Shown one piece after another: positions 1-64,000 of a stretch of DNA of 64,000 nucleotides. The number at the start of each line of letters is the position of its first letter. Positions within the stretch are counted from its first letter, which is position 1. Below the pieces are notes generated by a model that saw only the letters and a program-made list of their open reading frames with translations, had not been told where the DNA came from and made no database searches. Origin of the DNA: Sphingopyxis sp. FD7 (GTDB taxonomy: Bacteria; Pseudomonadota; Alphaproteobacteria; Sphingomonadales; Sphingomonadaceae); contig NZ_AP017899.1 of NCBI RefSeq assembly GCF_003609835.1, positions 124,001-188,000 on the forward strand. The letters run 5' to 3'. The translations under genes were made by a program, and so were the position numbers.

Positions 1-221
1 GCATGGGTGTCTTCAGCCTTGCGGGCAAGGGCACCCGGATCAGCTCGCGGCATGCCAATGCCGACACCGGATGGTCGGTGCATGTCCCCGCGGATGGCTG
101 GACCGGTGGGCAGGACATTACCGTGGTGCCTCTTGCTCGCCCGGTTGGTACGACCATCACCTTCCTGGTGCCCGGCGTGAGCGAGCAGACGGCCGATCGG
201 ATTCTGCTGTCAACGCTGACT
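1..221 (+). pseudogene. HSP90-like/GHKL ATP-binding protein, 5' part broken by IS21
   Basis: An open frame enters from outside the window (first visible ATG at 3) and reads MGVFSLAGKGTRISS followed by a sequence typical of the large ATP-binding proteins of sphingomonad plasmids that carry an N-terminal histidine-kinase/HSP90-like ATPase fold. The glycine-rich GVFSLAGKG stretch fits the ATP-lid region. Homology stops near 221, where the IS21-family end begins; the frame then runs into element sequence and stops at 248. The gene resumes near 2501. The true start is outside the window. The family assignment is from recognition of the sequence style and is moderately sure. Confidence 0.6.
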
Positions 222-273
222 AATAATTCCCCAGAAGTGCCGGGTTAAAATTCCCCAGTTTGGGTTTCGGTGA

Positions 274-1119
274 TCAGCCGTTCCAGTGATCGTGCGTGCG
301 CTCCTTCGGTGGCCGCCCGCGCCTTTTGGGCGGCGGCGGCGGCGTGATCGCTGAGATCGCCCTGGTGTGTTCCGGCACGAGGTCGGAGTGCGCGCGCAAG
401 CGGTAACTGGCGCCCTCGATCTGGATCACGATGGCATGGTGCAGCAAGCGATCGAGGAGCGCCGTTGCCACCACCGGATCCCCGAACACCTCGCCCCATT
501 CAGCAAAGCCGCGGTTGGATGTGAGGATCATCGCTCCCTTTTCGTAACGGGAGTTGACCAGCTGGAAGAAGAGGTTGGCACCGCCGGGCGTAACCGGGAG
601 GTAGCCGATCTCATCGACGATAAGGAGGGTGTTTCGGTTGAAGAACCGGAGCCGTTCGGGAAGCCGTCCGTCACGCTCGGCACGCACCAGCATGTCGATC
701 ACCTCAGCCAGACTGGCGCGGTAAACACGCTTGCCAGCGCGAACAGCCTCTGCGCCCAAGGCTGTCGCCAGATGGCTCTTGCCTGTGCCCGGCGGTCCCA
801 GCAGATGGACCACCTCGCCGCGCTCGATAAAGTCGAGCTGCGCCAGTGCGAGGATGCGGCCGCGATCCAGCGAAGGCTGGAACGAGAAGTCGAAGCCTTC
901 GAGGGTTTTCATGGGCATGAGCCGTGAGGTCTTGAGCCCGACAGTGAAGCGCCTGCTTTCCCGATTGCCATACTCATGCGAGAGCAAGACATCGATGGCT
1001 TCAAGCGCGGTCATTTCGCCGCGCTCCAGACACCGCATGGTATGATCAAGTACCTCGAGCGCGCGGGGCATTCTCAGGCCAACCAGGCTCGTGCGGATGC
1101 GGTCGATGATCTCCGTCAT
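274..1119 (-). CDS. istB: IS21 helper ATPase IstB
   Basis: A 281-aa DnaA/AAA-type ATPase that assists the IstA transposase in target selection and strand transfer. Walker A GPPGTGKSHL lies near residue 110 and the Walker B-like LLIVDEIGYL near residue 165. Length is a little above the usual 250 aa because of a proline- and basic-rich tail (PPPPPKRRGRPPK). Its start codon overlaps the istA stop by 4 nt (ATGA), so the two are translationally coupled, as usual in IS21. It appears intact. Confidence 0.93.
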   Translation of the reverse strand: MTEIIDRIRTSLVGLRMPRALEVLDHTMRCLERGEMTALEAIDVLLSHEYGNRESRRFTVGLKTSRLMPMKTLEGFDFSFQPSLDRGRILALAQLDFIERGEVVHLLGPPGTGKSHLATALGAEAVRAGKRVYRASLAEVIDMLVRAERDGRLPERLRFFNRNTLLIVDEIGYLPVTPGGANLFFQLVNSRYEKGAMILTSNRGFAEWGEVFGDPVVATALLDRLLHHAIVIQIEGASYRLRAHSDLVPEHTRAISAITPPPPPKRRGRPPKERTHDHWNG

Positions 1120-2357
1120 GGCCGTACCTCGCTGCCGGCCAGTCGCCGTCCTACCGCCTCGTAGAAGCCCAGCGAGCGCCTGGTAATCTCAAGCCCTGCA
1201 GGCGGCGGCACTGTTGCCGCGCGAGGCGGAGCGAGCCGCCGGTGGGAAGGATCAACCCGGCGCTGATTGCGTCCATCGAGAACGGGATGCACCGCGATCA
1301 GCTTGCGATCCTCGAAGATCCTGATCTCACGGGGATGATTCTGCACCTCCACGACCCGTTTGCGCGTAGCGTCGGGCACCGAGTAGAGATTGCCGCCAAC
1401 CGATACCATGCCTTCATGGCTGACTCGCCGCTCGATCGTGAGCACCGCATTGTATGGGGCCGCAGGCAAGGCCGTCAGGACCGGTTGCTCCTCGGCAAAG
1501 TGCTCGCTGACGATCCGCCGGGTCGTGGCATGCAACCGAACATTCGCGACCGTGTCCAGCCATTCGCGGAACTGCCTGTTCAGGTCATCAGCGTTGCAGA
1601 AGGTGCGTCCAAGGAAGAAGTCCTGACGGATGTAGCGGTAGGGCCGTTCGATCTTGCCCTTGGTTTTCGCCCGATAGGGCCTGCATGCACGCGGCAAAGC
1701 GCCGTAATGATCCAGCAAGGCCACCAGCGACCGATTGTAGATCACAATACCCTCGGCATCCTCATCGATCACAGCGGTTTTCATGCGGTCGTAAAGCACC
1801 TCGGACGGGGCACCGCCCATCGCATCGAAGGCGTCGATGTGGCAGCGCATCACCGTCTGCAGATCCTGGGTCGGACAGAACCGACCCCACAGCCAGCGGC
1901 TATGACCCAACACCATCGAGAACAGCCAGAAGATCCGGGTCACGCCCGGCTCATCGCTGAACGCCACCTTGAACTGGGCGAAGTCCACCTGGGCCTGCCG
2001 TCCCGCGGGTGTTTCGAAGCGCCGCTCAAACGGGACCACTCGCCGCGGCCGCATCTGGCGCAGGAAGTCCGTGACGGTCGTGTAGCCGCCCTTGAACCCC
2101 ATCGCAGCGATTTCGCGGAAGAGACGCTTGCCAGACAACCCAGGATATAACGCGATGCGATCGCGAAGATATGGTTCGTAGGGTTCCAGCTCCCGCGGAC
2201 GGGGTGGCCGGGGCTTGTACACCGGCGCCTTCACGCCGCCGGCCAGGTGTTTGCGTACCGTCTTTCGATCAAGGCCCGTCTGCCGCGCAATCGCCGACAC
2301 CGACAGCCCCTGCCGCTTCAAGTCATGGATCATGACAATTTCCTCAAGTCTGATCAC
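1116..2357 (-). CDS. istA: IS21-family transposase IstA
   Basis: The DDE transposase of the IS21 element. The N-terminal helix-turn-helix (LSVSAIARQTGLDRKTVRKHL) is followed by an integrase core with QVDFAQ, EVLYDRMKTA and KGKIERPYRY, then the C-terminal Mu-type domain. I chose the GTG at 2357 (VIRLEEIVMIHDLKRQG) because a GGGAGG ribosome site sits 8-13 nt upstream and homologues begin at this point; the frame stays open upstream to 2417, giving 433 aa, but that extension runs into the end palindrome. Apparently intact. Confidence 0.9.
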   Translation of the reverse strand: MIRLEEIVMIHDLKRQGLSVSAIARQTGLDRKTVRKHLAGGVKAPVYKPRPPRPRELEPYEPYLRDRIALYPGLSGKRLFREIAAMGFKGGYTTVTDFLRQMRPRRVVPFERRFETPAGRQAQVDFAQFKVAFSDEPGVTRIFWLFSMVLGHSRWLWGRFCPTQDLQTVMRCHIDAFDAMGGAPSEVLYDRMKTAVIDEDAEGIVIYNRSLVALLDHYGALPRACRPYRAKTKGKIERPYRYIRQDFFLGRTFCNADDLNRQFREWLDTVANVRLHATTRRIVSEHFAEEQPVLTALPAAPYNAVLTIERRVSHEGMVSVGGNLYSVPDATRKRVVEVQNHPREIRIFEDRKLIAVHPVLDGRNQRRVDPSHRRLAPPRAATVPPPAGLEITRRSLGFYEAVGRRLAGSEVRP

Positions 2358-2412
2358 CTGCCACGCCTCCCGCCAATCCGGGCAAGCATAGGAGGGATCC
2401 GTGCGGGTCGTT

Positions 2413-2450
2413 GCCAATTCGCTCCGGGGCTAGCCCCGGAGCGAATTGGC
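2413..2450. repeat. Perfect 38-bp palindrome inside the IS21 end
   Basis: Two 17-nt arms (GCCAATTCGCTCCGGGG and its complement) flank CTAG with no mismatch, so either strand folds into a very stable GC-rich hairpin. It lies about 55 bp upstream of the chosen istA start. It could shield istA from transcription entering from the disrupted host gene, or act in end recognition; both are inferences. Confidence 0.8.
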
Positions 2451-2500
2451 GCTCACCTCAAACTGGGGAATTTTCATTCGGCACTTCTGGGGAGAATACA

Positions 2501-3708
2501 TCCGGTATCGACATCTGCGCGAAGTTGCAAAGTTCTACCCGCTGCCGGTGTTCTTCAATGGCACGGAAATTCCGCGCGAGGACTTCCTCGCCAAGGCGAT
2601 CTACATCGCCGATTGGAACGGCAGCCAGATCGGTGTGTTCGAGGGGCGCGAATACCAGCAAGATCCCACGACCAACTTCCATGGCATGGTGCTCACCCGC
2701 AAGCTTGCCAGCGTCTCGGAGAGCCTTGGCGGCAAGACCTACCATGCCCGGCTCGATATCGGGGCCACCCCGGGCCTTGCCCTTGTGCTCCCGGCGCGCA
2801 AGGAATTCGTCGAGAACACCGCATTTGCGGCGCTGCAGGCAGCGTGCAAGCGCACGATCTATGCCGCGCTGGCGCACAGAGGCCAGCACCGGCTTTCCTT
2901 CGAGAACTGGAAGGAAGCGCGCGATCTGGGGGTCGCCCTGCCGGAGGCCCACCCCTGCCTGCCCCGCTGGCATGCCGCCATCGCGGAGAGCGACAACGTC
3001 AATGTCGAGTATGAGGAAATCGCAGCAGGTGCGGACACGATCCTTGTCGCGGATCTTGAGCCCGATATTGCACAGGGACTGGAGCGCGCGCTGCGCGAGC
3101 ACCCTTTGCGCCCACACCTCGTCGAGAACCATCCCGCATACGCTGGCTATGGCTGGTATGACGCGCTGCATCAGCTCGGGAACGTGCGCTTCTATGTTGC
3201 AGCCGGGGAGCAGGGCCACGTCATCGCCGAGAACGGCAGCTTTCCGCCGCTCGATGACCATGTTCGTGCCGAGACGATCGAGCTGAGGTTCTGTGTCTTT
3301 CACCGCGCCAGCGAAACGCAGCGCGAGGAACGGATCCCGGCAGACGTCGCCTTCGTCGTGGGCGAGGATGGCTGGTACAGCGGTGTCGACCAGATCCGTA
3401 TCGCTTTTGTGCCGGGTCCGGCGCTGACCCCCGAAACGCTGGTCGATCTGATCGAGAACGTCTGTTTCTGCGCGAGCGACGACAGCGAGGCCGACTCCTG
3501 GGACACCCAGCACGAGCACTTCTTGCGCGATGCGCGCGAGCTCGCGGCCCGGGTGCTGCTCGGCGAAGACGAGGCCATTGCGGCCCGTATCCGCGACACG
3601 CTCGCCGGCATCCTGTGGGTCATTCCCAAGGACCGGCAGGTTGCCATTACCGTCGCCCCCGGGACCGCGATCAATGTTCAGCTGTCCGCTTGTCAGCCTG
3701 CCGGCTGA
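2501..3708 (+). pseudogene. HSP90-like/GHKL ATP-binding protein, 3' part
   Basis: The downstream portion of the gene interrupted by IS21. Recognisable host sequence begins around EYIRYRHLREVAKFYPLPV; the open frame from 2446 starts inside the IS end. It continues about 400 residues through GGKTYHARLDIGATPG to a proper stop at 3708. The rest of the frame has no stops, suggesting recent inactivation. In related plasmids such proteins lie beside DUF3768 genes, as here (59 bp downstream). The function in plasmid biology is unknown. Confidence 0.6.
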
Positions 3709-3767
3709 GGCTCGCGAGGCCGTCCGGTTGCCCGCTGATCGCCCTTTTGATCGGGAGGAGAACTCCA

Positions 3768-4094
3768 ATGCATGACACATCCGACCTCTCTTGTGCTCGG
3801 CAGCGCATCGAGCGGATTGCGCTGCTCAATGATGCCGCACGCCAGGGCCGTGACCGCATGGCTCGCATCGTCATAACCTCCGGGCTGCTTGCAGAACTCG
3901 GCGGCGACACGGTGGCACAAAGCATGATGGCCCAGGCTCGGTTGATGGCCGCTCTACGCCATTGCACCTTCGCCCCGGATTCGCCCGAGCGAGACTTTGC
4001 AAGCATGGATGTCGATGGCATCAAGGTGCTGATGAAGGTCGATTTGTATGATCCGGGCCTTGTCAAGATCGCATTGAACGGTTCCTTCTGTTGA
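3768..4094 (+). pseudogene. DUF3768-family protein, N-terminal part
   Basis: Starts at ATG 3768 behind a GGGAGGAG ribosome site. The sequence follows the DUF3768 pattern (RIERIALLNDAARQG near the start, then CTFAPDSPERDFASMDVDG, VLMKVDLYD) up to about residue 93, then departs into PGLVKIALNGSFC and stops. The missing C-terminus (YYDTELAFGSEDP...RRVITLM) is found intact at 5691-5791, on the far side of the IS110 element, so the gene is split. DUF3768 proteins are small, alphaproteobacterial, and of unknown function. Confidence 0.75.
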
Positions 4095-4309
4095 CGCGTT
4101 GGGGGCCCCACACGCAATGCTCAAGGATTGGCTTCATTCGTTCCGAGGTCAGCTGATGCACTATCCGTGCATAGACTTGTATGATCCGGGCCTTGTCAAG
4201 ATCGCATTGAACGGTTCCTTCTGTTGACGCGTTGGGGGCCCCACACGCAATGCTCAAGGATTGGCTTCATTCGTTCCGAGGTCAGCTGATGCACTATCCG
4301 TGCATAGAC
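4044..4309 (+). repeat. Perfect 133-bp tandem direct repeat, two copies
   Basis: Positions 4044-4176 and 4177-4309 are identical over 133 bp. Each unit starts TTGTATGATCCGGG and ends CCGTGCATAGAC; a third copy appears to begin at 4310 (TTGTAT) and breaks off after 6 nt. The first unit begins exactly where the DUF3768 reading frame loses homology. Each unit contains the near-palindrome GCGTTGGGGGCCCCACACGC. The repeat lies on the 3' non-coding side of the IS110 transposase gene, so it probably derives from that element's end; this is inference. Confidence 0.9.
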
Positions 4310-5690
4310 TTGTATCCGGTCGCGGCCGTTCCCGCGCACCATAATCCGTATTCATATCCCCGGATCGAGCAAAGGCGGATGCGGACCAAACTACTACTGG
4401 GCGTTTTCAGGCGCCATCAACTTTCCCGGTCACGCATCACACCAATCCGCGTCGCCTTATCGAGCCTGTTGCAACATAGGCATCAGGCGGCGCGGAGCTC
4501 GGCACCTTGAGGGACCAGACCGGTCTCCACAAAGCGCCAAAGCGCGATCAACAATTTTCGGGCGAGCGCAACGATCCCCACCTTTGCCGCGCGAGCGCCG
4601 TTGCCTTTGAACCGGTTGCGATACCAAACGGTCAGTTCGCTACTTGGCTGATATTTCAACCAACACCAGGCAAGTTCCACCATCTGCACACGTGTGCTTC
4701 GGTTACCGGCTTTGCTGATGCCCTGATCACGCGACACGTCGCCGCTGGCGAAGGGCGCCGGAGCTAACCCAAGGAAGGCCGCGACGTGTCGTCGGCTTTC
4801 GAACTTTCGGCAAAAAACCTCAGCAACCAACATTGCCGCGCTGTTCGGACCAATGCCCTTCAGCTGCTCAAGGCGAACCGCTTTCTCTCGGCATGGGAAG
4901 GTAGACTCCTCATGGAGCACAACTTCAGCGCGGTCCCGCTCGATGTCCTTGATCTGATCGTTGAGCAACGCGAGCCGTTCGAAACAGCGCTCAATTTGTC
5001 GACGAAGGTTTGGTGGCAAAGGCCGCCCATCGCCGGTGCGCATGTCGTCGAGCTGTTTTGACCAGTCACCGCCCTTGATGGCTTTGACAGATCGTATGCC
5101 CTGTAATGCAAGTAGCCCCCTGATCCGAGAGATAATTCGGGTGCGCTCGTGCACGAGATCGCCGCGCTCCCGCATTACTCTGCGCGCGTCCTCCTCCTCG
5201 GGGGAGGGCACGTCCACGACACGGCACACGCTTTTGTCGCCAGCGAGATAGGCTTTGAGGATTCCGATCATTGCTTCGGCGTCGATCCGGTCGGTTTTTG
5301 CGCGCCTGCCTCGCCGCGACACGAGGAAGCTGGCGGGATCCAGCACATATGTATCGATATCGTTCGACCGCAGTAGCCTTGCGAGCCAGAAGCCATCATA
5401 TCCAATCTCGAAGCACAGGCGAATGGCGGCAGGTTCACCGATACGATCAGCGGCCTTGCACTCAAGATTGCGAAGGTGACTGATCAGTGCCGCGCTGTTC
5501 CCGGCAGGAATTGTCCGTAGCGAAGGCTTCGCGGCTCCTGGCGAGAGCGAAGCAACAAGCCAGTTGCGCTTGCTGAGCTCAACGCTGACAATGACAGAAG
5601 TCTTGGGGCAGTAATCTGACGACGAGTTCTCCATTTAGCGTTCTCCGTGGGGTTTGACGGAACAACGGCATAGCCGATCCGGCCTGCATA
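4177..5690 (-). mobile_element. IS110-family insertion sequence, first copy
   Basis: An element with one transposase gene on the minus strand, a very short 5' flank (about 55 bp, 5635-5690) and a longer 3' non-coding flank (about 4177-4482), inserted in a DUF3768 gene. IS110 elements lack clear terminal repeats and do not make conspicuous target duplications, so the outer limits are set only by where host homology stops (near 4047) and resumes (near 5691). The long non-coding end is where a bridge RNA would be expected by analogy; I did not identify its structure. Confidence 0.7.
4483..5634 (-). CDS. IS110-family transposase (DEDD recombinase)
   Basis: A 383-aa transposase with an N-terminal RuvC-like DEDD domain (VSVELSKRNWLVA at about residue 17, EIGYDGFWLARLL at about 75, KTDRIDAEAM at about 114) and a C-terminal transposase_20 domain containing LKGIGPNSAAMLVAEVF and GISKAGNRSTRVQMVELAW with the conserved serine region. 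The first acidic position reads E in VELSK, where most IS110 members have D; this variant occurs in a known subgroup. Full length for the family and probably active. Confidence 0.9.
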   Translation of the reverse strand: MENSSSDYCPKTSVIVSVELSKRNWLVASLSPGAAKPSLRTIPAGNSAALISHLRNLECKAADRIGEPAAIRLCFEIGYDGFWLARLLRSNDIDTYVLDPASFLVSRRGRRAKTDRIDAEAMIGILKAYLAGDKSVCRVVDVPSPEEEDARRVMRERGDLVHERTRIISRIRGLLALQGIRSVKAIKGGDWSKQLDDMRTGDGRPLPPNLRRQIERCFERLALLNDQIKDIERDRAEVVLHEESTFPCREKAVRLEQLKGIGPNSAAMLVAEVFCRKFESRRHVAAFLGLAPAPFASGDVSRDQGISKAGNRSTRVQMVELAWCWLKYQPSSELTVWYRNRFKGNGARAAKVGIVALARKLLIALWRFVETGLVPQGAELRAA

Positions 5691-5791
5691 GGATCTATTA
5701 CGACACCGAACTGGCGTTCGGGTCAGAGGATCCGGCCAATCCAGCGATGACACGGCGCGTCATCACGCTGATGCGGCCAGCGGACTACTGA
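5691..5791 (+). pseudogene. DUF3768-family protein, C-terminal part
   Basis: A fragment without its own start reading IYYDTELAFGSEDP, then TRRVITLMRPADY, and a stop at 5789-5791. This is the conserved C-terminus missing from the DUF3768 frame at 3768. The two parts bracket the IS110 element and the 133-bp duplication, showing that all of that sequence was inserted into one gene. No in-frame damage is visible in the fragment. Confidence 0.75.
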
Positions 5792-5863
5792 TCATTGTGA
5801 GGGACAGGGATATCGCTGCGTCACCCGGCAGCCGCCCAAACCTGATGGGGAGGTAAAAAGCGC

Positions 5864-6214
5864 ATGAGCAGACACAAAGTACCGCTTCGTGACGGAGTTG
5901 CGGCGGCAAGTGCCTATGTTGGCTGGGACCGTCCACTTCAGACCTATTTCGCACAGGTACTGAGCGCCCCTGACGAAGACGGAGAAGAGATCGAACTCGT
6001 ATGGGTCGGAACCGATTTCGGCGAGCTCCCCCGCGCAGTTGACGCAATCCGCGTGCTCGAACCCTATTGCCATATCGATGCAAGTCTTGCCGCACAGCAC
6101 GAGATCGACAGGATGGCCTGCCTCGCCACGCGCGATGGACCCAATCAGCTCGAAGCCAAGGCCTTCATGGCGCGCCTCAGCCAGATGAAGGACAGGTCCG
6201 AGCCCGAAGCTTAG
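5864..6214 (+). CDS. Hypothetical plasmid protein
   Basis: A 116-aa acidic soluble protein (MSRHKVPLRDGVAAASAYVGWD...) that I do not recognise. It begins behind a GGGGAGG site and lies in the row of small plasmid genes after the DUF3768 locus. It contains tryptophan-rich segments (GWDRPLQTYFAQV, ELVWVGTDFGEL) and a charged C-terminus. No signal peptide, membrane segment or metal motif is seen. Codon use matches its neighbours and there is no overlapping competitor, so it is probably a real gene. Confidence 0.6.
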   Translation: MSRHKVPLRDGVAAASAYVGWDRPLQTYFAQVLSAPDEDGEEIELVWVGTDFGELPRAVDAIRVLEPYCHIDASLAAQHEIDRMACLATRDGPNQLEAKAFMARLSQMKDRSEPEA

Positions 6215-6417
6215 CTAGGTACAGACCGCGCATTGCTCGAAGCAGGGCCGATTGATCTCCAGAACCATGCATCTAGGCTCTTCAGCCCTCTGGGCTGGAT
6301 AGAATTACGCGCGCCTGCGGTGGCTGGCGCACGGGCCGGGCCACGGGCCCGGAGGAGAGGGGGGATGGGAGAAGGTGTTCCGGACAAGGGGTTCGGACAG
6401 CATCAGGAGACTTTGAC

Positions 6418-6918
6418 ATGAACATCGGCACCCTCAAGGCCAACGCGGAAGGCGTTCACATCGGCCGCATCACCACCCTGACCTTCAGTGCGACGGTTGC
6501 TCTGCGGGCCTTCGAATCCACCAACGAGCGGGCACCCAAGTTCGATCTCATGGCGCTCTCGGCGGACCGCCGCAGCTGGGTCAAGATCGGCGCGCTCTGG
6601 GAATACTCGTCGAACGAGACCGGCGAATGCTTCCTGTCGGGCCAGATCGACGATCCCAGCCTCTCGGCGCCGATCCCGGTCGCCATGTTCCAGCAGAACG
6701 ATGGGAGCTTCAACGTCGCTTGGCGGCGTTCGAAGCCCAAGGCCTCGCTCGACGGCTTCGGCAGCGAGAGCGAAGGCGCCCTGCCGCCGCTCACCGCCAC
6801 CGGCGACGAACCGGCCAGCGACCGCAGCGTTGACAGCGCCGCTGCCACCGGCGACGGTCTGGGCGAAAGCACCGCTCCGGCACCCAAGGGCAAGACGCGC
6901 GTGAGCGTCGACGCCTGA
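6418..6918 (+). CDS. DUF736-family protein
   Basis: A 166-aa protein. Residues 1-105 match the DUF736 pattern: MNIGTLKANAEGVHIGRI, then APKFDLMAL, VKIGALWEYSS and SGQIDDPSLSAPI. DUF736 proteins are common on alphaproteobacterial conjugative plasmids near transfer genes; their biochemical role is unknown. The C-terminal 60 residues are a low-complexity Ala/Thr/Ser/Asp tail longer than usual for the family. An AGGAG site precedes the ATG, and a strong terminator follows at 6973-7014, so this is probably a one-gene unit. Confidence 0.85.
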   Translation: MNIGTLKANAEGVHIGRITTLTFSATVALRAFESTNERAPKFDLMALSADRRSWVKIGALWEYSSNETGECFLSGQIDDPSLSAPIPVAMFQQNDGSFNVAWRRSKPKASLDGFGSESEGALPPLTATGDEPASDRSVDSAAATGDGLGESTAPAPKGKTRVSVDA

Positions 6919-6972
6919 CCGGGACAAGCCCCCCCCGTGACCGGTGCCGCGACCCGCGCCGGTCACATCGGG

Positions 6973-7014
6973 AAGGCCCGTCTGCGCATTTGTCGCGGGC
7001 GGGCCTTTTCTTTT
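6973..7014 (+). terminator. Rho-independent terminator after the DUF736 gene
   Basis: AAGGCCCGTCTGCGC pairs with the later CGCGGGCGGGCCTT, with one or two mismatches, and is followed by TTTTCTTTT. It lies about 55 bp beyond the DUF736 stop codon and points rightward. Confidence 0.8.
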
Positions 7015-7105
7015 GCCCGCTGCTGTCGGGCTCGGCAGAACTGCTGAAGGAACTCGGCCAGCAAGAGGGAAGGGGGAGGGTGCCGTTCGAGCAAAGGAGG
7101 CTTGA

Positions 7106-7621
7106 ATGGCAAAAACAATCTGGGCTCTCGATCTTGAAGGCGCGCCCACAAACGAAGACTGCGCGCAGATCGGCCACACCCCCAATTTCGACCTCGTGAA
7201 TACCGCGGAAGCCATGCTCTACAGGGCTGCGCTGATCGCGGTGGCTGGGCCTCCGCCCGCCGGAATCACCCTGCGGATCAAGGCTAACGCTCATGATTTC
7301 GGGACCTACCGGACAGTCGAGGCGAGCATCGACAATGACCAGGACGACGGCAGCCATGCCAGCTATCTCGAGACCCTCGAGATAGGCATCGCCTTCTGGC
7401 ATCAGGCCGGGTTTGCACCGCCTGAATTCGGCAAGCTGACGGCCAGCGATCAGCTTGCAGGCTTCGTCGTGGATGCCGTCGCAAGCGCGCTGCGGATTAC
7501 ACGGCCGAGCAGCACCGGCACATTCTTTCCGGCGTCCTCGGGTCCGCTCCACCGAAACCTCACCGCAGCCTTTCCGGAGGCGGCGAGGCGCGCCTTCTCC
7601 GAAGGGGGTGTGACATGCTGA
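7106..7621 (+). CDS. Hypothetical plasmid protein
   Basis: A 171-aa protein (MAKTIWALDLEGAPTNEDC...) with a textbook AAAGGAGG ribosome site 7 nt before the ATG. I recognise no domain. It appears soluble. Its stop overlaps the next start by 7 nt, so it forms a two-gene unit with the following hypothetical gene. The segment SHASYLETLEIGIAFWHQAG suggests a mixed alpha/beta fold. Nothing indicates damage. Confidence 0.65.
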   Translation: MAKTIWALDLEGAPTNEDCAQIGHTPNFDLVNTAEAMLYRAALIAVAGPPPAGITLRIKANAHDFGTYRTVEASIDNDQDDGSHASYLETLEIGIAFWHQAGFAPPEFGKLTASDQLAGFVVDAVASALRITRPSSTGTFFPASSGPLHRNLTAAFPEAARRAFSEGGVTC

Positions 7622-7986
7622 CTGAAAGCGAGCGCTTCGCCTTCAGCGCCTGGCGGATCCATGCGTTCGCTTCGACAGGCAATGCCTATGATGCGGTGCA
7701 GACCGACGAGACCATCGCTGCCGGCGATACTCTGCTCATGCTCGACGAAGGGGTTGTCGGCGTCGCGATGACCTGGCCCTTTGCTGTCACTGCAAAGCCG
7801 GGCAAGCTTCATGCGGTCAGTGAGCCCCGCGCTGGCGAAAGCCTCGAGCACATCGAAAAGGCGCTTGGGGTTCCAGACGGGTCAATCGCTCGAGCCTGCC
7901 GCCTCGCAAGGACATTGGGATTTGCGATTGATGCGGGCCTCGTCCCATTGTTGCCGGAGCTGCTGGCGACAGAGGTGGATGGCTAG
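7615..7986 (+). CDS. Hypothetical plasmid protein
   Basis: A 123-aa protein (MLTESERFAFSAWRIHAFASTGNAYDAV...) starting inside the end of the preceding gene, which implies translational coupling. No known domain is recognised; the middle has a hydrophobic stretch (EGVVGVAMTWPFAVTA) too short and polar to call a membrane segment. It is followed by the AT-rich control region of a toxin-antitoxin pair. Confidence 0.6.
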   Translation: MLTESERFAFSAWRIHAFASTGNAYDAVQTDETIAAGDTLLMLDEGVVGVAMTWPFAVTAKPGKLHAVSEPRAGESLEHIEKALGVPDGSIARACRLARTLGFAIDAGLVPLLPELLATEVDG

Positions 7987-8011
7987 CACGGCAAACGTCA
8001 CCACAGAAATC

Positions 8012-8039
8012 TTGCTATTTTGGCCATAATTGCTATTTT
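8012..8039 (+). promoter_or_regulatory. Direct-repeat operator/promoter region of the toxin-antitoxin pair
   Basis: TTGCTATTTT occurs at 8012-8021 and again at 8030-8039, 18 bp apart and each followed by a GGCCA-like block, in an AT-rich pocket about 25 bp upstream of the antitoxin start. The geometry fits an autoregulatory antitoxin binding on successive helical faces. The sequence is seen; the function is inferred from the usual autoregulation of such pairs. Confidence 0.55.
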
Positions 8040-8061
8040 AAGGCCAAGAGGAGATATCAGC

Positions 8062-8364
8062 ATGCCAGCGACGGCAAATGAGCACCCCAGGGTTCCCCTG
8101 ACCCGGTTTCACAATAACACCGGCGAGTTCCTCGATCTCGCAACCAAGCAGCCGGTCGTCCTCACGAGCCATGGCCGCGAGCGGCATGTGATCGCAGCTA
8201 GCGAGTATTTCCGCCATCTTGAACAGGCGGCGCGCGGTATGATCGCAGATCACATGAATATCGAAGCTGTCGCTTCGTCCGACATGACCGAAGCCGACCG
8301 CCAAGCTTTCGCCAATGCACGGCCCTCGGACAGCGAACTCGCCAATGACCGCTGGGAAGACTGA
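8062..8364 (+). CDS. Phd/YefM-type antitoxin
   Basis: A 100-aa protein with the Phd/YefM N-terminal DNA-binding pattern: VPLTRFHNNTGEFLDLATKQPVVLT, then a glycine/arginine turn and a second strand ending in AASEYFRHLEQ. The C-terminus (about 55 residues) is acidic and probably wraps the toxin. ATG 8062 follows an AGAGGAG site. The gene overlaps the downstream toxin frame by 20 bp and is preceded by direct repeats suited to autoregulation. Likely role: plasmid maintenance. Confidence 0.75.
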   Translation: MPATANEHPRVPLTRFHNNTGEFLDLATKQPVVLTSHGRERHVIAASEYFRHLEQAARGMIADHMNIEAVASSDMTEADRQAFANARPSDSELANDRWED

Positions 8365-8722
8365 CCGCCCCGCCGCAGGCCATATCCTCCGATACGTCTA
8401 CCTCTTCGAGGAAGAGCAGCGCCAAGGCCGCGACGAAGGCGTCAAGGAACGCTTTGTCGTCGTCGTGGGTGTGGAGGGGTCACGCTATCTGGTCGCCGCG
8501 ATCACGACCAAGGGCGAGGGGCGCAAGAACGCCATCGTGATCCCCGATGAGATTGCGCGCACAGCTGGCCTTGCTCCCGGTAGCGCCATCGTCATTTCGG
8601 AGTTCAACCGGTTCACCTGGCCCGGGTTCGACATCAGACCCCTGATGAAGCAGCCCGGGTACATTGCCGGACGACTCCCACCGCGGTTCACGGCAAAGAT
8701 CATCGATGCCATAGCAGCCTAG
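8345..8722 (+). CDS. Putative toxin partner, PemK/MazF-like
   Basis: A 125-aa protein starting at ATG 8345 within the antitoxin end. It opens with GHILRYVYLFEEE and continues KERFVVVVGVEGSRYLV, PGSAIVISEFNRFTWPG, a beta-rich layout resembling the SH3-like PemK/MazF endoribonuclease fold, but I see no diagnostic catalytic motif, so the family is tentative. The coupling and order (antitoxin first) are the strongest evidence for a toxin role. Confidence 0.55.
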   Translation: MTAGKTDRPAAGHILRYVYLFEEEQRQGRDEGVKERFVVVVGVEGSRYLVAAITTKGEGRKNAIVIPDEIARTAGLAPGSAIVISEFNRFTWPGFDIRPLMKQPGYIAGRLPPRFTAKIIDAIAA

Positions 8723-9219
8723 AGAGCAGCTCCCATCGATCGGGACTGATTGGCGCACCGTTCAGGCAGGCAGGCCCCCTGGGGGCCTTGTCCGATTGTG
8801 CATCAACGCGAGGCCAATGGCGGCAACCCTGCGGATTGGCACCCCAGATCGCCAAGGTCAGGTCTTCCGGACGACTGCCGCCAAGGGACTATTCGCTCCC
8901 CGAACTCGGCGAGGACGGATGATCAATTCTGCGATCAACGCCAGTGACAGCAAGCCGAGACGCGGCGAGGTTGATGTCCAGGCACGCAATCAACCCCTGT
9001 GCCAACAGCACGTCCGCCGCCCAGTGCCCCTGCCTCTCTGGTCGAGCTTAGGGCCAACCTGCAGAAATGCGAGCCGTGTTGCCCGGCAAGCCGGGCTGCC
9101 CGCACCACCTCGATTTCCGAGGTTTCCCGCGCGCGAAGGCGCGCGGTGTCCCAGCTCTCCCGCCGAGGCTCGATAAGGGCACCGGCGGACGAGCCGTCGG
9201 CACCAAGGAGGCTCTTGCA
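8723..9219 (+). other. Intergenic region with GC-rich hairpins
   Basis: About 500 bp without a supported gene. An AGGCCCCCTGGGGGCCT palindrome at 8772-8788 lies 50 bp after the toxin gene and may end that unit, though no T-run follows. Between 9090 and 9160 there are several short GC hairpins (for example GCCCGGCAAGCCGGGC and GCGCGCGAAGGCGCGC) upstream of the SSB-like gene. Open frames crossing the region have no ribosome sites or recognisable sequence. Confidence 0.5.
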
Positions 9220-9555
9220 ATGAACATCGTCAACCTCGTCGGCCGTCTCGCCAAGGATCCCGTCGCCCGCGATCGCAGCGACACCCGCATCACCGAACTC
9301 ATCCTCGTGACTGAACGTCCCGTCATCCGCGATGGGAAGGTCCAGAAGGACCCTGAAACCGGCTACCCCGTCAAGGATGCCGAATTCCACAAGGTCACTG
9401 TCTTCAACGGCATGGGGCTCCCGCTGCGCCAGCACAAGGCCAAGGGTGACCAGCTCGCCGTGACGGGCCGCATCCACTACTCGCGCTGGCAGGACGCCGA
9501 AGGCAATGACCGCTATGGCTGCGAGATCATCGCCGAGAACGTCGAGTTTCTCTGA
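9220..9555 (+). CDS. ssb: Single-stranded DNA-binding protein, short form
   Basis: A 111-aa OB-fold protein that reads like an SSB N-terminal domain: MNIVNLVGRLAKDPVAR, then DAEFHKVTVFNG, GDQLAVTGRIHYSRWQD and a final strand. It lacks the flexible tail and acidic tip of full-length SSB, as many plasmid versions do, so it may not recruit the usual SSB partners. ATG 9220 follows AAGGAGG. Probably binds ssDNA during conjugation or plasmid replication. Confidence 0.8.
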   Translation: MNIVNLVGRLAKDPVARDRSDTRITELILVTERPVIRDGKVQKDPETGYPVKDAEFHKVTVFNGMGLPLRQHKAKGDQLAVTGRIHYSRWQDAEGNDRYGCEIIAENVEFL

Positions 9556-9592
9556 TCGGTAGGGCGGCGCGCAAGCGTCGCCCAAAACCGTG

Positions 9593-9829
9593 TCACGATG
9601 GCGAAAGCTGGACGCCGGTGGCGTCCAGCTTCGTCCCGCGGTGTCCGCAGCTGCAGCGCAAGTGTCGTGAGACGATCTCCAGTTTCATCGGAATGGATTT
9701 GGCAAAGCATCGGTCTCGCAGTTTGGTTGCGGGGACGATCACAACGCGGTGGCATCCGAGACATTCAACCTGCGCATTGAGGCCATGGCGAACCAGATCG
9801 GCGAGGGTATCGAGACGTTTGCTGCTCAT
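9593..9829 (-). CDS. Small zinc-ribbon-like hypothetical protein
   Basis: A 78-aa protein with two CxxC-like pairs (ECLGC near residue 24 and RCSCG near residue 60) that could form a zinc ribbon. It begins MSSKRLDTLADLVRHG. It lies convergent with the SSB-like gene, 37 bp away. No strong ribosome site is visible, so start and status are less certain. It resembles short unnamed proteins on sphingomonad plasmids; no function can be given. Confidence 0.5.
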   Translation of the reverse strand: MSSKRLDTLADLVRHGLNAQVECLGCHRVVIVPATKLRDRCFAKSIPMKLEIVSRHLRCSCGHRGTKLDATGVQLSPS

Positions 9830-10429
9830 GTGATGAGTAGAACATCATAGGAACATTTCGAGTCAAGGATCACAGGGGGCAGGCAGAGGAAATACTAGCA
9901 GGTGCATGCAGTCTCCCTGGCCTTCAACCGGGATCGCGCTCTATTTCGCCCGCCGGCCTGGCGCCGGAACTGCGTCCGGCAGCCAAGGACGGCCAAGCTC
10001 TACCGAGCCCCTTTCAGGGTCTCGGCCCATACGGGTGACGATCGCTGACGGATTTGGCCGCGAACCGCGCTCACGCGCGGCGGCCATAAGGAGCGGGGCT
10101 TTTCCAGCGGCTCGGGCTTCGCCCGGGCCTTGCGTTTCTGATAGCCCCGCCGGCTCTCGGTCCCGCCGCTCGCGGCCTGTTTGCCGCGCGCACGGTCGGC
10201 GACCAATGCCGCCGCCTCGGCGTGCGACTAACCAGGCCTGTCGGACCGCGGCTCCTGCGGGAGCCGTCTCCAGTGCGGACGTCTCGGAGAGACGCCGGTT
10301 CACTCGGCATGTCGGCTTTTGGGCGATGCTGTGAGCTTGACTAACGGCCGGAGGTGGGAGGAGAGCGGAAAGGCCGCTCCCCATTGGTCACTGCCCCGGC
10401 GATGCAGGCTGGGGACGAGTTAAAAAAGC
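9830..10429. other. Region without a supported gene
   Basis: About 600 bp of GC-rich sequence. A minus-strand frame (9941-10384) is open but dominated by Arg, Pro, Gly and Ala, lacks a ribosome site and has no recognisable domain; overlapping frames on both strands are also open, as expected from base composition alone. I see no promoter or RNA structure I would defend. Confidence 0.4.
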
Positions 10430-10825
10430 TTATCCGGGGATGTGAATTCCGCACAGCTTGTTACCATCAGGGTCGCGCACGTAGGTAAGGTGGATCGTTC
10501 CCATCGCAGACTCCCGCGGGCCGGGAGCGTCTTCGATTGACGTTCCGCCGTTGGCCACGGCCACATCATGAAATTGCTGAACCTGTTCGGGCGAATTGCA
10601 CGAGAAAGCAACCGTAGCCCCGTTCGCTACAGTCGCCGGTTCATCGTTGATCGGCTGAGTGACGATGAAGTTTGTTCCGCCCGGGTTCGGGTAGAAGAGG
10701 CGCATATGCCCGCTTCCGGCAATATTGTTCATCGGTTCTGGCATTCCCAGAACACCCAGAACCGCGTTGTAGAACTGCCGCGACCGCTCGATGTCGTTGG
10801 AGCCTACCATTGTGTGGAACAGCAA
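10430..10825 (-). CDS. VOC-family (glyoxalase/dioxygenase superfamily) protein
   Basis: A 131-aa single-domain vicinal oxygen chelate protein: LFHTMVGSNDIERSRQFYNAVLG at the N-terminus, a mid loop with FYPNPGGTNFIV, and the C-terminal YVRDPDGNKLCGI typical of the second beta-alpha-beta-beta-beta unit. His and Glu positions that bind metal in active members are only partly recognisable, so substrate and activity are unknown. The start appears to be TTG at 10825 behind a GGGAGAAAG site. It stands alone between intergenic regions. Confidence 0.8.
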   Translation of the reverse strand: MLFHTMVGSNDIERSRQFYNAVLGVLGMPEPMNNIAGSGHMRLFYPNPGGTNFIVTQPINDEPATVANGATVAFSCNSPEQVQQFHDVAVANGGTSIEDAPGPRESAMGTIHLTYVRDPDGNKLCGIHIPG

Positions 10826-11210
10826 TCTCTTTCTCCCTATCGTTTCGCGGACGCTTGTGGAGGCAGTGGGAGATCAGAGCAAGCGGCGAGTTGCGAGCTA
10901 TGCCGTTGAACAACATAGGACGAACTGGCAGAAAGTTCCGATTACAGCGGTACCGGGCCCTATGAACACGTAGCCGCTTTCAGGAAATCGCAGCCCGCAG
11001 CAAACGACCGCTTCGGGGTCGATAGCTGAACGGCAGGATTTTTCCAGAAGCGCGGCATAGCCGTCATGCCGCTTTCGGGATCGCGAATCAGCCCCGCTCA
11101 TGGCCGTTGATGGGTGGAATTCGGAACGGCGGCTTTGGGCTCAAACCATCTGAAATCGAATTCATTTCACTGTGCGGCGCTAATACGACGTCGTCGCACG
11201 GAGGATGATC
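10826..11210. other. Intergenic region with a sphingomonad-type dispersed repeat
   Basis: No supported gene in 385 bp. Around 11099-11120 lies CATGGCCGTTGATGGGTGG, closely matched by CATGGCCGGTGATGGGTGG near 12206. Similar stretches are a familiar intergenic feature of sphingomonad genomes and look like decayed repeat sequence. Short frames across the region have no recognisable content. Confidence 0.45.
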
Positions 11211-11972
11211 TCAGACAGCACGGCGCAGGAAGGCGGTAAACTTGCCCCCCTCCACCTTATTCGGAGCGTCACGAAAGCCCGCAGCCGTCATCTCTAGCCC
11301 GGCTCCTCGTAGGCGATCACGCAATGTGTCTCCTCGCACTTCTCCCTTGGCGCCCTTCATTGCATCAGGCACCACGCGGCCTTCGACACGGCACAAAGTC
11401 GCTGCGCAATGGACCTGGACCGAACGGACGCCATTGACGAGAGTGAAAAACGCCAAGGCGCGCAGTTCGGCGGGTGCCGCCCAATCACTGTCACGCGTTT
11501 CCGCGTCGAAACGCGCTTGGAAAGGATCTAGCGCAGATACACCGCGCGAAACGCTCGCTTCCGATCCTACTGGTTCGGAAATTTCCTGAGTGGAAGTAGA
11601 AGCATTCTGCACGCCCACGACGGCGAGAGCGATGGCAGCAACGGTGATGAACATGATGATGAGACTCCTTGGTTGTTGGCGAGCCATTATGGCTGCGCCA
11701 GGCGTTTCCGGATCTGCATCAGGCAGCGCGTCGCTCGAAACCCCAGTTTCCTTGTCCCAATTTTCTTGTGCAGCCAGATGGCGGGCCAGTTCGCGGCTGC
11801 TGGCGGCACCCGTTTTGCGGCGCGCCTCGCGCAGCCTTTCGTTGACCGCGTTGACTGACAGGTTGAGCTCCGTCGCGATGGATTTCGCAGTATGACCCTC
11901 AGCCAACATTGCCAGCACTTCGCGCTCGGACGGGCTGATCGGGGGCGATGAATCTGATTTTGGCGACGGCAT
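11211..11972 (-). CDS. LuxR-type helix-turn-helix regulator with membrane segment
   Basis: A 253-aa protein. Residues 10-68 form a GerE/LuxR DNA-binding domain (ISPSEREVLAMLAEGHTAKSIATEL, then NAVNERLREARRKTG). A single hydrophobic helix follows at about 101-120 (SLIIMFITVAAIALAVVGVQ), and the C-terminal half is probably periplasmic. A cytoplasmic DNA-binding domain tethered to a periplasmic sensor suggests a one-component membrane regulator. The large S9 peptidase gene lies upstream on the same strand, 314 bp away; a functional link is possible but unproven. Confidence 0.75.
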   Translation of the reverse strand: MPSPKSDSSPPISPSEREVLAMLAEGHTAKSIATELNLSVNAVNERLREARRKTGAASSRELARHLAAQENWDKETGVSSDALPDADPETPGAAIMARQQPRSLIIMFITVAAIALAVVGVQNASTSTQEISEPVGSEASVSRGVSALDPFQARFDAETRDSDWAAPAELRALAFFTLVNGVRSVQVHCAATLCRVEGRVVPDAMKGAKGEVRGDTLRDRLRGAGLEMTAAGFRDAPNKVEGGKFTAFLRRAV

Positions 11973-12286
11973 AAAGCAATCATTGCCGCTAGATGCGACC
12001 GGTGCAAGGGTCGATGAAACACCGAGCTTCAGGTGCCGCCCTGGTTTTGATCTAGCAGTTTAACAGCCTTCACTTTTGAAAAGTTTTGTATGTCACCCTA
12101 GCCATTTGAGGCGTCCGAAATGGGGTCGCTTTGGGAAGTCCGGCTTTCAGCGAGAAATCCGCTGAAGTAGCCTGGCAGGTATCAGGATCGCGCATCCGCC
12201 TCGATCATGGCCGGTGATGGGTGGAAACGCGAATGACCGCTTTTCGCGTGACAAGGTGGCTAAGTCCGCGCCCTGTTCCTCCACGG
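11973..12286. other. Intergenic region
   Basis: 314 bp between two minus-strand genes. It holds the second copy of the CATGGCCG-TGATGGGTGG repeat (near 12206-12225) and short inverted segments. No gene or clear terminator is visible. Confidence 0.4.
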
Positions 12287-14845
12287 TCAACGACCGCGCT
12301 CATCTCCCCGCTTCAGATATCGATCAAACCAGTTGATCAGTTCGTCTGAGATATCTCGGATATTTGCAGGCGAGTTCGCAAGCGAGTGGCTCTCTCCCCA
12401 ATATCGGAGCAGTCTGACAGGACGACCTTTGCGGCGAAGCAGAGAATACAGGGCTTCCGGCTGCGCCAGCGGAGCTCGCGTATCGAGTTCGCCGTGAATT
12501 ATCAGGAGCGGTGTCTCGATCCTGTCAACATAAGTCAGAGGCGAATTGCGGTGGTAAAGCTCGGGGTCTGAGGCCGGGTCCACTTTGAAGCCGAGCCCGG
12601 CTTCGTAAATGGGCACATTGGCAGCCATGTCCTGATCGACTCCCGGCCAGCCACGTGCGGCCGGGTCGAAGGCGGCGTGGGTGGTGGCGAGCTCGCTTGC
12701 CCCTGCGATGCTCACGGCTGCCGCAAACCGGTCTGTCTGCGCAACCAGTGCACTGACGGTGTAGCCCCCGAAGCTCTGGCCGAAGACACCAATCCGATTT
12801 TCGTCAGTGATGCCCAGCTCCACGAGCTTGTCGAGCGCCGGCAGAACACCGCCGGGAATGGCAGCAAAGGGCTCGCTTGGCTTATCCCCACGCGGAATGG
12901 GTATGGAGGGGATCGCTACGACATAACCGCGGCTTGCGTAAAGCTGGAGGTTGTAGAACCCCGGCATGTGCGGATCGAGGAAGTAGTCGCCCACTCCTGA
13001 CGGTTGGTAGCCGCCATAGACCCAAAGCAGTGTCGGATAGCGCACGGAAGTATCGAAATCAGGGGGGAGCAGAACCGCCATTTGGAGAGGGCTCCCATCG
13101 GTATGCGCGTAGTCGATCATACGCCGCTCGCCCCAATCGATCTGCGCAAGGTGCTCGTTGCCCTTCATTAGTAGGCGCGGAGCGGCAGGATCATTCCATC
13201 CGGTGAAGTGGATCGCGCTACCCTCGAACCCGTTCTCCACCCATACCATGCCAGTGCAGTCATGCCCGAGCAGGCGGCTTGAGCTGGATAGAGTGATGGT
13301 CGTTGCTCCTGGGCCGGAGCCTGTCCAAAGGCTGTATCTGGCCTCTCCGGCCTGTCTCTCTGCGACAAGTCGGTCATCTCCAACGCAACCTGTCTTTGTG
13401 CCGGATTCCCATGGTACAAAACGGAACGAGCCTGGATCATAGCGAACTGGCCCCTCCTTGCTTCGGCCTGCGAGGAGCCGATCCCTGAATAGATGAAGAT
13501 CGAACAGCCCTTCGACCTTGCTCTGGATAGGGGTTGCCTGGCCGCATTGCGCATCTACCACCTGCCAATCATCCTTGGCCTGGTTACCCTTGATCAGCAG
13601 ATGGCGTCGGTCGAACCAGATAGCATAATCAGCCTCGCGCTGGTGAGCCGGCGACCGGCCCCCCAATTGCTTATCGGGGGCTAGCGCTGTCATCTCACCG
13701 CTCTTCGTGTTGAGCGACCATAGGCGCGCCGATGTCTCGCCCGGATCAGAGCGCGCTCTCAAAGCAACGTATTCGGCTTGCGGAGACCACCCGATGATGT
13801 CGAGCGGATAGCGTGAGGCTGGCGGAATAGCGACACGTTGCAAAGAAGGTTGCTCGCCAAAGTCTAGCATGAACAATTCGTTCTCGACCGCCCATGCCTG
13901 CACATTGGGCATGTCAGGCCTACGGTGCTTCGGCGCGATGGCCCGGATGGGGGCGAGGATTGCGGCGCGTCGGGAATTAGGGGACAAAACGAGGGTCAGA
14001 GCTCCGGACATAGGAAAGGCGGGAACCGTGCCGAGACTGGTGGTAGTTCCTTTGGCCAGATCGAAGATTACGAGCTCTGCCGTGTAAGCACCTTCCCCCA
14101 AGTCGGCACCGGCGATCGCGCTGCTTGAGCGCGATACGGTGGGCAGTTCGCCCGCTCGGATATCTGCACCCGCTTGCGCTGCCTCACGATGAAACTTGGC
14201 AAAGCGATCTACCATCGCAGAACGCTCGCCGGGCGGCATCAACACGACCAGAAGACGATCTGCATCGAGCCAGAGGAACGGGGCATTCTCGTCGTTGTCG
14301 CGGCATGAATTGGGACCGCGCGCGCCAGCGGGACGCAGGTCAAGCTCGTTGAGCGGCGAGCCGTAACGCACCTGGGTCATCACAGCCCGATCATTGACCC
14401 GCCTCAGATTGTCGGAATCGCGCTCCCAGACATAGATCCGTGCATTGTCGCCGCCACGCGGTTCGGCTCGTTCAGGGGCGGTCGAAAGCATGGCAAGCCG
14501 CTGCCCGTCGGGGCTCCAGTAGGGACACCAAAAGCCAGCAGCCGCCTCTTTTCCACCTGTCAGCTGACGGAGCTGTGAGCCATCTCGTCTTACCAGCCAG
14601 ATGTCGTTCCGCGATGGATCGATCTCATGGGCATTGCGCCCGTAAACCTCGCCCGGATCAGCGGGACGCGGCACCGAAATGGCAATCTCATCGGCATTGG
14701 GAGAGACGTCGGCCCGATCAACGGTTGTGGTGGCGAGGACATCATCGATGGTCAGCGGTCGGGCAGAGGCGACGGTTCCAAACATCAACGAAACAAGGCA
14801 GAACAGTCCAATTACGGAAATGCATCGTGAATGAATTTCCGACAT
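12287..14845 (-). CDS. S9-family serine peptidase (prolyl oligopeptidase-like), exported
   Basis: An 852-aa peptidase with an N-terminal signal peptide (hydrophobic VIGLFCLVSLMFGTVASA), a WD/beta-propeller-like middle (repeated VSPNADEI, WSPDGQRLAM, WSPQAEYVAL) and a C-terminal alpha/beta hydrolase. The catalytic Ser is in GVFGQSFGGY (about residue 690), Asp in HGELDTRAP (about 785), His in GESHSLANS (about 815). ATG 14845 follows GGAGGGA. The layout resembles lasso-peptide isopeptidases of sphingomonads as well as general S9 oligopeptidases, but no lasso biosynthesis genes are present in the window. Full length, apparently intact. Confidence 0.85.
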   Translation of the reverse strand: MSEIHSRCISVIGLFCLVSLMFGTVASARPLTIDDVLATTTVDRADVSPNADEIAISVPRPADPGEVYGRNAHEIDPSRNDIWLVRRDGSQLRQLTGGKEAAAGFWCPYWSPDGQRLAMLSTAPERAEPRGGDNARIYVWERDSDNLRRVNDRAVMTQVRYGSPLNELDLRPAGARGPNSCRDNDENAPFLWLDADRLLVVLMPPGERSAMVDRFAKFHREAAQAGADIRAGELPTVSRSSSAIAGADLGEGAYTAELVIFDLAKGTTTSLGTVPAFPMSGALTLVLSPNSRRAAILAPIRAIAPKHRRPDMPNVQAWAVENELFMLDFGEQPSLQRVAIPPASRYPLDIIGWSPQAEYVALRARSDPGETSARLWSLNTKSGEMTALAPDKQLGGRSPAHQREADYAIWFDRRHLLIKGNQAKDDWQVVDAQCGQATPIQSKVEGLFDLHLFRDRLLAGRSKEGPVRYDPGSFRFVPWESGTKTGCVGDDRLVAERQAGEARYSLWTGSGPGATTITLSSSSRLLGHDCTGMVWVENGFEGSAIHFTGWNDPAAPRLLMKGNEHLAQIDWGERRMIDYAHTDGSPLQMAVLLPPDFDTSVRYPTLLWVYGGYQPSGVGDYFLDPHMPGFYNLQLYASRGYVVAIPSIPIPRGDKPSEPFAAIPGGVLPALDKLVELGITDENRIGVFGQSFGGYTVSALVAQTDRFAAAVSIAGASELATTHAAFDPAARGWPGVDQDMAANVPIYEAGLGFKVDPASDPELYHRNSPLTYVDRIETPLLIIHGELDTRAPLAQPEALYSLLRRKGRPVRLLRYWGESHSLANSPANIRDISDELINWFDRYLKRGDERGR

Positions 14846-15026
14846 GGCGTCCCTCCAAACGGAATTTTTGCTGATTCTTTAAGGAACTTAGCCGGAAGGC
14901 TGGATGTCGGCTACGGGGTCGTTTTGCGAATTTCCGCTTTCCGCGGCGAAGAGAACGAAGCTGCCTGTCCGCTTCAACTACGGGTCATGCTCTTCACGGA
15001 ATGTGACCGGGCACTCCCAAAGGGCC

Positions 15027-15512
15027 CTATCGGTCCTCCCGATCCAGACGGACCGCCTTTTCGATGAAACCCTGCGGGTCTTGCACAAAATGCGCTGCGT
15101 CTGATTGTAGAACTGTCCTGATGACAGCTTCCCTGCTTGGCTGAATGATCGCGCCCTCCGGGGTTGCAAAGACGCAGTCGAAATGCCGCGCGACGTTACA
15201 GACCCCGCCGATCAATGGCAGAGAGATATCCGCCACATCGAAGCGGACCTGGATTTCTTCGATGTATTTCTCATCGAAGCTCACCTGGATGTCGTCCGCA
15301 GGTTCGTCACCCCACACCCGGAGACCGGTGTACGATCGCGGTTTCTCGGGCAGCAACATGTCGAGTTTTGCGAACAGAACATCCGCCTCTGCGAAGGGGA
15401 GGGCTAGAACAACCTCGTCGAGCTGGGCGCGGCTCATCCGTGCAGCGTTGACCCCTGCGATACGCGCCGCAGAGGCAGGGATCAGGTTGATGACGAACTG
15501 CCAGACGGCCAT
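15027..15512 (-). CDS. Hypothetical protein
   Basis: A 161-aa protein starting at ATG 15512 (a GTG one codon earlier is possible). It contains SYTGLRVWGDEPADDIQVSF and LPLIGGVCNVARHFDCVFATP, suggesting a compact alpha/beta fold. No signal peptide or membrane segment is seen. It lies upstream of the S9 peptidase gene on the same strand with a 180-bp gap. The style recalls small immunity-like or plasmid accessory proteins, but no family can be named. Confidence 0.6.
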   Translation of the reverse strand: MAVWQFVINLIPASAARIAGVNAARMSRAQLDEVVLALPFAEADVLFAKLDMLLPEKPRSYTGLRVWGDEPADDIQVSFDEKYIEEIQVRFDVADISLPLIGGVCNVARHFDCVFATPEGAIIQPSREAVIRTVLQSDAAHFVQDPQGFIEKAVRLDREDR

Positions 15513-16223
15513 CACTCGAACATAGCGCCAATGCGGGGTCCGACAATGGGCTCATTCGCTAAGCGCTGAACCTGCTCTACCGGAACCCGGCGCCGCCGCC
15601 CATGCGGGCAGGGCAGCGCCCCTTACCCGCGAACGCGCCTTTCCTTGCCAGGAAGGCGTTCGCGCTCGGAGCTTTCCGACCGTAATGCGTGCTGCTGCGA
15701 GCAGGCGGGTCATTCGGTATCCTCCGTCCGGTCAAGGATCGGCTCAGGCTGTCGCTGCGCTTGCCTTCACCGCCCGCGTGGCGGTGATGCCCGCTTTGCG
15801 GCATCATCCCTGACAGTCCGTCGTCTTGCGACCAGCCCCGCCAAACGGTCTCTCAAGATGGGGGGAGTTCCCGCTGTAACCCCTTCGCAGGGCCGAAGGG
15901 GCGGCCCGGTGTGGCGCTGAAGCGCCTGACCGGCCCTGCCTTCGTCTCACCTGCTCGAGGGCGGGAACGTCTCTTCCACACACACAGGAACACCTGCCGA
16001 AACCTATCGGCGGCCGCCCCTTGGTCAAGGATCGCGGTCCCCCCAATTTTCAGCAATCGCGGCTGTCTCGCTGCGCTCGCGCCACGCTTGGCAGAAAATC
16101 GGTTCCCCCACGCCCGCCATGGCGGCGGCGAGACGAGCTCGCCGTCCCTGACACGGTTCGTCCGGCCCGATGGGTTTTTGGCTGTTCCCAATGTGGGGAC
16201 GATTTCAAAAATCGGAGGCTTTT
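15513..16223. other. Long GC-rich region without a supported gene
   Basis: About 710 bp upstream of the DUF2493 gene. Several frames are open on both strands but are Arg/Pro-rich and lack start signals. Inverted repeats are frequent, for example near 15620-15665 (CGCGAACGCGCC...AAGGCGTTCGCGC). Such a stretch could hold a long leader or replication/partition site; no iteron series is seen. Confidence 0.4.
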
Positions 16224-17216
16224 ATGACTTTTTTCAATTCGTTCGCAGATCTGGCTCAGGCACGGATCAATCTCGCCGATGCTCGTGAAGGGATCACGGA
16301 ATCCTATGACGGAGCGTTTCTTGAACACAGCGATCTGGCAAAGCTCAACATCATCGAGGCTCCAATCGCCGCAGAGATGCCGGATCCCGACATGGCGCGC
16401 CGCGCCGTGGAGATGGCAATCGGAACGATCTTCGATGTCCTCAAGGACACGCGCATGGAGGAATTTGCGCAGCAACTCGCCTGGGGCATGGTCAACTCCT
16501 TCCACATGACCGCACGCCTGGCTGAAGGTCGCGAGGACGATGCTGCAAAGAAGCTGGGCGAAATGGCCCGCCACTTCGACCCTTCGGAGATTTACGCTGT
16601 CGAGCTCGAGGAAACACAACAGCTCTGCCAGACACTGCAAGGATGCCGCGAAGCGCTCGAGGCGATGCGCGATCATGCAGCGGACGTCTACCGGGTCGAA
16701 ACCGGTCGCCCCTTCACGGCCGCACGGGGATCGCAAGTCAGCAAGAACGGGGTTACCGCAAGCCAGGTGCAGGCACGCGATTTCCTCGCCGCACGCGCCA
16801 AGGATCGCAGGGCACAATTCCAGCCCGATGGCCCGCTGGTGATCGTGTCAGGTGGCCAGAAGGATTGGCACGATTTTGCGATGATCTGGGCTATCCTCGA
16901 CGACATCAAGTCGCGGATCCCGAACATGGTCCTGGGCACGACCGGCATGCGCAAGGGCGTCGACGCCATGGCCGGTGCATGGGCGCAGCAGAACGGGGTC
17001 AACACGATCCTGTTCGTCCCCGATCAGCGCCACGGCAACCGGGCTCCGTTCCTGCGCAACGAGAGCATCGTTAAGCTGAACCCTGTTGAAGCGATCATCG
17101 GTGAAGGGTCGGGCATCCAGTCCAACCTTGCACAGCGCCTCCGTCAGGCAGGCGTGCCGCTGCACATCCGCCGGATCAGTGATCAGGCGCAGGTTCGGTC
17201 GCGCAACTTTGCGTGA
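16224..17216 (+). CDS. DUF2493-domain (SLOG superfamily) protein
   Basis: A 330-aa protein whose start is ATG 16224 behind GGAGG. The N-terminal 200 residues are helical (LADAREGITESYDG, then HFDPSEIYAVELEETQQL). The C-terminal 120 residues form a Rossmann-like DUF2493 domain (PLVIVSGGQKDWHDFAMIWAILDDIKSRIP, then TTGMRKGVDAMAGAWAQQNG). SLOG proteins bind nucleotides or nucleotide-derived ligands, but this plasmid group has no defined role. It is widespread on alphaproteobacterial plasmids. A terminator follows at 17226-17266. Confidence 0.8.
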   Translation: MTFFNSFADLAQARINLADAREGITESYDGAFLEHSDLAKLNIIEAPIAAEMPDPDMARRAVEMAIGTIFDVLKDTRMEEFAQQLAWGMVNSFHMTARLAEGREDDAAKKLGEMARHFDPSEIYAVELEETQQLCQTLQGCREALEAMRDHAADVYRVETGRPFTAARGSQVSKNGVTASQVQARDFLAARAKDRRAQFQPDGPLVIVSGGQKDWHDFAMIWAILDDIKSRIPNMVLGTTGMRKGVDAMAGAWAQQNGVNTILFVPDQRHGNRAPFLRNESIVKLNPVEAIIGEGSGIQSNLAQRLRQAGVPLHIRRISDQAQVRSRNFA

Positions 17217-17225
17217 GCGCTCTTC

Positions 17226-17266
17226 GGAAGGCTCCGGCTTATCCCGGGGCCTTCCGCTCTTCTTTT
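17226..17266 (+). terminator. Rho-independent terminator after the DUF2493 gene
   Basis: GGAAGGC and GCCTTCC bracket an inner GG/CC-rich stem (CCGG...CCGG) and are followed by GCTCTTCTTTT, 10 bp after the stop codon. Confidence 0.75.
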
Positions 17267-17555
17267 GCGCAAGGGGCGGGCTCTGGGGGCATCGAACCCC
17301 CTTCGCCCGCTGACGCGAGCATCGCGATCCCCTGAGTTTATCAGGCGCGCTTGTGCCTTGGCTCGGCGCGCCTTGCCCATGCTCGATGCTTTGCATCTTG
17401 CGGGCATCGCTGCCGCACTAACTGCCACACCCGGACAATGGGTCGACCAGCCATCCTTGGGGTGAACCAGAACCACCTGGCGGCATTCTGCCACCAGCTC
17501 AGGTAGTGAGAAAGAAGAGGGGGATGGAGGAGACGAGCAGCGACAGGAGGCAAAG

Positions 17556-18122
17556 ATGCTCGTCACATTCCGCGTCAAGGATATCGAGACAAGGCTCAAT
17601 TCGAAACCGGCTCAGATATGCCCGCCAGAGCTCGCAGCACTGATGCGCAGACTGCACACCGCCAACAGCACGATCGATGCAGACCCAGGCGAATTCCTGG
17701 CCGCGCCCCTGAACTTCGAGATCAATGCCAACGCGCTTGCGATCGCCGAGTTCGCATCCTGTTTCGACCATCGCCCGGAAATGATCGCGATCGTCGAGGA
17801 AGCACAGTTTCTTGGACGAATGCTGCGGATCGAGCACCACCAATACGACGCACCGATCACGATGCGGGTGAGTGAGCACATTGCACTGGTAGGCGACATC
17901 ACAATGAGCAGCGACCTTGCTGCAAAGGTGCTCACCTCGCTTGGCTACCACCGCCAAGAATCTGGCCAACTGTCCCTGCAAAAGCTTGGGACAGCGCTCG
18001 AGGATCACCGGACTTATGCGGCTTTCGCCAAGGCAGGAATCACTCCGCTCTTCGAAAGCCTCGCGTTCATCGCCGCCACCGATTGTGGAGAGCAACATCC
18101 GCTGCTCGAATGGACCTCATGA
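17556..18122 (+). CDS. Hypothetical plasmid protein
   Basis: A 188-aa protein (MLVTFRVKDIETRLNSKPAQICPPELAALMRRLHTANSTID...) with a GGAGG site 6 nt before the ATG. I recognise no domain. It is mainly alpha/beta without membrane segments. The 290 bp upstream hold no gene, so it probably has its own promoter. Codon use is like its neighbours, and nothing suggests damage. Confidence 0.6.
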   Translation: MLVTFRVKDIETRLNSKPAQICPPELAALMRRLHTANSTIDADPGEFLAAPLNFEINANALAIAEFASCFDHRPEMIAIVEEAQFLGRMLRIEHHQYDAPITMRVSEHIALVGDITMSSDLAAKVLTSLGYHRQESGQLSLQKLGTALEDHRTYAAFAKAGITPLFESLAFIAATDCGEQHPLLEWTS

Positions 18123-18552
18123 CTATCCGGACAGCAGTTCACGAGCAGCCACGAACCGACTGAACTCGTCGCCATGTTTAACGCTCGATCTGCAAATTGC
18201 CTCCTGCAGGATCGGGGTGGAAAAGGGTGCCCGGCGCGCTGCCGCGGTGCCCTTTTTTCATACCGCTGGGGTTACGCCAATGCCGAACAGCCACGAGCCA
18301 GGACATAGCTTTCGCGAAGTCGCTGGGAACGCATGCCTCCCGCCGCAGGCACGTCCACCACCATCGCCATGAGCACCCCGCCAGCATACTGGTCAACCAC
18401 TAATTTCCCGACCGAGAAGCCGTGCTGCGCCGGCTTCCGCACCATCGAAAAATTAGCGGTCAAGCCTCCGCTTCGCTCCGGTGACCAGCACACTGACGGG
18501 GCGCTGTTTCATGGCATGGCGGACGAGCCGCCAAGCGCCAGGAGGCAAGGTC
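18123..18552 (+). other. Intergenic region with terminator and repeat-like sequence
   Basis: 430 bp without a supported gene. A terminator-like hairpin lies at 18231-18259. From about 18330 to 18490 the minus strand has an open frame (CWSPERSGGLTANFSMVRKPAQHG...) of a type often seen as short conserved repeat-derived frames in sphingomonad accessory DNA; it has no convincing start. Confidence 0.4.
18231..18259 (+). terminator. Probable terminator
   Basis: AAAAGGGTGCC pairs with GGTGCCCTTTT using two G-U pairs; the downstream arm runs into TTTTTTC. It lies about 110 bp past the hypothetical gene ending at 18122. Confidence 0.55.
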
Positions 18553-18804
18553 ATGTGCTACACAACGGAAAGCTACGAAGACGACGTTTCAGTGCTTCGT
18601 CAGATCAACCCCAACATCATCGCCCTTGATGAAAAAACGCTCGAAGCTGAGCGGCGCTCGTACCACACATTCTTCGACGTCCATGTCGTCGAGACCCGGG
18701 ACGGGTACATCCTCATAGAGGAAGGAGACTATGGCGAGCTGCCGATGCACCTGATCGACCAGATCGTCTACACCGCGACCGGCAAGATGGCCGATGAATT
18801 CTGA
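18553..18804 (+). CDS. Hypothetical small acidic protein
   Basis: An 83-aa protein beginning MCYTTESYEDDVSVLRQINP at ATG 18553, which follows AGGAGG at 18539-18544; the frame is open upstream to a GTG at 18481 but that has no ribosome site. It is strongly acidic (pI low by inspection) with LIEEGDYGELPMHLIDQIVY near the end. No family is recognised. It is convergent with the coiled-coil gene that follows. Confidence 0.55.
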   Translation: MCYTTESYEDDVSVLRQINPNIIALDEKTLEAERRSYHTFFDVHVVETRDGYILIEEGDYGELPMHLIDQIVYTATGKMADEF

Positions 18805-18851
18805 GGACACAGGGCGGTGTCATCGCCGCCCAACTCGACAAAAACCAGACC

Positions 18852-19076
18852 TCACCCGCCAAGCTTCTCCAGGGCAGAAATCGCCACCTTTGGCTTCACT
18901 TTGACGGCCAGTTCCAGAAGGGCAATCGCCGTATCCTGACCGACCTTCTTGATCAGCCGATTCAGCTCTCGTTCTGCTTCCTCACGCTCAAGCTCTGCAA
19001 GCTTCTGCCTGCGCTCTTCCAGGTCCTTTTCCGCTGCTGCCAGGGCAGACCGTTCGCGTTCAAGTTTCGACACCAT
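18852..19076 (-). CDS. Small coiled-coil protein
   Basis: A 74-aa protein. Residues 1-45 are a heptad-like charged helix (KLERERSALAAAEKDLEERR, then KLAELEREEAERELNRL) that should form a coiled coil; the C-terminus (AIALLELAVKVKPKVAISALEKLGG) is amphipathic. An AGGAG site precedes the ATG by 8 nt. Such proteins sometimes act as nucleoid or transfer accessory factors, but no function can be assigned. Confidence 0.6.
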   Translation of the reverse strand: MVSKLERERSALAAAEKDLEERRQKLAELEREEAERELNRLIKKVGQDTAIALLELAVKVKPKVAISALEKLGG

Positions 19077-19625
19077 TGCGCATTTCTCCTAGCCTTGAAA
19101 GACCATGTGAAGATGCACCAATCGCAGGGTCTGTTCGAGGCATTTTTTTGCTTGCTGCTCTCGCGCCACTTCGTCTCGATATAGGCGATACTTGGACGAC
19201 GACCTTGATCGAACGTGGTGCCAATGACCTGAACCAGCGGTTCACAAAGGCAGGCCAAACGTCTTTGGTCAGTTCGCAAGTCAGGCTCGCGACCACACTC
19301 CCCCGGAAAACCAACAGGGCCAGTGATCCCCCTACGGCACTGGACCTAGCACAGGGCACAAGTTCCTGATTTTTGCACACCGTACACCGCTGCGCGGTAG
19401 GCTGATGCAGCGAAGTTCTGCATATTTCACAATTGGTTAGCTGAAATCTTGCTCAGAATTCGGGCGGTGCTGTCGGCTGCAGGATGCTCACGGCGTCCAT
19501 AAAACATCGAAAAACCAATATCATAGCGCTGCACCGGGCTGCATCGTCGAGACTCTTGGCAAGCGCGATGCAGCGCTATATACTCGAACCTGCGATAGAC
19601 GAACCACGCCTGAAAAGGTGTGGTA
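19077..19625. other. Intergenic region upstream of the transfer genes
   Basis: About 550 bp without a supported gene before the relaxosome-type genes. Its right half is AT-richer than the surroundings and contains the nested inverted repeats at 19523-19579. Frames open across 19060-19380 on both strands have no ribosome sites and no recognisable content. Confidence 0.5.
19523..19579. other. oriT: Candidate oriT or relaxosome operator (nested inverted repeats)
   Basis: ATAGCGCTGCA (19523-19533) is perfectly complemented by TGCAGCGCTAT (19569-19579). Inside, GCTGCATCG (19539-19547) is complemented by CGATGCAGC (19566-19574), so two alternative hairpins share the right arm. The site sits about 45 bp upstream of a ribbon-helix-helix gene followed by traD and a MobF relaxase, where oriT and autoregulatory operators are usually placed. 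No nick site can be named. Confidence 0.45.
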
Positions 19626-19919
19626 GTGGAAAAGAAACAGTTCCAGAGCGTCGGTGTAACGCTCAGCCCAAGGATGATCGGCATCGTCGATCAACTTGCG
19701 ACAAGCCGCGGTGTCTCGCGGTCAGAAGCCATCCGCATTGCCCTTGAAGTGGGCATTCCCCTCCTGAAGGCGGGACTATCGCTCAATGCCGAGCGGGCTG
19801 TCACAATCCTCGAGCATACCCAGCTCGCGCTCTCGCTCATCGTTCAGGAGCAATATCCGGCTGATGCCGAACACCTGATCGCTCAGGCGCTCTCCAACGT
19901 GCGAGAGCATCATGGCTGA
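19626..19919 (+). CDS. Ribbon-helix-helix protein, likely relaxosome accessory
   Basis: A 97-aa protein. Residues 5-45 match a CopG/MetJ-type ribbon-helix-helix (VGVTLSPRMIGIVDQLATSRG, then SRSEAIRIALEVGI). I prefer GTG 19626 because AAAAGG lies 9 nt upstream; GTG 19620 is too close. It overlaps traD by 8 bp. In many plasmids such small RHH proteins bind oriT and the coupling protein; placement here fits that role and autoregulation at the inverted repeats just upstream. Confidence 0.7.
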   Translation: MEKKQFQSVGVTLSPRMIGIVDQLATSRGVSRSEAIRIALEVGIPLLKAGLSLNAERAVTILEHTQLALSLIVQEQYPADAEHLIAQALSNVREHHG

Positions 19920-22308
19920 AGACATCCGGTTCAGCAAAAAAGCTGCCACTCTCACCCACGCTTCCGCGCGCGGAAAAGTGAAGCGGAACGCAGGCAATTT
20001 CACGCGCGGATCGCAGCTGTTCCACCATGAAATCCTGATGACTTGGGCGGGCATCAGGATGCCCCTCTATGTCTGGGTCGGAACCGCCGTTCTACTGCTG
20101 TGCGTCCTCGTCAGTTTGACCTTCAGGAACCACGAGGTTCAGCTCGTGCTGATGAAGCTCTACGCCGCGGCCTGGGGATGGGTGCAGCTCAATCCGAACA
20201 AGCCTGTAAACCTGACGCTTCCGTCGGGTCAAATGGTGCAAGGCACCATGTCCATGGTGCCCTATCATCCTGCCGTGGAAAGGGCTTGGGCCAAGGCCGT
20301 GCAGGTCAGCATTTCTGCGGGTCTTGGTGCTGCCTTTATCTGCGTACCTTTGACCGTCTGGTTCGTCGACTTTTCGAAACGGCGCGGCACAGACATTCTG
20401 ACCGAGCGGCATGAGCGCGGTGCTGTCCTTGTAACACACGGTGAACTGGCGAAAGCCATCACCAGTCACAACTGGAATGCGCATGTCAGCGAGTGCCGCA
20501 AGCGCAGGCCAGCAGTAGACCCCGACAAGATCCTGGCAGAGCCATTGAAGGACCGTGTCCGAGCGGGTCTGCATGCGCCTTATCGCCTGGCAGGGATGCC
20601 GGTTCCATGGCGCCTTGAGCAAAGCCATGCGATGTTCATCGGGACGACCGGGGCCGGCAAGACGACCGAGCTGAAGAAGATCGTCACGCAGGCGCGCGAG
20701 CGCGGGCATCGCTGCGTCATTTTCGATCTGACCGGCACTTTCGTCGAAAGTTTCTATGATGCCGAAACGGACATCATCCTCAATCCGATGGACCGGCGCT
20801 GCGTGCCATGGTCGATCTTCAACGACTGCGACAACTACGCCGAATTCATGAGCGCTGCGACGGCGCTGGTTCCCAGCGGCCACAGCGCGGAAGATGACTT
20901 TTGGCAGAAATCGGCGCGCACCCTGTTCGTCGAGATGTGCGTCAAGATGATCAAGATGGGCGTGCGCTCAAATGGCGCGCTTTCCTACTTCCTGATGCAG
21001 TCGGATCTGAAGACGATCCATGCTCAACTTGAAGGCACGATCGCAGGGCCGATGATGTCGCCCGCCGCTGCCAAAATGGCAGAGTCGATCCGTACGACCT
21101 TCATCGCCAATGCGAATGTTTTCCGCTTCCTGCCCGAACCTCCTCCGGACGAAACCGGCTTCTCGATCAAGAATTGGATGACCACCGAGGTCAAGGAAGG
21201 ATCGATCCTTTTCATTACCTCTACGCACCCGGACCTGGTCCTCAATCGCCCGCTCTTGACCCTCTGGATGGATCTCGCCGTCAATGCGCTGTTCCACATG
21301 GGACGGAGCCGCGATCTGCGCACCTGGTTTCTCATCGATGAGGTCCATGCGCTGCATCGTCTCCCGGCGATCGACCATGGCCTTCAGACCGCGCGCGCGT
21401 TTGGCGGCGCCTTCGTGCTTGGCATGCATTCCTTCGACAAGCTTGAAGAAACCTATGGCGAGAACGGGGCTACTAATCTGGCCTCGCTGGCGGGCACCAA
21501 GCTGATTCTCAAGACGGCCGATCCCGAGACGTCGCGGCGATGCTCCGAGTTCATCGGTAACCGCCAGGTCCGGATCATGGATGAAGCCTATTCCTACGGC
21601 TATAACGACAACCGCGACGCCTCGACGATCACGCCCCGTACCAACGTCGAAGAACTCGTCATGCCGGTCGACATCAGCGACCTGCCCAGCATGCACGGGT
21701 TCGTGAAATTCCCGGACGGATTCCCCGCTGCCCGGATCAGGCTGACGTGGAAAGATTACGAACCCCGCGCAAAGGGCTTTGAGCGCGTCACCGACATGCG
21801 CGCGGCCGAATACACACCACCGTCCGGGGATGGCGCGGAATTGGGGGGTGGGGATAGGGAAGGCGCACAGCCTGACATCGCGCCTAAGGAGCGGAAGGAT
21901 CGCGAAGAGGTAGCGCTGAGTGAGGCTGAGCGGGCGGCGCAGCAACTGAGGGAGGCGATCGAAGGGCCATTGAACCCTGAGCGCGAGCTGACCGAGGAGG
22001 AGGTAACACGCAAAATTGAGGATGAAGAGGAGCGGGCAGACTTCGAGCGAAAGCCAGCGCGAGGGGAGCTCTATGGCTATACCCGCCCTGGTAAGAAGGA
22101 CCAGCGCGAGCGGCAGAACCTTGCCATGCGCGACAGCGAAGAGCGCAGCGCGCAGACGAAGATCGAAGGGCCAAAGGGGCGAGCGCAGAACAGTAGGGCA
22201 GACGCGCAGGAGAGCGAGCTTTCCAAAGAGAACATGCGCGGCATCGGCAACGAAAGGCAGAGCCGTCAGGACCCTTCCATCGACGATGATCAGGAGCTTG
22301 GGCGATGA
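19912..22308 (+). CDS. traD: Type IV coupling protein TraD/VirD4-like
   Basis: A 798-aa conjugative coupling ATPase that links the relaxosome to a type IV secretion channel. Two N-terminal membrane segments lie at about 50-72 (PLYVWVGTAVLLLCVLVSLTF) and 135-155. Walker A IGTTGAGKTTELKK is at about residue 241, Walker B WFLIDEVHALH at about 470, followed by GGAFVLGMHSFDKLEETYG. The last 150 residues are highly charged and low-complexity (E/R/K-rich), a typical variable tail for substrate docking. Full length; forms an operon with the RHH gene and is followed after 93 bp by the relaxase. Confidence 0.92.
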   Translation: MAEDIRFSKKAATLTHASARGKVKRNAGNFTRGSQLFHHEILMTWAGIRMPLYVWVGTAVLLLCVLVSLTFRNHEVQLVLMKLYAAAWGWVQLNPNKPVNLTLPSGQMVQGTMSMVPYHPAVERAWAKAVQVSISAGLGAAFICVPLTVWFVDFSKRRGTDILTERHERGAVLVTHGELAKAITSHNWNAHVSECRKRRPAVDPDKILAEPLKDRVRAGLHAPYRLAGMPVPWRLEQSHAMFIGTTGAGKTTELKKIVTQARERGHRCVIFDLTGTFVESFYDAETDIILNPMDRRCVPWSIFNDCDNYAEFMSAATALVPSGHSAEDDFWQKSARTLFVEMCVKMIKMGVRSNGALSYFLMQSDLKTIHAQLEGTIAGPMMSPAAAKMAESIRTTFIANANVFRFLPEPPPDETGFSIKNWMTTEVKEGSILFITSTHPDLVLNRPLLTLWMDLAVNALFHMGRSRDLRTWFLIDEVHALHRLPAIDHGLQTARAFGGAFVLGMHSFDKLEETYGENGATNLASLAGTKLILKTADPETSRRCSEFIGNRQVRIMDEAYSYGYNDNRDASTITPRTNVEELVMPVDISDLPSMHGFVKFPDGFPAARIRLTWKDYEPRAKGFERVTDMRAAEYTPPSGDGAELGGGDREGAQPDIAPKERKDREEVALSEAERAAQQLREAIEGPLNPERELTEEEVTRKIEDEEERADFERKPARGELYGYTRPGKKDQRERQNLAMRDSEERSAQTKIEGPKGRAQNSRADAQESELSKENMRGIGNERQSRQDPSIDDDQELGR

Positions 22309-22401
22309 GCGCGGCAGGACTGACCCGCCCTGTGTGCCCCCAATCTTGCGCGCAATGTGCCGGGCCGATGCTCCGGCGCGAACAGGCAAGGGTAGCCTGA
22401 G

Positions 22402-25400
22402 ATGCTGTCGGTCGCATCAGTTGCGTCAGCCGGCGGCGCGGCAAACTACTTCGCCAAGGACGACTACTATGTCGGCGATGGCCCTGCGGAGCTCAGCGAA
22501 TGGGGCGGGAAGGGCGCCGAGCTCGGGCTTGCTGGTCCCGTTGCCAAGGACGACTTCGAAAAAGTCCTCGATGGCAAACTGCCCGATGACACCGTCGTAA
22601 ATGGCAACGCAAACCGCCGCTCGGGAATAGACCTCACATTCTCCATGCCGAAGTCAGCCAGCCTGCTGGCGCAGTTGGGCGGCGACAAGCGGATCCTTGA
22701 TGCACAGCTGGCCGCGGTCAAGGCGACCATGGCCTATCTCGAGAAACACTATGCGCAGGCCCGCGACCGTTCGCGCAATGCCAACGGCGAGGGCGTGGTC
22801 ACAGGCAAGCTCCTCTATGCCTTGTTCCAGCACGACACGAGCCGGGCGCTCGACCCGCAGAACCATACCCATGCTGTCATCGCCGCGATGACGCAGGACA
22901 AGGATGGCAACTGGAAGGCGCTGTGGAACGGTGAGATCTGGAAGAACAACACAGTCCTTGGCTCCATCTACAACGCCGCGCTGCGGACGAACCTCGAGAA
23001 GCTTGGCTACGAAACCCAGATCACGGGCAAGCACGGCCAGTTCGAGATCAAGGGCGTGGCGCGCGATGTGATCGAAGCCTTCAGCCAGCGTCGCCTGACC
23101 ATTCTGGCAACGGCCGAGAAACTCGGGAAGAGCGCAAACGACACAGAAGCCTTGCGTGAAATCACCAAGCGCACCCGCGATCCCAAGCTCAATCCGGACG
23201 ACAAACAGGCGCTTCGGCAGGAATGGGCCAAGCGCGCTGCCGGGCTGGGGTTCGATGCCAAGGCGCTGGTCGAACAGGCGCGGGAGCGCTGCTCCGAGGC
23301 GCGCGAGAGCCCTTTGGGATCGCCTCAGCGGGTGCAGGAGACTTTGAGCGGGCTCCGCGACAGCGTGAAGCTCTACACTCGGCCAGCGGACACACTGATA
23401 ACAAATGGCCTGCAACGGATCACCCTGACGCCCACGCAGCTGCGCACTGAGATGGCAACCGCTTCTGCGATCAGGATCATCGGCGAACGTGAAACCTCCT
23501 GGACCCGAGGCGACCTGATCAAGACCGCGCTCGACCTCGGCGTAAAGGGCGTGACTGCTGACGGGGTGGAAGCACGGATCGGCGTCTTGGTGGCCGACGG
23601 GAGGGTGCTGGAGGGCAAGAGCGACAGGCTCGATGGCAGGCCCGAGAAATACACCACACCTGAACATGTCGAGATCGAGCGGGCAACGCTGGCCAATGTC
23701 GCCGCGGGAAAAGGTGCAGGCCAGGCCATTGTCGAAGCGGCCGAGGCCCCCGGGCGCTTGCGGCAAGTCGCGGGCACGCATGACCTCAACGCCGAGCAGA
23801 TAGCCGCCGGAACATTGGCGCTCGCCAGCAAGGACCGCACGGTCGTGATCCAGGGTATCGCAGGTGCCGGAAAGACGACGATCATATCGGCAATTGCGAG
23901 CGTGGCGCACCAGGAGGGAAGGGAGGTGCTCGGCCTCGCCTTTGCCAACAAGATGGTCAGCGATCTTCGGACCGGGACGGAGATCCGCGGGCGAGACGGA
24001 GAGGTCGTCAGGCAGGAAATCGCAGCAAGAACCGTCTCATCCTTTGTGAATGAGCATCTGCGGCCCGCGCTTGCGGGCTCGGGTCCGAAGTTCGAGGCAT
24101 CGCGCGAAGCCTTGCGCGGCAAAGTGCTGGTGTTGGACGAGGCGTCGCTGGTTGCGAACAAGCCGATGAATGACCTGCTTACGATTGCCAACCGGCTTGG
24201 TGTTGAAAAGCTGGTCATGATTGGAGACCGCGCCCAGTTACAGCCGATCGAGGCGGGCAAGAGCTTTTCGCTGATCCAGTCCGACAACCCCGCAATGGCT
24301 CGCATAGACACAAGTCTGCGGCAGCGCACCGAGCACATGAAAGAAGCGGCGGGCCTGGTGCGCGCTGGCATGTTCAGGGAAAGCTTTGCCTCGCTTGGCG
24401 CGCGCGTCGTGGAAGCAGGCGCAGACCACCTCAAGGTCACCGCGCAGAAGTGGCTCGAGCTTTCGCCCGACGATCGCGAGCGAACCGCGATTTACTCGTC
24501 AGGACGAGCGGCGCGCGGCGAACTCAACCGGATGGTCCAGCAGGGCCTGAAGGCAGAAGGGGCGATCCAGGGGGAAGGGCTGAGGCTGAACACGCTCCTC
24601 CCGGCCCATGCGACGCGCGAGGAGCTGCGCTACGCCTCGACCTACAGCAATGGCCAGCTGCTCGAAGTGACGCGCCAGAACGCACCCGGAGGGCTTGTTC
24701 GGGGCCGATACGATGTCGAAGGCATCGACGCGAAGGGCCGGGTCATGCTGCGCGATGAAAGCGGCAAGCTGATCAAATTCGATCCGGCGGCGATCGATCC
24801 TTCGGACAAGCGTGATGCCTTGAGGCTCTCCGAAAAGCACAAGGAGACAATCTATGAAGGCGACAAGATCCGCTGGACCGAAAAGGATGATGCCAGGGGG
24901 CTGATGAAGTCAGAGGAGGCGAGGATCCTCGGGATCAGGGATGGGATCGTCACGCTCGAGAACAAGGCAGGCGAGACCGTAGAACTCAAGCAGAATGACC
25001 GCATGCTCGAGCGCATGGGGCTGGCCTATGCGATCAACATGCATCAGGCGCAGGGCGACACCCGCGACATGGCGATCGGTGAGATGCACTCATCAGCCCG
25101 GCACTTGTCGAACCAGCGTCTGGCGCTCGTCATGATGACCCGGGTGCGTGATGACATCACAATCGTCACCAACGACCGCGATCGGCTCCTGGCGCAGATC
25201 GACCGCAACCCGGGCGACAAGACCAGCGCGCTCGAAACCCTTGGCGAAAAGCAGGTCGAGGCCAAGCGCAGCGGCCGCGAGGCTGGCGAATTCCGGCCCA
25301 CAATTCCCGATCATTTGAGGGCACCCGAGGACAGGCAAGCAAATGCCTCGCGGATCGATCCGGCGAGCCTTCGGGCAACGCCGCAATTGGACGTTCCCGA

Positions 25401-25425
25401 ACGCAACATCGAACGCAGCCGATAG
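22402..25425 (+). CDS. traA: MobF-family conjugative relaxase/helicase (TraI/TrwC-like)
   Basis: A 1007-aa relaxase that nicks oriT and unwinds the transferred strand. The N-terminal TrwC domain shows candidate catalytic tyrosines (ANYFAKDDYYVG, residues 16-23) and the metal-binding histidine triad HDTSRALDPQNHTH (about 141-155). The helicase part has Walker A IQGIAGAGKTTI at about 480 and LVLDEASL at about 575, with QAQGDTRDMAIG near 880. It is shorter than F TraI and lacks a long C-terminal extension. Intact. No mating-pair genes occur in the window. Confidence 0.92.
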   Translation: MLSVASVASAGGAANYFAKDDYYVGDGPAELSEWGGKGAELGLAGPVAKDDFEKVLDGKLPDDTVVNGNANRRSGIDLTFSMPKSASLLAQLGGDKRILDAQLAAVKATMAYLEKHYAQARDRSRNANGEGVVTGKLLYALFQHDTSRALDPQNHTHAVIAAMTQDKDGNWKALWNGEIWKNNTVLGSIYNAALRTNLEKLGYETQITGKHGQFEIKGVARDVIEAFSQRRLTILATAEKLGKSANDTEALREITKRTRDPKLNPDDKQALRQEWAKRAAGLGFDAKALVEQARERCSEARESPLGSPQRVQETLSGLRDSVKLYTRPADTLITNGLQRITLTPTQLRTEMATASAIRIIGERETSWTRGDLIKTALDLGVKGVTADGVEARIGVLVADGRVLEGKSDRLDGRPEKYTTPEHVEIERATLANVAAGKGAGQAIVEAAEAPGRLRQVAGTHDLNAEQIAAGTLALASKDRTVVIQGIAGAGKTTIISAIASVAHQEGREVLGLAFANKMVSDLRTGTEIRGRDGEVVRQEIAARTVSSFVNEHLRPALAGSGPKFEASREALRGKVLVLDEASLVANKPMNDLLTIANRLGVEKLVMIGDRAQLQPIEAGKSFSLIQSDNPAMARIDTSLRQRTEHMKEAAGLVRAGMFRESFASLGARVVEAGADHLKVTAQKWLELSPDDRERTAIYSSGRAARGELNRMVQQGLKAEGAIQGEGLRLNTLLPAHATREELRYASTYSNGQLLEVTRQNAPGGLVRGRYDVEGIDAKGRVMLRDESGKLIKFDPAAIDPSDKRDALRLSEKHKETIYEGDKIRWTEKDDARGLMKSEEARILGIRDGIVTLENKAGETVELKQNDRMLERMGLAYAINMHQAQGDTRDMAIGEMHSSARHLSNQRLALVMMTRVRDDITIVTNDRDRLLAQIDRNPGDKTSALETLGEKQVEAKRSGREAGEFRPTIPDHLRAPEDRQANASRIDPASLRATPQLDVPERNIERSR

Positions 25426-25435
25426 GAGGAAGATC

Positions 25436-25867
25436 GTGACACAGATGGGCCATGCCACAGCGGGCAAACCGCCGTCGGACACTTTCGAGATTCACCTTAC
25501 GCAGCAGCTGACCCTGACCAATCTGGTGAACGAGGCAGGACTCTCGGAGATTGCGCGTGCCGCTGGCGGGGACAGCTTTGTGATCTGCGATCTCAATACG
25601 CACGGGGTTCAGGGATGCGCTGATCTGCGAGCCGCCTTCGATAACCAGAAAATGGCCGCCGAGTTGGTGGCGATAGGTCTGATGATCCTTGTCGCAGTTC
25701 TGGTGTGCACGATCGCAGCCGCCTTTGTGAGGCTGGTGGCGCAGCGGGCGGCTCTTCTCAGGGAACAGCGCGCCGATGCCTTTCTCCCGTTGCACAAGGG
25801 TCGCGCAAAGCCCCTGAAACGGGCCGTCAAAATCATCATCAGGAAGGAGAACAGACATGGCATTTGA
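25436..25867 (+). CDS. Hypothetical membrane protein in the transfer operon
   Basis: A 143-aa protein starting at GTG 25436 with an AGGAGGA site, 10 bp after the relaxase stop. One strong transmembrane helix is visible at about 82-103 (LVAIGLMILVAVLVCTIAAAFV), followed by a basic C-terminus (KGRAKPLKRAVKIIIRKE). Co-transcription with the relaxase suggests a transfer or entry-exclusion-like role, but no family is recognised. Confidence 0.65.
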   Translation: MTQMGHATAGKPPSDTFEIHLTQQLTLTNLVNEAGLSEIARAAGGDSFVICDLNTHGVQGCADLRAAFDNQKMAAELVAIGLMILVAVLVCTIAAAFVRLVAQRAALLREQRADAFLPLHKGRAKPLKRAVKIIIRKENRHGI

Positions 25868-26066
25868 CTACGAAGACGCAGGGACCTTCGGGAGTGAGCG
25901 CGAGGCGAAGGACTGGGCGCAGCGCAACAAGGTAGATCTGCGCGATCTCCACATCCGCAACGTCGGGGGGCAGCGCGTCGAAGTGGGTATCCGCAAGAGC
26001 GCCTACGACACCCGCGAAAACTACGACAACCAGCACGGCCAAAGGCGCGACGGTTTCTGGCGGTGA
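25857..26066 (+). CDS. Small hypothetical protein in the transfer operon
   Basis: A 69-aa hydrophilic protein (MAFDYEDAGTFGSEREAKDWAQRNKVDLRDLHIRNVGG...) with an AAGGAGA site, overlapping the preceding gene by 11 bp. The phrase SEREAKDWAQRN resembles short single-domain proteins with a beta-alpha-beta core. Its coupling to the relaxase operon implies a conjugation-related role; none is known. Confidence 0.6.
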   Translation: MAFDYEDAGTFGSEREAKDWAQRNKVDLRDLHIRNVGGQRVEVGIRKSAYDTRENYDNQHGQRRDGFWR

Positions 26067-26121
26067 ACCCATCCCCCAGCACTGAACGATCCAATGGAAA
26101 TCTGCCTCGAAAGGAAAGGAC

Positions 26122-26271
26122 ATGCTCAAGACCTGGAACGACCAAAGCCCGGATTTCCGCAGCGACGATGATCCTGGCGATCAACATTGCGAGCAGGGCG
26201 CGTCTGCGAGAACAGCACGGGACTATCAGATCAATCTCGTCGACAATCTGGAAGAGGTAGCCGTTGACTGA
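26122..26271 (+). CDS. Very short protein (49 aa) at the end of the transfer operon
   Basis: ATG 26122 follows AAAGGAAAGG at a good spacing and opens a 49-aa frame reading MLKTWNDQSPDFRSDDDPG, then ARDYQINLVDNLEEVAVD. The strong acidic character and clear ribosome site favour a real small gene over the overlapping Ser/Arg-rich frame. It lies 55 bp after the previous gene and would be the last gene of the traD-relaxase unit. No function is known. Confidence 0.5.
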   Translation: MLKTWNDQSPDFRSDDDPGDQHCEQGASARTARDYQINLVDNLEEVAVD

Positions 26272-26312
26272 TCGAAATCACAACCAATGGCTTACCACGA
26301 ATAGAAAACCGA

Positions 26313-26762
26313 TCATCGCCACACGGGCTTTGACTGCCAGTCTTCGGGAAAGCCCATCGCCGCCAGATCACCCGTCGGATGCGAGAGAATGTGTGCTTTA
26401 GTTTCCCAAGCCCAACGGGAATCCGGCGCCACATTCCGCATCACCTGATTGATCGTGCTGATGGTGTTGTAAAGCTTCGCCGGTGGGCGTTCACCGACCG
26501 AGTGGTCCAGCGAAAGCTGCAGATCTCTTGGTTTGCTGGGTAGTCGCGGACAGAACAAGAAGCTCCGGTTTCAGAGCCGACCGTGGTGAGCGCAGATGTT
26601 CCGAACGTCGACAAGGTGTCGGACGAAAGGCACCAGCACCGTTTCGGTGAGCCCGAGAGGCACAGCAATCCGATTGCGTAGCGAACAGTCCGCAAGGCTC
26701 GAGTACCAGCGTGAGAGCTGACCAAACGGCATCATTTCAGCCACCATCCAAACCGGCGGCAG
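26313..26762 (-). pseudogene. Abi_2-type abortive infection gene, decayed
   Basis: Translating the minus strand gives PPVWMVAEMMPFGQLSRWYS, then VDVRNICAHHGRL, stop, NRSFLFCPRLPSKP, LYNTISTINQVM and MGFPEDWQSKPVW. This is the C-terminal half of an Abi_2 (AbiD/F-like) protein. The invariant W after HHGRL is TGA at 26571-26573 (TGG to TGA), and the N-terminal half is absent beyond about 26762, where stops begin. It is a remnant at the edge of the defence island. Confidence 0.75.
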
Positions 26763-26826
26763 CTGGGGCCTCTGTTAGGGTGAATGAAAATGGCTGGCTT
26801 TCAGCGATGCCTTGCCCATATACAAA

Positions 26827-26861
26827 AGACGCTGCCCGAGTGACTAGCACGGGCAGCGTCT
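26827..26861 (-). terminator. Rho-independent terminator, leftward
   Basis: AGACGCTGCCCG and CGGGCAGCGTCT form a perfect 12-bp stem with an 11-nt loop. On the minus strand it is followed by TTTTGTAT, so it ends transcription from the DUF2188 gene at 26936-27160. Confidence 0.8.
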
Positions 26862-26935
26862 CAGACACCGTCAGCTGAAGTCCGTTTCGCATCGTGCGTC
26901 AGCTACCGGCTGAGGGAAGCCGCAAGGCTTCCCTC

Positions 26936-27160
26936 TCACCCCCGCGGCGGGAAGGGATCGTTACCGTAGCTGTTACGCTCACGGATCAGATTGTTCCTGC
27001 CATGGATGAGGACTTCGCTGCTCTGGTTGCGAGCTATCTCAGTCGCACGCGCGATCGCTTCGCGCTGCGTGCCGAAATGCGCCGTATCACGGCTGTTTCC
27101 CGCCCCCAGGACTGCCCAGTCGTTACCGCGACGGACCACATGCTGGTTTTTGCCTGCCAT
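26936..27160 (-). CDS. DUF2188-domain protein
   Basis: A 74-aa protein, MAGKNQHVVRRGNDWAVLG, then AGNSRDTAHFGTQREAI, SSEVLIHGRNNLIRERNSYGNDPFPPRG. This matches DUF2188 over its whole length, including the usual RxRNSYGNDPFP end. The start is ATG 27160 with a GGGGG site; the frame is open upstream but without sequence similarity. Function unknown. It is divergent from the XRE/ImmA-IrrE gene and ends at a strong terminator. Confidence 0.85.
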   Translation of the reverse strand: MAGKNQHVVRRGNDWAVLGAGNSRDTAHFGTQREAIARATEIARNQSSEVLIHGRNNLIRERNSYGNDPFPPRG

Positions 27161-27205
27161 TCTAATCACCCCCTTTCGGTTTGGCAGGAGTGATATGGAA
27201 TTGGC

Positions 27206-27256
27206 CAATCGAACATTCAAGGAAGAAATTGACATTTTTGTTCGATTGAGTATATT
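27206..27256 (+). promoter_or_regulatory. Sigma70 promoter with palindromic operator for the XRE gene
   Basis: TTGACA (27229-27234) and TATATT (27251-27256) are 16 bp apart, close to consensus. CAATCGAACA (27206-27215) is a perfect complement of TGTTCGATTG (27239-27248), with the right half inside the promoter spacer. A dimeric XRE repressor bound here would block the polymerase; autoregulation by the downstream XRE protein is inferred. Confidence 0.65.
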
Positions 27257-27311
27257 GCAGGTAAGAAACCCCCCGGAGAGACTGCCTTCCCCCGGCAGTG
27301 AGGAGATCGAC

Positions 27312-28553
27312 ATGTCCAACCCAGAACTAGCCCGCAGGCTGCGGGAAGCGCGAGAGCTTGCGAGCGTTAGCCAGCAAGCTGCGGCGGATCATGTCGGCAT
27401 TCCTCGTACCGCCATCACTCAGATCGAAGCGGGCAACAGGCTTGTCTCTACCCTGGAGCTGAGCAAGCTGGCCGAGCTTTATCGCCGTTCCATCTCGTGG
27501 TTCTTAGCCGACGTGCAGCAGCATGACGATGACGTGCTTGTCGCACTGCATCGACTTGCGCCGGGTCTCCAAGAAGATGATGCCATCCGCTTCCAGGTGG
27601 ATCGCTGCGTCTCGCTTTGCCGGGAGGGCGTGAATTTGGAGAAGATTCTCGGACGCGAAGAACGCCCAGTGCCGCCGGTTTATCAGGAACCCGCACCAAA
27701 TTCGGTTTGGGAGGCGGTGCGGCAAGGGCATAAGGTCGCCGATCAAGAGCGCCGCCGTCTAGGGCTGGGCAGCTCCCCGTTGCCAGATTTGGCTGAGCTT
27801 ATGGTGGATCAAGGCATTTGGGCCTCAGGTGCCAATCTGCCGGGCACGATGTCTGGCCTGTTCCTGCATCATCCGAGCATCGGCATGGCTATTCTCGTCA
27901 ATGCGCAGCATCCGCGTGCGCGGCGCCGGTTCTCCTACGCGCATGAATATGCGCATGCGCTGTTTGACCGCGATCGTGTGGCCAATGTCACTACGACCGA
28001 CAATCGCGTAGAACGGGTGGAGCAGCGCGCGAACGCCTTCGCTTCTGCTTTCCTCCTCCCAGCAGAAGGCATCGACGATGAATTGCGCCAGCTCGGTAAG
28101 GGGCAGCCTTCCCGTGGTGACGTGCTTGTCTTTGATGCAGCGACGGGCGGTAGCATCGAGGGGCAGGCGCGGCCCGCACCCAACTCCCAGACTATTGGCT
28201 TTCAAGACGTGGCCTATATCGCCCATCGCTTCGGCGTGAGCTACGAAGCTGCTACCTACCGCCTGAAAAGCCTTCGTCGCATCAGCCAAGCGGAAAGCTT
28301 GGAGCTACTTACGTCGGCCATGCAAGATGCAGGGCGCGACTATCTCAGGGCGCTTGAGCTACTTGATGATTTGGAGGGCACGGACACGCCGCAGCGGGGC
28401 ACCCGCGAGCTCCGTAGTCGTATCGCGCATCTTGCCATCGAAGCCTACCGCCGTGGGGAAATCTCCCGTGGGCGGTTGCTCGACCTGAGCAAGGCCCTCG
28501 AAATCGAAGGCCGCCAACTCTTCGACCTGGCTGAGGTGGCCCGCTCTGCGTGA
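27312..28553 (+). CDS. XRE regulator fused to ImmA/IrrE metallopeptidase domain
   Basis: A 413-aa protein. Residues 5-65 are an XRE helix-turn-helix (LARRLREARELASVSQQAAAD, then IPRTAITQIEAGNRLVS). From about 160 an ImmA/IrrE domain carries the zinc site HEYAH (YAHEYAHALFDRD, about residue 212) and RRFSYAHE upstream. ATG 27312 follows GAGGAG. Proteins of this family regulate prophages or toxin-antitoxin modules by cleaving or sensing a partner. Its stop overlaps the following PIN-like gene (TGATG), making a probable paired module. Confidence 0.85.
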   Translation: MSNPELARRLREARELASVSQQAAADHVGIPRTAITQIEAGNRLVSTLELSKLAELYRRSISWFLADVQQHDDDVLVALHRLAPGLQEDDAIRFQVDRCVSLCREGVNLEKILGREERPVPPVYQEPAPNSVWEAVRQGHKVADQERRRLGLGSSPLPDLAELMVDQGIWASGANLPGTMSGLFLHHPSIGMAILVNAQHPRARRRFSYAHEYAHALFDRDRVANVTTTDNRVERVEQRANAFASAFLLPAEGIDDELRQLGKGQPSRGDVLVFDAATGGSIEGQARPAPNSQTIGFQDVAYIAHRFGVSYEAATYRLKSLRRISQAESLELLTSAMQDAGRDYLRALELLDDLEGTDTPQRGTRELRSRIAHLAIEAYRRGEISRGRLLDLSKALEIEGRQLFDLAEVARSA

Positions 28554-29065
28554 TGGTCATTCCTGACGCCATCCTCGTGACGGACACCTCCGTTTTGGTC
28601 AATTTCCTCCGCATTGATCGGATGGAACTGCTAGGCGCATTGCCTTGCCGCTTCATTGTGACCGACCATGCCGCAGGCGAGCTGACAGACTTCTATCCGG
28701 AGCAGGTGGAGCGTTATCAAGCAGCCGTAGCCGCTGGCCACGTTGAGGACTGCACCGTCACAGACGAAGCTGCGCTCAGCATTTTCGGACGGCTGACGGG
28801 CACGACACGTCTGGGTGTTGGTGAAAGCGCCACGATTGCGCATGCCATGGTGACAGGAGCGGGGGTGGCGATCGATGACAGACGTGCCATCAGCGAGGCA
28901 CAGCGGATCGCCGAAGGATTGGTGATCGTACGCACCGCCGACCTCATGGTACGCATGATAGAGCTGGCCATGCTGACCCTCGCGGAGGCCGACGCGATCA
29001 AAGACGATTGGGCTGCCAATCATCGCTTTCGCATTCCAGTCGCCAGTTTCGCCGAGATGATGTAG
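28553..29065 (+). CDS. PIN-like domain protein paired with XRE/ImmA
   Basis: A 170-aa protein beginning MVIPDAILVTDTSVLVNFLRI, with an aspartate after a beta strand, later GELTDF, LGVGESATIAHAM (E near residue 97) and VAIDDRRA (DD near residue 113), matching the spaced acidic residues of PIN-type ribonucleases (DUF3368-like). The start overlaps the upstream stop. Likely a toxin-like RNase controlled by the XRE/ImmA partner; no activity can be shown from sequence alone. Confidence 0.7.
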   Translation: MVIPDAILVTDTSVLVNFLRIDRMELLGALPCRFIVTDHAAGELTDFYPEQVERYQAAVAAGHVEDCTVTDEAALSIFGRLTGTTRLGVGESATIAHAMVTGAGVAIDDRRAISEAQRIAEGLVIVRTADLMVRMIELAMLTLAEADAIKDDWAANHRFRIPVASFAEMM

Positions 29066-29075
29066 CCTCTCGTTC

Positions 29076-29104
29076 TTGGCACTCATAAATCGTGCATTTG
29101 TAAT
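29076..29104 (+). promoter_or_regulatory. Candidate promoter for the type III restriction-modification genes
   Basis: TTGGCA (29076-29081), 17 bp, then TGTAAT (29099-29104), 46 bp before the mod start. A small palindrome-like CGCCATACCAGCTGGCG follows at 29116-29132 and could be an operator. Confidence 0.45.
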
Positions 29105-29149
29105 GAATTAATGCCCGCCATACCAGCTGGCGGATCAGAAGGGGCAACA

Positions 29150-30883
29150 ATGCCGTCGTTGAATTGGATTGGGAAAGAGGCAGTAGAGCACCATCACAAG
29201 GAAGTGCCGTACAGGCTTGTTCACTGCGACGGCGCATTGTCGGCGGGCGATCCCGACGCTGGAAATCTGCTGGTCCATGGTGATAACCTAGAAGCCTTAA
29301 AGGCCCTGACACCCTATTACGCCGGCCAGGTGAAATGCATCTACATTGATCCCCCTTACAACACGGGCAACGAGGGCTGGGTCTATAACGACAATGTGGC
29401 CTCGCCCGAGATCAAGGCATGGCTTGGCGCTGTTGTAGGGAAGGAGGCTGACGACCTTTCCCGCCACGATAAGTGGCTGTGCATGATGTATCCGCGCCTG
29501 CAACTGCTGAAGCAATTCCTCAAGCAAGACGGCGCAATCGCGGTCTCAATCGACGAGAACGAAATTAGTTCGCTGCTGATGCTAATGGACGAGATTTTCG
29601 GCAGGCAGAATCGCGTGGGCACCATGGTATGGCAAAAGGGTAAAAAGGGCGACGCGAAGCTGCTGCCCACCGTCCACGAATACATCGTGATCTATGCGCG
29701 CAATAAAGCGCTACTCACCGCACGCGAGGTCAAATGGCGGCGGCGCAAAGCTGGCGCCGACGACGTTCTAGGTCACTACCAGTCAATTCGCGAGGCTTTA
29801 TACCCCGACCATGATGCCATTCGCGCCGAGATGATGAAGTGGTATCGATCACTCGCCAAGGACGATCCTCGCAAGGCTCATAAACACTACAATTGGTCGG
29901 ATGAGCGGGGGCTTTACTTTGCGGCGGACTTTGCGGGACCAGACGACGGGCGGGAAAGCCGACCGCGTTATGACATTCCCCATCCTGTGACGGAAAAGCC
30001 TTGCAAAATCCCATCGACGGGATGGCGGTGGGAAGAAGACACAACCAAAGCAGCCCTCGCTGAAACGCCGCCCCGTATTCATTTTGGCAAGACGCATGCG
30101 ACCATTCCCTGCCGCAAGAGCTACCTTTTCGAGATAGATAAGGAGCCGCTGCAAAGCGTCTTCTATAAGGATGGGCGCGCTGCAACCCTCCAGGTTGAAG
30201 GCCTGCTAGGTGCAGGAGCCTTCCAGTTTCCAAAAGACGTGGACGTGTTGGTCGACCTGTTCAGCGTGTTGACCGACGATGGAGACTTGATCTTGGATAG
30301 CTTCGCGGGCTCTGGCTCAACGGGCCATGCTGTTTTCAAGATGAACGCGATGGGACAGGCAAACCGCCGCTTCATTTTGATCGAGATGGATGAGACAACC
30401 GCTCCCCAGAAAACCGCGAAGCGCCTCTCGCTGGCAATCTCAGGTTATAGCGAGCAGGTGAAGCCGTTCCGTCAGATCGAGCCGCTTGGTGGCGGCTTCC
30501 GTTATTGTAGCCTCGGTGTGCCGCTCTTCAACGAATTCGGTGACATCGACGACGAGGTTTCGTTTCCCGACCTTGCTGCGCATGTGTTCTTCGCTGAAAC
30601 TGGCGCACCGATCCCGGCCAAAGCCCAAGTGGGTGACTCCTACCTCGGCAAACATGGTGATCGCGTCGTGTATTTGCTCTTCGCCCAGGGGGAAGAGGGC
30701 ATGCCGCGCGAAGCGCTTGGAAATGTCCTGACGCCCACCGCATTGGCGGCGCTGCCACCACCTCCCGAAGGATTCGACGGCACCCGTGTCGTCTATGCCG
30801 AGGGCACGACAGTTTCCGCAGATCGGCTCAAGGCCGAGCGCGTCGTGTTCAAACAGATCCCGTATCAGATTGCGGGGGTGTAA
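29150..30883 (+). CDS. mod: Type III restriction-modification DNA methyltransferase (Mod)
   Basis: A 577-aa beta-class N6-adenine or N4-cytosine methyltransferase. The catalytic motif IV, CIYIDPPYNTGNEGW, lies at about residue 64, ahead of the SAM motif I, DSFAGSGSTGHAVFKMN, at about 383, the beta-class order typical of type III Mod. The intervening 300 residues hold the target-recognition region. It starts at ATG 29150; the frame is open to 29111. The res gene follows after 1 nt, so both are one operon. Codon use is less GC-biased than neighbours, suggesting transfer. Confidence 0.92.
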   Translation: MPSLNWIGKEAVEHHHKEVPYRLVHCDGALSAGDPDAGNLLVHGDNLEALKALTPYYAGQVKCIYIDPPYNTGNEGWVYNDNVASPEIKAWLGAVVGKEADDLSRHDKWLCMMYPRLQLLKQFLKQDGAIAVSIDENEISSLLMLMDEIFGRQNRVGTMVWQKGKKGDAKLLPTVHEYIVIYARNKALLTAREVKWRRRKAGADDVLGHYQSIREALYPDHDAIRAEMMKWYRSLAKDDPRKAHKHYNWSDERGLYFAADFAGPDDGRESRPRYDIPHPVTEKPCKIPSTGWRWEEDTTKAALAETPPRIHFGKTHATIPCRKSYLFEIDKEPLQSVFYKDGRAATLQVEGLLGAGAFQFPKDVDVLVDLFSVLTDDGDLILDSFAGSGSTGHAVFKMNAMGQANRRFILIEMDETTAPQKTAKRLSLAISGYSEQVKPFRQIEPLGGGFRYCSLGVPLFNEFGDIDDEVSFPDLAAHVFFAETGAPIPAKAQVGDSYLGKHGDRVVYLLFAQGEEGMPREALGNVLTPTALAALPPPPEGFDGTRVVYAEGTTVSADRLKAERVVFKQIPYQIAGV

Positions 30884-30884
30884 G

Positions 30885-33551
30885 ATGGCCGCCGTCAATT
30901 TCGAGCTAAAGGAATATCAGGACCAGGCCCTCAAGGCATTTGGCGGATTCCTTCGCGACACCACGGCAATGGGTGCGAACCTTGCCTTCTATAAAGCCAC
31001 GAATTTTCCCTATCGCAACGCACCTGCCGTTGCCGAAGGGACGCCGTACCTCTGCCTGCGGATTCCTACCGGTGGCGGAAAAACGCTCGTCGCTGCCCAC
31101 GCGGTTGGCGTTGCCTCCAGAGAATATCTCCAGACCACCAACCCGATGGTGTTGTGGCTGGTGCCTTCGACCCCGATCCTTGAGCAGACCATTGCCGCTC
31201 TGAAAGATGAGGCCCATCCCTATCGGGCGGCCCTTACGGCGGTGTTCAATCGAAATTTCACCGTGATGACCAAGGCCGAGGCGCTGGCTATGCCGCGCGC
31301 CGATGCCACGGGCGGCGCCGTAGTGATTGTCTCGACGATCCAATCATTCCGCCGCGAAGACGATAGCGGCAAGGAAAACCCCGACGGGCTGAAGGTATAT
31401 GAGGACGCAGGCGTCCTGATGGACCACTTTGAAAACCTCAGCGATCAGCAGATGGCAGGGCTCGACCGTATCGAGGGCGGCAGCCGACCCGTCTATTCGC
31501 TGTCCAACCTCCTCAAGCTGCACCGTCCCATGGTGATCGTGGACGAGGCGCACAATGCCCGCACCGAACTGTCCTTCAGGACGCTGGCGCGCTTCAATCC
31601 GTCGCTCATTCTAGAGCTAACTGCCACGCCGCAGGTCGAGCACGATCCTGCCCGTGACAAGCACGCCTCCAATATCCTGTATTCCGTTTCTGCCGCTGAG
31701 CTGAAGGCGGAGCAGATGATCAAAATGCCCATCCGCCTCACCACAGACGCGGATTGGGTCAAGACAGTCGGTGCCGCGCTCGACTGCCAGAAAGCGCTGG
31801 AGGAAGCGGCCAAGGCCGAAGCTCTTGAAACAGAAGATTATATCCGCCCGATCATCCTCTTTCAGGCGCAGAGCGCATCCGCCAGCGACCCGCACAGGCT
31901 GACCTGGGAAAAGATCGAACAGCATTTGCTGGAGGATCACCGCATCCCCAAGGAGCACATCGCTGTGCACACGGGGCCGCGCAAAGACCTTGATGCCATC
32001 AGCAATATCCGCAGCGCTGATTGCCAGGTGCGATACATCATTACCGTATCGAAGCTGAAGGAAGGCTGGGACTGTCCCTTCGCCTATATCCTTTGTTCAG
32101 TTGCCGAGCAGGTGTCGCCAGTTGCGGTTGAGCAGATTCTGGGGCGCGTACTGCGGATGCCAGGGGCGCGGCGCAAGCTTCGCGATGCCCTCAACCAGTC
32201 CTATGCGTTCATCGTTTCGCGCAGTTTCGACAGCACCGCGCAACAGCTTCGCGACGGATTGGTCGAGGGTGCGGGCTTCAATGCGATCGAGGCCGCGCAG
32301 ATCGTCACCGCGCAGCAACCGCTAGCGCTTTCTGAAATCAACGCCAGCACGCCCTACACTTCAGACCCTTTGCCCGAGCAGACGACCGCGCCAGAGGTCA
32401 TTGTGGCGGCAATCGACCGCCTGCCGCCGTCGGTCAAATCACGGGTCTCGTTCGACGCGCAAAGCCGTACTCTGGCCTATACAGGCCCGATGACGCGCGA
32501 CAGCCGCAACCTGCTGCACCTCGCTTTCGCAGCGGTGCCGAACGTGTCAAAAACGATCGACCGCCTGTACGCTAAGACCAACAACTATCAGACTTCAGCT
32601 GCCGAAGAGGAGGACAAATCGCCATTCGTGGTCCCTATGCTTGGGTTCCGCAAGCAGGGTGAGCTTCAACTCTTCTCGCAGGAGCATTTCCTTGACCTGC
32701 CGTGGCGGCTCGACCAGTGCGACCCATCGCCGATCGCAACGCGGTTCCGCATCGCTGACAATAGCCAAACAGGCGAAATCGACGTGAGCGACAGGGGCAA
32801 GGTCGAGATCGCCTTTGCCCGCAGGGTACAAGGCGATCTTGCTGGCATCATTCAAGAGCCAACGTGGAATCTGGCGCGCCTGGCGAACTGGATCGATATG
32901 GGCATCGTGCATCCCGACATCACGAAGCCGAGTGCTGTGGTGTTCATCACCCGCGCCATCGAGGCGCTGGTTGCCGCTGGCACTGACATTCAGGTTCTTG
33001 CCCGCAACAAGTATGACCTACGCAAAGCTCTTGCAGGGCTGATTACCGAGTTGCGCGGCCAGCGCGAGCAGGGGCAGTATAACGCGCTCTTCGCGTCAAA
33101 TGCTCAGGACTTCAGCGCGAGCGCTGACCTCTCCATCATCTTCGATGAGCAGACATACGCGCCGAACCAGCCCTACGCAGGCGGTACGAAGTTTAACAAG
33201 CACTACACCAGCCTTGTCGGCGACCTTGGTACCACTGGCGAGGAGTTCGATTGCGCGGTCTATCTCGATCGCCACGAGAAGGTCCGCTACTGGATCAGAA
33301 ACGTCGATCGCAAACGTTCGTCCTTTTGGCTCCAGCTTCCACACGACAAGTTCTATCCCGACTTCGTAGCCATGCTGACCGACGGGCGCATCCTCGCGGT
33401 GGAGTATAAGGGCGGCCATCTTTACGATGGCGAAGAGATCAAACGCCATATCGGCAATGTTTGGGCAGAGGCCTCCAATGGGCATTGCCTTTTCTGCATG
33501 CCAACCAACCGAGACTATGCGCTGATCGATCGTGTGATCGCTGGCGTTTGA
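30885..33551 (+). CDS. res: Type III restriction endonuclease subunit (Res)
   Basis: An 888-aa SF2 translocase-nuclease. Walker A LRIPTGGGKTLVAAHAVG is at about 60, DEAH box VIVDEAHNART at about 217, motif VI-like VEQILGRVLRMPGARR near 415, and a C-terminal PD-(D/E)XK nuclease YPDFVAML with AVEYKGGHLYD at about 825-845. ATG 30885 is immediately after the mod stop. Mod and Res together cleave DNA carrying unmethylated paired sites. No damage is seen. Confidence 0.92.
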   Translation: MAAVNFELKEYQDQALKAFGGFLRDTTAMGANLAFYKATNFPYRNAPAVAEGTPYLCLRIPTGGGKTLVAAHAVGVASREYLQTTNPMVLWLVPSTPILEQTIAALKDEAHPYRAALTAVFNRNFTVMTKAEALAMPRADATGGAVVIVSTIQSFRREDDSGKENPDGLKVYEDAGVLMDHFENLSDQQMAGLDRIEGGSRPVYSLSNLLKLHRPMVIVDEAHNARTELSFRTLARFNPSLILELTATPQVEHDPARDKHASNILYSVSAAELKAEQMIKMPIRLTTDADWVKTVGAALDCQKALEEAAKAEALETEDYIRPIILFQAQSASASDPHRLTWEKIEQHLLEDHRIPKEHIAVHTGPRKDLDAISNIRSADCQVRYIITVSKLKEGWDCPFAYILCSVAEQVSPVAVEQILGRVLRMPGARRKLRDALNQSYAFIVSRSFDSTAQQLRDGLVEGAGFNAIEAAQIVTAQQPLALSEINASTPYTSDPLPEQTTAPEVIVAAIDRLPPSVKSRVSFDAQSRTLAYTGPMTRDSRNLLHLAFAAVPNVSKTIDRLYAKTNNYQTSAAEEEDKSPFVVPMLGFRKQGELQLFSQEHFLDLPWRLDQCDPSPIATRFRIADNSQTGEIDVSDRGKVEIAFARRVQGDLAGIIQEPTWNLARLANWIDMGIVHPDITKPSAVVFITRAIEALVAAGTDIQVLARNKYDLRKALAGLITELRGQREQGQYNALFASNAQDFSASADLSIIFDEQTYAPNQPYAGGTKFNKHYTSLVGDLGTTGEEFDCAVYLDRHEKVRYWIRNVDRKRSSFWLQLPHDKFYPDFVAMLTDGRILAVEYKGGHLYDGEEIKRHIGNVWAEASNGHCLFCMPTNRDYALIDRVIAGV

Positions 33552-33963
33552 CCCGGCAGGGGGCTGCTGCGTTGAACGGTTCAGCGGCCCGACAGGCTAC
33601 TGCCCAGTTTCAGCAGTTTCGCGTTATGCGTATCGATCGAGAGGCTCCGAACAGTAAGCTCGTCTGGCCGCCACGAGGGGAATCCAGCTCATCGGACAAG
33701 CAACTGCTGAACTGCGGCAAAGCAGACGAAATGAGCTTAGCGTACGCTTATAACCAGATTCTGCGATGCCCCCTTGGCAATGCAAACAACCGTCCCGCTC
33801 CAATCCTCACTGGAGGAAACCTCGGGATCAGGTCATCGCAACCAGAATCTTGAAAATCCTGAGGCAGGATCAGGAGTTAAGCACGCATTCGACGCACGCG
33901 GCGTTGCTTCCGACTCCCCTTCCATCTACTCTTGCGAACGTTGAACACAGTCGAAAGTATTGC
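33552..33963 (+). other. Intergenic region between Res and the AddB-like gene
   Basis: About 410 bp. A frame from 33461 to 33853 is open but overlaps the res 3' end and lacks any recognisable content. The gap suggests the nuclease-helicase pair has a separate promoter; near the end TTGAAC and TATTGC-like boxes occur just before the start codon, without convincing spacing. Confidence 0.4.
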
Positions 33964-36612
33964 ATGCAGCGGCAGACCTATATCGCACACGGTCGTCTCG
34001 CATCCCGTGAGATCCGTCTCGACGCCGCACGGCACCAGCACCACGGCACACAGGTCATGCCTTTCGAGCAACTGGCGGCGCGTCTTGCAGGCGGTTTCAC
34101 GCAGCCAATCGACGCCGAGACGCTGCGCAATGCGATTCAACGCGTGCTACCGGACACTAATCTCGGCGAGCTCGACGCGATTAAGCTCCTGCCCGGCATG
34201 GTTGGCGCGACTGCTGACACGCTGCGCAAGGTCTGGCGCACGGGGATCGATCTATCGTCACGCGCCAGCGATCATCCCCGCCTTGCGGCAATGGCGACGC
34301 TGGAGGAGGCCGTGCTGGCGGTCTTGCCGTCCGCGATGCTCCGCCCGGTCGATTTAGCCTCGCGAGCATTGGCGCGCATTCACCACGCACCCGCTTTGTT
34401 CGGCGAGGTCCAAATCCAAGGTATCAGTGAGCTGTCACCATGCTGGCGCGTGCTGCTGTTCGCGCTGGCTGTGAAGACGCGAGTGCGCTGGAACGCTGGC
34501 CCGCGCTCAGTCCCGGCCTGGCTCGAGGGATCGGCCGTGGAGGTTGTTCAATCTGAGCCGACGACGCCGCGGGTCGAGGTGGTGAGCGCCGCCAATGGCT
34601 ATCATGAGGCTATTGAGGCGCTGCGCTGGGCGCGTGAGCTGATTGTTAGCGGAGCGGCCAAGCCGTTCGAGATCGCTATCGCAGCCGCCGCACCCGCCGC
34701 CTATGACGACGAGTTCATGGCGCTGCGTGCCGATGCCAATATCGACCTGCACTTCGTTCATAGCATCCGCGTCGTGACCACTCGCGACGGCCAGACCGCC
34801 GCCGCGCTTGCCGACATTCTCGTGCGCGGCGTCAACCAGGCGCATCTGCGGCGTCTCGCAACGTTGCTGGCAGGCGCAGGCCCATTCAAGGCTCTTCCGG
34901 ATGGCTGGCAACGCGTTCTGCCGCCCGAGGCACCCTTGTCCTCCCCCGACGCTTGGGAGCGACTCCTGAGCAGCCTGGCCGCCGAGCGCTGGCCGGACGG
35001 CATCGATCATGCCGGCGATTTGCGCGCGATTGTCGAGATGCTCTCGGGCGGTGTTGCGCAGGCAGAAGAGATCGGACGCGCGTTCCTGTCGGGCGGGGCG
35101 CTGCGTATCTGGCGCAAGGCGCTGCTTGCGGGAAGCCCGGCAGTGATCGACGTCACGATCGACGCTTTGCGCCAGGAGGATGCTTGCGAGGCATGCGTGT
35201 CGGTGGCGTGGATGCCCGCCTCGGCGCTGGCGGCGTCGCCGCGCAAGTTCGTGCGCCTTCTAGGCCTGACCTCGGCCGGCTGGCCGAGGCGGATCTCAGA
35301 AGATCGGCTCCTGTCCGATCATATTATCCCGACAGCCGAGCTTGATCCCCTGCCGGTGACCGCCGCCGACCGCCGTGATTTCGAGACGATCCTGTGTACG
35401 ACCGGCGCGCAGGTCGTGCTGTCGCGGCCGCGTCGGGACAGGGAGGGTCGCCTACTCGGCAAGAGCCCCCTGCTGCGCGGCCAGCCCGAGGCCCGCTATT
35501 TGCGCCGCAATCGGCGGCCCGTGCACGCGATGAGCGAAACCGATCGACTGGTGGCGCGTCCGGCCGACTTCGCCGCCACGCAGCAGGCTGCTTCGGCCAC
35601 ATCATGCTGGCAGGATTGGCAACGCTCGGTCGTCACCGCTCATGATGGCCTGGTGCGTCCCAACCATCCTGCGTTGCTGGCGGCGCTCGAACGTGTTCAG
35701 TCGGCAAGCTCGCTTGCCAAGCTGCTGCGCAACCCGCTTGGCTTCACCTGGACCTATGCGCTTGGGGTCCGGGCCCCGGAAAGCGCGGTGGAGGCGCTGG
35801 TGCTCGATGCCCGGCAAAGCGGCATCCTTCTCCATGACTTGCTCGATCATGCCGTTCGCCTGCTCGAAGGTCAGGGGGGGCTCGCAGCTGCACGCCCTGA
35901 CCAAATCACCACCGCGATCAAAACCGCCGCCTTGGCGGTGACAAGCCGCTGGCAAAACGAGCAGGCGGTGCCGCCGCAAGTCGTGTGGCGGCGCACGGTC
36001 GAGGAAGCCAAGCAGACCGCACTCAACGCCCTACTGCATCTCGAACCTCCGCTCGTGGGTCAGAAAACTTATACCGAAGTACCGTTCGGCGGACAGGCGG
36101 TCAAATCCGACGCCGGAATCCCCTGGGATCCGACGACGACCGTCGCAATCGCCGACACAGGCTTCCGTATCTCTGGCTTCATCGATCGTCTCGATCTGTC
36201 GGGCGACGCCACCAAGGCACGCGTAATTGACTATAAGGGCGGCAGGATGCCGTCCAAGCCGGTGATCTTGCAAGGCGGCAAGGAGTTGCAGCGCTGCCTA
36301 TACGCCTATGCGGTCAAGGCGCTGCTGGGAGACGGCGTGGAGATCGATGCCGCCCTTCTCTATCCGCGCGACACCGAGGCGCGTCACCTCGATGCCCCTG
36401 CCGAGGTGCTGGAGGACCTTGCCGGACATCTTCGCGCGGCTCGCGCCAGCCTGCTCGCCGGCCATGCGCTCATCGGCGAGGACAATGGCGGCGACTATGA
36501 TGATCTAAGCTTCGCGCTCCCGGCCAATGCTCTGAACGGCTATTGCCCGCGCAAAGTCGAACCGGCCCGCGGTACGCTTGGCGACGCGGCACTCGTTTGG
36601 GAGGCGGTCTGA
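33964..36612 (+). CDS. AddB-like PD-(D/E)XK nuclease
   Basis: An 882-aa protein beginning MQRQTYIAHGRLASREIRLD. The C-terminal 250 residues contain the AddB/RecB-type nuclease: LLHDLLDHAVRLLEGQG, FRISGFIDRLDLSGD and VIDYKGG (D and K near 753-756). The N-terminal part looks like an inactivated helicase scaffold. The start at 33964 is the first ATG before conserved-looking sequence; the frame is open upstream to 33766. The iron-sulfur cysteine set of classic AddB is not obvious. Its stop shares one base with the start of the AddA-like gene, so they form a pair. Confidence 0.8.
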   Translation: MQRQTYIAHGRLASREIRLDAARHQHHGTQVMPFEQLAARLAGGFTQPIDAETLRNAIQRVLPDTNLGELDAIKLLPGMVGATADTLRKVWRTGIDLSSRASDHPRLAAMATLEEAVLAVLPSAMLRPVDLASRALARIHHAPALFGEVQIQGISELSPCWRVLLFALAVKTRVRWNAGPRSVPAWLEGSAVEVVQSEPTTPRVEVVSAANGYHEAIEALRWARELIVSGAAKPFEIAIAAAAPAAYDDEFMALRADANIDLHFVHSIRVVTTRDGQTAAALADILVRGVNQAHLRRLATLLAGAGPFKALPDGWQRVLPPEAPLSSPDAWERLLSSLAAERWPDGIDHAGDLRAIVEMLSGGVAQAEEIGRAFLSGGALRIWRKALLAGSPAVIDVTIDALRQEDACEACVSVAWMPASALAASPRKFVRLLGLTSAGWPRRISEDRLLSDHIIPTAELDPLPVTAADRRDFETILCTTGAQVVLSRPRRDREGRLLGKSPLLRGQPEARYLRRNRRPVHAMSETDRLVARPADFAATQQAASATSCWQDWQRSVVTAHDGLVRPNHPALLAALERVQSASSLAKLLRNPLGFTWTYALGVRAPESAVEALVLDARQSGILLHDLLDHAVRLLEGQGGLAAARPDQITTAIKTAALAVTSRWQNEQAVPPQVVWRRTVEEAKQTALNALLHLEPPLVGQKTYTEVPFGGQAVKSDAGIPWDPTTTVAIADTGFRISGFIDRLDLSGDATKARVIDYKGGRMPSKPVILQGGKELQRCLYAYAVKALLGDGVEIDAALLYPRDTEARHLDAPAEVLEDLAGHLRAARASLLAGHALIGEDNGGDYDDLSFALPANALNGYCPRKVEPARGTLGDAALVWEAV

Positions 36613-39600
36613 TGACTGACGCAAAGCCCGTCTTGCGGGACGAAACCGCCCGCCTCGCCGCGATGACGGCGCATGATCGTTCGATTTTGGTCGAAGCCGG
36701 CGCCGGCTCGGGCAAAACGGCAGTCATGGCCGGACGCTTGGCGCTGCTGCTCGCTGGTGGCGCAGCACCCAAGGCGATTGCTGCGGTGACCTTCACCGAA
36801 TTGGCGGCGAGCGAACTGCTCGCCCGCGTGCGCGAATTCGTTGACGAACTGATGGCCGGCCGCATCCCGCGTGAGCTGCGGATCGCCCTTCAGGACGGCC
36901 TCTCGGCAGAACAGCGGTCGCATCTTGACGCGGCGGCGGCCGAGATCGACGAAATCACCTGCTCGACTATCCACGGCTTCTGCCAGCGCTTGATCAAGCC
37001 TTATCCGGTCGAGGCAAACATCGATCCGGGTGCGTCGCTCATGGACCCGGCGCAAGCAGACATGATCTTCGGCGACATCGTCGACCGGTGGTTGCGCGAG
37101 GCTCTCGATGCCGACGACCAGAACTTAGTCGCGGAGCTGGTTTTCCAGAACCCGAGCAAAGCGACCGAACTGATTGCGACGGCAGCTGCGGCGCTGCGCG
37201 ACAATCGTGTGCTGGTGCCGCCGCCAGTGCCAGCAATCCCTCCGCTAGTGACCGCGTTCGATCATGCAGCAAAGGCCTACCGTGCCTTCGTCGTAGGCAC
37301 GCCGGCACTGGAAGAGGAGAGCATCGCAAGCGCGCAGGCCTTTGTCGATATGGCAGCGGCGGTGGCGCTGGTCCCGACCGACCAGTCTCCGGCTGCCCTC
37401 ATCCGGCTTCTGCTATCCACTCCGCACCCGTCGCTGTGCACCGCAAAGGGTACGTTCAGCGTCTACAAGAAGAAAGGGAAGTGGGAGACCGCGGCGAAGG
37501 TCGCAGGCCTCTCAAAAGCCGAGGGCGGCGTGCTAAACGCGCGCGCCGAGGAATTGCATCTCGCCTGTACTTATAGCTGGGCGGCGATGCTGCAGGGTGC
37601 GGCGTCCCGCGTGCTCGCCGACCTACTCTCCGCGATCCAGCCAATCCTAGAGGACTTCCGCGCCTACAAGCGCGCGGCCGCGCTGCTCGATTTCGACGAC
37701 CTAATCTTTGCCGCCCGCGATCTCTTGCGCGATCATGATTCCGTACGCACGGCCCTCTCGAGTCGCTACGCTCATGTGCTTGTTGATGAATTCCAGGACA
37801 CCGACCCGCTCCAGACCGAGATCTTTTGGCGGCTGTGCGGCGATCCGGCACCCGACGCCGATCCGCTCGACTGGGCGGCATACCACATTCGGCCAGGTGC
37901 ACTGTTCCTCGTCGGCGATCCTAAGCAGGCGATCTACCGTTTCCGCGGCGCCGACGTCGCCGCCTATGTGCGAGCGCGTGAGGCGATCCGAGCGCTCAAT
38001 CCTCTCGATCTGCTGTCGATCTCGACCAATTTCCGGTCGTGCGCGGCCATTCTCGACTATGTGAACGATCGCTTCGCCCCGCACCTTACCGAGGAGAAGG
38101 GCCAGCCAGGCTTCACCCCACTCGACAGCTTCCATCCCGATCATGGCGAGGGCCTTTGCGTGGCGGCGCTCCCGGTCGCGTGCGCCGACGAGGACGGCAA
38201 AGCCAAGTCGGCCGTGCAGCGCGACTGCGAGGCGGAGGCGGTCGCGGAGATGTGCAGCCGGCTGATCGGCAGCCAGATCATCGTCGATCGCAAAACTGAC
38301 ACCAAGCGACCGTGTCGGCCAGGCGATATCGCACTGCTCGCACCGGGCGGCACGGAGTTGTGGCGCTACGAGGAAGCGCTGGAGAAGCGCGGCGTGCCGG
38401 TCGCGACTCAGGCGGGCAAAGGATTCTACCGTCGGCAAGAAGTGCAGGACCTCATAGCGATCACGCGCGTGCTTGCCGACAGCCGCGACAGCCTCGCGCT
38501 CGTGGCGCTGCTGCGCGGCCCGCTTGTCGGCTTGACCGAGGAGCAGTTGCTCGATCTGGTCTGGAGCCAGCCCCGCGATCCCGAGCGTCCCGATGCACTG
38601 CCCCGGCTCACCATCCATCTCGATGCCGAATTGATCTCCGAGCCGCATGCCCGTGACATCGTCGAGAAGCTGCAGGCGCTTCGGCGCAGGATCAACAGCA
38701 CTACGCCTCACCAATTGCTCGCCGAAGCGGTCGATCTGCTGCGCGTGCGCCCCGTCTTACTGCAGCGCCATGGTGGGCAGGCCGAACGCCCGCTCGCCAA
38801 TGTCGATCTCTTTCTGAGCCTCGCTCAGCCCTATGGCGTCCGCGGACTGCGAACCTTTGCCGATGCGATGACGGCGGCTTGGGAAGGCAAGACGCGCTCG
38901 GCGGAAGGCCGACCGGACGCGCAGGAGGAAGCGGTTTCGCTGGTCACGATGCACGCCTCCAAGGGGCTGGAGTGGCCGATCGTCGTGCCTATCAACACGA
39001 TGACGTTGGGCAACGATGTGCGCGATCCCGTCATCGATGGCGATACGAAGACGATTTTCCTGCCCCTCTTCGGGGTAGCGCCCGCTGGCTATGAGGAGGC
39101 CAAGGCGGCGGAAGTCGCCGAGCGCGAACGCGAACGGCTACGTCTATGGTATGTGGCAGCAACCCGGGCGCGCGAACTTCTCGTTCTGCCTAAACTCGAC
39201 GTGACGCCAGCGAAGAGCAGCTGGAATGGCTTGATGGATTTCGATCTCGACGGCTTGCCAGTGATTGCGATCGATCATCATCCCGAGGGGTTCGATACGA
39301 TCGACAGTGAACCCGACAACGATCAGACGGGCGAGATCTTTGCGGGCGAAGCGGCGCGCGTGGTCGCGGCGACGCCGAAGCTGCGCTGGGTCGCGCCGAG
39401 CAGCGACGAAGATCCGCATGGACCGCTTGAGCTGGCCGCCGAACCGCAGATCGTGGTCGCTGCCCAAGACGCGCCCGAGCCCGAAATGTTAATCACGGTA
39501 CAGGGCGGTCGCGAGCGCGGGCTTGTCATCCACAAGCTGTTGGAGGAAGTGCTGACTGGCGAGACCGCAGACGATCTGACCGCGCTCAGGGCACGCGCGG

Positions 39601-39803
39601 GGGATCTGGTCCGGGCGCTTGAACGCGAGCCCGGCACCGACGCGGGCGCTGGCCTCTCACCGGACGAGATGGCAGGCACGGTCTTGCGTACGCTGGCAAT
39701 GCGGGAGATCGCTGCGTTGCGGCCGCGTCTGATCCCCGAGCTTCCGGTCTATGGCATCAGCGAGGACGATGACATCGAACTAGCGACGTTCGGTGTTGTC
39801 TGA
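36612..39803 (+). CDS. AddA-like UvrD-family helicase, C-terminus cut by IS3
   Basis: A 1063-aa SF1A helicase: Walker A VEAGAGSGKTAVMAGRL at about 27, FTELAASELLARV at about 60, VDEFQDTDPLQTEIFW at about 390, GDPKQAIYRFRGADV near 435, VSLVTMHASKGLEWPIV near 775 and LWYVAATRARELLV near 845. The expected C-terminal nuclease has begun (RERGLVIHKLLEEVL, then PELPVYGISEDDD) but ends at 39803 with a TGA formed by the first bases of the IS3 element at 39801. The missing part would hold the catalytic DxK, so exonuclease activity of this subunit is probably lost. Confidence 0.85.
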   Translation: MTDAKPVLRDETARLAAMTAHDRSILVEAGAGSGKTAVMAGRLALLLAGGAAPKAIAAVTFTELAASELLARVREFVDELMAGRIPRELRIALQDGLSAEQRSHLDAAAAEIDEITCSTIHGFCQRLIKPYPVEANIDPGASLMDPAQADMIFGDIVDRWLREALDADDQNLVAELVFQNPSKATELIATAAAALRDNRVLVPPPVPAIPPLVTAFDHAAKAYRAFVVGTPALEEESIASAQAFVDMAAAVALVPTDQSPAALIRLLLSTPHPSLCTAKGTFSVYKKKGKWETAAKVAGLSKAEGGVLNARAEELHLACTYSWAAMLQGAASRVLADLLSAIQPILEDFRAYKRAAALLDFDDLIFAARDLLRDHDSVRTALSSRYAHVLVDEFQDTDPLQTEIFWRLCGDPAPDADPLDWAAYHIRPGALFLVGDPKQAIYRFRGADVAAYVRAREAIRALNPLDLLSISTNFRSCAAILDYVNDRFAPHLTEEKGQPGFTPLDSFHPDHGEGLCVAALPVACADEDGKAKSAVQRDCEAEAVAEMCSRLIGSQIIVDRKTDTKRPCRPGDIALLAPGGTELWRYEEALEKRGVPVATQAGKGFYRRQEVQDLIAITRVLADSRDSLALVALLRGPLVGLTEEQLLDLVWSQPRDPERPDALPRLTIHLDAELISEPHARDIVEKLQALRRRINSTTPHQLLAEAVDLLRVRPVLLQRHGGQAERPLANVDLFLSLAQPYGVRGLRTFADAMTAAWEGKTRSAEGRPDAQEEAVSLVTMHASKGLEWPIVVPINTMTLGNDVRDPVIDGDTKTIFLPLFGVAPAGYEEAKAAEVAERERERLRLWYVAATRARELLVLPKLDVTPAKSSWNGLMDFDLDGLPVIAIDHHPEGFDTIDSEPDNDQTGEIFAGEAARVVAATPKLRWVAPSSDEDPHGPLELAAEPQIVVAAQDAPEPEMLITVQGGRERGLVIHKLLEEVLTGETADDLTALRARAGDLVRALEREPGTDAGAGLSPDEMAGTVLRTLAMREIAALRPRLIPELPVYGISEDDDIELATFGVV

Positions 39804-39834
39804 CCGGCCCCCACCGAGTGGTCCACTGGGATTG

Positions 39835-40740
39835 TTAGTGCATTGACGCGTCCATCGCCAGTGTTGGCCGCAGGTGGAGCGAAGCGGAACCGGCGGGCGA
39901 CACTGGCGATGGAACGGCCTCCGGCGCCGGTGGTCGATATCCCAGCGAGCTGTGCGGCCGGACGGTGTTGTAATGCCGCCGCCAAGCCTCGATCAGGATC
40001 CGGGCCTCCGCGAGCGAGTAGAAGATCTCGCCGTTGAGCAGCTCATCGCGCAGGGATCCGTTGAAGCTTTCACAATAGCCATTCTCCCATGGCGATCCGG
40101 GCGTGATATACAGCGTCTTCACGCCGATCTGGGCGAGCCATTGCTGCACCGCCGTCGCGATAAACTCCGGGCCGTTGTCCGACCGGATATGCGCCGGCGG
40201 CCCACGCGTGACGAACAGCTCGGCCAGTGCCGCGAGCACGTCGTCGCTCTTGAGCTTACGCGCCACCGGCAACGCCAGGCACTCCCGGCTCGCCTCGTCG
40301 ATGATCGACAGGATCCGGTATTTGCGACCATCGTGCGTCCGGCCCTCGACGAAGTCGTAGGACCAGACATGGCCGGGATATTCTGGCCGCAGCCGGATGC
40401 ACGATCCGTCGTTCAGCCACAGACGCCCGCGCTTCGGCTGCCTTTGTGGCACCTTCAGCCCTTCGCGGCGCCAGATACGCTCAACCCGCTTGCGGTTCAC
40501 ATGCCACCCCGCATCGCGTAGCAACGCCGTCACCCGGCGATAGCCATAACGACCATATTGCCGGGCCAGTGCGATGATATCCTCAGTGAGGGCCGCTTCG
40601 TCATCCGCCCCGCGTGGCGCCTTGCGCTGCGTCGATCGGTGCTGCCCGAGCACGCGGCACAGCCGCCGCTCGGACACCGGCATCATCATTCTGATGTGGT
40701 CGATACAGCGCCTGCGGCGTGCGGGGCTCAGAAGTTTCCC
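39835..40740 (-). CDS. IS3 transposase OrfB (DDE integrase core)
   Basis: The rve-type catalytic part: WSYDFVEGRTHDGRKYRILS (first D), HIRSDNGPEF (second D) and GSPWENGYCESFNGSLRDELL (E). It is in the -1 frame relative to OrfA and is expressed as OrfAB by frameshifting at GGGAAAC (40734-40740). The frame itself is open to 40914. Intact. Confidence 0.88.
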   Translation of the reverse strand, partial: GKLLSPARRRRCIDHIRMMMPVSERRLCRVLGQHRSTQRKAPRGADDEAALTEDIIALARQYGRYGYRRVTALLRDAGWHVNRKRVERIWRREGLKVPQRQPKRGRLWLNDGSCIRLRPEYPGHVWSYDFVEGRTHDGRKYRILSIIDEASRECLALPVARKLKSDDVLAALAELFVTRGPPAHIRSDNGPEFIATAVQQWLAQIGVKTLYITPGSPWENGYCESFNGSLRDELLNGEIFYSLAEARILIEAWRRHYNTVRPHSSLGYRPPAPEAVPSPVSPAGSASLHLRPTLAMDASMH

Positions 40741-41006
40741 CGGGCAGCCTCCTGCAGGATCAGCTTGTCCAGCGTCAGGTCCGAGATCGCACGACGAAGC
40801 CGCGCATTCTCCTTCTCCAGATCCTTCATCCGACGCGCCTGATCGGTCTTCAGGCCGCCATATTCCTTGCGCCACCGATAATAGGTCTGCTCGCTGATCG
40901 CGATCCGACGACACGCCTCGGCGGTCGTAGCGCCCTGCGCAAGCACAACCTCCGCCTCACGTAGCTTGCCGATAATCTCTTCCGGGCGATGCTTCTTGCT
41001 CGGCAT
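40728..41006 (-). CDS. IS3 OrfA (helix-turn-helix protein)
   Basis: A 92-aa protein (MPSKKHRPEEIIGKLREAEV...) with a helix-turn-helix (TTAEACRRIAISEQTYYRWRK) and a leucine-rich coiled segment (MKDLEKENARLRRAISDLTLD) that binds the IS ends. It overlaps OrfB; ribosomes that slip near its end make the full transposase. Confidence 0.88.
   Translation of the reverse strand: MPSKKHRPEEIIGKLREAEVVLAQGATTAEACRRIAISEQTYYRWRKEYGGLKTDQARRMKDLEKENARLRRAISDLTLDKLILQEAARGNF
40734..40740 (-). other. Programmed -1 frameshift heptamer
   Basis: On the minus strand G GGA AAC, in the OrfA frame, sits three codons before the OrfA stop. It fits the X XXY YYZ rule and shifts reading exactly into the OrfB frame (KLLSPARRRR). 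Confidence 0.75.
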
Positions 41007-41098
41007 TCTATATCTCCTTCGTCGTCCAAAATATCATCAATTTTGGACCACTCAGAAGGGGGCAGATCAAACGTCAACCTGAGATCGGCGTTCCTGAT

Positions 41099-41143
41099 GG
41101 GGTGACTACACGAAAGTGACGTATCTGCACGCTAAGGGCGAAC
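41099..41143 (+). repeat. Left terminal inverted repeat of the first Tn3 transposon
   Basis: 45 bp starting GGGGTGACTACACGAAAGTG. It pairs with 45652-45696 with two mismatches, at positions 34 and 35. Confidence 0.92.
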
Positions 41144-41208
41144 AAATCCGGTACGATGCCAGCAGATGCTATTCGCAGGCTTTCCTGCCCCTTTTATGTG
41201 GTGCCGCC

Positions 41209-41994
41209 CTACGGGCGCCGATATGGGAGGGCGGCAATCCGATTGACCAACGATCGAGGTAGAACCCTGCTCGCCAAATATGTGAGCTGGTTGCCCATCC
41301 CCGGTATGGCGAAGGATTGCCGATAAACCAGAGCGTGGACTGCATGGGCCGCGCACCGGTCAACGTCCATCAAACCCAACCTCCCCCACTTCAAATCGCT
41401 GAGGGCAGCCATGTCTGTGTCGATTCCACCGGGTGCAAAAGACCCAACACTCACTCCCGTCCCGGCAAGCTCCACGGAAAGCGCTCGCATGAGGGTGCTC
41501 ACATAGGCTTTCGACGCGCCGTAGACCGCTTGGAAGGGCACGGATGTTTCGCCCTCCAGGCTCGACACGGCGATTACTGAGGATTCAAACGGCTGCTCCC
41601 TGAAAATCGCAATCAGGCGAGCCAGCAAATCCGTGAAACCGAGTATGTTTGTTTCAATTACCTCGGCATAAGTGTCGGCACGGCCTGCATCAAATGAACC
41701 AACGCTCGTCATTCCGGCAACCAACAAAGCGGCTGTTACTTGCAATTCTGCAACCTTAGCCGCGATTTTCTCCCTGCCCTCGATTTCACGTTGATCAGCC
41801 ACTATAATCTCGCACGGCACATTGAACCGCTCGTCAATTTCGGTCTGTAGCTCCCGCAAGTTGTCGAGCCTTCGTCCAACAATCAGGGGCTTGGCCTGGT
41901 ACGATGCCGCCAAGCGGAGGGCGGACGCTCTGCCCAAACCGGTCGAAGCCCCTGTGACCAGCACCCACGAGTTCTTGATCGCCAGCGGTTTCAC
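41209..41994 (-). CDS. Short-chain dehydrogenase/reductase, transposon passenger
   Basis: A 261-aa classical SDR. The cofactor motif TGASTGLGRAS is at about 14, IIVADQREIEG at about 63, the catalytic Ser in AVSSLEGET (about 143) and Tyr/Lys in YGASKAYV (about 157). An oxidoreductase of unknown substrate, NAD(P)-dependent. Its start overlaps the resolvase stop by 4 nt, so it is translated as part of the resolvase transcript, an unusual arrangement for a passenger gene. Confidence 0.85.
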   Translation of the reverse strand: MKPLAIKNSWVLVTGASTGLGRASALRLAASYQAKPLIVGRRLDNLRELQTEIDERFNVPCEIIVADQREIEGREKIAAKVAELQVTAALLVAGMTSVGSFDAGRADTYAEVIETNILGFTDLLARLIAIFREQPFESSVIAVSSLEGETSVPFQAVYGASKAYVSTLMRALSVELAGTGVSVGSFAPGGIDTDMAALSDLKWGRLGLMDVDRCAAHAVHALVYRQSFAIPGMGNQLTYLASRVLPRSLVNRIAALPYRRP

Positions 41995-42542
41995 GCGTTT
42001 TCCAGAGCCTTGTATAGGGCGGTTTTGCCGATCTTAAGCCGGGCCGCCGCCTCACGAACAGTGAGGCCCGCTGCGATATGCGCCCGCGCTTTACGTAGTT
42101 TGTCGGGGGTAACGACAGGCCGGCGACCACCCTTGTTGCCCCGCTCGCGTGCGGCCTTGAGGCCGGCATGAGTGCGTTCACGGATCAGGTCACGCTCGAA
42201 TTGGGCCAGCGAGCCGAAGATGTTGAACACCAGCATGCCGCCCGAAGTGGTGGTGTCGATATTCTCGGTGAGTGAGCGGAACCCGATGCCGCGCGCCGCA
42301 AGCTCGCCGACCTTCTCGATCAGGTGGCTCATCGAGCGGCCGAGGCGGTCGAGTTTCCAGACCACCAGCGTGTCGCCGGGGCGCAAATAGGCGAGCGCTT
42401 CGGTTAGGCCAGGCCGATCGGCTTTTGCCCCGGATGCGTGATCGTCGAATATACGGTCGCACCCGGCAGTGTTCAGCGCGTCAAGCTGGAGCGACAGCTT
42501 CTGGTCTGCGGTCGAGACGCGCGCATAGCCGATCAGCGCCAC
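41991..42542 (-). CDS. tnpR: Tn3 resolvase (serine recombinase)
   Basis: A serine recombinase with ALIGYARVSTADQKL (catalytic Ser in VST), LVVWKLDRLGRS, and a C-terminal helix-turn-helix GLTVREAAARLKIGKTALYKAL. I chose GTG 42542 because homologues begin there and this leaves 139 bp for a resolution site; the frame is open to 42623. It resolves transposition cointegrates at res and probably represses its own promoter. Confidence 0.88.
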   Translation of the reverse strand: MALIGYARVSTADQKLSLQLDALNTAGCDRIFDDHASGAKADRPGLTEALAYLRPGDTLVVWKLDRLGRSMSHLIEKVGELAARGIGFRSLTENIDTTTSGGMLVFNIFGSLAQFERDLIRERTHAGLKAARERGNKGGRRPVVTPDKLRKARAHIAAGLTVREAAARLKIGKTALYKALENA

Positions 42543-42681
42543 ATGATGCCCGATCCTGTCCGTTTTCCCGTCATTATGCGATCTTGTCCGAATCGCCGTT
42601 ACAGGTCCAGAGTTAACGGACATATTCCTGTTGGCCGCCAGAGGACCGTCTGACGGACACGCAAAGCGAAGGAGATGATGC
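42543..42681. promoter_or_regulatory. Presumed res site and divergent promoters
   Basis: The 139-bp gap between divergent tnpR and tnpA, the usual position of a Tn3 res site. I could not delimit individual resolvase binding sites. Confidence 0.45.
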
Positions 42682-45639
42682 TTGGCGAGACGGCGACTGG
42701 TGAGCCTGGAAATCTGGGCGAGGCATTATGGCGCGCCGCTCGATGAGCGCGAGATCGCGCGTCATTATACGCTGACCAGCGACGACCTGGAAATTGTCGG
42801 CCGCCGTCGCGGCGATGCCACCCGGCTCGGCTATGCGATGCTCATGCTATATATGAGATGGCCTGGCCGTGCGCTGGAAGCGGGCGAAGTCCCGCCCGCT
42901 CCTGTGCTCGCCTATGTGGCGCAGCAACTCGGCGTCGCGCCGGCAGCCTTCGCGGATTATGCCCATCGGGACCAGACCCGTCGCGAGCATCTCGTCGAAA
43001 TCCGACGATCGCACGGGTTCAGGATTTTTGACCGCAACGCTTTCCGTGAAGTTGTCGCCTTCTCGGTCCCAATCGCGCAGACCATCATACACCCCGGCCA
43101 GATGGCAGACGTCATCGTCGATGAACTCCGGCGCCTGCAGATCCTCCTGCCTTCTCCGTCGATTCTCGAAGCGGTGCTGCGGCGGGCGCGCCAGCAAGCC
43201 GAACAGCTTACCTATGAAGTGCTCACGAATGGCCTGCTGCCTGACACCCTTCAGGGCCTGGACGATTTGCTGGCCCGACGACCGGGGCAGGTCGCGACAT
43301 GGCTATCCTGGATGCGCAATGCGCCACAATCGCCGGCAGCGCGCAACATCCTGCGCCTGATCGAACGGCTCGCCTATATCCGCGCGCTGGGCCTCGATCG
43401 CGCCCGTGCCGACATGATCCCGGCTTTGACTTTTGACAGGCTGGCGGACGAAGGCAGCCGCATCACACCCCAGCACCTTGGCGAACTCAATGCCCTGCGC
43501 CGCCATGCGACGCTGGCGGCAACCGGCATCCGGCTTGAGGAAAGCCTGACCGACGCCACCCTGACGATGTTCGACAAGCTGTTGGGCAGCATGGCGCGCC
43601 GCGCCGAGAACCGGACCCGCGACAAAGCCCTCAAGACGGTGCGCGAGTTGCAAGGCCACCTCCGGACGCTCACGGGGTCTTGCCGCCTCCTCATCGACGC
43701 GCGCAGCAAGGGCGTGGATTCTCTGGCGCAGATCGAGGCGCTGGACTGGCAGCACTTCGCCGTGGCCGTCGAGCAGGCCGAAGTGCTCGGGCGACCGGAA
43801 ACCGTCGATCGCACCGCCGAATTGATCGAGCGGCATCGGACGGTGAAGCTCTTTGTCGGCGCTTTTCTCAACGCCTTCGAGTTTCGCGGCGCCGGCGCGG
43901 TTCAGGGGCTCCTGTCAGCGCTGGCCATCATCGCGGAGCTATATCGGACCGGCAAACGGCGCTTGCCTGATCGCGTGCCGCTACGCTTTGTGCCGCCCGC
44001 ATGGCGCCCGTTCGTCCTGCGGGATGGCATCGTTGATCGTGCCGCTTATGAACTATGCGCCTTGTCGCAACTACGCGAGCGGTTGCGAGCCGGGGATATA
44101 TGGGTCGCGGGAAGCCGGCAGTTTCGCGATTTCGACAGCTATCTCATACCGCCGGCGACCTTTGCGGCGCTGCGCGAGAAGGGGCCGTTGCCGCTCGCCA
44201 TCGAAACGGATTTCGAGCGCCATATCGAGGAACGGCGCACCAGGCTCGACACGGCGATCGAGCAGGTAACGGTCCTTGCACGGCAAGGGGAGCTGCCCCA
44301 GGTTAAGCTTGACGAAAACGGTCTCATCATCTCGCCGCTGAAGGCGGCAACACCGCCCGCCACCGAGATTGCCCGTCGCGCCGCCTATGATCGACTGCCG
44401 CGCGTGAAGATCACCGATCTTCTGCTGGAGGTCGATGCCTGGACCGGGTTCAGCGAATGCTTCATCCATCGTCGTTCGGGCCGGGAAGCCGACGATCGCA
44501 ATGCGCTGCTCACGGTCATCCTCGCCGATGGCATCAATCTCGGCCTCACACGCATGGCGGAAACCTGCCGGGGCGCAAGTCTGCGTCAGCTCGCCCATCT
44601 TCACGACTGGCACATCAGCGAAGCCGCCTATGGCGAAGCGTTGGGAAGGCTGATCGACGCCCATCGCGCCATGCCGCTCGCCGCGCTGTGGGGAGACGGC
44701 ACCACTTCGTCGAGCGACGGACAGCAATTTCATGCCGGGGGCCGTGGGGCCGCGATCGGCGACATCAACGCGCGCAGCGGCAACGAACCAGGCGTTGCCT
44801 TCTACACCCATGTCTCGGATCGATATGACCCCTTCGCAAGTCGGGTGATCGCGGCGACCGCTGGCGAAGCGCCCTATGTGCTGGATGGCTTGCTGTATCA
44901 CCAGACCGGCCTGACGATCGAGGAGCACTACACCGATACGGGCGGGGCATCGGACCATGTGTTCGGCCTCATGCCCTTCTTCGGCTACCGCTTCGCGCCG
45001 CGCCTGCGCGACATCAAGGAGCGTCGTTTACACCTCCTTCCCGGCCAAGAATCCGGCCCCTTGCTTGCCGGCATGACGGCCGAACCGATCGCATTGGGTC
45101 ATGTCGCGGCGCATTGGGACGAACTGCTGCGGTTCGCCACGTCGATCCGCACCGGCACCGTCACTGCTTCGGCAATGCTGCGCCGCTTGTCCGCCTATCC
45201 GCGACAGAACGGACTGGCCCTCGCACTACGCGAGCTGGGCCGCCTCGAACGCTCCATTTTCATGCTCGACTGGCTGCGCGACATCGACCTGCGCCGGCGC
45301 ACCCAGGCGGGCCTCAACAAAGGCGAAGCCCGCAACGCGCTCGCCCGCGCGCTCTTCTTCAACCAGCTCGGCGAACTGCGCGATCGTCGGTTCGAGAACC
45401 AGACCTATCGCGCCTCCGGCCTCAACCTGCTCGTCGCCGCCATCATCTTGTGGAACACTCGCTATCTCGAAATGGCGCTGGCGGACATCGGCACAGCCGA
45501 CGAAATCGCACGCCACATCGCGCCATTGGGCTGGGAGCATATCTCGCTGACCGGTGACTATAGCTGGAATGTTGAAGATCAACCCGATCCGGACGCCTTG
45601 CGACCGCTGCGCGCCGTCAACTCCCTACTTGCCGCGTGA
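42682..45639 (+). CDS. tnpA: Tn3-family transposase
   Basis: A 985-aa Tn3-type DDE transposase. The N-terminal DUF4158-like domain (LVSLEIWARHYGAPLDEREIARHYTL) is followed by the catalytic core: LEVDAWTGFSECFIH, the ALWGDGTTSSSDGQQF signature, and NTRYLEMAL near the end. The start is TTG 42682 with GGAG upstream. The protein is the normal size for the family and appears intact. Confidence 0.93.
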   Translation: MARRRLVSLEIWARHYGAPLDEREIARHYTLTSDDLEIVGRRRGDATRLGYAMLMLYMRWPGRALEAGEVPPAPVLAYVAQQLGVAPAAFADYAHRDQTRREHLVEIRRSHGFRIFDRNAFREVVAFSVPIAQTIIHPGQMADVIVDELRRLQILLPSPSILEAVLRRARQQAEQLTYEVLTNGLLPDTLQGLDDLLARRPGQVATWLSWMRNAPQSPAARNILRLIERLAYIRALGLDRARADMIPALTFDRLADEGSRITPQHLGELNALRRHATLAATGIRLEESLTDATLTMFDKLLGSMARRAENRTRDKALKTVRELQGHLRTLTGSCRLLIDARSKGVDSLAQIEALDWQHFAVAVEQAEVLGRPETVDRTAELIERHRTVKLFVGAFLNAFEFRGAGAVQGLLSALAIIAELYRTGKRRLPDRVPLRFVPPAWRPFVLRDGIVDRAAYELCALSQLRERLRAGDIWVAGSRQFRDFDSYLIPPATFAALREKGPLPLAIETDFERHIEERRTRLDTAIEQVTVLARQGELPQVKLDENGLIISPLKAATPPATEIARRAAYDRLPRVKITDLLLEVDAWTGFSECFIHRRSGREADDRNALLTVILADGINLGLTRMAETCRGASLRQLAHLHDWHISEAAYGEALGRLIDAHRAMPLAALWGDGTTSSSDGQQFHAGGRGAAIGDINARSGNEPGVAFYTHVSDRYDPFASRVIAATAGEAPYVLDGLLYHQTGLTIEEHYTDTGGASDHVFGLMPFFGYRFAPRLRDIKERRLHLLPGQESGPLLAGMTAEPIALGHVAAHWDELLRFATSIRTGTVTASAMLRRLSAYPRQNGLALALRELGRLERSIFMLDWLRDIDLRRRTQAGLNKGEARNALARALFFNQLGELRDRRFENQTYRASGLNLLVAAIILWNTRYLEMALADIGTADEIARHIAPLGWEHISLTGDYSWNVEDQPDPDALRPLRAVNSLLAA

Positions 45640-45651
45640 CGTTCGCTATCC

Positions 45652-45696
45652 GTTCGCCCTTTCCGTGCAGATACGTCACTTTCGTGTAGTCACCCC
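45652..45696 (-). repeat. Right terminal inverted repeat of the first Tn3 transposon
   Basis: 45 bp ending in GTGTAGTCACCCC, complementary to the left end at 41099-41143 except at two positions. Confidence 0.92.
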
Positions 45697-47040
45697 ATGC
45701 TGATGATGGATTTGTCAGCAGCGGAGACGAGTCATGACGGAGACGGTGAAATACGTTGGTCTGGACGTTCATAAGGAAACCATTGCGGTCGCGGTTGCCG
45801 ATGGGGAACGCGGAGGCGAGGTGCGTTTCGTCGGCACGGTCGCCAACGAGGACGATGCGATCAGGAAGCTGGTCAAGCGGCTGACTGGACCGGGCGTGAC
45901 GTTGAACGTCTGCTACGAAGCTGGTCCCTGCGGGTATGGCTTGCATCGGCTGCTGACGAAGCTGGGACAGAATTGCATCGTCATCGCCCCCTCGATGATG
46001 CCGCGGCGCCCGGGTGACCATGTAAAGACGGACCGGCGTGACGCGATGACCCTGGCGCGGCTGCTACGCGCTGGCGAACTCACCGCAATCTGGATACCGG
46101 ACGAAGCGCACGAGGCGGTACGCGATCTCATCCGCGCGCGACGCAGCGCGCAAGATGATGCCATCGGAGCCAAGCAGACAGTGCGCAGCTTCCTGTTGCG
46201 TCATGATCGTCGTTTCGGCGGCAAGGCGGCCTGGACGAAAATGTACTGGCGGTGGTTGTCCGAGCAGCGGTTCGATTTTCCCCACCAACAGCTGGCATTC
46301 GAGGAAATGCAGAAGCGGGTGCTGGAGGCGCAGGCACGGGTTGGGCGCTTAGAAGCGGCGCTGACTGAAGCGGTGGACGCATGGTGTTTTGCGCCGCTGG
46401 TCCGCAATCTACAGGTCCTGCGCGGTATCAGGCTGGTCAGCGCTGCGACGCTGGTCGCTGAAGTAGGCGATCTCACCCGCTTCGACAATCCCAAGCAACT
46501 GATGGCGTATGTCGGCTTGGTGCCGTCCGAGCACTCCAGCGGCGCTCGGACCAAACGGGGCCGGATCACCCGCGCGGGCAACGCGCAGGCACGAACCATG
46601 CTGATTGAGGCGGGCTGGTCGTATCGACTGCCCGCTCGCGAGGAACGACGCTACCGTGAGCGGGTCATCGACTTGTCCGAGGACATCCAGGCGATCGGGT
46701 GGAAAGCGCAGGTTCGCCTGTGCCAGCGCTACCGTCGCCTGGCGGCCACGGGCAAGCCTCAGCCCAAGGTGACCACCGCGATCGCGCGTGAACTGGTCGG
46801 CTATGCCTGGGACATCGCCCGTCGGGTGTCGCCGGCGATAGCCGGCTGATCCACCCACGACATTAACGAGAGGAGGCGCCAGCGCACCAACTGCATAGCC
46901 TTGGCCGGCGTGCCGCGGGCACCCGACTGTGATGGGCAATCCACGGTGTACGGTGGGGCAGGTTCGTCCGACGCCCGAACTTAGACGGAGGATAGGCCCA
47001 GCGACGGATACGGGTAGTGCGGTAATCAACCCGCGGATGA
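45697..47040 (+). mobile_element. IS110-family insertion sequence, second copy
   Basis: A transposase gene with a 37-bp 5' flank that begins directly after the Tn3 terminal repeat, and a 3' non-coding flank of unclear length (I set about 190 bp). The elements of this family that target Tn21-type ends are well known; here the Tn3 repeat is complete and the element abuts it. The right limit is an estimate. Confidence 0.6.
45734..46849 (+). CDS. IS110/IS1111-type transposase
   Basis: A 371-aa DEDD recombinase: YVGLDVHKETIAVAV (D near 11), CYEAGPCGYGLHRLL (E near 60), KTDRRDAMTLARLL (DxxD near 100), and C-terminal LMAYVGLVPSEHSSGARTK followed by ITRAGNAQARTMLIEAGW. It is unlike the first IS110 copy in sequence and belongs to a different subgroup. 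Intact. Confidence 0.9.
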   Translation: MTETVKYVGLDVHKETIAVAVADGERGGEVRFVGTVANEDDAIRKLVKRLTGPGVTLNVCYEAGPCGYGLHRLLTKLGQNCIVIAPSMMPRRPGDHVKTDRRDAMTLARLLRAGELTAIWIPDEAHEAVRDLIRARRSAQDDAIGAKQTVRSFLLRHDRRFGGKAAWTKMYWRWLSEQRFDFPHQQLAFEEMQKRVLEAQARVGRLEAALTEAVDAWCFAPLVRNLQVLRGIRLVSAATLVAEVGDLTRFDNPKQLMAYVGLVPSEHSSGARTKRGRITRAGNAQARTMLIEAGWSYRLPAREERRYRERVIDLSEDIQAIGWKAQVRLCQRYRRLAATGKPQPKVTTAIARELVGYAWDIARRVSPAIAG

Positions 47041-47621
47041 GAGCATGATCAATCGTCGTCGATCAGGCGCCCGCGGCACACCCGCCAAGGTCAATGCGAC
47101 CGCTGGTCTCGAGGCCAGCGAAGGAGTAAACTCGGCCAGCGTCTCGGATGGCAGTCATGAGAGCGTACGTTTTCGACCATCCTCTCACCGGCCCCCATTT
47201 CGATCTCGCCACGGTCCATTCCTCCCCGAATTGCGGCCCCGCGCCGTCAAACGCCGATTTCCATGCCAGTCCTGGCGCCGCGACGCCAATTAAATGACGG
47301 GAGATTGTAACCGGCGCCTGCCCGGGCACGAATGGGATATCAGCATGTGCCGGGAGCAGCCTGCGCGCGAACGGCCAAACTGGCTGCCGTGCGTAAGTCC
47401 AAAATGGGTCATTCGAAGCCCTCGCATCCGGCAGCCGCCACCCCCAGGGGAGCCCTGGGTCGCCGCGGATGCTGGCAGACATTTGCAGCGTACCCGGTCC
47501 CATCCCCCCTACCGGTCGCCGCGCCCCGCGACGTCTCCCGTCCCCCGTCCGGGATATGACTGCCAGCATCCAAGCCGCGCGACCCGCGCTTGGGATGCGG
47601 GCAATAATCTTTGGCCTCCCG
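46850..47621. other. Region between IS110 and the sigma-controlled module
   Basis: About 770 bp. The left part probably contains the IS110 non-coding end. A minus-strand frame at 47063-47707 is open for 214 codons but has no ribosome site, overlaps the predicted promoter and the first gene of the module, and shows no recognisable domain. I could not find the missing 3' part of the AddA-like gene here. Confidence 0.4.
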
Positions 47622-47650
47622 TGTAAGATATCGCTGTCCGCAGCGACCAA
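47622..47650 (+). promoter_or_regulatory. Predicted ECF sigma promoter, copy 1
   Basis: TGTAAG (47622-47627), 16 bp, CGACCAA (47644-47650), 51 nt before the start of the oxidoreductase-nrtS-sigma-antisigma operon. The same two blocks with the same spacing recur at 49842 and 53560. Confidence 0.7.
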
Positions 47651-47700
47651 GGCATGTGACGAGGCAATGAAGGCAATGAAGGCAAGGGGCGGCAAGTGGA

Positions 47701-48825
47701 ATGACAATAAGGATGGTCCTCGCAGGTGGCGGTCATGCCCATCTCGCGGTGCTCGCCGACTGGATCGGTGTGCCGCCCGAGGGCACCGAGCGCTGGCTCG
47801 TGACGTCGCATCGCCAGACCGCCTATTCGGGCATGCTCCCCGGCTGGATGGCCGGGGATTACCCGGCAGAGGCGCTCACGATCGATCTTGAACCGCTCGC
47901 GCGGCTGGCCGGTGCGCGGCTGGTGATCGCCGACGTCGTCGGCCTCAATCCCGAACGGCATCTCCTCGATCTTTCGACCGAAGTGCGCCTCGGCTTCGAT
48001 CTGCTGTCGCTTGCCACCGGCGGCGAAAGCGATGTTTCGCATCTGGCGGCACTTGGTGACCGCCTGCTGCCGGTCCGTCCCGTTCTGCCTTTCATGGCCC
48101 GTTGGGAAGCCTTTGTGGCGGGAAGGCAAGGGCGCACGCTGACGCGCGTCGCGGTGGTTGGCGGCGGCGCCGCAGGGGTCGAACTTGCGCTCGCCGCCGA
48201 GCGGTCGCTGCGCCGCCAGATCGGCGGAACGACCAAAGTGATATTGGTTGCGCCGCGCGACGCTTTGCTCGCCGGCCACAGCGAGGAGGTCCGCCGCCGG
48301 GCAGGCGACGTCCTTCGCGCTCGCGGTATTGCTTTCCACGAGGGACATGCGGCAGGCGCGCCCGACGGCCTGATGCTGCCCGACGGGACGATGTTGGCTT
48401 GCGACGCGGTCATCGCGGCGACCGGAAGCCGCCCCCCCGACTGGATCGCCGATACCGGTCTCGCGGTGCGCGAGGGCGGATTTGTCGCGGTCGGTTCGGA
48501 CCTTCGTAGCGTGTCGCACCCTGACATCTTCGCGGCGGGCGACATTGTTTCTCGAAGCGACCGCCGTGTCGAGCGCTCGGGGGTCCATGCGGTGAAGGCC
48601 GGTCCGGTGATCGCCGCCAATTTGAAAGCGGCGCTGGCCGGTACGCCGATGCACGACTATATCCCGCGGCGTCGAACCCTTTATCTGCTGGCAACCGGCG
48701 ACAGGCGCGCCATCCTGTCATGGGGAAAACTGACCGCCGGGGGACATCTGGTCTGGCGGCTCAAGGATTGGATCGACCGCCGCTTCGTCGAGCGCTACGC
48801 CGGGTTCGGGCAGTTTCGCTCATGA
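47701..48825 (+). CDS. NAD(P)/FAD-dependent oxidoreductase, NDH-2/SelD-associated type
   Basis: A 374-aa two-dinucleotide-binding-domain flavoprotein. The FAD motif MVLAGGGHAHLAVL is at residue 5, the NAD(P) motif VAVVGGGAAGVELALAAE near 150, and the FAD-binding end SHPDIFAAGDIV near 275. It resembles NDH-2-like proteins that are sometimes fused to selenide dikinase (GHAHL is typical of that group). It probably oxidises NAD(P)H, with an unknown acceptor. It starts at ATG 47701 and overlaps nrtS by 4 nt. Confidence 0.8.
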   Translation: MTIRMVLAGGGHAHLAVLADWIGVPPEGTERWLVTSHRQTAYSGMLPGWMAGDYPAEALTIDLEPLARLAGARLVIADVVGLNPERHLLDLSTEVRLGFDLLSLATGGESDVSHLAALGDRLLPVRPVLPFMARWEAFVAGRQGRTLTRVAVVGGGAAGVELALAAERSLRRQIGGTTKVILVAPRDALLAGHSEEVRRRAGDVLRARGIAFHEGHAAGAPDGLMLPDGTMLACDAVIAATGSRPPDWIADTGLAVREGGFVAVGSDLRSVSHPDIFAAGDIVSRSDRRVERSGVHAVKAGPVIAANLKAALAGTPMHDYIPRRRTLYLLATGDRRAILSWGKLTAGGHLVWRLKDWIDRRFVERYAGFGQFRS

Positions 48826-49049
48826 AGGGGGTCGCGGCTTTGCTTCAACATATGATGGCGCGCCCCGTGGTCGCCAATGCCCTGCGCGTGTCCGCCGTCG
48901 TCGGCACCATCCTCAATGTCATCAACCAGGGCTCCTCGATCTGGACTGGCGTCGGCATCGATTGGCCGCGTCTTGCGCTCAACTATGCGGTGCCGTTCCT
49001 CGTCGCCAGTTACAGTGCGGCGCGTGTTTGCCAGGTGATGGAGGGCTGA
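48822..49049 (+). CDS. nrtS: NrtS-like nitrate/nitrite transporter
   Basis: A 75-aa membrane protein with two helices (ALRVSAVVGTILNVINQGSSI and LALNYAVPFLVASYSAARV). The phrase VVGTILNVINQG and the second helix with VPFLVASY match NrtS, a very small transporter family linked to nitrate/nitrite movement. ATGA overlap with the upstream oxidoreductase and adjacency (0 nt gap) to the sigma gene place it inside the regulatory operon. Substrate here is inferred from the family only. Confidence 0.75.
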   Translation: MKGVAALLQHMMARPVVANALRVSAVVGTILNVINQGSSIWTGVGIDWPRLALNYAVPFLVASYSAARVCQVMEG

Positions 49050-49655
49050 ATGAAGCGCCCGCCGCAACCGCGTCCATCATCAACGCCGATCGATCCGGCG
49101 TTTGTTGCGCGCGTGCGCGGCGACCTGCTTCGTTTCGCGCGTCTCCAGCTCGGCAGTGACGACGAGGCCGAGGATGCCGTACAGGAAGCGCTCGCCGCGG
49201 CGTTGCGCAACGGCGATCAATTTCGCGGCGAGGCGGCGCTCAAGACCTGGGTGATCGCGATTCTGAAGAACAAGATCGCCGACCTCTTGCGCCAGCGCCG
49301 ACGCCGGCCGCTCGGGGCAAGCGAGATGGCAGCCGAGGAGGATGGCGGCACGCTTCCGGCGCTGTTCGACGAGCGCGGCATGTGGCGCGAGGCGGCGCGG
49401 CCCGCAGCATGGGAAGATCCCGAGGCGGGGCTGCACAGCGACCAGTTCCTCGCCATCTTCGACGCCTGCCTCAACCGGCTGCCGGCCCAGCAGGGGCAGG
49501 TGTTCATGATGCGCGAGGTGGTCGAACTGGCTACCGACGAAATTTGCGACGAGCTCGGGCTCACCAGCGGGAATATCCATGTCATCATGCACCGCGCGCG
49601 GCTCGCGCTGCGCGCCTGTCTCCAGCATCACTGGTTTGCGGAGGCAGTGCGATGA
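49050..49655 (+). CDS. ECF-type sigma factor
   Basis: A 201-aa sigma-70-family factor with region 2 (FARLQLGSDDEAEDAVQEAL, then FRGEAALKTWVIAILKNKIADLLRQ) and region 4 (LPAQQGQVFMMREVVEL, then DEICDELGLTSGNIHVIMHRAR). The linker of 70 residues is longer than usual. The next gene encodes a small zinc-finger protein overlapping by 4 nt. The sigma factor probably reads the three TGTAAG-N16-CGACCAA promoters, including its own. Confidence 0.9.
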   Translation: MKRPPQPRPSSTPIDPAFVARVRGDLLRFARLQLGSDDEAEDAVQEALAAALRNGDQFRGEAALKTWVIAILKNKIADLLRQRRRRPLGASEMAAEEDGGTLPALFDERGMWREAARPAAWEDPEAGLHSDQFLAIFDACLNRLPAQQGQVFMMREVVELATDEICDELGLTSGNIHVIMHRARLALRACLQHHWFAEAVR

Positions 49656-49846
49656 TGCTCAATTGCCACGATACGACATTCCTGATGTCGCAGCGCCGCG
49701 AGCGCGATCTCAGCTTTTCGGAGCGCATGAAGCTGCGGCTGCACGCGGGCATGTGCCGCCACTGCGCCAATTTCGAACGGCAGCTCCCGCTCCTTGGCGA
49801 GGCCGCGAAACGCCTCGCGGAGCAAGAGGATGATCATGCTGTGTAA
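49652..49846 (+). CDS. Short zf-HC2 anti-sigma factor
   Basis: A 64-aa protein with C-x-n-H...CRHC (LNCHDTTFLMSQ at the start, AGMCRHCANFERQL at about 34), the zinc-binding anti-sigma signature. There is no membrane segment, so it is a soluble, probably redox- or metal-sensing type. Cysteine oxidation or metal displacement would release the sigma factor; that is inference. The second ECF promoter overlaps its stop codon. Confidence 0.85.
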   Translation: MMLNCHDTTFLMSQRRERDLSFSERMKLRLHAGMCRHCANFERQLPLLGEAAKRLAEQEDDHAV

Positions 49847-49870
49847 GCATTGCCCGTCTCGTGCGACCAA
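49842..49870 (+). promoter_or_regulatory. Predicted ECF sigma promoter, copy 2
   Basis: TGTAAG (49842-49847), 16 bp, CGACCAA (49864-49870), 33-36 nt before the VTT/flavoprotein start codon and overlapping the anti-sigma stop. Confidence 0.7.
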
Positions 49871-49903
49871 TCTCGCCAAAGGCCTCCCGCCGGAAGGAAG
49901 ATC

Positions 49904-52057
49904 ATGAACAAGCGTTTCGTCCTGCTGCTGCTGCTCGTGCTGGCGCTTGCCGCATGGGTGCATTTCGACCTTGGCGACTGGCTGACGCTCGAGGCCCTGA
50001 AATCGCAGCAGGCGGCGATCGACGGCTATTTTCGCGCCAACCCGCTGCTTGTGGCGGGGCTGTTCTTCCTTGTCTATGTCGTGTTGACAGCGCTTTCGGT
50101 CCCCGGCGCGGCGATATTGACGCTCGCCGCAGGGGCGATTTTCGGTCTCTATTGGGGGACGCTGATCGTCTCCTTTGCCTCGACGATCGGCGCGACCTTC
50201 GCGTTTCTCGCCTCGCGCTATCTGTTCCGCGACGCCGTCCAGGCACGCTTCGGCGACCGGCTACGGCGCGTCAATGAGGGCATCGCCCGCGACGGCGCCT
50301 TCTATCTGTTCTCGCTGCGGCTCGTGCCGGTCTTTCCTTTCTTTGCGGTCAATCTGCTGATGGGGCTGACGCCGATCCGCACCGTCACCTATTTCTGGGT
50401 CAGCCAGCTCGGCATGTTCCTCGGGACCATCATCTATGTGAATGCAGGCACCCAGCTCGCGCGCATCGATGCGCTGTCCGACATCGCCTCGCCGGGCCTG
50501 CTCGCCTCCTTCGCCGCGCTCGGGCTGCTGCCCTGGATCGGCAAGTGGATCATGGCGGCGATCAAGCGTCGCCGCGTATATGCGCGCTTCAACCGCCCGC
50601 GCCGCTTCGATCGCAATCTCGTCGTGATCGGCGCTGGCGCGGCGGGACTGGTATCCTCCTATATCGCGGCGACGGTGAAGGCGAAGGTGACGCTCGTCGA
50701 GGCGTCAAAAATGGGCGGCGATTGCCTCAACTATGGATGCGTGCCGTCGAAGGCGCTGATCAAGTCGGCGCGCATTGCCGAGCAGATGCGGCATGCGGAC
50801 CGTTACGGACTTGTGTCGGCGTCGCCGCAGATCCGTTTCCGCTCGGTGATGCAGCGCATCCACGACATCATCGCAGCGATCGAGCCGCACGACAGCGTCG
50901 AACGCTACACCGAGCTTGGGGTCGATGTGGTGCAAGGCTATGCCCGGATCGTCGATCCCTGGACGGTCGAAATCGCGCGCAATAACGGCGAAATCCAGCG
51001 GCTCACGACGCGCGCGATCGTCGTCGCGGCAGGGGCGGAGCCGGTCGTCCCCGATCTGCCTGGGCTTGCCGACTCGGGGTATCTGACCAGCGATACGCTG
51101 TGGGAGGAATTTGCTGCGCGTGACACCATGCCGCAGCGCATCATCATCCTGGGCGGCGGGCCGATCGGTTCGGAACTGTCTCAGGCTTTCGCGCGGCTCG
51201 GCGCCGACGTCGCGCAGGTCGAACGCGGCGCTCGTCTGCTGCCGCGCGAGGACGATGAGGTGTCGCAGCTGGCGCGCGATGCGCTCGAAGGCGCTGGCGT
51301 CGAGGTCTTGACCGGGCATGAAGCCTTGCGCGTCGAAGGGACCGAGGGCGATCGGCACCTGATCGTTCGCGATGCCAGCGGCGAACGCGCGATCGCATTC
51401 GACGCGCTGATCGTCGCGGTCGGGCGCAAGGCGCGCCTGTCGGGCTATGGGCTCGAGGATATCGGCATCGAAACGCAGCGCACCGTCGTCACCGACGAAT
51501 ATCTCGCGACCGTCTATCCCAATATCTATGCCGCGGGCGATGTCGCCGGACCCTATCAGTTCACGCATAGCGCGGCGCACCAGGCCTGGTACGCCAGCGT
51601 CAACGCGCTGTTCGGCCAGTTCCGGCGCTTCAAGGCGGATTATCGCGTCATCCCGTGGACGACCTTCATCGACCCCGAAGTCGCTCGCGTCGGGCTCAGC
51701 GAGGCCGAGGCGATCGAGAAGGGCGTTGCTTTCGAAGTCACACGCTATCCGCTCCACGAACTCGACCGCGCGATCGCGGACTCGGCGACAACGGGTTTCG
51801 TCAAGGTCCTGACCCCGCCGGGCAAGGACCGGATCCTCGGGGTCACGATCGTTGGCGAACATGCCGGCGAACTGCTTGCCGAATATGTGCTCGCCATGAA
51901 GCATGGTCTGGGCCTCGGAAAGATTCTCGGGACCATCCACACCTATCCGACGATGGCCGAGGCGAACAAATATGCCGCGGGCGAGTGGAAGCGGGCGCAT
52001 GCGCCCGAGCGCCTCCTCAAGCTGGTCGGGCGCTATCATGACTGGCGGCGCGGATGA
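49904..52057 (+). CDS. VTT-domain membrane protein fused to mercuric-reductase-like flavoprotein
   Basis: A 717-aa fusion. Residues 1-215 are a TVP38/TMEM64 (VTT/SNARE-associated) membrane domain with about six hydrophobic helices and FSLRLVPVFPFFAVNLLMG. Residues 235-717 are a class I pyridine nucleotide-disulfide oxidoreductase: VVIGAGAAGLVSS (about 240), redox pair GGDCLNYGCVPSK (Cys about 272 and 277), IILGGGPIGSEL and NIYAAGDVAGPYQF, with TIHTYPTMAE near the end. It lacks the CC tail of true MerA, so the substrate is probably not mercury. Possibly couples disulfide or metal reduction to membrane transport. Confidence 0.88.
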   Translation: MNKRFVLLLLLVLALAAWVHFDLGDWLTLEALKSQQAAIDGYFRANPLLVAGLFFLVYVVLTALSVPGAAILTLAAGAIFGLYWGTLIVSFASTIGATFAFLASRYLFRDAVQARFGDRLRRVNEGIARDGAFYLFSLRLVPVFPFFAVNLLMGLTPIRTVTYFWVSQLGMFLGTIIYVNAGTQLARIDALSDIASPGLLASFAALGLLPWIGKWIMAAIKRRRVYARFNRPRRFDRNLVVIGAGAAGLVSSYIAATVKAKVTLVEASKMGGDCLNYGCVPSKALIKSARIAEQMRHADRYGLVSASPQIRFRSVMQRIHDIIAAIEPHDSVERYTELGVDVVQGYARIVDPWTVEIARNNGEIQRLTTRAIVVAAGAEPVVPDLPGLADSGYLTSDTLWEEFAARDTMPQRIIILGGGPIGSELSQAFARLGADVAQVERGARLLPREDDEVSQLARDALEGAGVEVLTGHEALRVEGTEGDRHLIVRDASGERAIAFDALIVAVGRKARLSGYGLEDIGIETQRTVVTDEYLATVYPNIYAAGDVAGPYQFTHSAAHQAWYASVNALFGQFRRFKADYRVIPWTTFIDPEVARVGLSEAEAIEKGVAFEVTRYPLHELDRAIADSATTGFVKVLTPPGKDRILGVTIVGEHAGELLAEYVLAMKHGLGLGKILGTIHTYPTMAEANKYAAGEWKRAHAPERLLKLVGRYHDWRRG

Positions 52058-52458
52058 GGCGTGACGGGAAATTGTCGCAGCGGTGTAACCGTGCGGGAAA
52101 AGGCTTCGAACCTGCAAAGATGCGCGGCCTGTTTTTCCTTTTGCTGATCCTGTTTGCAGGCGTGACCGCCACGGTGATGCCCGCAAGCGGTTTTGATGCC
52201 ATATCCAGCGCGCAATGCTGCGAAAGCGGCTGCCCTCTGCCTGACGGCTGTGAGCAAGCCTCGATGGCGTGCAAGCGCGCCTGTTCGGCCGCAATTCTCC
52301 CCGCCAACCCACAACCGGACGCGCCGGCGCCACTTGCCTTCACCGAGCGCGATGCGGCGGTTCGCTTGAATTCCTTGACGCGAAATCCACCCGTTCCCCC
52401 GCCGCGCGGCTTCGCGATATCCGACTTCAACAAATCGACATCAGGAGAATTGACATGA
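52054..52458 (+). CDS. Cysteine-rich exported protein
   Basis: A 134-aa protein translated from an ATGA overlap with the flavoprotein gene (an internal ATG at 52120 would give a tidy signal peptide, MRGLFFLLLILFAGVTATVM). After the hydrophobic segment comes a cysteine cluster: CCESGCPLPDGCEQASMACKRAC. The C-terminus is proline-rich. Possibly metal-binding or thiol-active in the periplasm. I recognise no family. Confidence 0.65.
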   Translation: MRRDGKLSQRCNRAGKGFEPAKMRGLFFLLLILFAGVTATVMPASGFDAISSAQCCESGCPLPDGCEQASMACKRACSAAILPANPQPDAPAPLAFTERDAAVRLNSLTRNPPVPPPRGFAISDFNKSTSGELT

Positions 52459-52586
52459 AATTTGCTGCAAAACTTATCGCCATCACGGCGCTGCTGTCTT
52501 CGGGAACCGCCTATGCGGCGGCTCCTGTGGCCGTGGTCCAGGCCTGCTGCGCGCTTGCCGCGTGCTGCGGTTTGCCGTGCTGCTAA
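52455..52586 (+). CDS. 43-aa cysteine-rich secreted peptide
   Basis: ATG 52455 follows CAGGAG and overlaps the upstream stop. MKFAAKLIAITALLSSGTAYA is a clear signal peptide; the mature part AAPVAVVQACCALAACCGLPCC would have only about 22 residues with six cysteines as three CC pairs. It resembles a metallothionein or a cysteine-rich precursor peptide, but no modifying enzyme is present. It is followed by a very strong hairpin that may stabilise its message. Confidence 0.7.
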   Translation: MKFAAKLIAITALLSSGTAYAAAPVAVVQACCALAACCGLPCC

Positions 52587-52596
52587 GACTCTAGGC

Positions 52597-52626
52597 GGGC
52601 GGGGGCCGGGCATCCGGCCCCCGCCC
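52597..52626 (+). other. Perfect 13-bp hairpin between the peptide and doxX genes
   Basis: GGGCGGGGGCCGG (52597-52609) is complemented without mismatch by CCGGCCCCCGCCC (52614-52626), loop GCAT, without a T-run. It could be a message-stabilising stem or partial attenuator giving more peptide than DoxX. Confidence 0.75.
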
Positions 52627-52669
52627 AAGCGCGCGAAGGTGCGCTCAATCTCGAAAAGAAGGACGACCG

Positions 52670-53095
52670 ATGAAAGCCCAATCGCTGCTCTTGCTCCGGA
52701 TCGGAACCGGATTGCTGCTCGTCGTGTGGGGCATGATCCGCCTCGCCAGCCCCGACAAGGGCGCGGGCGTCAGCGTCAAATATTATGCCGGGCTCGGCGC
52801 CAGCGATACGATCCAGCTCGTCTGGGGCGCGATCCTGCTGGTCGTCGGATTGCTCACGATTCTCGGGCTCTTCCGCCGGTTCGCCTATACAGCGCAAGCG
52901 GTCATTCTGGTGACGGGGGCGCTTTCGATATGGAAATATCTGCTCGACCCCCTCGGTCTCTGGCTCCTTGATCGTGACAGCAGCCAGGTCCTTTTCTTTC
53001 CGTCCCTCGCGGTCGCCGGCGCGACCCTCGTGCTGCTCGCTTTTCGCGACGAAGACCGGATTGCGCTCGATCGCATGCTGGCGCGGCGCGGCTAG
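52670..53095 (+). CDS. DoxX-like membrane protein
   Basis: A 141-aa protein with four predicted helices (LLLLRIGTGLLLVVWGMIRL, IQLVWGAILLVVGLLTILGL, YTAQAVILVTGALSIWKYLL, VLFFPSLAVAGATLVLLAF). It matches the DoxX/DoxD superfamily of quinone-linked membrane subunits. DoxX genes accompany small cysteine-rich metal-binding peptides in other ECF-controlled clusters. AAGAAGGA precedes the ATG. Its stop and the convergent thioredoxin stop share one CTAG. Confidence 0.8.
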   Translation: MKAQSLLLLRIGTGLLLVVWGMIRLASPDKGAGVSVKYYAGLGASDTIQLVWGAILLVVGLLTILGLFRRFAYTAQAVILVTGALSIWKYLLDPLGLWLLDRDSSQVLFFPSLAVAGATLVLLAFRDEDRIALDRMLARRG

Positions 53096-53478
53096 CGGGC
53101 GCGTTCGAGCATCGCCACAATCTCGTCCTCACGCGTCGCGGCGCTTGCCGCGACGCGCAGCGAGCCTTTGTAGATGTGGAGCATGCCATAGCGCTTCGCA
53201 CCGATCCGTTTCCAATCGGCATCGGTCGTCTTTTCGCCGATGCGCAAGAAGAGGGTGTCGCGGTACCGTTCGCGCTGCAGCAGCCCCGACAGGACGGGGC
53301 CGCGCACGCGGCATGGCAGGCACCAGGGCGCATAGGTTTCGACGACGATGGTTCGTCCTTCGCGTTGCGCCTCGGTGAATCGGACCGCGTCGAAGGCCGT
53401 GGGGCTTGCGGAAGCCGCGCTCACGGCGCCCGGGGTTGCGGCGAGCAGAATTCCAAGCGCGGGCCAGATGGGCGCCAT
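53092..53478 (-). CDS. Periplasmic thioredoxin-like protein
   Basis: A 128-aa protein with signal peptide (PALGILLAATPGAVSAASA) and a thioredoxin fold: IVVETYAPWCLPCRVRGPV (CxxC WCLPC near residue 52), GMLHIYKGS, and terminal helix. The cis-Pro before the third strand is not conserved in the usual form. It is convergent with doxX, and no copy of the module's sigma motif lies in front of it. A disulfide donor or acceptor for the cysteine-rich peptides is a reasonable inference. Confidence 0.8.
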   Translation of the reverse strand: MAPIWPALGILLAATPGAVSAASASPTAFDAVRFTEAQREGRTIVVETYAPWCLPCRVRGPVLSGLLQRERYRDTLFLRIGEKTTDADWKRIGAKRYGMLHIYKGSLRVAASAATREDEIVAMLERAR

Positions 53479-53559
53479 ATACGCATCTCCTTCGTCATCA
53501 ATACGCCCGGGGCCGCGCGCCGGTTACAGGACGTCGCCCCAAATCGGCATTGCAGCGAC

Positions 53560-53588
53560 TGTAAGGAATGGCGCCGCACGGCGACCAA
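53560..53588 (+). promoter_or_regulatory. Predicted ECF sigma promoter, copy 3
   Basis: TGTAAG (53560-53565), 16 bp, CGACCAA (53582-53588), 52 nt before the TonB-receptor start codon. Confidence 0.7.
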
Positions 53589-53640
53589 CAGGCGAAAAAT
53601 CAGAAAAATGCGCAACGGCGCCTTGTCCATGGAGTAAAAC

Positions 53641-56600
53641 TTGACCCTTTTCCCGCGTCTCACGGCCGGTGCAACTGCATCGGTCCTTGCAATCGGCTTC
53701 GCGCTTCCCGCCGCGGCGCAGCAGGCCGGCATCCAGATTGCCGTGGTCGCCGACGATGGGCGCCCCTTGGCGGATATCGACGTGCTGGTCGAGAACCCGG
53801 GCATCGGCTTGCGCCGGGTTGTGCGAAGCGACGCACAGGGACTGGCGCGGATCGAAGGACTGACTACCGCCGGCGAATATCGCGTGTCGGCGCTGGCAAA
53901 CGAGCGCTTTGAGTCCGGGGAGCCCGCGCGCCTTTCGTTGCGTGCCAATTTTTCGAGCAGCGTGACGCTGCGGCTTGCCCCCGCCGGGGCCGCGATTGTC
54001 GTGACCGGCAAGCGCGGCATCACCGCGCTCAACAGCGTCAACGCCGAGGTGTCGGCATCGCTCGGCGAAGAGGAGCTTGCCGCGCTGCCGATCGAGGGGC
54101 GCGACGTGCTCGGCGCGCTGGTCCGGCTCCCGGGCGTCGTACCGTCAACCGGCTTCTTCCCCGAAGCGCCGTCGATATCGATCAACGGGTCGAACGGCCT
54201 CGACACCAATTATCTGATCGACGGGCTCGACAATAACGAGAATTTCCTCGGCGGGATCAAATTCCCGGTGCCGCTCGGCTTCACGCGCGAAGTGACCGTG
54301 CTCGCGAACAGCTATTCGGCGGCCTATGGCCGCACCGCCAACGGCATCGTCAACTATACGACGCCATCGGGCACCAATGATTATCATGGCGAAGTCTATG
54401 CGCTGGTACGGCCGGGGCGTCCGTTCGATGCCCGCTCGCCCTTTCCGCGCCGCGACCTTTCGGGCAACGCGGTCGGTGAGAGCTTCGAGCGCTATCAGGC
54501 CGGTGCGAGCCTTGGCGGACCGATCGCGCGCGACCGTACCTTCTTTTACGCCAATTTCGAATATACGCGCGATCGCAATGTCCAGATCGTCGATGCGCCC
54601 GCGCTCGGCACCGTTGCCAATGTGACCGGCAACAACCAATTCTACCTCGGTTCGGTGCGGCTCGATCACCGCCTGACCGACGATTGGACGGTCGGGCTGC
54701 GCGCCAATGTCGGCCGCGTTACCATCGATCGCCCCGGCGGGGCGCTCGGCGGCGGCAATGTCACCTTTCCGTCGGCGGGGTCGGACCAGGACCGCTTCTC
54801 GACCCTGGTTGCGGCGACCGCGAGCTATTCGGGCGATGTCTGGAGCTATGACGGCGCGCTCCAGTTCAGCCGCTTTCGCTGGAATTACGGCAAGCCGAAA
54901 GGGCCCGCGGGACCGCAGGTCGCCATCCGCGATCCGAGCGGGCTCACGGTCGGCGTCGTCGGCCACCCGGGTTTTGTCTTCGACGATGTCGAGGAGAGCT
55001 GGCAGACGACGCACCGCTTGCAGCGGCGGCTCGGCAACCACCGCTTGCGCTTCGGCGCCGACCTCATCCATTCCGATTTTTCGCTTCTCGGAGGCGGCAA
55101 TCCCGACGGCAACTACACCGTCGATCTCACCGCTGCCCAGCTTGCCGCAATTGCGGCGGGTGGACAGGGACTCGCGTTGTCGGCAGGCGATGTCCTCGCG
55201 CTCGATCCCGCGGTCGCCAATTATTCGGTGGAGCTCAGGCCGCAGTCCTTCGGCACCGGTCAGACCCAGGTCGCCTTCTATGTCGAGGATGAGTGGCAAT
55301 TGTCGCCGCGCCTCACCGCGACCCTTGGCGTGCGCTGGGACTATGACAGCCTGACCGCCAAGGGCGGCGGGGATGGCGATTATGACAATGTCGCGCCGCG
55401 CTTTGCGCTCAACTACCGGCCTGATGCGCGCTCGACATTGCGCTTCGGCGCGGGCATCTTCACCGGCAAGCTCTCCTACGCAGTGATTTCGGACGCGCTC
55501 CAGCGCAATACAACCTCGGCTGGATTTCTGACCCAGCTGGGGTCACTGCAGGCGCAAGGCTTGATTCCGGCGGGTACCAATCTGTCCGCCTTGACCTTCG
55601 ACGGCAATCTTGGCGTGTCGCCGCCCTGTACGACGGTCTCGGCCTGCCCGACCCCCGCGGAGGTTCAGGCGTTGCGCGGGACCGCGACCCTTGGCGAAGC
55701 GCGCATCCTCAGCCCGACCGGTTATCGCAGCCCGTGGAGTCTCCAGCTGAGCGGCGGCTATCAATATCAGGCGAACGACACGCTGACCCTGAGCGCCGAC
55801 GTCATCTATAGCCGCACGCACAATCTCGCCCGGCTCCGCGACCTCAACGCGCCCGCGCCCTTCACGCCCAATCTTGCCAATTTGACCGCCGCAAATATCG
55901 CGTTGCTGCGGGCACAGGCTGACAATGCGGCGCGGTTCGCGCTCGCCGAGACGCTCGGTCTTGTTCGCTCGCAGGCGGCCGCCGACGCGACGCGGCCGGT
56001 GGCGCTCGTGCCCGGCGGGGCGCGCCAGATCACCGTGTCGGAAACCGCGGGCGAGTCTGAATATAAGGCGCTGATCCTGCAGCTCGCCAAGGCACGCGGC
56101 AGCGATGCTTACGCGTTCCGCTTATCTTATACCTTGTCGAAGCTCAGCAACGATACCGACGACATCAACTTCCGGGCCTCCAATTCCAACGATTTTTCGG
56201 CCGAATGGGGACCGTCGGCCAACGACCGCCGCCACGTTATCTCGGCGGTCGGCTATCTCTATCCGCTTGAGGGTCTGACGCTGAGCGTCGCCGGTCTTTT
56301 CCAGTCCGGCCAGCCGGTGAACCTCGTCCCCGACGCGCGGATCTTCGGGACGCAGGATCTCAATGGCGACGGCGCCTCGTTCGGCGAGAATTTCCTCGGC
56401 AATTCGGACCGTTATCCGGGCGCCGCGCGCAATTCGGCGCGGCTGCCCTGGTCGGCGACGGTCGATGTCGGGGTGCGTTATGCGGTTCCGGCCTTCGACG
56501 GCCGGATCGAGCTCAGCGCCGATGTCTTCAACCTCTTCAACGCCAACAATGAATCGGGCTTTGCGAATGCCGCGACAACGTCCAATCAGGTGCAGTTCGG

Positions 56601-56676
56601 AGGCGGGGCGCCCTTCGTGCAGCGCAATGCCGGGCCGCCGCGCCAGTTCCAATTCGGCGCGGCATGGAAATTCTAG
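53641..56676 (+). CDS. TonB-dependent receptor, Oar-like
   Basis: A 1011-aa outer-membrane receptor. It starts at TTG 53641 with GGAG 6 nt before. The signal peptide (ASVLAIGFALPAAAQQ) is followed by a carboxypeptidase-regulatory-like beta domain (about 28-115), the plug (LGEEELAALPIEGRDV, then SINGSNGLDTNYLIDGLDNN, YSAAYGRTANGIVNYTTPSG) and a barrel ending in FQFGAAWKF with terminal Phe. It probably imports or binds the solute the module is about; the downstream nucleoside transporter hints at a nucleoside-like ligand. Confidence 0.9.
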   Translation: MTLFPRLTAGATASVLAIGFALPAAAQQAGIQIAVVADDGRPLADIDVLVENPGIGLRRVVRSDAQGLARIEGLTTAGEYRVSALANERFESGEPARLSLRANFSSSVTLRLAPAGAAIVVTGKRGITALNSVNAEVSASLGEEELAALPIEGRDVLGALVRLPGVVPSTGFFPEAPSISINGSNGLDTNYLIDGLDNNENFLGGIKFPVPLGFTREVTVLANSYSAAYGRTANGIVNYTTPSGTNDYHGEVYALVRPGRPFDARSPFPRRDLSGNAVGESFERYQAGASLGGPIARDRTFFYANFEYTRDRNVQIVDAPALGTVANVTGNNQFYLGSVRLDHRLTDDWTVGLRANVGRVTIDRPGGALGGGNVTFPSAGSDQDRFSTLVAATASYSGDVWSYDGALQFSRFRWNYGKPKGPAGPQVAIRDPSGLTVGVVGHPGFVFDDVEESWQTTHRLQRRLGNHRLRFGADLIHSDFSLLGGGNPDGNYTVDLTAAQLAAIAAGGQGLALSAGDVLALDPAVANYSVELRPQSFGTGQTQVAFYVEDEWQLSPRLTATLGVRWDYDSLTAKGGGDGDYDNVAPRFALNYRPDARSTLRFGAGIFTGKLSYAVISDALQRNTTSAGFLTQLGSLQAQGLIPAGTNLSALTFDGNLGVSPPCTTVSACPTPAEVQALRGTATLGEARILSPTGYRSPWSLQLSGGYQYQANDTLTLSADVIYSRTHNLARLRDLNAPAPFTPNLANLTAANIALLRAQADNAARFALAETLGLVRSQAAADATRPVALVPGGARQITVSETAGESEYKALILQLAKARGSDAYAFRLSYTLSKLSNDTDDINFRASNSNDFSAEWGPSANDRRHVISAVGYLYPLEGLTLSVAGLFQSGQPVNLVPDARIFGTQDLNGDGASFGENFLGNSDRYPGAARNSARLPWSATVDVGVRYAVPAFDGRIELSADVFNLFNANNESGFANAATTSNQVQFGGGAPFVQRNAGPPRQFQFGAAWKF

Positions 56677-56691
56677 GGGAGGAAAAGGCGG

Positions 56692-57957
56692 ATGGCATGG
56701 CTTGCAAACCTGCAGGGGCTTGTCGGCCTGACGGTGATTCTACTGCTGGCCTGGCTGCTCTCCGAGGATCGCCGCGCGCGGCCCGGCTGGCGCTGGATCG
56801 GCGGCGCGCTGCTGCTCCAGCTCGCCATCGCCTTCGCGGTGACCCGTATCCCCTTCGTCTGGACCCTCGTCGGTTTTGCCAATAGCGCGGTGGCGGCGAT
56901 CGAGAAGGCGACGCTTGTCGGATCGAGCTATATGTTCGGCTATACCGGCGGCGCCCCGATTCCCTTCCTGCTCAAGCCCGGCGCCGAGCCGCCGGTCGTC
57001 ATCGCCTTCCAGATCCTGCCGCTGATCATCGTCTTTTCGGCGATCTCGGCGTTGCTCTGGCACTGGGGCGTGCTGCGCGCGCTGGTTAGCGGGCTATCAT
57101 GGGCGCTCCGCAAGACGCTTGGCGTTAGCGGGGTCGTCGGCCTCGGCGGCGGCGCGACGATTTTCCTGGGCGTCGTCGAATCGCCGCTTGTGCTACGCGC
57201 CTGGTTCGATCGGATGAGCCGCGCCGAACTGTTCATGATCATGGTGATGATCATGGCCACGATCTCGGGCGCGATCCTCATCCTCTATGCCACCACCCTG
57301 GCGAAGACCGTGCCGAACGCGGTCGGCCACATGATCGTCGCCTCCCTCATTTCGCTTCCCGCCGCGGTGCTGGTCGCCCGGATCATGGTGCCGGGCGACG
57401 GATCGCCGGGCGCCGATGCCGCCGAGCCCGACCTTGCCTATGAGAGCAGCATCGACGCTGTCATTCGCGGCACCATGGAGGGCGTTCAGCTCGTCCTCGC
57501 GGTGATCGGCATCATCATCGTCGTCTTCGCGCTCGTCAATCTCGCTGACCAGCTGCTCGCGCTGCTGCCGCCGGCCAATGGGGCGCCGCTGACGCTCCAG
57601 CGCCTGTTCGGCTGGCTGTTCGCCCCCGTGATGTGGGCGATCGGCATTCCCTGGGAGCAGGCGCCCGCTGCGGGCGGGCTGATGGGGACCAAGGCGATCC
57701 TCAACGAATATGTGGCTTATCTCGGCCTTGCCGCCATGCCCGCGGGAACGCTCGATCCGCGCAGCCTGCTGATCACGACCTACGCACTGAGCGGGGTCGC
57801 CAATCTCGCGAGTGTCGGCCTCCTCGTCTCGACCGTCGCGACGCTGGCGCCGGCGCGCCGCCGCGATGTCGCCGAGCTCGGGATGAAGAGCTGGGTCGCA
57901 GGCAATATGGCATCGGCGATGACCGGCGCGGTCATCGGGCTCGTGACCTGGGCCTAG
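56692..57957 (+). CDS. Concentrative nucleoside transporter (NupC family)
   Basis: A 421-aa inner-membrane symporter of the CNT family: N-terminal helix LVGLTVILLLAWLLSEDRRARPGW, the gate region GLGGGATIFLGVVESPLVLR, and the C-terminal substrate motif GTKAILNEYVAYLGLA. CNT proteins import nucleosides with protons or sodium ions. It begins 15 nt after the receptor stop, in one operon. Full length. Confidence 0.9.
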   Translation: MAWLANLQGLVGLTVILLLAWLLSEDRRARPGWRWIGGALLLQLAIAFAVTRIPFVWTLVGFANSAVAAIEKATLVGSSYMFGYTGGAPIPFLLKPGAEPPVVIAFQILPLIIVFSAISALLWHWGVLRALVSGLSWALRKTLGVSGVVGLGGGATIFLGVVESPLVLRAWFDRMSRAELFMIMVMIMATISGAILILYATTLAKTVPNAVGHMIVASLISLPAAVLVARIMVPGDGSPGADAAEPDLAYESSIDAVIRGTMEGVQLVLAVIGIIIVVFALVNLADQLLALLPPANGAPLTLQRLFGWLFAPVMWAIGIPWEQAPAAGGLMGTKAILNEYVAYLGLAAMPAGTLDPRSLLITTYALSGVANLASVGLLVSTVATLAPARRRDVAELGMKSWVAGNMASAMTGAVIGLVTWA

Positions 57958-57961
57958 GACG

Positions 57962-58582
57962 ATGTTCGACGCCCGCCTTCGTCCGCTTATCGACCCGCCG
58001 CTCAATGCGATGGGCCGATGGCTTGCGCGTCGCGGCATCGGCGCCGACGCGATAAGTCTCATGGGTATCCTGCTTGGCCTTGCGGCCGCGGCAGCGATTG
58101 CGCTTGCCGACTATCATGCAGGCCTCGCGCTGATCCTCGCCAATCGCCTTCTTGATGGCCTTGACGGCGCGGTCGCAAGGGCGACGAGGCTGACCGACTT
58201 TGGCGGCTTTCTCGATATTGTGGGCGACTTCATCTTCTATGTCGCAGTTCCGGTGGGCTTCGGAATCGCCGACCCCGACAATCTCTTGCCGGCGCTGGTG
58301 CTAGTCGCGGCCTTTGCCGTCACTGGGACCAGCTTTCTCGCCTATGCGACGCTTGCGGCGAAACAGGGCCTTGAAACCCAGGCCCATGGCCGGAAAAGCT
58401 TCTTCTACAACAGCGGCCTGGCCGAAGGCAGCGAGACGATCCTGTGCTTCATCCTCATGGCCATTTTCCCCTCCTATTTCGTACCGCTCGCCTGGGGTTT
58501 TGCAGCTTTGTGCCTCCTGACCGTAATACAACGAACCTGGATAGCGCGGCAGGTTTTTGGCTCGCCTGACAAGGAGAAATAG
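57962..58582 (+). CDS. CDP-alcohol phosphatidyltransferase family protein
   Basis: A 206-aa membrane enzyme. The family signature DG-x2-DG-x-AR-x8-G-x3-D-x3-D is complete (LLDGLDGAVARATRL, then DFGGFLDIVGD) at about residue 60. Such enzymes transfer a phospho-alcohol from a CDP-activated donor. It starts 4 nt after the transporter stop. Substrate unknown; genes of this family are linked with arsenosugar-type clusters in other bacteria, as I recall. Confidence 0.88.
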   Translation: MFDARLRPLIDPPLNAMGRWLARRGIGADAISLMGILLGLAAAAAIALADYHAGLALILANRLLDGLDGAVARATRLTDFGGFLDIVGDFIFYVAVPVGFGIADPDNLLPALVLVAAFAVTGTSFLAYATLAAKQGLETQAHGRKSFFYNSGLAEGSETILCFILMAIFPSYFVPLAWGFAALCLLTVIQRTWIARQVFGSPDKEK

Positions 58583-58583
58583 C

Positions 58584-59189
58584 ATGCCTGTCTTTCCATC
58601 GATCGAAGGCGAGCCAGCGCTCGACAAGCTCTTTCGCCGCTTTCCGCACGCGGTCCTGCCTTTGCTCGAATATCACGACAGGGTGCTGCGCGACCCCTCG
58701 CCGCTGACGGTCGCGGAACGCGAACTGATCGCTGCCTATGTATCGGGTCTCAACGCCTGCACCTATTGCCATGGCGCGCATGTCGTCGCGGCGCGCGCCT
58801 TTGGCATCGACTCAGAAATTTTCGAGGATCTGATGGCCGACGCTGCGTCGAGCAAGATCGACGAGCGGCTGAAGCCCTTGCTGGCCTATGTCGCCAAGCT
58901 CACGCGCAATCCCAGCCAGATGTGCGACGCCGACGCCGAGCCGGTTTACGCGGCTGGCTGGAGCGAGGAGGCGCTATTCGACGCGATCAGCATCTGCGCG
59001 CTGTTCAACTTCATGAACCGCATCGTCGAAGGCGCAGGGATCAAGGGCAACCCGCTCGCCGCAGACCGCGCGGAAATCGAGGCCCGCATGGAGCGTATGG
59101 GCGGAGCGACCAGTGATCCGCATCGCGGCGAACCCATCTATGCGCGCCTTGCCGCGCGGTGGGGCATCGAGCCGGGGCGCAAGGATTGA
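58584..59189 (+). CDS. Peroxidase-related (AhpD/CMD-like) protein
   Basis: A 201-aa carboxymuconolactone-decarboxylase-fold protein with the peroxidatic motif NACTYCHGAHVVAARAFG (Cys pair and His, about residue 60) preceded by the conserved VAERELIAAYVSG. AAGGAGAAA precedes ATG 58584. It probably reduces peroxides or disulfides, and closes the operon of receptor, nucleoside transporter and phosphotransferase. Confidence 0.85.
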   Translation: MPVFPSIEGEPALDKLFRRFPHAVLPLLEYHDRVLRDPSPLTVAERELIAAYVSGLNACTYCHGAHVVAARAFGIDSEIFEDLMADAASSKIDERLKPLLAYVAKLTRNPSQMCDADAEPVYAAGWSEEALFDAISICALFNFMNRIVEGAGIKGNPLAADRAEIEARMERMGGATSDPHRGEPIYARLAARWGIEPGRKD

Positions 59190-59338
59190 GCCATCGCTCC
59201 CGCTTATTCGGGACCACCGCCCGGTGACGCTTCCCTCTTCCCCAGACAGGATCGTGCCGTAATCCCGGATTTATCGGTCGACGCAGGACCTGACGGCTCG
59301 GCTTCAGATTGGCTCTTGCCCCTCAGCGCGTCGATGTC

Positions 59339-59378
59339 GGGGGTTGAGTAGCAACGGAACAGAAAACCTACATAAGGC
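59339..59378 (+). repeat. Left terminal repeat of the second Tn3 transposon
   Basis: 40 bp beginning GGGGGTTGAGTAGCAACGGA; the exact complement lies at 63526-63565. Confidence 0.95.
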
Positions 59379-59384
59379 GCGGCT

Positions 59385-62300
59385 TCAGGCATCGTCGATG
59401 CCCGTGACGCTGGGATCACGGAGCGGCCGCAGCTCGCCGCGCGCGACCATGTCGGGGATGGTGAAGGCGTAGCGCCCGAGCATGTTGATGTGTTGGGAGC
59501 CGAGCGGCGAGAGGCGCGCGACGTCCTCGTCGAGGATCACATGACCTTCGGTGCGGAGCTGGTTGAGCGCGGCGTCGATGTAGATCGTGTTCCAGAGCAC
59601 GACCAGATTGACGACGAGCCCAAGCGCGCCGAGTTGATCTTCTTGCCCTTCGCGGTAACGCTGACGAAGCTCACCGCGCTTGCCGTGGAATACGGTGCGG
59701 GCGAGCTGGTGACGGCTCTCGCCCCGGTTGAGCTGGACCAGGATGCGTCGCCGGTAGGTTTCGTCATCGATGAACCGCAGCATGTAGAGCGACTTGATGA
59801 GGCGGCCAAGTTCCTGGAGCGCGCGCGCTAGCTTGGTCGGGCGATCGTTGGTCTGAAGGACACGGGTGAGCCCAGTCGCGCGCACGACGCCGAGTTTCAG
59901 CGATCCGGCCAGGCGCAGCAGGTCATCCCAGTGCTCGACGATCAGCTTGGTGTTGATCCTGTTCGACGCGAGGTCGTCCAGCACACCGTAATCGGCCTTT
60001 CCATCGACACGCCAGAACCGCGCGCCGCCGATATCGGCGATGCGCGGCGAGAACTGGAGCCCGAGGAGGTAGAAAACGCCGAAAATTGTGTCGGTATAGC
60101 CGGCCGTATCGGTCATGATTTCGCTTGGCCGCAATTCGGTTTCCTGGTCGAGCACGACCGCCAGCAGATGGAGGCTGTCGCGCAACGTACCGGGGACCGT
60201 CACGGCATTCAGCCCGGAAAAACGGTCGGAAACCAGATTGTACCAGGTGACGCCGCGTTCGCGCCCGAAATAGCGCGGGTTCGGGCCGGCGTGGATCGTG
60301 CGGACCGGCACGGTGAATCGCAGCCCATCGGCCGAGGCGACCTCGCCGCCGCCCCAGGCACGGGTCAGTGGAATCCTGTTATGCGCGGCGACCAGTAGCG
60401 CGTTGGCCGCCGTCAGCGTTTCGGCCCGCATGAAGTTCTGCTTCACCCAGCTCAGCCGCGACCGGCGCAAGGCGGGGACCTCCGAGCGGACAAGCGGCTC
60501 GAACCCGGTATTGGTTGCCTCCGCGACAAGCACTGCACAGATCGTGGTCGCTATATCCTCAGCGCGCGCATTGCCCTCACTGGCATGAGTGAACGCTGCC
60601 CCGAACCCCGTTCGCGCGTGCATCTCCAGGATCAGCTCGGGGAGATCGAGCCGCGGCAGTCGCGCATCGATCGCATTATGCAGGTTGGTGAGGCTCAATG
60701 GCTCGTCGATCTTATCGAGCGGTGCGATTGATAGGTCGGCGGCGCTCGCGGTCTTCGTAATTGTCACGGCATCGTTGTCCGGCACGCGCGCGGCTGTTTC
60801 GCGGTAGGCAAGATCGAGCCGCGCCGAAAGTTTGGCGATTTCCTCGTCGCCAGCGACCGCCACGCCGACCGTGCGGCATACCGTCGGTCGCGCCGCCTCC
60901 CAGCCAGCTCCCGTCAGTAGGCCCTTGCGAGGATCGGCATAGCGAAGTGAGCGAACGGGAAAGACGTCGCGGCGACGGATGGCGCGGCGTAGTCGGTCGA
61001 GCGTACAAAGCCGGTATCCGATCAGATCGAATGCACCGTCCGCGGTCTTCAGCTGGCGGGCCCAGGCCTTGGGTACGAAAGATGTTGGTACCGGTCCACG
61101 GCGCTTTTCACCCTGGTGAACTCTCCGCAGGTGATCGACCGCGTCCAACAGCGGCTGCCCCGCTGGCGCCGCCGCAAGATCGAGCCCAGCAAGCATCTTC
61201 GGCAGATAGCGCATCGTGCCAGTCTGCTGGCGCAACTCGACGAAGTAGCTCTCGTCGGTCGGCCGGGCGAGCAGGTTCACCTGCGCGACGGCCTCGGTCA
61301 GCGCTGCCCGGTCGACGAGCGCGAACACGGCTGCGCGGACCTCGGTGTCGCCGATACTGTCATCGAGCAGCACCGCCCCGACATCGCGAAGCCGGAGCGA
61401 TGCGGCGTCGAGATCGCGCAGTGAGCGCATCCGCGCCTCCTTGGCGTTGATGCGCGCATTGGAGAACATCTTGGTCGACACGGCGTCGAACAGGTCGATG
61501 ACATCGTCGCTGGCCGACGCTTCAAGCGTCCGGATGAAGGCAACCAGGGTCGCCGCGCGGCGATCGTCCGGCAACCGGGCGACGGCCTGCGCTTTCGCGG
61601 CGCCGGCAAATCGCGCTAATGCGGCGGCCTTGCCGGGCGGTACGCGGTCGAGTTCGGGCAAGCCTGTGGTGAATGTACGGATTTCGGTCAGTCGGTCGAT
61701 GGCCCGGCTGATCTCAGGGCCGCTTTGCAGATATGGCCCATCACGGAGTCGATCGAGCGGGCTTTGCCGTCCATCTTCGGCAACAGCGACGAGCGTATCG
61801 AGCCGGGTACGTTGCTCTGACGTCAGCTTGTCGACCAGGCGGCGATGGACGTGCGCGGCGACTCGCGTGCGGACCCGTGCGATATCGCGCTCGAGGACGG
61901 ACAATCCCGGTAACATCACCTTGAACTCGAGCAGCCATGTCGCGGCTGCGTCGAACAGGGCCGACGGTCGATCGGTGCCCGTCCAGCACAGCGCATACAG
62001 GAAACGATGCAATCGGAACGCGACGCCGGGATCGGAGAAGACTCGGTAGCCATAATGAATGCGGATGCGCGGGCCGTGCCGCCATCGTCCCTTGGTCGCG
62101 CAATATCGCGCCATTAGTTCGGCCGATCCGTCGATCGCCAGTTGGTCGCCAGCAAATCGCGTGACGGACGCAGGTATTTGCGCCGGATCTTCGAGAAAAG
62201 TGCCGAGCAGCCTCAACGAGCCAAGCTGCACCGCGACACCGAGCCGGTTGTGGTCGCCGCGGTGTGCGCCGATGAACGCCCGGTCCGCATCGTCGAGATG

Positions 62301-62390
62301 AAAGTGCCGCGCCAGCTGTTCCGAGGTCGGATCGCCTACGAAGCGACCATATCGCAGTGCCTGGTCGTCCGAGAGAAAGCTGACTGGCAC
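59385..62390 (-). CDS. tnpA: Tn3-family transposase (second element)
   Basis: A 1001-aa Tn3 DDE transposase. The N-terminus MPVSFLSDDQALRYGRFVGDP reflects the DUF4158 end-binding domain, and the core holds LELILEMHARTGFGAAF-like motifs, RAWGGGEVASADGLRF and VNLVVLWNTIYIDAAL. GTG 62390 is the start. It differs widely from the first transposon's transposase, so the two elements are from different branches. Intact. Confidence 0.92.
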   Translation of the reverse strand: MPVSFLSDDQALRYGRFVGDPTSEQLARHFHLDDADRAFIGAHRGDHNRLGVAVQLGSLRLLGTFLEDPAQIPASVTRFAGDQLAIDGSAELMARYCATKGRWRHGPRIRIHYGYRVFSDPGVAFRLHRFLYALCWTGTDRPSALFDAAATWLLEFKVMLPGLSVLERDIARVRTRVAAHVHRRLVDKLTSEQRTRLDTLVAVAEDGRQSPLDRLRDGPYLQSGPEISRAIDRLTEIRTFTTGLPELDRVPPGKAAALARFAGAAKAQAVARLPDDRRAATLVAFIRTLEASASDDVIDLFDAVSTKMFSNARINAKEARMRSLRDLDAASLRLRDVGAVLLDDSIGDTEVRAAVFALVDRAALTEAVAQVNLLARPTDESYFVELRQQTGTMRYLPKMLAGLDLAAAPAGQPLLDAVDHLRRVHQGEKRRGPVPTSFVPKAWARQLKTADGAFDLIGYRLCTLDRLRRAIRRRDVFPVRSLRYADPRKGLLTGAGWEAARPTVCRTVGVAVAGDEEIAKLSARLDLAYRETAARVPDNDAVTITKTASAADLSIAPLDKIDEPLSLTNLHNAIDARLPRLDLPELILEMHARTGFGAAFTHASEGNARAEDIATTICAVLVAEATNTGFEPLVRSEVPALRRSRLSWVKQNFMRAETLTAANALLVAAHNRIPLTRAWGGGEVASADGLRFTVPVRTIHAGPNPRYFGRERGVTWYNLVSDRFSGLNAVTVPGTLRDSLHLLAVVLDQETELRPSEIMTDTAGYTDTIFGVFYLLGLQFSPRIADIGGARFWRVDGKADYGVLDDLASNRINTKLIVEHWDDLLRLAGSLKLGVVRATGLTRVLQTNDRPTKLARALQELGRLIKSLYMLRFIDDETYRRRILVQLNRGESRHQLARTVFHGKRGELRQRYREGQEDQLGALGLVVNLVVLWNTIYIDAALNQLRTEGHVILDEDVARLSPLGSQHINMLGRYAFTIPDMVARGELRPLRDPSVTGIDDA

Positions 62391-62399
62391 CGCTTCACG

Positions 62400-63017
62400 C
62401 TATGCCGCTGCCGCGGATCTGGTCCCGCGCTTGGCCAACAGTTCGCTGGCCCGCTCTCGCGGCTGTCCTTTGGCGTCGACATAGGCATAGAGTGTCGACA
62501 CCGATACTCCGAGCTGGACAGCGACGTCGCGCGCGGCATTGTCGCGGTCTGCCATCAACGCCATTGCGGCCTTCAACTTCTGTTTCGTCATCACCCGTGG
62601 CCGCCCGCCCGCGCGGCCACGGGCCCTGGCCGCAGCCAGCCCTGCCATCGTGCGCTCGTGGATCAGGTCGCGCTCGAACTCGGCCAGGGTTGCGAAGATG
62701 CCGAACACTAACCGGCCCGTGACGGTCGTCGTATCGATATCGCCGGTCAGCACCTTCAGGCCGACGCCGCGCTTCTGCAGATCTCCGACCAGCCCGACGA
62801 CGTGAGGCAGCGACCGTCCAATTCGGTCGAGCTTCCAGACAACAAGAGCGTCGCCATCACGCATGATATCGATTGCCTTGTCGAGCCCAGGCCGTTCGGT
62901 CGTACGGCCCGAGCAAACGTCGTCGAAGATCCGGTTGCATCCGGCACGATCGAGCGCATCACGTTGCAGATCGAGATTCTGCTCGCCCGTCGACACCCGC
63001 ATGTACCCGATCAGCAT
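62400..63017 (-). CDS. tnpR: Tn3 resolvase (second element)
   Basis: A 205-aa serine recombinase: MLIGYMRVSTGEQNLDLQRD (catalytic Ser at about 9), LVVWKLDRIGRSL, and a C-terminal helix-turn-helix NAARDVAVQLGVSVSTLYAYV. It lies 9 nt upstream of tnpA in the same direction. Intact. Confidence 0.92.
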   Translation of the reverse strand: MLIGYMRVSTGEQNLDLQRDALDRAGCNRIFDDVCSGRTTERPGLDKAIDIMRDGDALVVWKLDRIGRSLPHVVGLVGDLQKRGVGLKVLTGDIDTTTVTGRLVFGIFATLAEFERDLIHERTMAGLAAARARGRAGGRPRVMTKQKLKAAMALMADRDNAARDVAVQLGVSVSTLYAYVDAKGQPRERASELLAKRGTRSAAAA

Positions 63018-63225
63018 CGACGCCCGCTCCCTCTTGCATCAATCTATCGAACGATGGGTTTACCGGCTATAGGTTTCTGGACGGGTAGATGTGAGATTGA
63101 AGGCCGTCCAGTGGGTCGATCGCGTTCGTCGGACCGCTTCGCATCAAACCGGGGTTTATTGGAAAAACCAGACGGCCGCTTCCGCCCCAATTGCGGACGT
63201 CGCGGAAAGCGATAGCTTCGAGCCC
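63018..63225. promoter_or_regulatory. Presumed res site and promoter region of the second transposon
   Basis: About 210 bp upstream of tnpR, between it and the passenger gene. The usual place for res; binding sites were not resolved. The long frame from 63091 enters the passenger gene but its first 45 codons are probably not translated. Confidence 0.4.
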
Positions 63226-63477
63226 ATGAGCGAGTATCGGGACAGCAGCACGCTAGGTGGAAAGATCGGCTGCGGTATGGCGGCCTTTGTCGGTGTTCCC
63301 CTCATCGGGGTCGTCTTCATCGTGAGTTCGCTCGGCGACTGTGCGCCAGATGCCGAATGCCACAGAGGCTTAGACTGGCCGCTGCTAGGTGGGGCAATCG
63401 CGATAGCCGCAGCGGTTGGTTTGGGTGTTCGGTCGCTAACAAATTGGATCAAGGGGCGTCGGAGGGACGGCAGCTAA
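63226..63477 (+). CDS. Small membrane protein, transposon passenger
   Basis: An 83-aa protein from ATG 63226: MSEYRDSSTLGGKIGCGMAA, first helix (MAAFVGVPLIGVVFIVSSLG), a loop with two Cys (CAPDAEC), second helix (LLGGAIAIAAAVGLGVRSL) and a basic tail. It lies inside the transposon near its right end. No family is recognised; an upstream start at 63091 is less likely. Confidence 0.6.
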   Translation: MSEYRDSSTLGGKIGCGMAAFVGVPLIGVVFIVSSLGDCAPDAECHRGLDWPLLGGAIAIAAAVGLGVRSLTNWIKGRRRDGS

Positions 63478-63525
63478 CCACCACTTCGCGCCCTTCCGGA
63501 ATGGCCCGCGGCCTTGAGGCGTGCT

Positions 63526-63565
63526 GCCTTATGTAGGTTTTCTGTTCCGTTGCTACTCAACCCCC
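63526..63565 (-). repeat. Right terminal repeat of the second Tn3 transposon
   Basis: 40 bp ending GTTGCTACTCAACCCCC, exactly complementary to 59339-59378. Confidence 0.95.
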
Positions 63566-63704
63566 AGATACGCCTACCCCTGTTCCACAGGGCGTTTTCT
63601 GCGTGCAAACCCCGAAAGCGAATCTGACTGGTCGCGGCGATATATTCCACGTTTACGTTGACAAATTTCCCGCAGTCAGCAACTTTGCCTCATGCCAACA
63701 GCGA

Positions 63705-64000
63705 ATGGTGGTGGGAGAGTCGAGCTTGGAAACGAACAATGCCTATCCGCCCGGCACGCGGCCGCAGGACTGGGTAACTGCGCAGACCCCGGTCGGTTTC
63801 GCGTTGCAAAGCGTGACCAAGAAGGCGGCAATCCAGCTCATGGGCTCGCGGCTATGGGGACGCTTCAATCCCAATCACTGGGACCCGGTCTACGCCGCCA
63901 AGACCGGCCTCGACGCGCCGATCCAGACCGGCGAAATGTCTTCGGCCTATATCGCCGAAATGTGCGTCAACCATTTCGGCAAGTGGTTCTTCACCGGCGC
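63705..64000 (+). CDS. MaoC-like (hot-dog) hydratase, partial
   Basis: An open frame from ATG 63705 to the end of the window (98 residues): MVVGESSLETNNAYPPGTRP, then FNPNHWDPVYAAKTGLDAPI and QTGEMSSAYIAEMCVNHFG. The NPxHWDPxYAxxTGLxAPI pattern is that of MaoC-type enoyl-CoA hydratase/dehydratase folds. The 3' end lies outside the window. A TTGACA at 63659-63664 could belong to its promoter. It is host-type metabolism adjoining the transposon. Confidence 0.6.
   Translation, partial: MVVGESSLETNNAYPPGTRPQDWVTAQTPVGFALQSVTKKAAIQLMGSRLWGRFNPNHWDPVYAAKTGLDAPIQTGEMSSAYIAEMCVNHFGKWFFTG

Follow-up and report, generated by a model that had tools for sequence, protein, structure and literature searches.

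The motif TGTAAG-N16-CGACCAA recurs in a locus of the sphingomonad Sphingopyxis sp. FD7 that encodes an ECF sigma factor and its anti-sigma factor, raising the question of whether its copies are promoters read by this sigma factor and, if so, what such a switch would be for.

Three sites ahead of three units

In the window, by which we mean the whole 64,000-nt stretch of DNA analysed, pattern search gives exactly three exact matches to the motif, all on the + strand and where the original prediction had placed them. These are the predicted ECF promoters 1 (47622..47650), 2 (49842..49870) and 3 (53560..53588), standing ahead of units 1, 2 and 3, respectively. The anti-sigma stop codon falls within the −35 element of promoter 2. 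The distances from site to first start codon, expected to be 33–52 nt, are 50, 33 and 52 nt (ATG 47701, ATG 49904 and TTG 53641). The spacer sequences of the three sites differ from one another.

When the search was extended to the genome (3,938,226 bases, two contigs), the same three sites were found and none at unrelated places, so that all exact sites lie within 6 kb of 3.94 Mb. The reversed pattern has no exact match genome-wide, a spacer relaxed to 14–18 adds no genome site, and 100 dinucleotide shuffles of the window contain no exact match. One-mismatch matches occur at two places in the genome. With up to two mismatches, 39 matches (the three included) compare with 76 for the reversed control, and near-matches are therefore background. 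Terminator-like and sigma-70-like matches (16 vs 9.5 and 4 vs 2.2 in shuffles) were set aside.

The units comprise twelve genes by recount (4+4+4), not 11 as first counted, all on the + strand. Unit 1, the sigma operon, begins with oxr, an FAD/NAD oxidoreductase (47701..48825; TIGR03169, 330.8 bits, cut-off 310), and an NrtS-like 75-aa small protein (48822..49049; 29.7 bits, cut-off 25); these two form one fused gene in a Ciceribacter relative. They are followed by the ECF sigma factor with regions 2 and 4 (49050..49655; NF008892 and TIGR02943 above cut-off) and a 64-aa soluble zinc (ZAS) anti-sigma factor (49652..49846; NF052368 above cut-off, Pfam zf-HC2 just under), whose ligands C5, H31, C35 and C38 are invariant in 15 of 15 aligned anti-sigma rows. 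A site thus precedes the operon of the sigma factor and its zinc-finger anti-sigma factor, as predicted, and this placement would mean autoregulation.

Unit 2 starts with tvpmer, a 717-aa fusion of a TVP38/VTT membrane domain to an FAD disulfide reductase (49904..52057; CLNYGC motif), the reductase part being MerA/lipoamide dehydrogenase-like and under both family cut-offs. Next come cysA (52054..52458), Cys-rich with a hydrophobic stretch by the N-terminus, and cysB (52455..52586), a 43-aa peptide with an N-terminus that looks signal-like by eye. The cysB core ACCALAACCGLPCC is identical in all six aligned copies, and the mature end, with the cut site placed by eye, has about 22 residues with three Cys-Cys pairs. 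Neither peptide matched a Pfam or NCBIfam family, the Buf2 and EGKCG profiles (PMC12452194) lying outside this comparison, and cysB had no match in PLSDB plasmids. A DoxX-like membrane protein closes the unit (52670..53095; PF07681, 23.1 bits, just under the cut-off of 23.6).

Unit 3 consists of tbdr, a TonB-dependent receptor with a TTG start (53641..56676; Plug, OMP_b-brl_4); a NupC/CNT-type nucleoside carrier (56692..57957), which matches PDB nucleoside permeases at E 1e-57 and reaches 249 bits for TIGR00804, below the cut-off of 442; cdp, a CDP-alcohol phosphatidyltransferase (57962..58582; PF01066, 34.7 bits, cut-off 22); and a peroxidase-related/AhpD-like protein (58557..59189; TIGR01926, 90.8 bits, cut-off 81.8; PF02627). 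Between units 2 and 3, a thioredoxin-like protein with a signal-like N-terminus is encoded on the − strand (53092..53478) without a site, and by this evidence it is probably outside the regulon. The twelve genes sit on a mobile island of their sphingomonad host. Two Tn3-family transposase genes flank the locus, and no inverted repeat of at least 30 nt was found to link the two Tn3 elements at their ends.

Sites in related loci

Kin loci were scanned for TGTAAG-N16/17-CGAC within 150 nt upstream of a gene. A site is found upstream of oxr in 12 of 13 loci, of tvpmer in 8 of 13 and of tbdr in 8 of 10, but upstream of none (0 of 42) of the internal genes, namely ecf, asf (anti-sigma), nupC and cdp; the Markov resampling expectation is 0.000 for each gene class. 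Most proteins of the site-keeping loci are 50–80% identical. The site is missing before tvpmer in L012–L015, in which tvpmer closely follows asf, and before tbdr in L043, in which tbdr starts a few bases past tvpmer; tbdr of L012 retains a site one base off. On the kin contig L044 neither oxr nor tvpmer is preceded by a site, and L011, with ECF and asf (oxr and tvpmer not found), has no convincing one.

The 31 collected sites, which include the window's three, have a spacer of 16 in 27 cases and 17 in 4. The identical spacing claimed for the window therefore stands there but is not strictly fixed in relatives. GTAAG is present in 31 of 31, being fixed by the choice of pattern.

Among 397 family genomes, only two contain more than one exact site, with three each, and both hold the ECF. 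Three other genomes with the ECF (G114, G165 and G301) lack exact sites; G114 and G165 have CGACAA, CGACCCA or N17 variants, and G301 has no variant. Fourteen ECF-bearing genomes contain 27 TGTAAG-N16-CGACMA sites, of which 22 stand ahead of oxr, tvpmer or tbdr and three ahead of a divergent gene. Because the reversed pattern has 16 matches in the same genomes, lone matches weigh little and placement is what counts. The site also occurs at three tbdr copies remote from the sigma locus in two relatives, so the system, predicted to be self-contained, is so in this genome but not in those two.

Several matches were rejected. Single exact sites in five family genomes (L030, L031, L032, L034 and L035) were taken as chance, because tblastn found no regulon gene within the 3-kb stretches around them. 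Sites ahead of a LysR-like gene (L071) and within a long open frame (L050) were considered off-target, and an extra Enterobacter match (L088:11164) falls within a gene. A TGTAAG-N17-CGAC run conserved in L007–L010 and L042 was rejected as a promoter, because it lies within the DUF2063 frame in L008, L009 and L010 and, by likeness, in L007 and L042.

The motif grammar recurs beside 45–55% identical ECFs in Ciceribacter (three sites), Acinetobacter portensis (three, every one directly ahead of an annotated gene) and Enterobacter asburiae (one, ahead of a bufferin operon). The Acinetobacter relative has both CGTCTAA and CGACTAA −10 sites. No convincing site was seen by the related ECFs of B. glumae (L074, L079), Klebsiella (L087), A. 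ursingii (L086), Sphaerotilus (L017) or Pseudooceanicola (L075), or alongside the distant ECFs of L018–L024, the one near-match of L018 falling within the ECF gene.

Because the sites are confined to the locus, kept before the same units and multiple only in ECF-bearing genomes, we regard them as putative promoters of the neighbouring ECF. Comparison of sequences bears out the sites themselves, their association with the sigma factor, the arrangement of the zinc ligands and the set of genes.

Comparison with known sigma switches

The closest likeness is to sigma-E/MseR of Neisseria (rpoE NMB2144, NMB2145), with the sigma-E promoter consensus GTMAGBWTT, 12–13 nt, CGTCTAAH. The window sites have the same element spacing, as N16 or N17 between TGTAAG and CGAC gives this distance. 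They share the −35 core in GTAAG, the part fixed by the search pattern, and the bases after it fit GTMAGBWTT fully at 49842 and partially at 47622 and 53560. The −10 element differs (CGACCAA, with CGAC, vs CGTC). With an N. gonorrhoeae ECF the window ECF shares 38.7% identity over 95%; the gonococcal record is unannotated there, and a TGTCAG-N16-CGTCTAA site 2.6 kb upstream is the reason for treating the protein as sigma-E. The window anti-sigma factor shares the ligand spacing Cys-x25-His-x3-Cys-x2-Cys with MseR and RsrA, and its ligands become Cys4, His30, Cys34 and Cys37 if it is read from the second Met. The Neisseria operon is autoregulated, as the window's sigma operon would be. Its targets, however, are msrAB and a DUF692/DoxX operon; msrAB and the DUF692 operon are absent from the window's units, which instead hold the TVP38/FAD fusion, oxr, the TonB receptor, the NupC-type carrier and the CC-CC-CC peptide. 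PMC7907618 describes Haemophilus influenzae RpoE2/HrsE as an ECF with a 67-aa cytoplasmic anti-sigma factor whose regulation includes a DoxX-type operon, much as predicted here, but controlling msrAB with a tie to hypochlorite.

Judged by sequence, then, the switch belongs to a known kind, that of Neisseria sigma-E/MseR, and 'undescribed' does not suit it; what looks new is the predicted exported 43-residue peptide, together with the set of genes and the way sphingomonads have conserved that set.

Bufferin clusters (DUF2282, DUF692, DUF2063, DoxX; including Caulobacter sigma-F/NrsF and Cupriavidus gig) resemble the window in placing a Cys-bearing small peptide, exported by prediction in the window, by a DoxX-like protein under an ECF, the window's DoxX-like protein falling just short of its family cut-off; the window units lack the DUF692 enzyme, DUF2282 and NrsF. 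The genome's one DUF692 (MNIO) gene is on the other contig (C1:1524577). In a relative (L010), oxr is immediately preceded by a complete bufferin cluster that includes a sigma factor and NrsF; the arrangement is similar by sequence in L008 and L009, and L007 and L042 have DUF692 genes at the corresponding place. More broadly, kin of the sigma switch genes adjoin bufferin, thiol-repair, mercury or 'arsenosugar' genes. Open-licence literature yielded nothing joining TVP38, ECF sigma and mercuric reductase; by title, reports on TGTAAG ECF promoters were unrelated, and those linking arsenosugar and a sigma factor were not on this locus.

Proposed mechanism and alternative explanations

We infer transcription from the sites, sigma release, its trigger and its purpose as follows. 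Very probably, the neighbouring ECF sigma factor reads the three sites upon release from the zinc anti-sigma factor, a reading drawn from the sequence. TGTAAG would serve as −35 and CGACC as −10 for RNA polymerase bound to the ECF sigma factor (49050–49655). At rest, the sigma factor would be bound by the soluble zinc anti-sigma factor (49652–49846); oxidation of the latter's zinc-cysteine centre, or loss of zinc to a thiol-seeking metal, would free the sigma factor. It would then turn on its own operon with the oxidoreductase and the small membrane protein (unit 1), the membrane-bound disulfide reductase with two Cys-rich exported peptides and the DoxX-like protein (unit 2), and the TonB receptor and nucleoside-type importer with two partner enzymes (unit 3).

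We favour thiol-oxidant or thiophilic-metal stress as the signal, and the purpose could well be to repair and buffer the thiols of the envelope during such stress, a view held with somewhat less than even confidence. Redox sensing is not assured, because expression of meningococcal sigma-E is unchanged by oxidative stimuli. More speculatively, and rather doubtfully, the mature end of cysB might be a new exported metal or metalloid buffer, or a metallophore, made without the DUF692 enzyme, in parallel to bufferins under the same sigma-switch family; the TVP38/FAD reductase and DoxX-like protein would keep its thiols reduced, and re-entry would be by the TonB receptor and NupC-type carrier.

An uptake circuit is possible, if on the unlikely side: the sigma factor would sense that a nucleoside-like or metal-bound compound is scarce or present, and would induce the TonB receptor and NupC importer, the rest processing the import. 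An importer is a frequent partner; several loci have both the TonB receptor and NupC. The third Ciceribacter site is 34 nt ahead of a gene for a solute-binding protein, with a permease-like gene next in line, a Leptothrix site separates the ECF from a divergent solute-binding/permease frame, the Pseudooceanicola ECF has an annotated ABC importer nearby (without a site), and the remote TonB-receptor copies bear sites. Many neighbours in relatives, however, are redox and metal genes, and the available part of the literature records no link of a soluble ZAS anti-sigma factor to a TonB receptor.

It is improbable that the module handles organo-arsenic or sugar-linked metalloids. Gamma- and betaproteobacteria would pair it with ArsS and two 'arsenosugar' glycosyltransferases, sphingomonads having retained the reductase, the CDP-alcohol enzyme and the importers. 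Plasmids of B. glumae and A. portensis do carry the ECF, the TVP38/FAD fusion, arsS and TIGR04282/TIGR04283 genes, with an anti-sigma relative shared and oxr too in B. glumae, and in A. portensis TGTAAG-N17-CGACTAA is directly ahead of arsS. But ArsS exceeds its family cut-off in none of the 14 genomes with the locus or its kin, matches below cut-off are as common in control genomes (14 of 14) as in locus genomes (13 of 14), and 'arsenosugar' is an annotation name.

Still less likely is binding of the sites by another regulator or sigma factor. The Caulobacter-type sigma-F promoter, GTAACC-N16-CGAA, differs from the window sites and is found in relatives with a sigma-F cluster of their own, and the window anti-sigma factor is ZAS-type, not NrsF; EcfG of the general stress regulon uses GGAAC-N16-CGTT, unlike the window sites; and in the family genomes multiple exact sites accompany the ECF. 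Origin by chance, or by copying of repeats or transposon ends, is negligibly probable despite the flanking Tn3-family genes, since shuffles gave no match, the spacers differ and the sites are conserved in related loci of diverged proteins.

Implications

With one sigma factor, one anti-sigma factor and three predicted promoters, this compact regulon is open to test. Relatives of its gene set adjoin bufferin, mercury and 'arsenosugar' genes. The predicted exported 43-residue peptide, under strict selection, is a candidate metal buffer. The findings suggest that a switch of the Neisseria sigma-E type, with an altered −10 element, also drives mobile sets of genes in free-living bacteria.

Predicted promoter sites and transcription units

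Exact copies of TGTAAG-N16-CGACCAA start at 47622, 49842 and 53560 of the window, each on the plus strand; these three are the only ones, and 100 dinucleotide shuffles gave none. The whole genome (two contigs, 3,938,226 bases, with the window at C2:124001-188000) holds the same three matches and no further ones, and the reversed pattern has no match across it. Freeing the spacer to 14-18 gained no extra matches. With up to two mismatches allowed, the pattern gave 39 matches and its reversed control 76; a tail of weaker sites is therefore absent. The original prediction, that these three are the only full matches in the window, agrees with the pattern scan and holds over the full genome; we judge the sites real, conserved and correctly read as marks of a probable ECF regulon.

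It linked 11 genes, whereas our count is 12 in three units. Unit 1 (47701-49846) encodes a FAD/NAD oxidoreductase (oxr, TIGR03169), an NrtS-like protein of 75 aa, the ECF sigma factor (ecf) and a zinc anti-sigma of 64 aa (asf). Unit 2 (49904-53095) begins with tvpmer (717 aa), which joins a VTT/TVP38 membrane domain to a disulfide-reductase domain, and continues with cysA, cysB and a DoxX-like protein slightly under the Pfam cut-off. The closest PDB entries of the tvpmer reductase domain are mercuric reductase and lipoamide dehydrogenase, with the NCBIfam cut-offs for both not reached. Unit 3 (53641-59189) encodes a TonB-dependent receptor (tbdr), a NupC-type carrier (nupC; under the TIGR00804 cut-off, PDB nucleoside permeases at E 1e-57), a CDP-alcohol phosphatidyltransferase (cdp) and a peroxidase-related protein. 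Neighbouring genes of a unit overlap or are separated by no more than 15 nt; the one exception is an 83-nt gap 5′ of the DoxX-like gene. The site at 49842 spans the asf stop codon.

Probably mobile surroundings

The regulon is enclosed by two Tn3-family transposase genes and an IS110-type gene (41991-46849 and 59385-63017). The transposase genes are adjoined by resolvase-like genes, resolvase being assigned by eye, and no inverted repeat of at least 30 nt joins the ends of the two Tn3 elements. C2 is probably a mobile replicon, because conjugation genes for a TrwB-type coupling protein and a TrwC relaxase-helicase lie at 19912-25425. The stretch 26991-33551 is likely a defence island, with an HTH-IrrE protein (RmrA-like in PADLOC), then a small protein, and a type III restriction-modification pair. 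Two long adjacent genes occupy 33766-39803, the second UvrD/GajB-like and the first without a PADLOC match; by eye, the pair may be an AddB/AddA-type helicase-nuclease.

Sites and sigma factor across genomes

Among 397 genomes of the family, the exact motif occurs in seven, with three sites in genomes G000 and G340 and one site in five others, while the reversed control gives 39 scattered matches (our own count from the table), at most two per genome. The ECF was found at E 1e-40 or better in 5 of the 397, both three-site genomes included. The G340 sites are those of locus L014. Two ECF-bearing genomes carry variants, G114 having CGACAA sites and one N17 CGACCAA site, and G165 having CGACAA and CGACCCA forms; a further one, G301, has no site on its 5.1-kb contig.

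Fourteen ECF-bearing genomes were searched for TGTAAG-N16-CGACMA, namely 12 kin of the window (one named only as Alphaproteobacteria), Leptothrix and Sphaerotilus. The pattern gave 27 sites in 10 of the 14, versus 16 for its reversal. Directly before oxr, tvpmer or tbdr lie 22 of the 27, and three of these stand before further TonB-receptor copies (80-82% identity across the part compared), located on separate contigs (L054, L072) or some 11 kb farther on (L068). Three more precede a divergent gene (DUF1499 in L013; L014 and L015 alike by eye), and two are off target (L050, L071). The latter, at 1501-1528 of a stretch from a regulon-bearing Sphingobium genome, is a TGTAAG-N16-CGACCA some 40 nt ahead of a LysR-like gene, either by chance or as a further target.

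Conservation of the sites

A relative of the ECF was found at 21 loci in a scan of GTDB genomes, the nearest named ones being from Sphingopyxis. Each of the Sphingopyxis loci L004-L006 has three exact sites, and at 50-80% protein identity most loci still keep the sites. For counting, 13 loci were taken, keeping L004 and leaving out its near-copies L005 and L006, L045 (a copy of L014), L011 (without oxr and tvpmer) and the distant L016-L024. The 150 nt upstream of a gene contain TGTAAG-N16/17-CGAC for oxr in 12/13, tvpmer in 8/13 and tbdr in 8/10, and for ecf in 0/13, asf in 0/13, nupC in 0/8, cdp in 0/8 and doxX-like in 0/3; the resampling expectation is 0.000 for each gene. Because tvpmer lies close behind asf in L012-L015, and tbdr only a few bases behind tvpmer in L043, these genes may share a promoter with the gene before. 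In L012, tbdr is preceded by a site with AGACCAA, and the 5.1-kb contig L044 has no site. Among 31 collected sites the ten bases TGTAAG and CGAC are invariant by choice of the scan pattern, but the preference outside them does not stem from that pattern: the -35 tends to be followed by [GA][AT]T and the -10 by [CA]AA.

A conserved Cys-rich peptide

The 43-aa cysB begins in a signal-like manner and contains the core ACCALAACCGLPCC. A pattern search found it in seven places (the window, L004, L005, L006, L007, L009 and L042), and the same pattern did not find it in L008, L010-L015, L043 or L044. The 14-residue core is identical in 6/6 aligned copies (L005 omitted as a copy of L004), although three of them (window, L004, L006) hardly differ over their whole length, leaving few independent comparisons. 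When the window copy is compared with L007, L009 or L042, all 5 codon changes in the core are synonymous, versus 6-8 synonymous and 15-17 amino-acid changes in the first 29 codons. Among L007, L009 and L042 themselves, the core has 3 synonymous and no other changes, versus 8-15 synonymous and 2-4 amino-acid changes outside it. No plasmid match and no Pfam or NCBIfam match was found for cysB, and any function would have to be inferred.

Comparison with Neisseria sigma-E/MseR

In the anti-sigma alignment, C5, H31, C35 and C38 are present in 15/15 rows; counted from the second Met, these ligands are at positions 4, 30, 34 and 37. The same positions are given for meningococcal MseR, and stated to match RsrA, in excerpts of PMC2893595, where the neisserial sigma-E consensus reads GTMAGBWTT, 12-13 nt, CGTCTAAH. 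The window sites agree with it in distance and in the -35 core GTAAG, the bases after that core fitting fully at 49842 and in part at 47622 and 53560, but the -10 differs, with CGAC in the window and CGTC in Neisseria. An ECF 38.7% identical occurs in two PLSDB records, apparently N. gonorrhoeae chromosomes, and in one of them TGTCAG-N16-CGTCTAA lies 2.6 kb upstream of it. The 2.17-Mb N. gonorrhoeae records (L089, NZ_CP119142.1) are classed as plasmids in PLSDB and, judged by length, look like chromosomes.

On an Acinetobacter portensis plasmid with an ECF 45-46% identical, TGTAAG-N17-CGACTAA precedes arsS, TGTAAG-N16-CGTCTAA a methyltransferase gene and TGTAAG-N17-CGTCTAT a thioredoxin-ccdA pair, so both -10 forms exist under one relative. 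In Enterobacter, a bufferin operon is preceded by TGTAAG-N16-CGACTTT, and another match falls inside a gene. Counting against a shared promoter grammar, L074, L075, L079, L086, L087 and L017 show no convincing site. L076 and L077 have the TVP38/FAD fusion, with neither the ECF nor a site found in the stretch. We class the switch as a variant of the Neisseria sigma-E/MseR type. Of the system first taken as undescribed, the switch is of a known type, and the gene set and the cysB peptide look new within the searches made.

Neighbouring genes and possible purpose

Directly upstream of the regulon, L010 (3784-7748) carries a bufferin cluster (DUF2282, DUF692, DUF2063 and DoxX) with an ECF sigma factor and NrsF, each over its Pfam cut-off. 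L008 (1766-5772) and L009 (4585-8338) have the same layout by sequence, and L007 and L042 have DUF692 genes at the matching place. In L010, and by the same layout in L008 and L009, two predicted sigma circuits lie side by side. TGTAACC-N16-CGAA sites are present in L007, L008 and L010. L008 and L010 also encode a mercuric reductase that passes the TIGR02053 cut-off, close to a regulator of the MerR family.

Plasmids of Klebsiella, Enterobacter and Acinetobacter ursingii carry an ECF 44-46% identical adjoining DUF692-DoxX genes, with msrPQ too in Klebsiella. Within 26 kb, Burkholderia glumae bglu_2p has two bufferin clusters, a TVP38/FAD fusion, oxr, an ECF, zf-HC2, arsS and 'arsenosugar' genes, with a merR gene at the edge. 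In Ciceribacter thiooxidans (L073, 6634-7974), oxr and the NrtS-like protein share one open frame, both over their cut-offs, a fusion which suggests that the two act together.

The main rival explanation is that uptake is the function of the circuit. In Ciceribacter the third site precedes a solute-binding protein gene, followed by a permease below the Pfam cut-off, and in Leptothrix a site separates the ECF from a divergent solute-binding/permease frame, which presumably resembles E. coli ynjBCDF. On the other hand, the module sits in the company of metal and thiol-redox genes in the relatives, which favours envelope-thiol protection.

As far as excerpts of the respective papers go, H. influenzae RpoE2 is linked with hypochlorite (PMC7907618) and Caulobacter sigma-F with heavy metals, of which chromium is named (PMC3511200); Cupriavidus gig goes with copper and gold, its control by its own sigma factor being assumed rather than shown (PMC10304878). 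Meningococcal sigma-E expression is given as unchanged by oxidative stimuli (PMC2893595, excerpts). The purpose that we favour for the regulon is to guard envelope thiols from oxidants or thiophilic metals.
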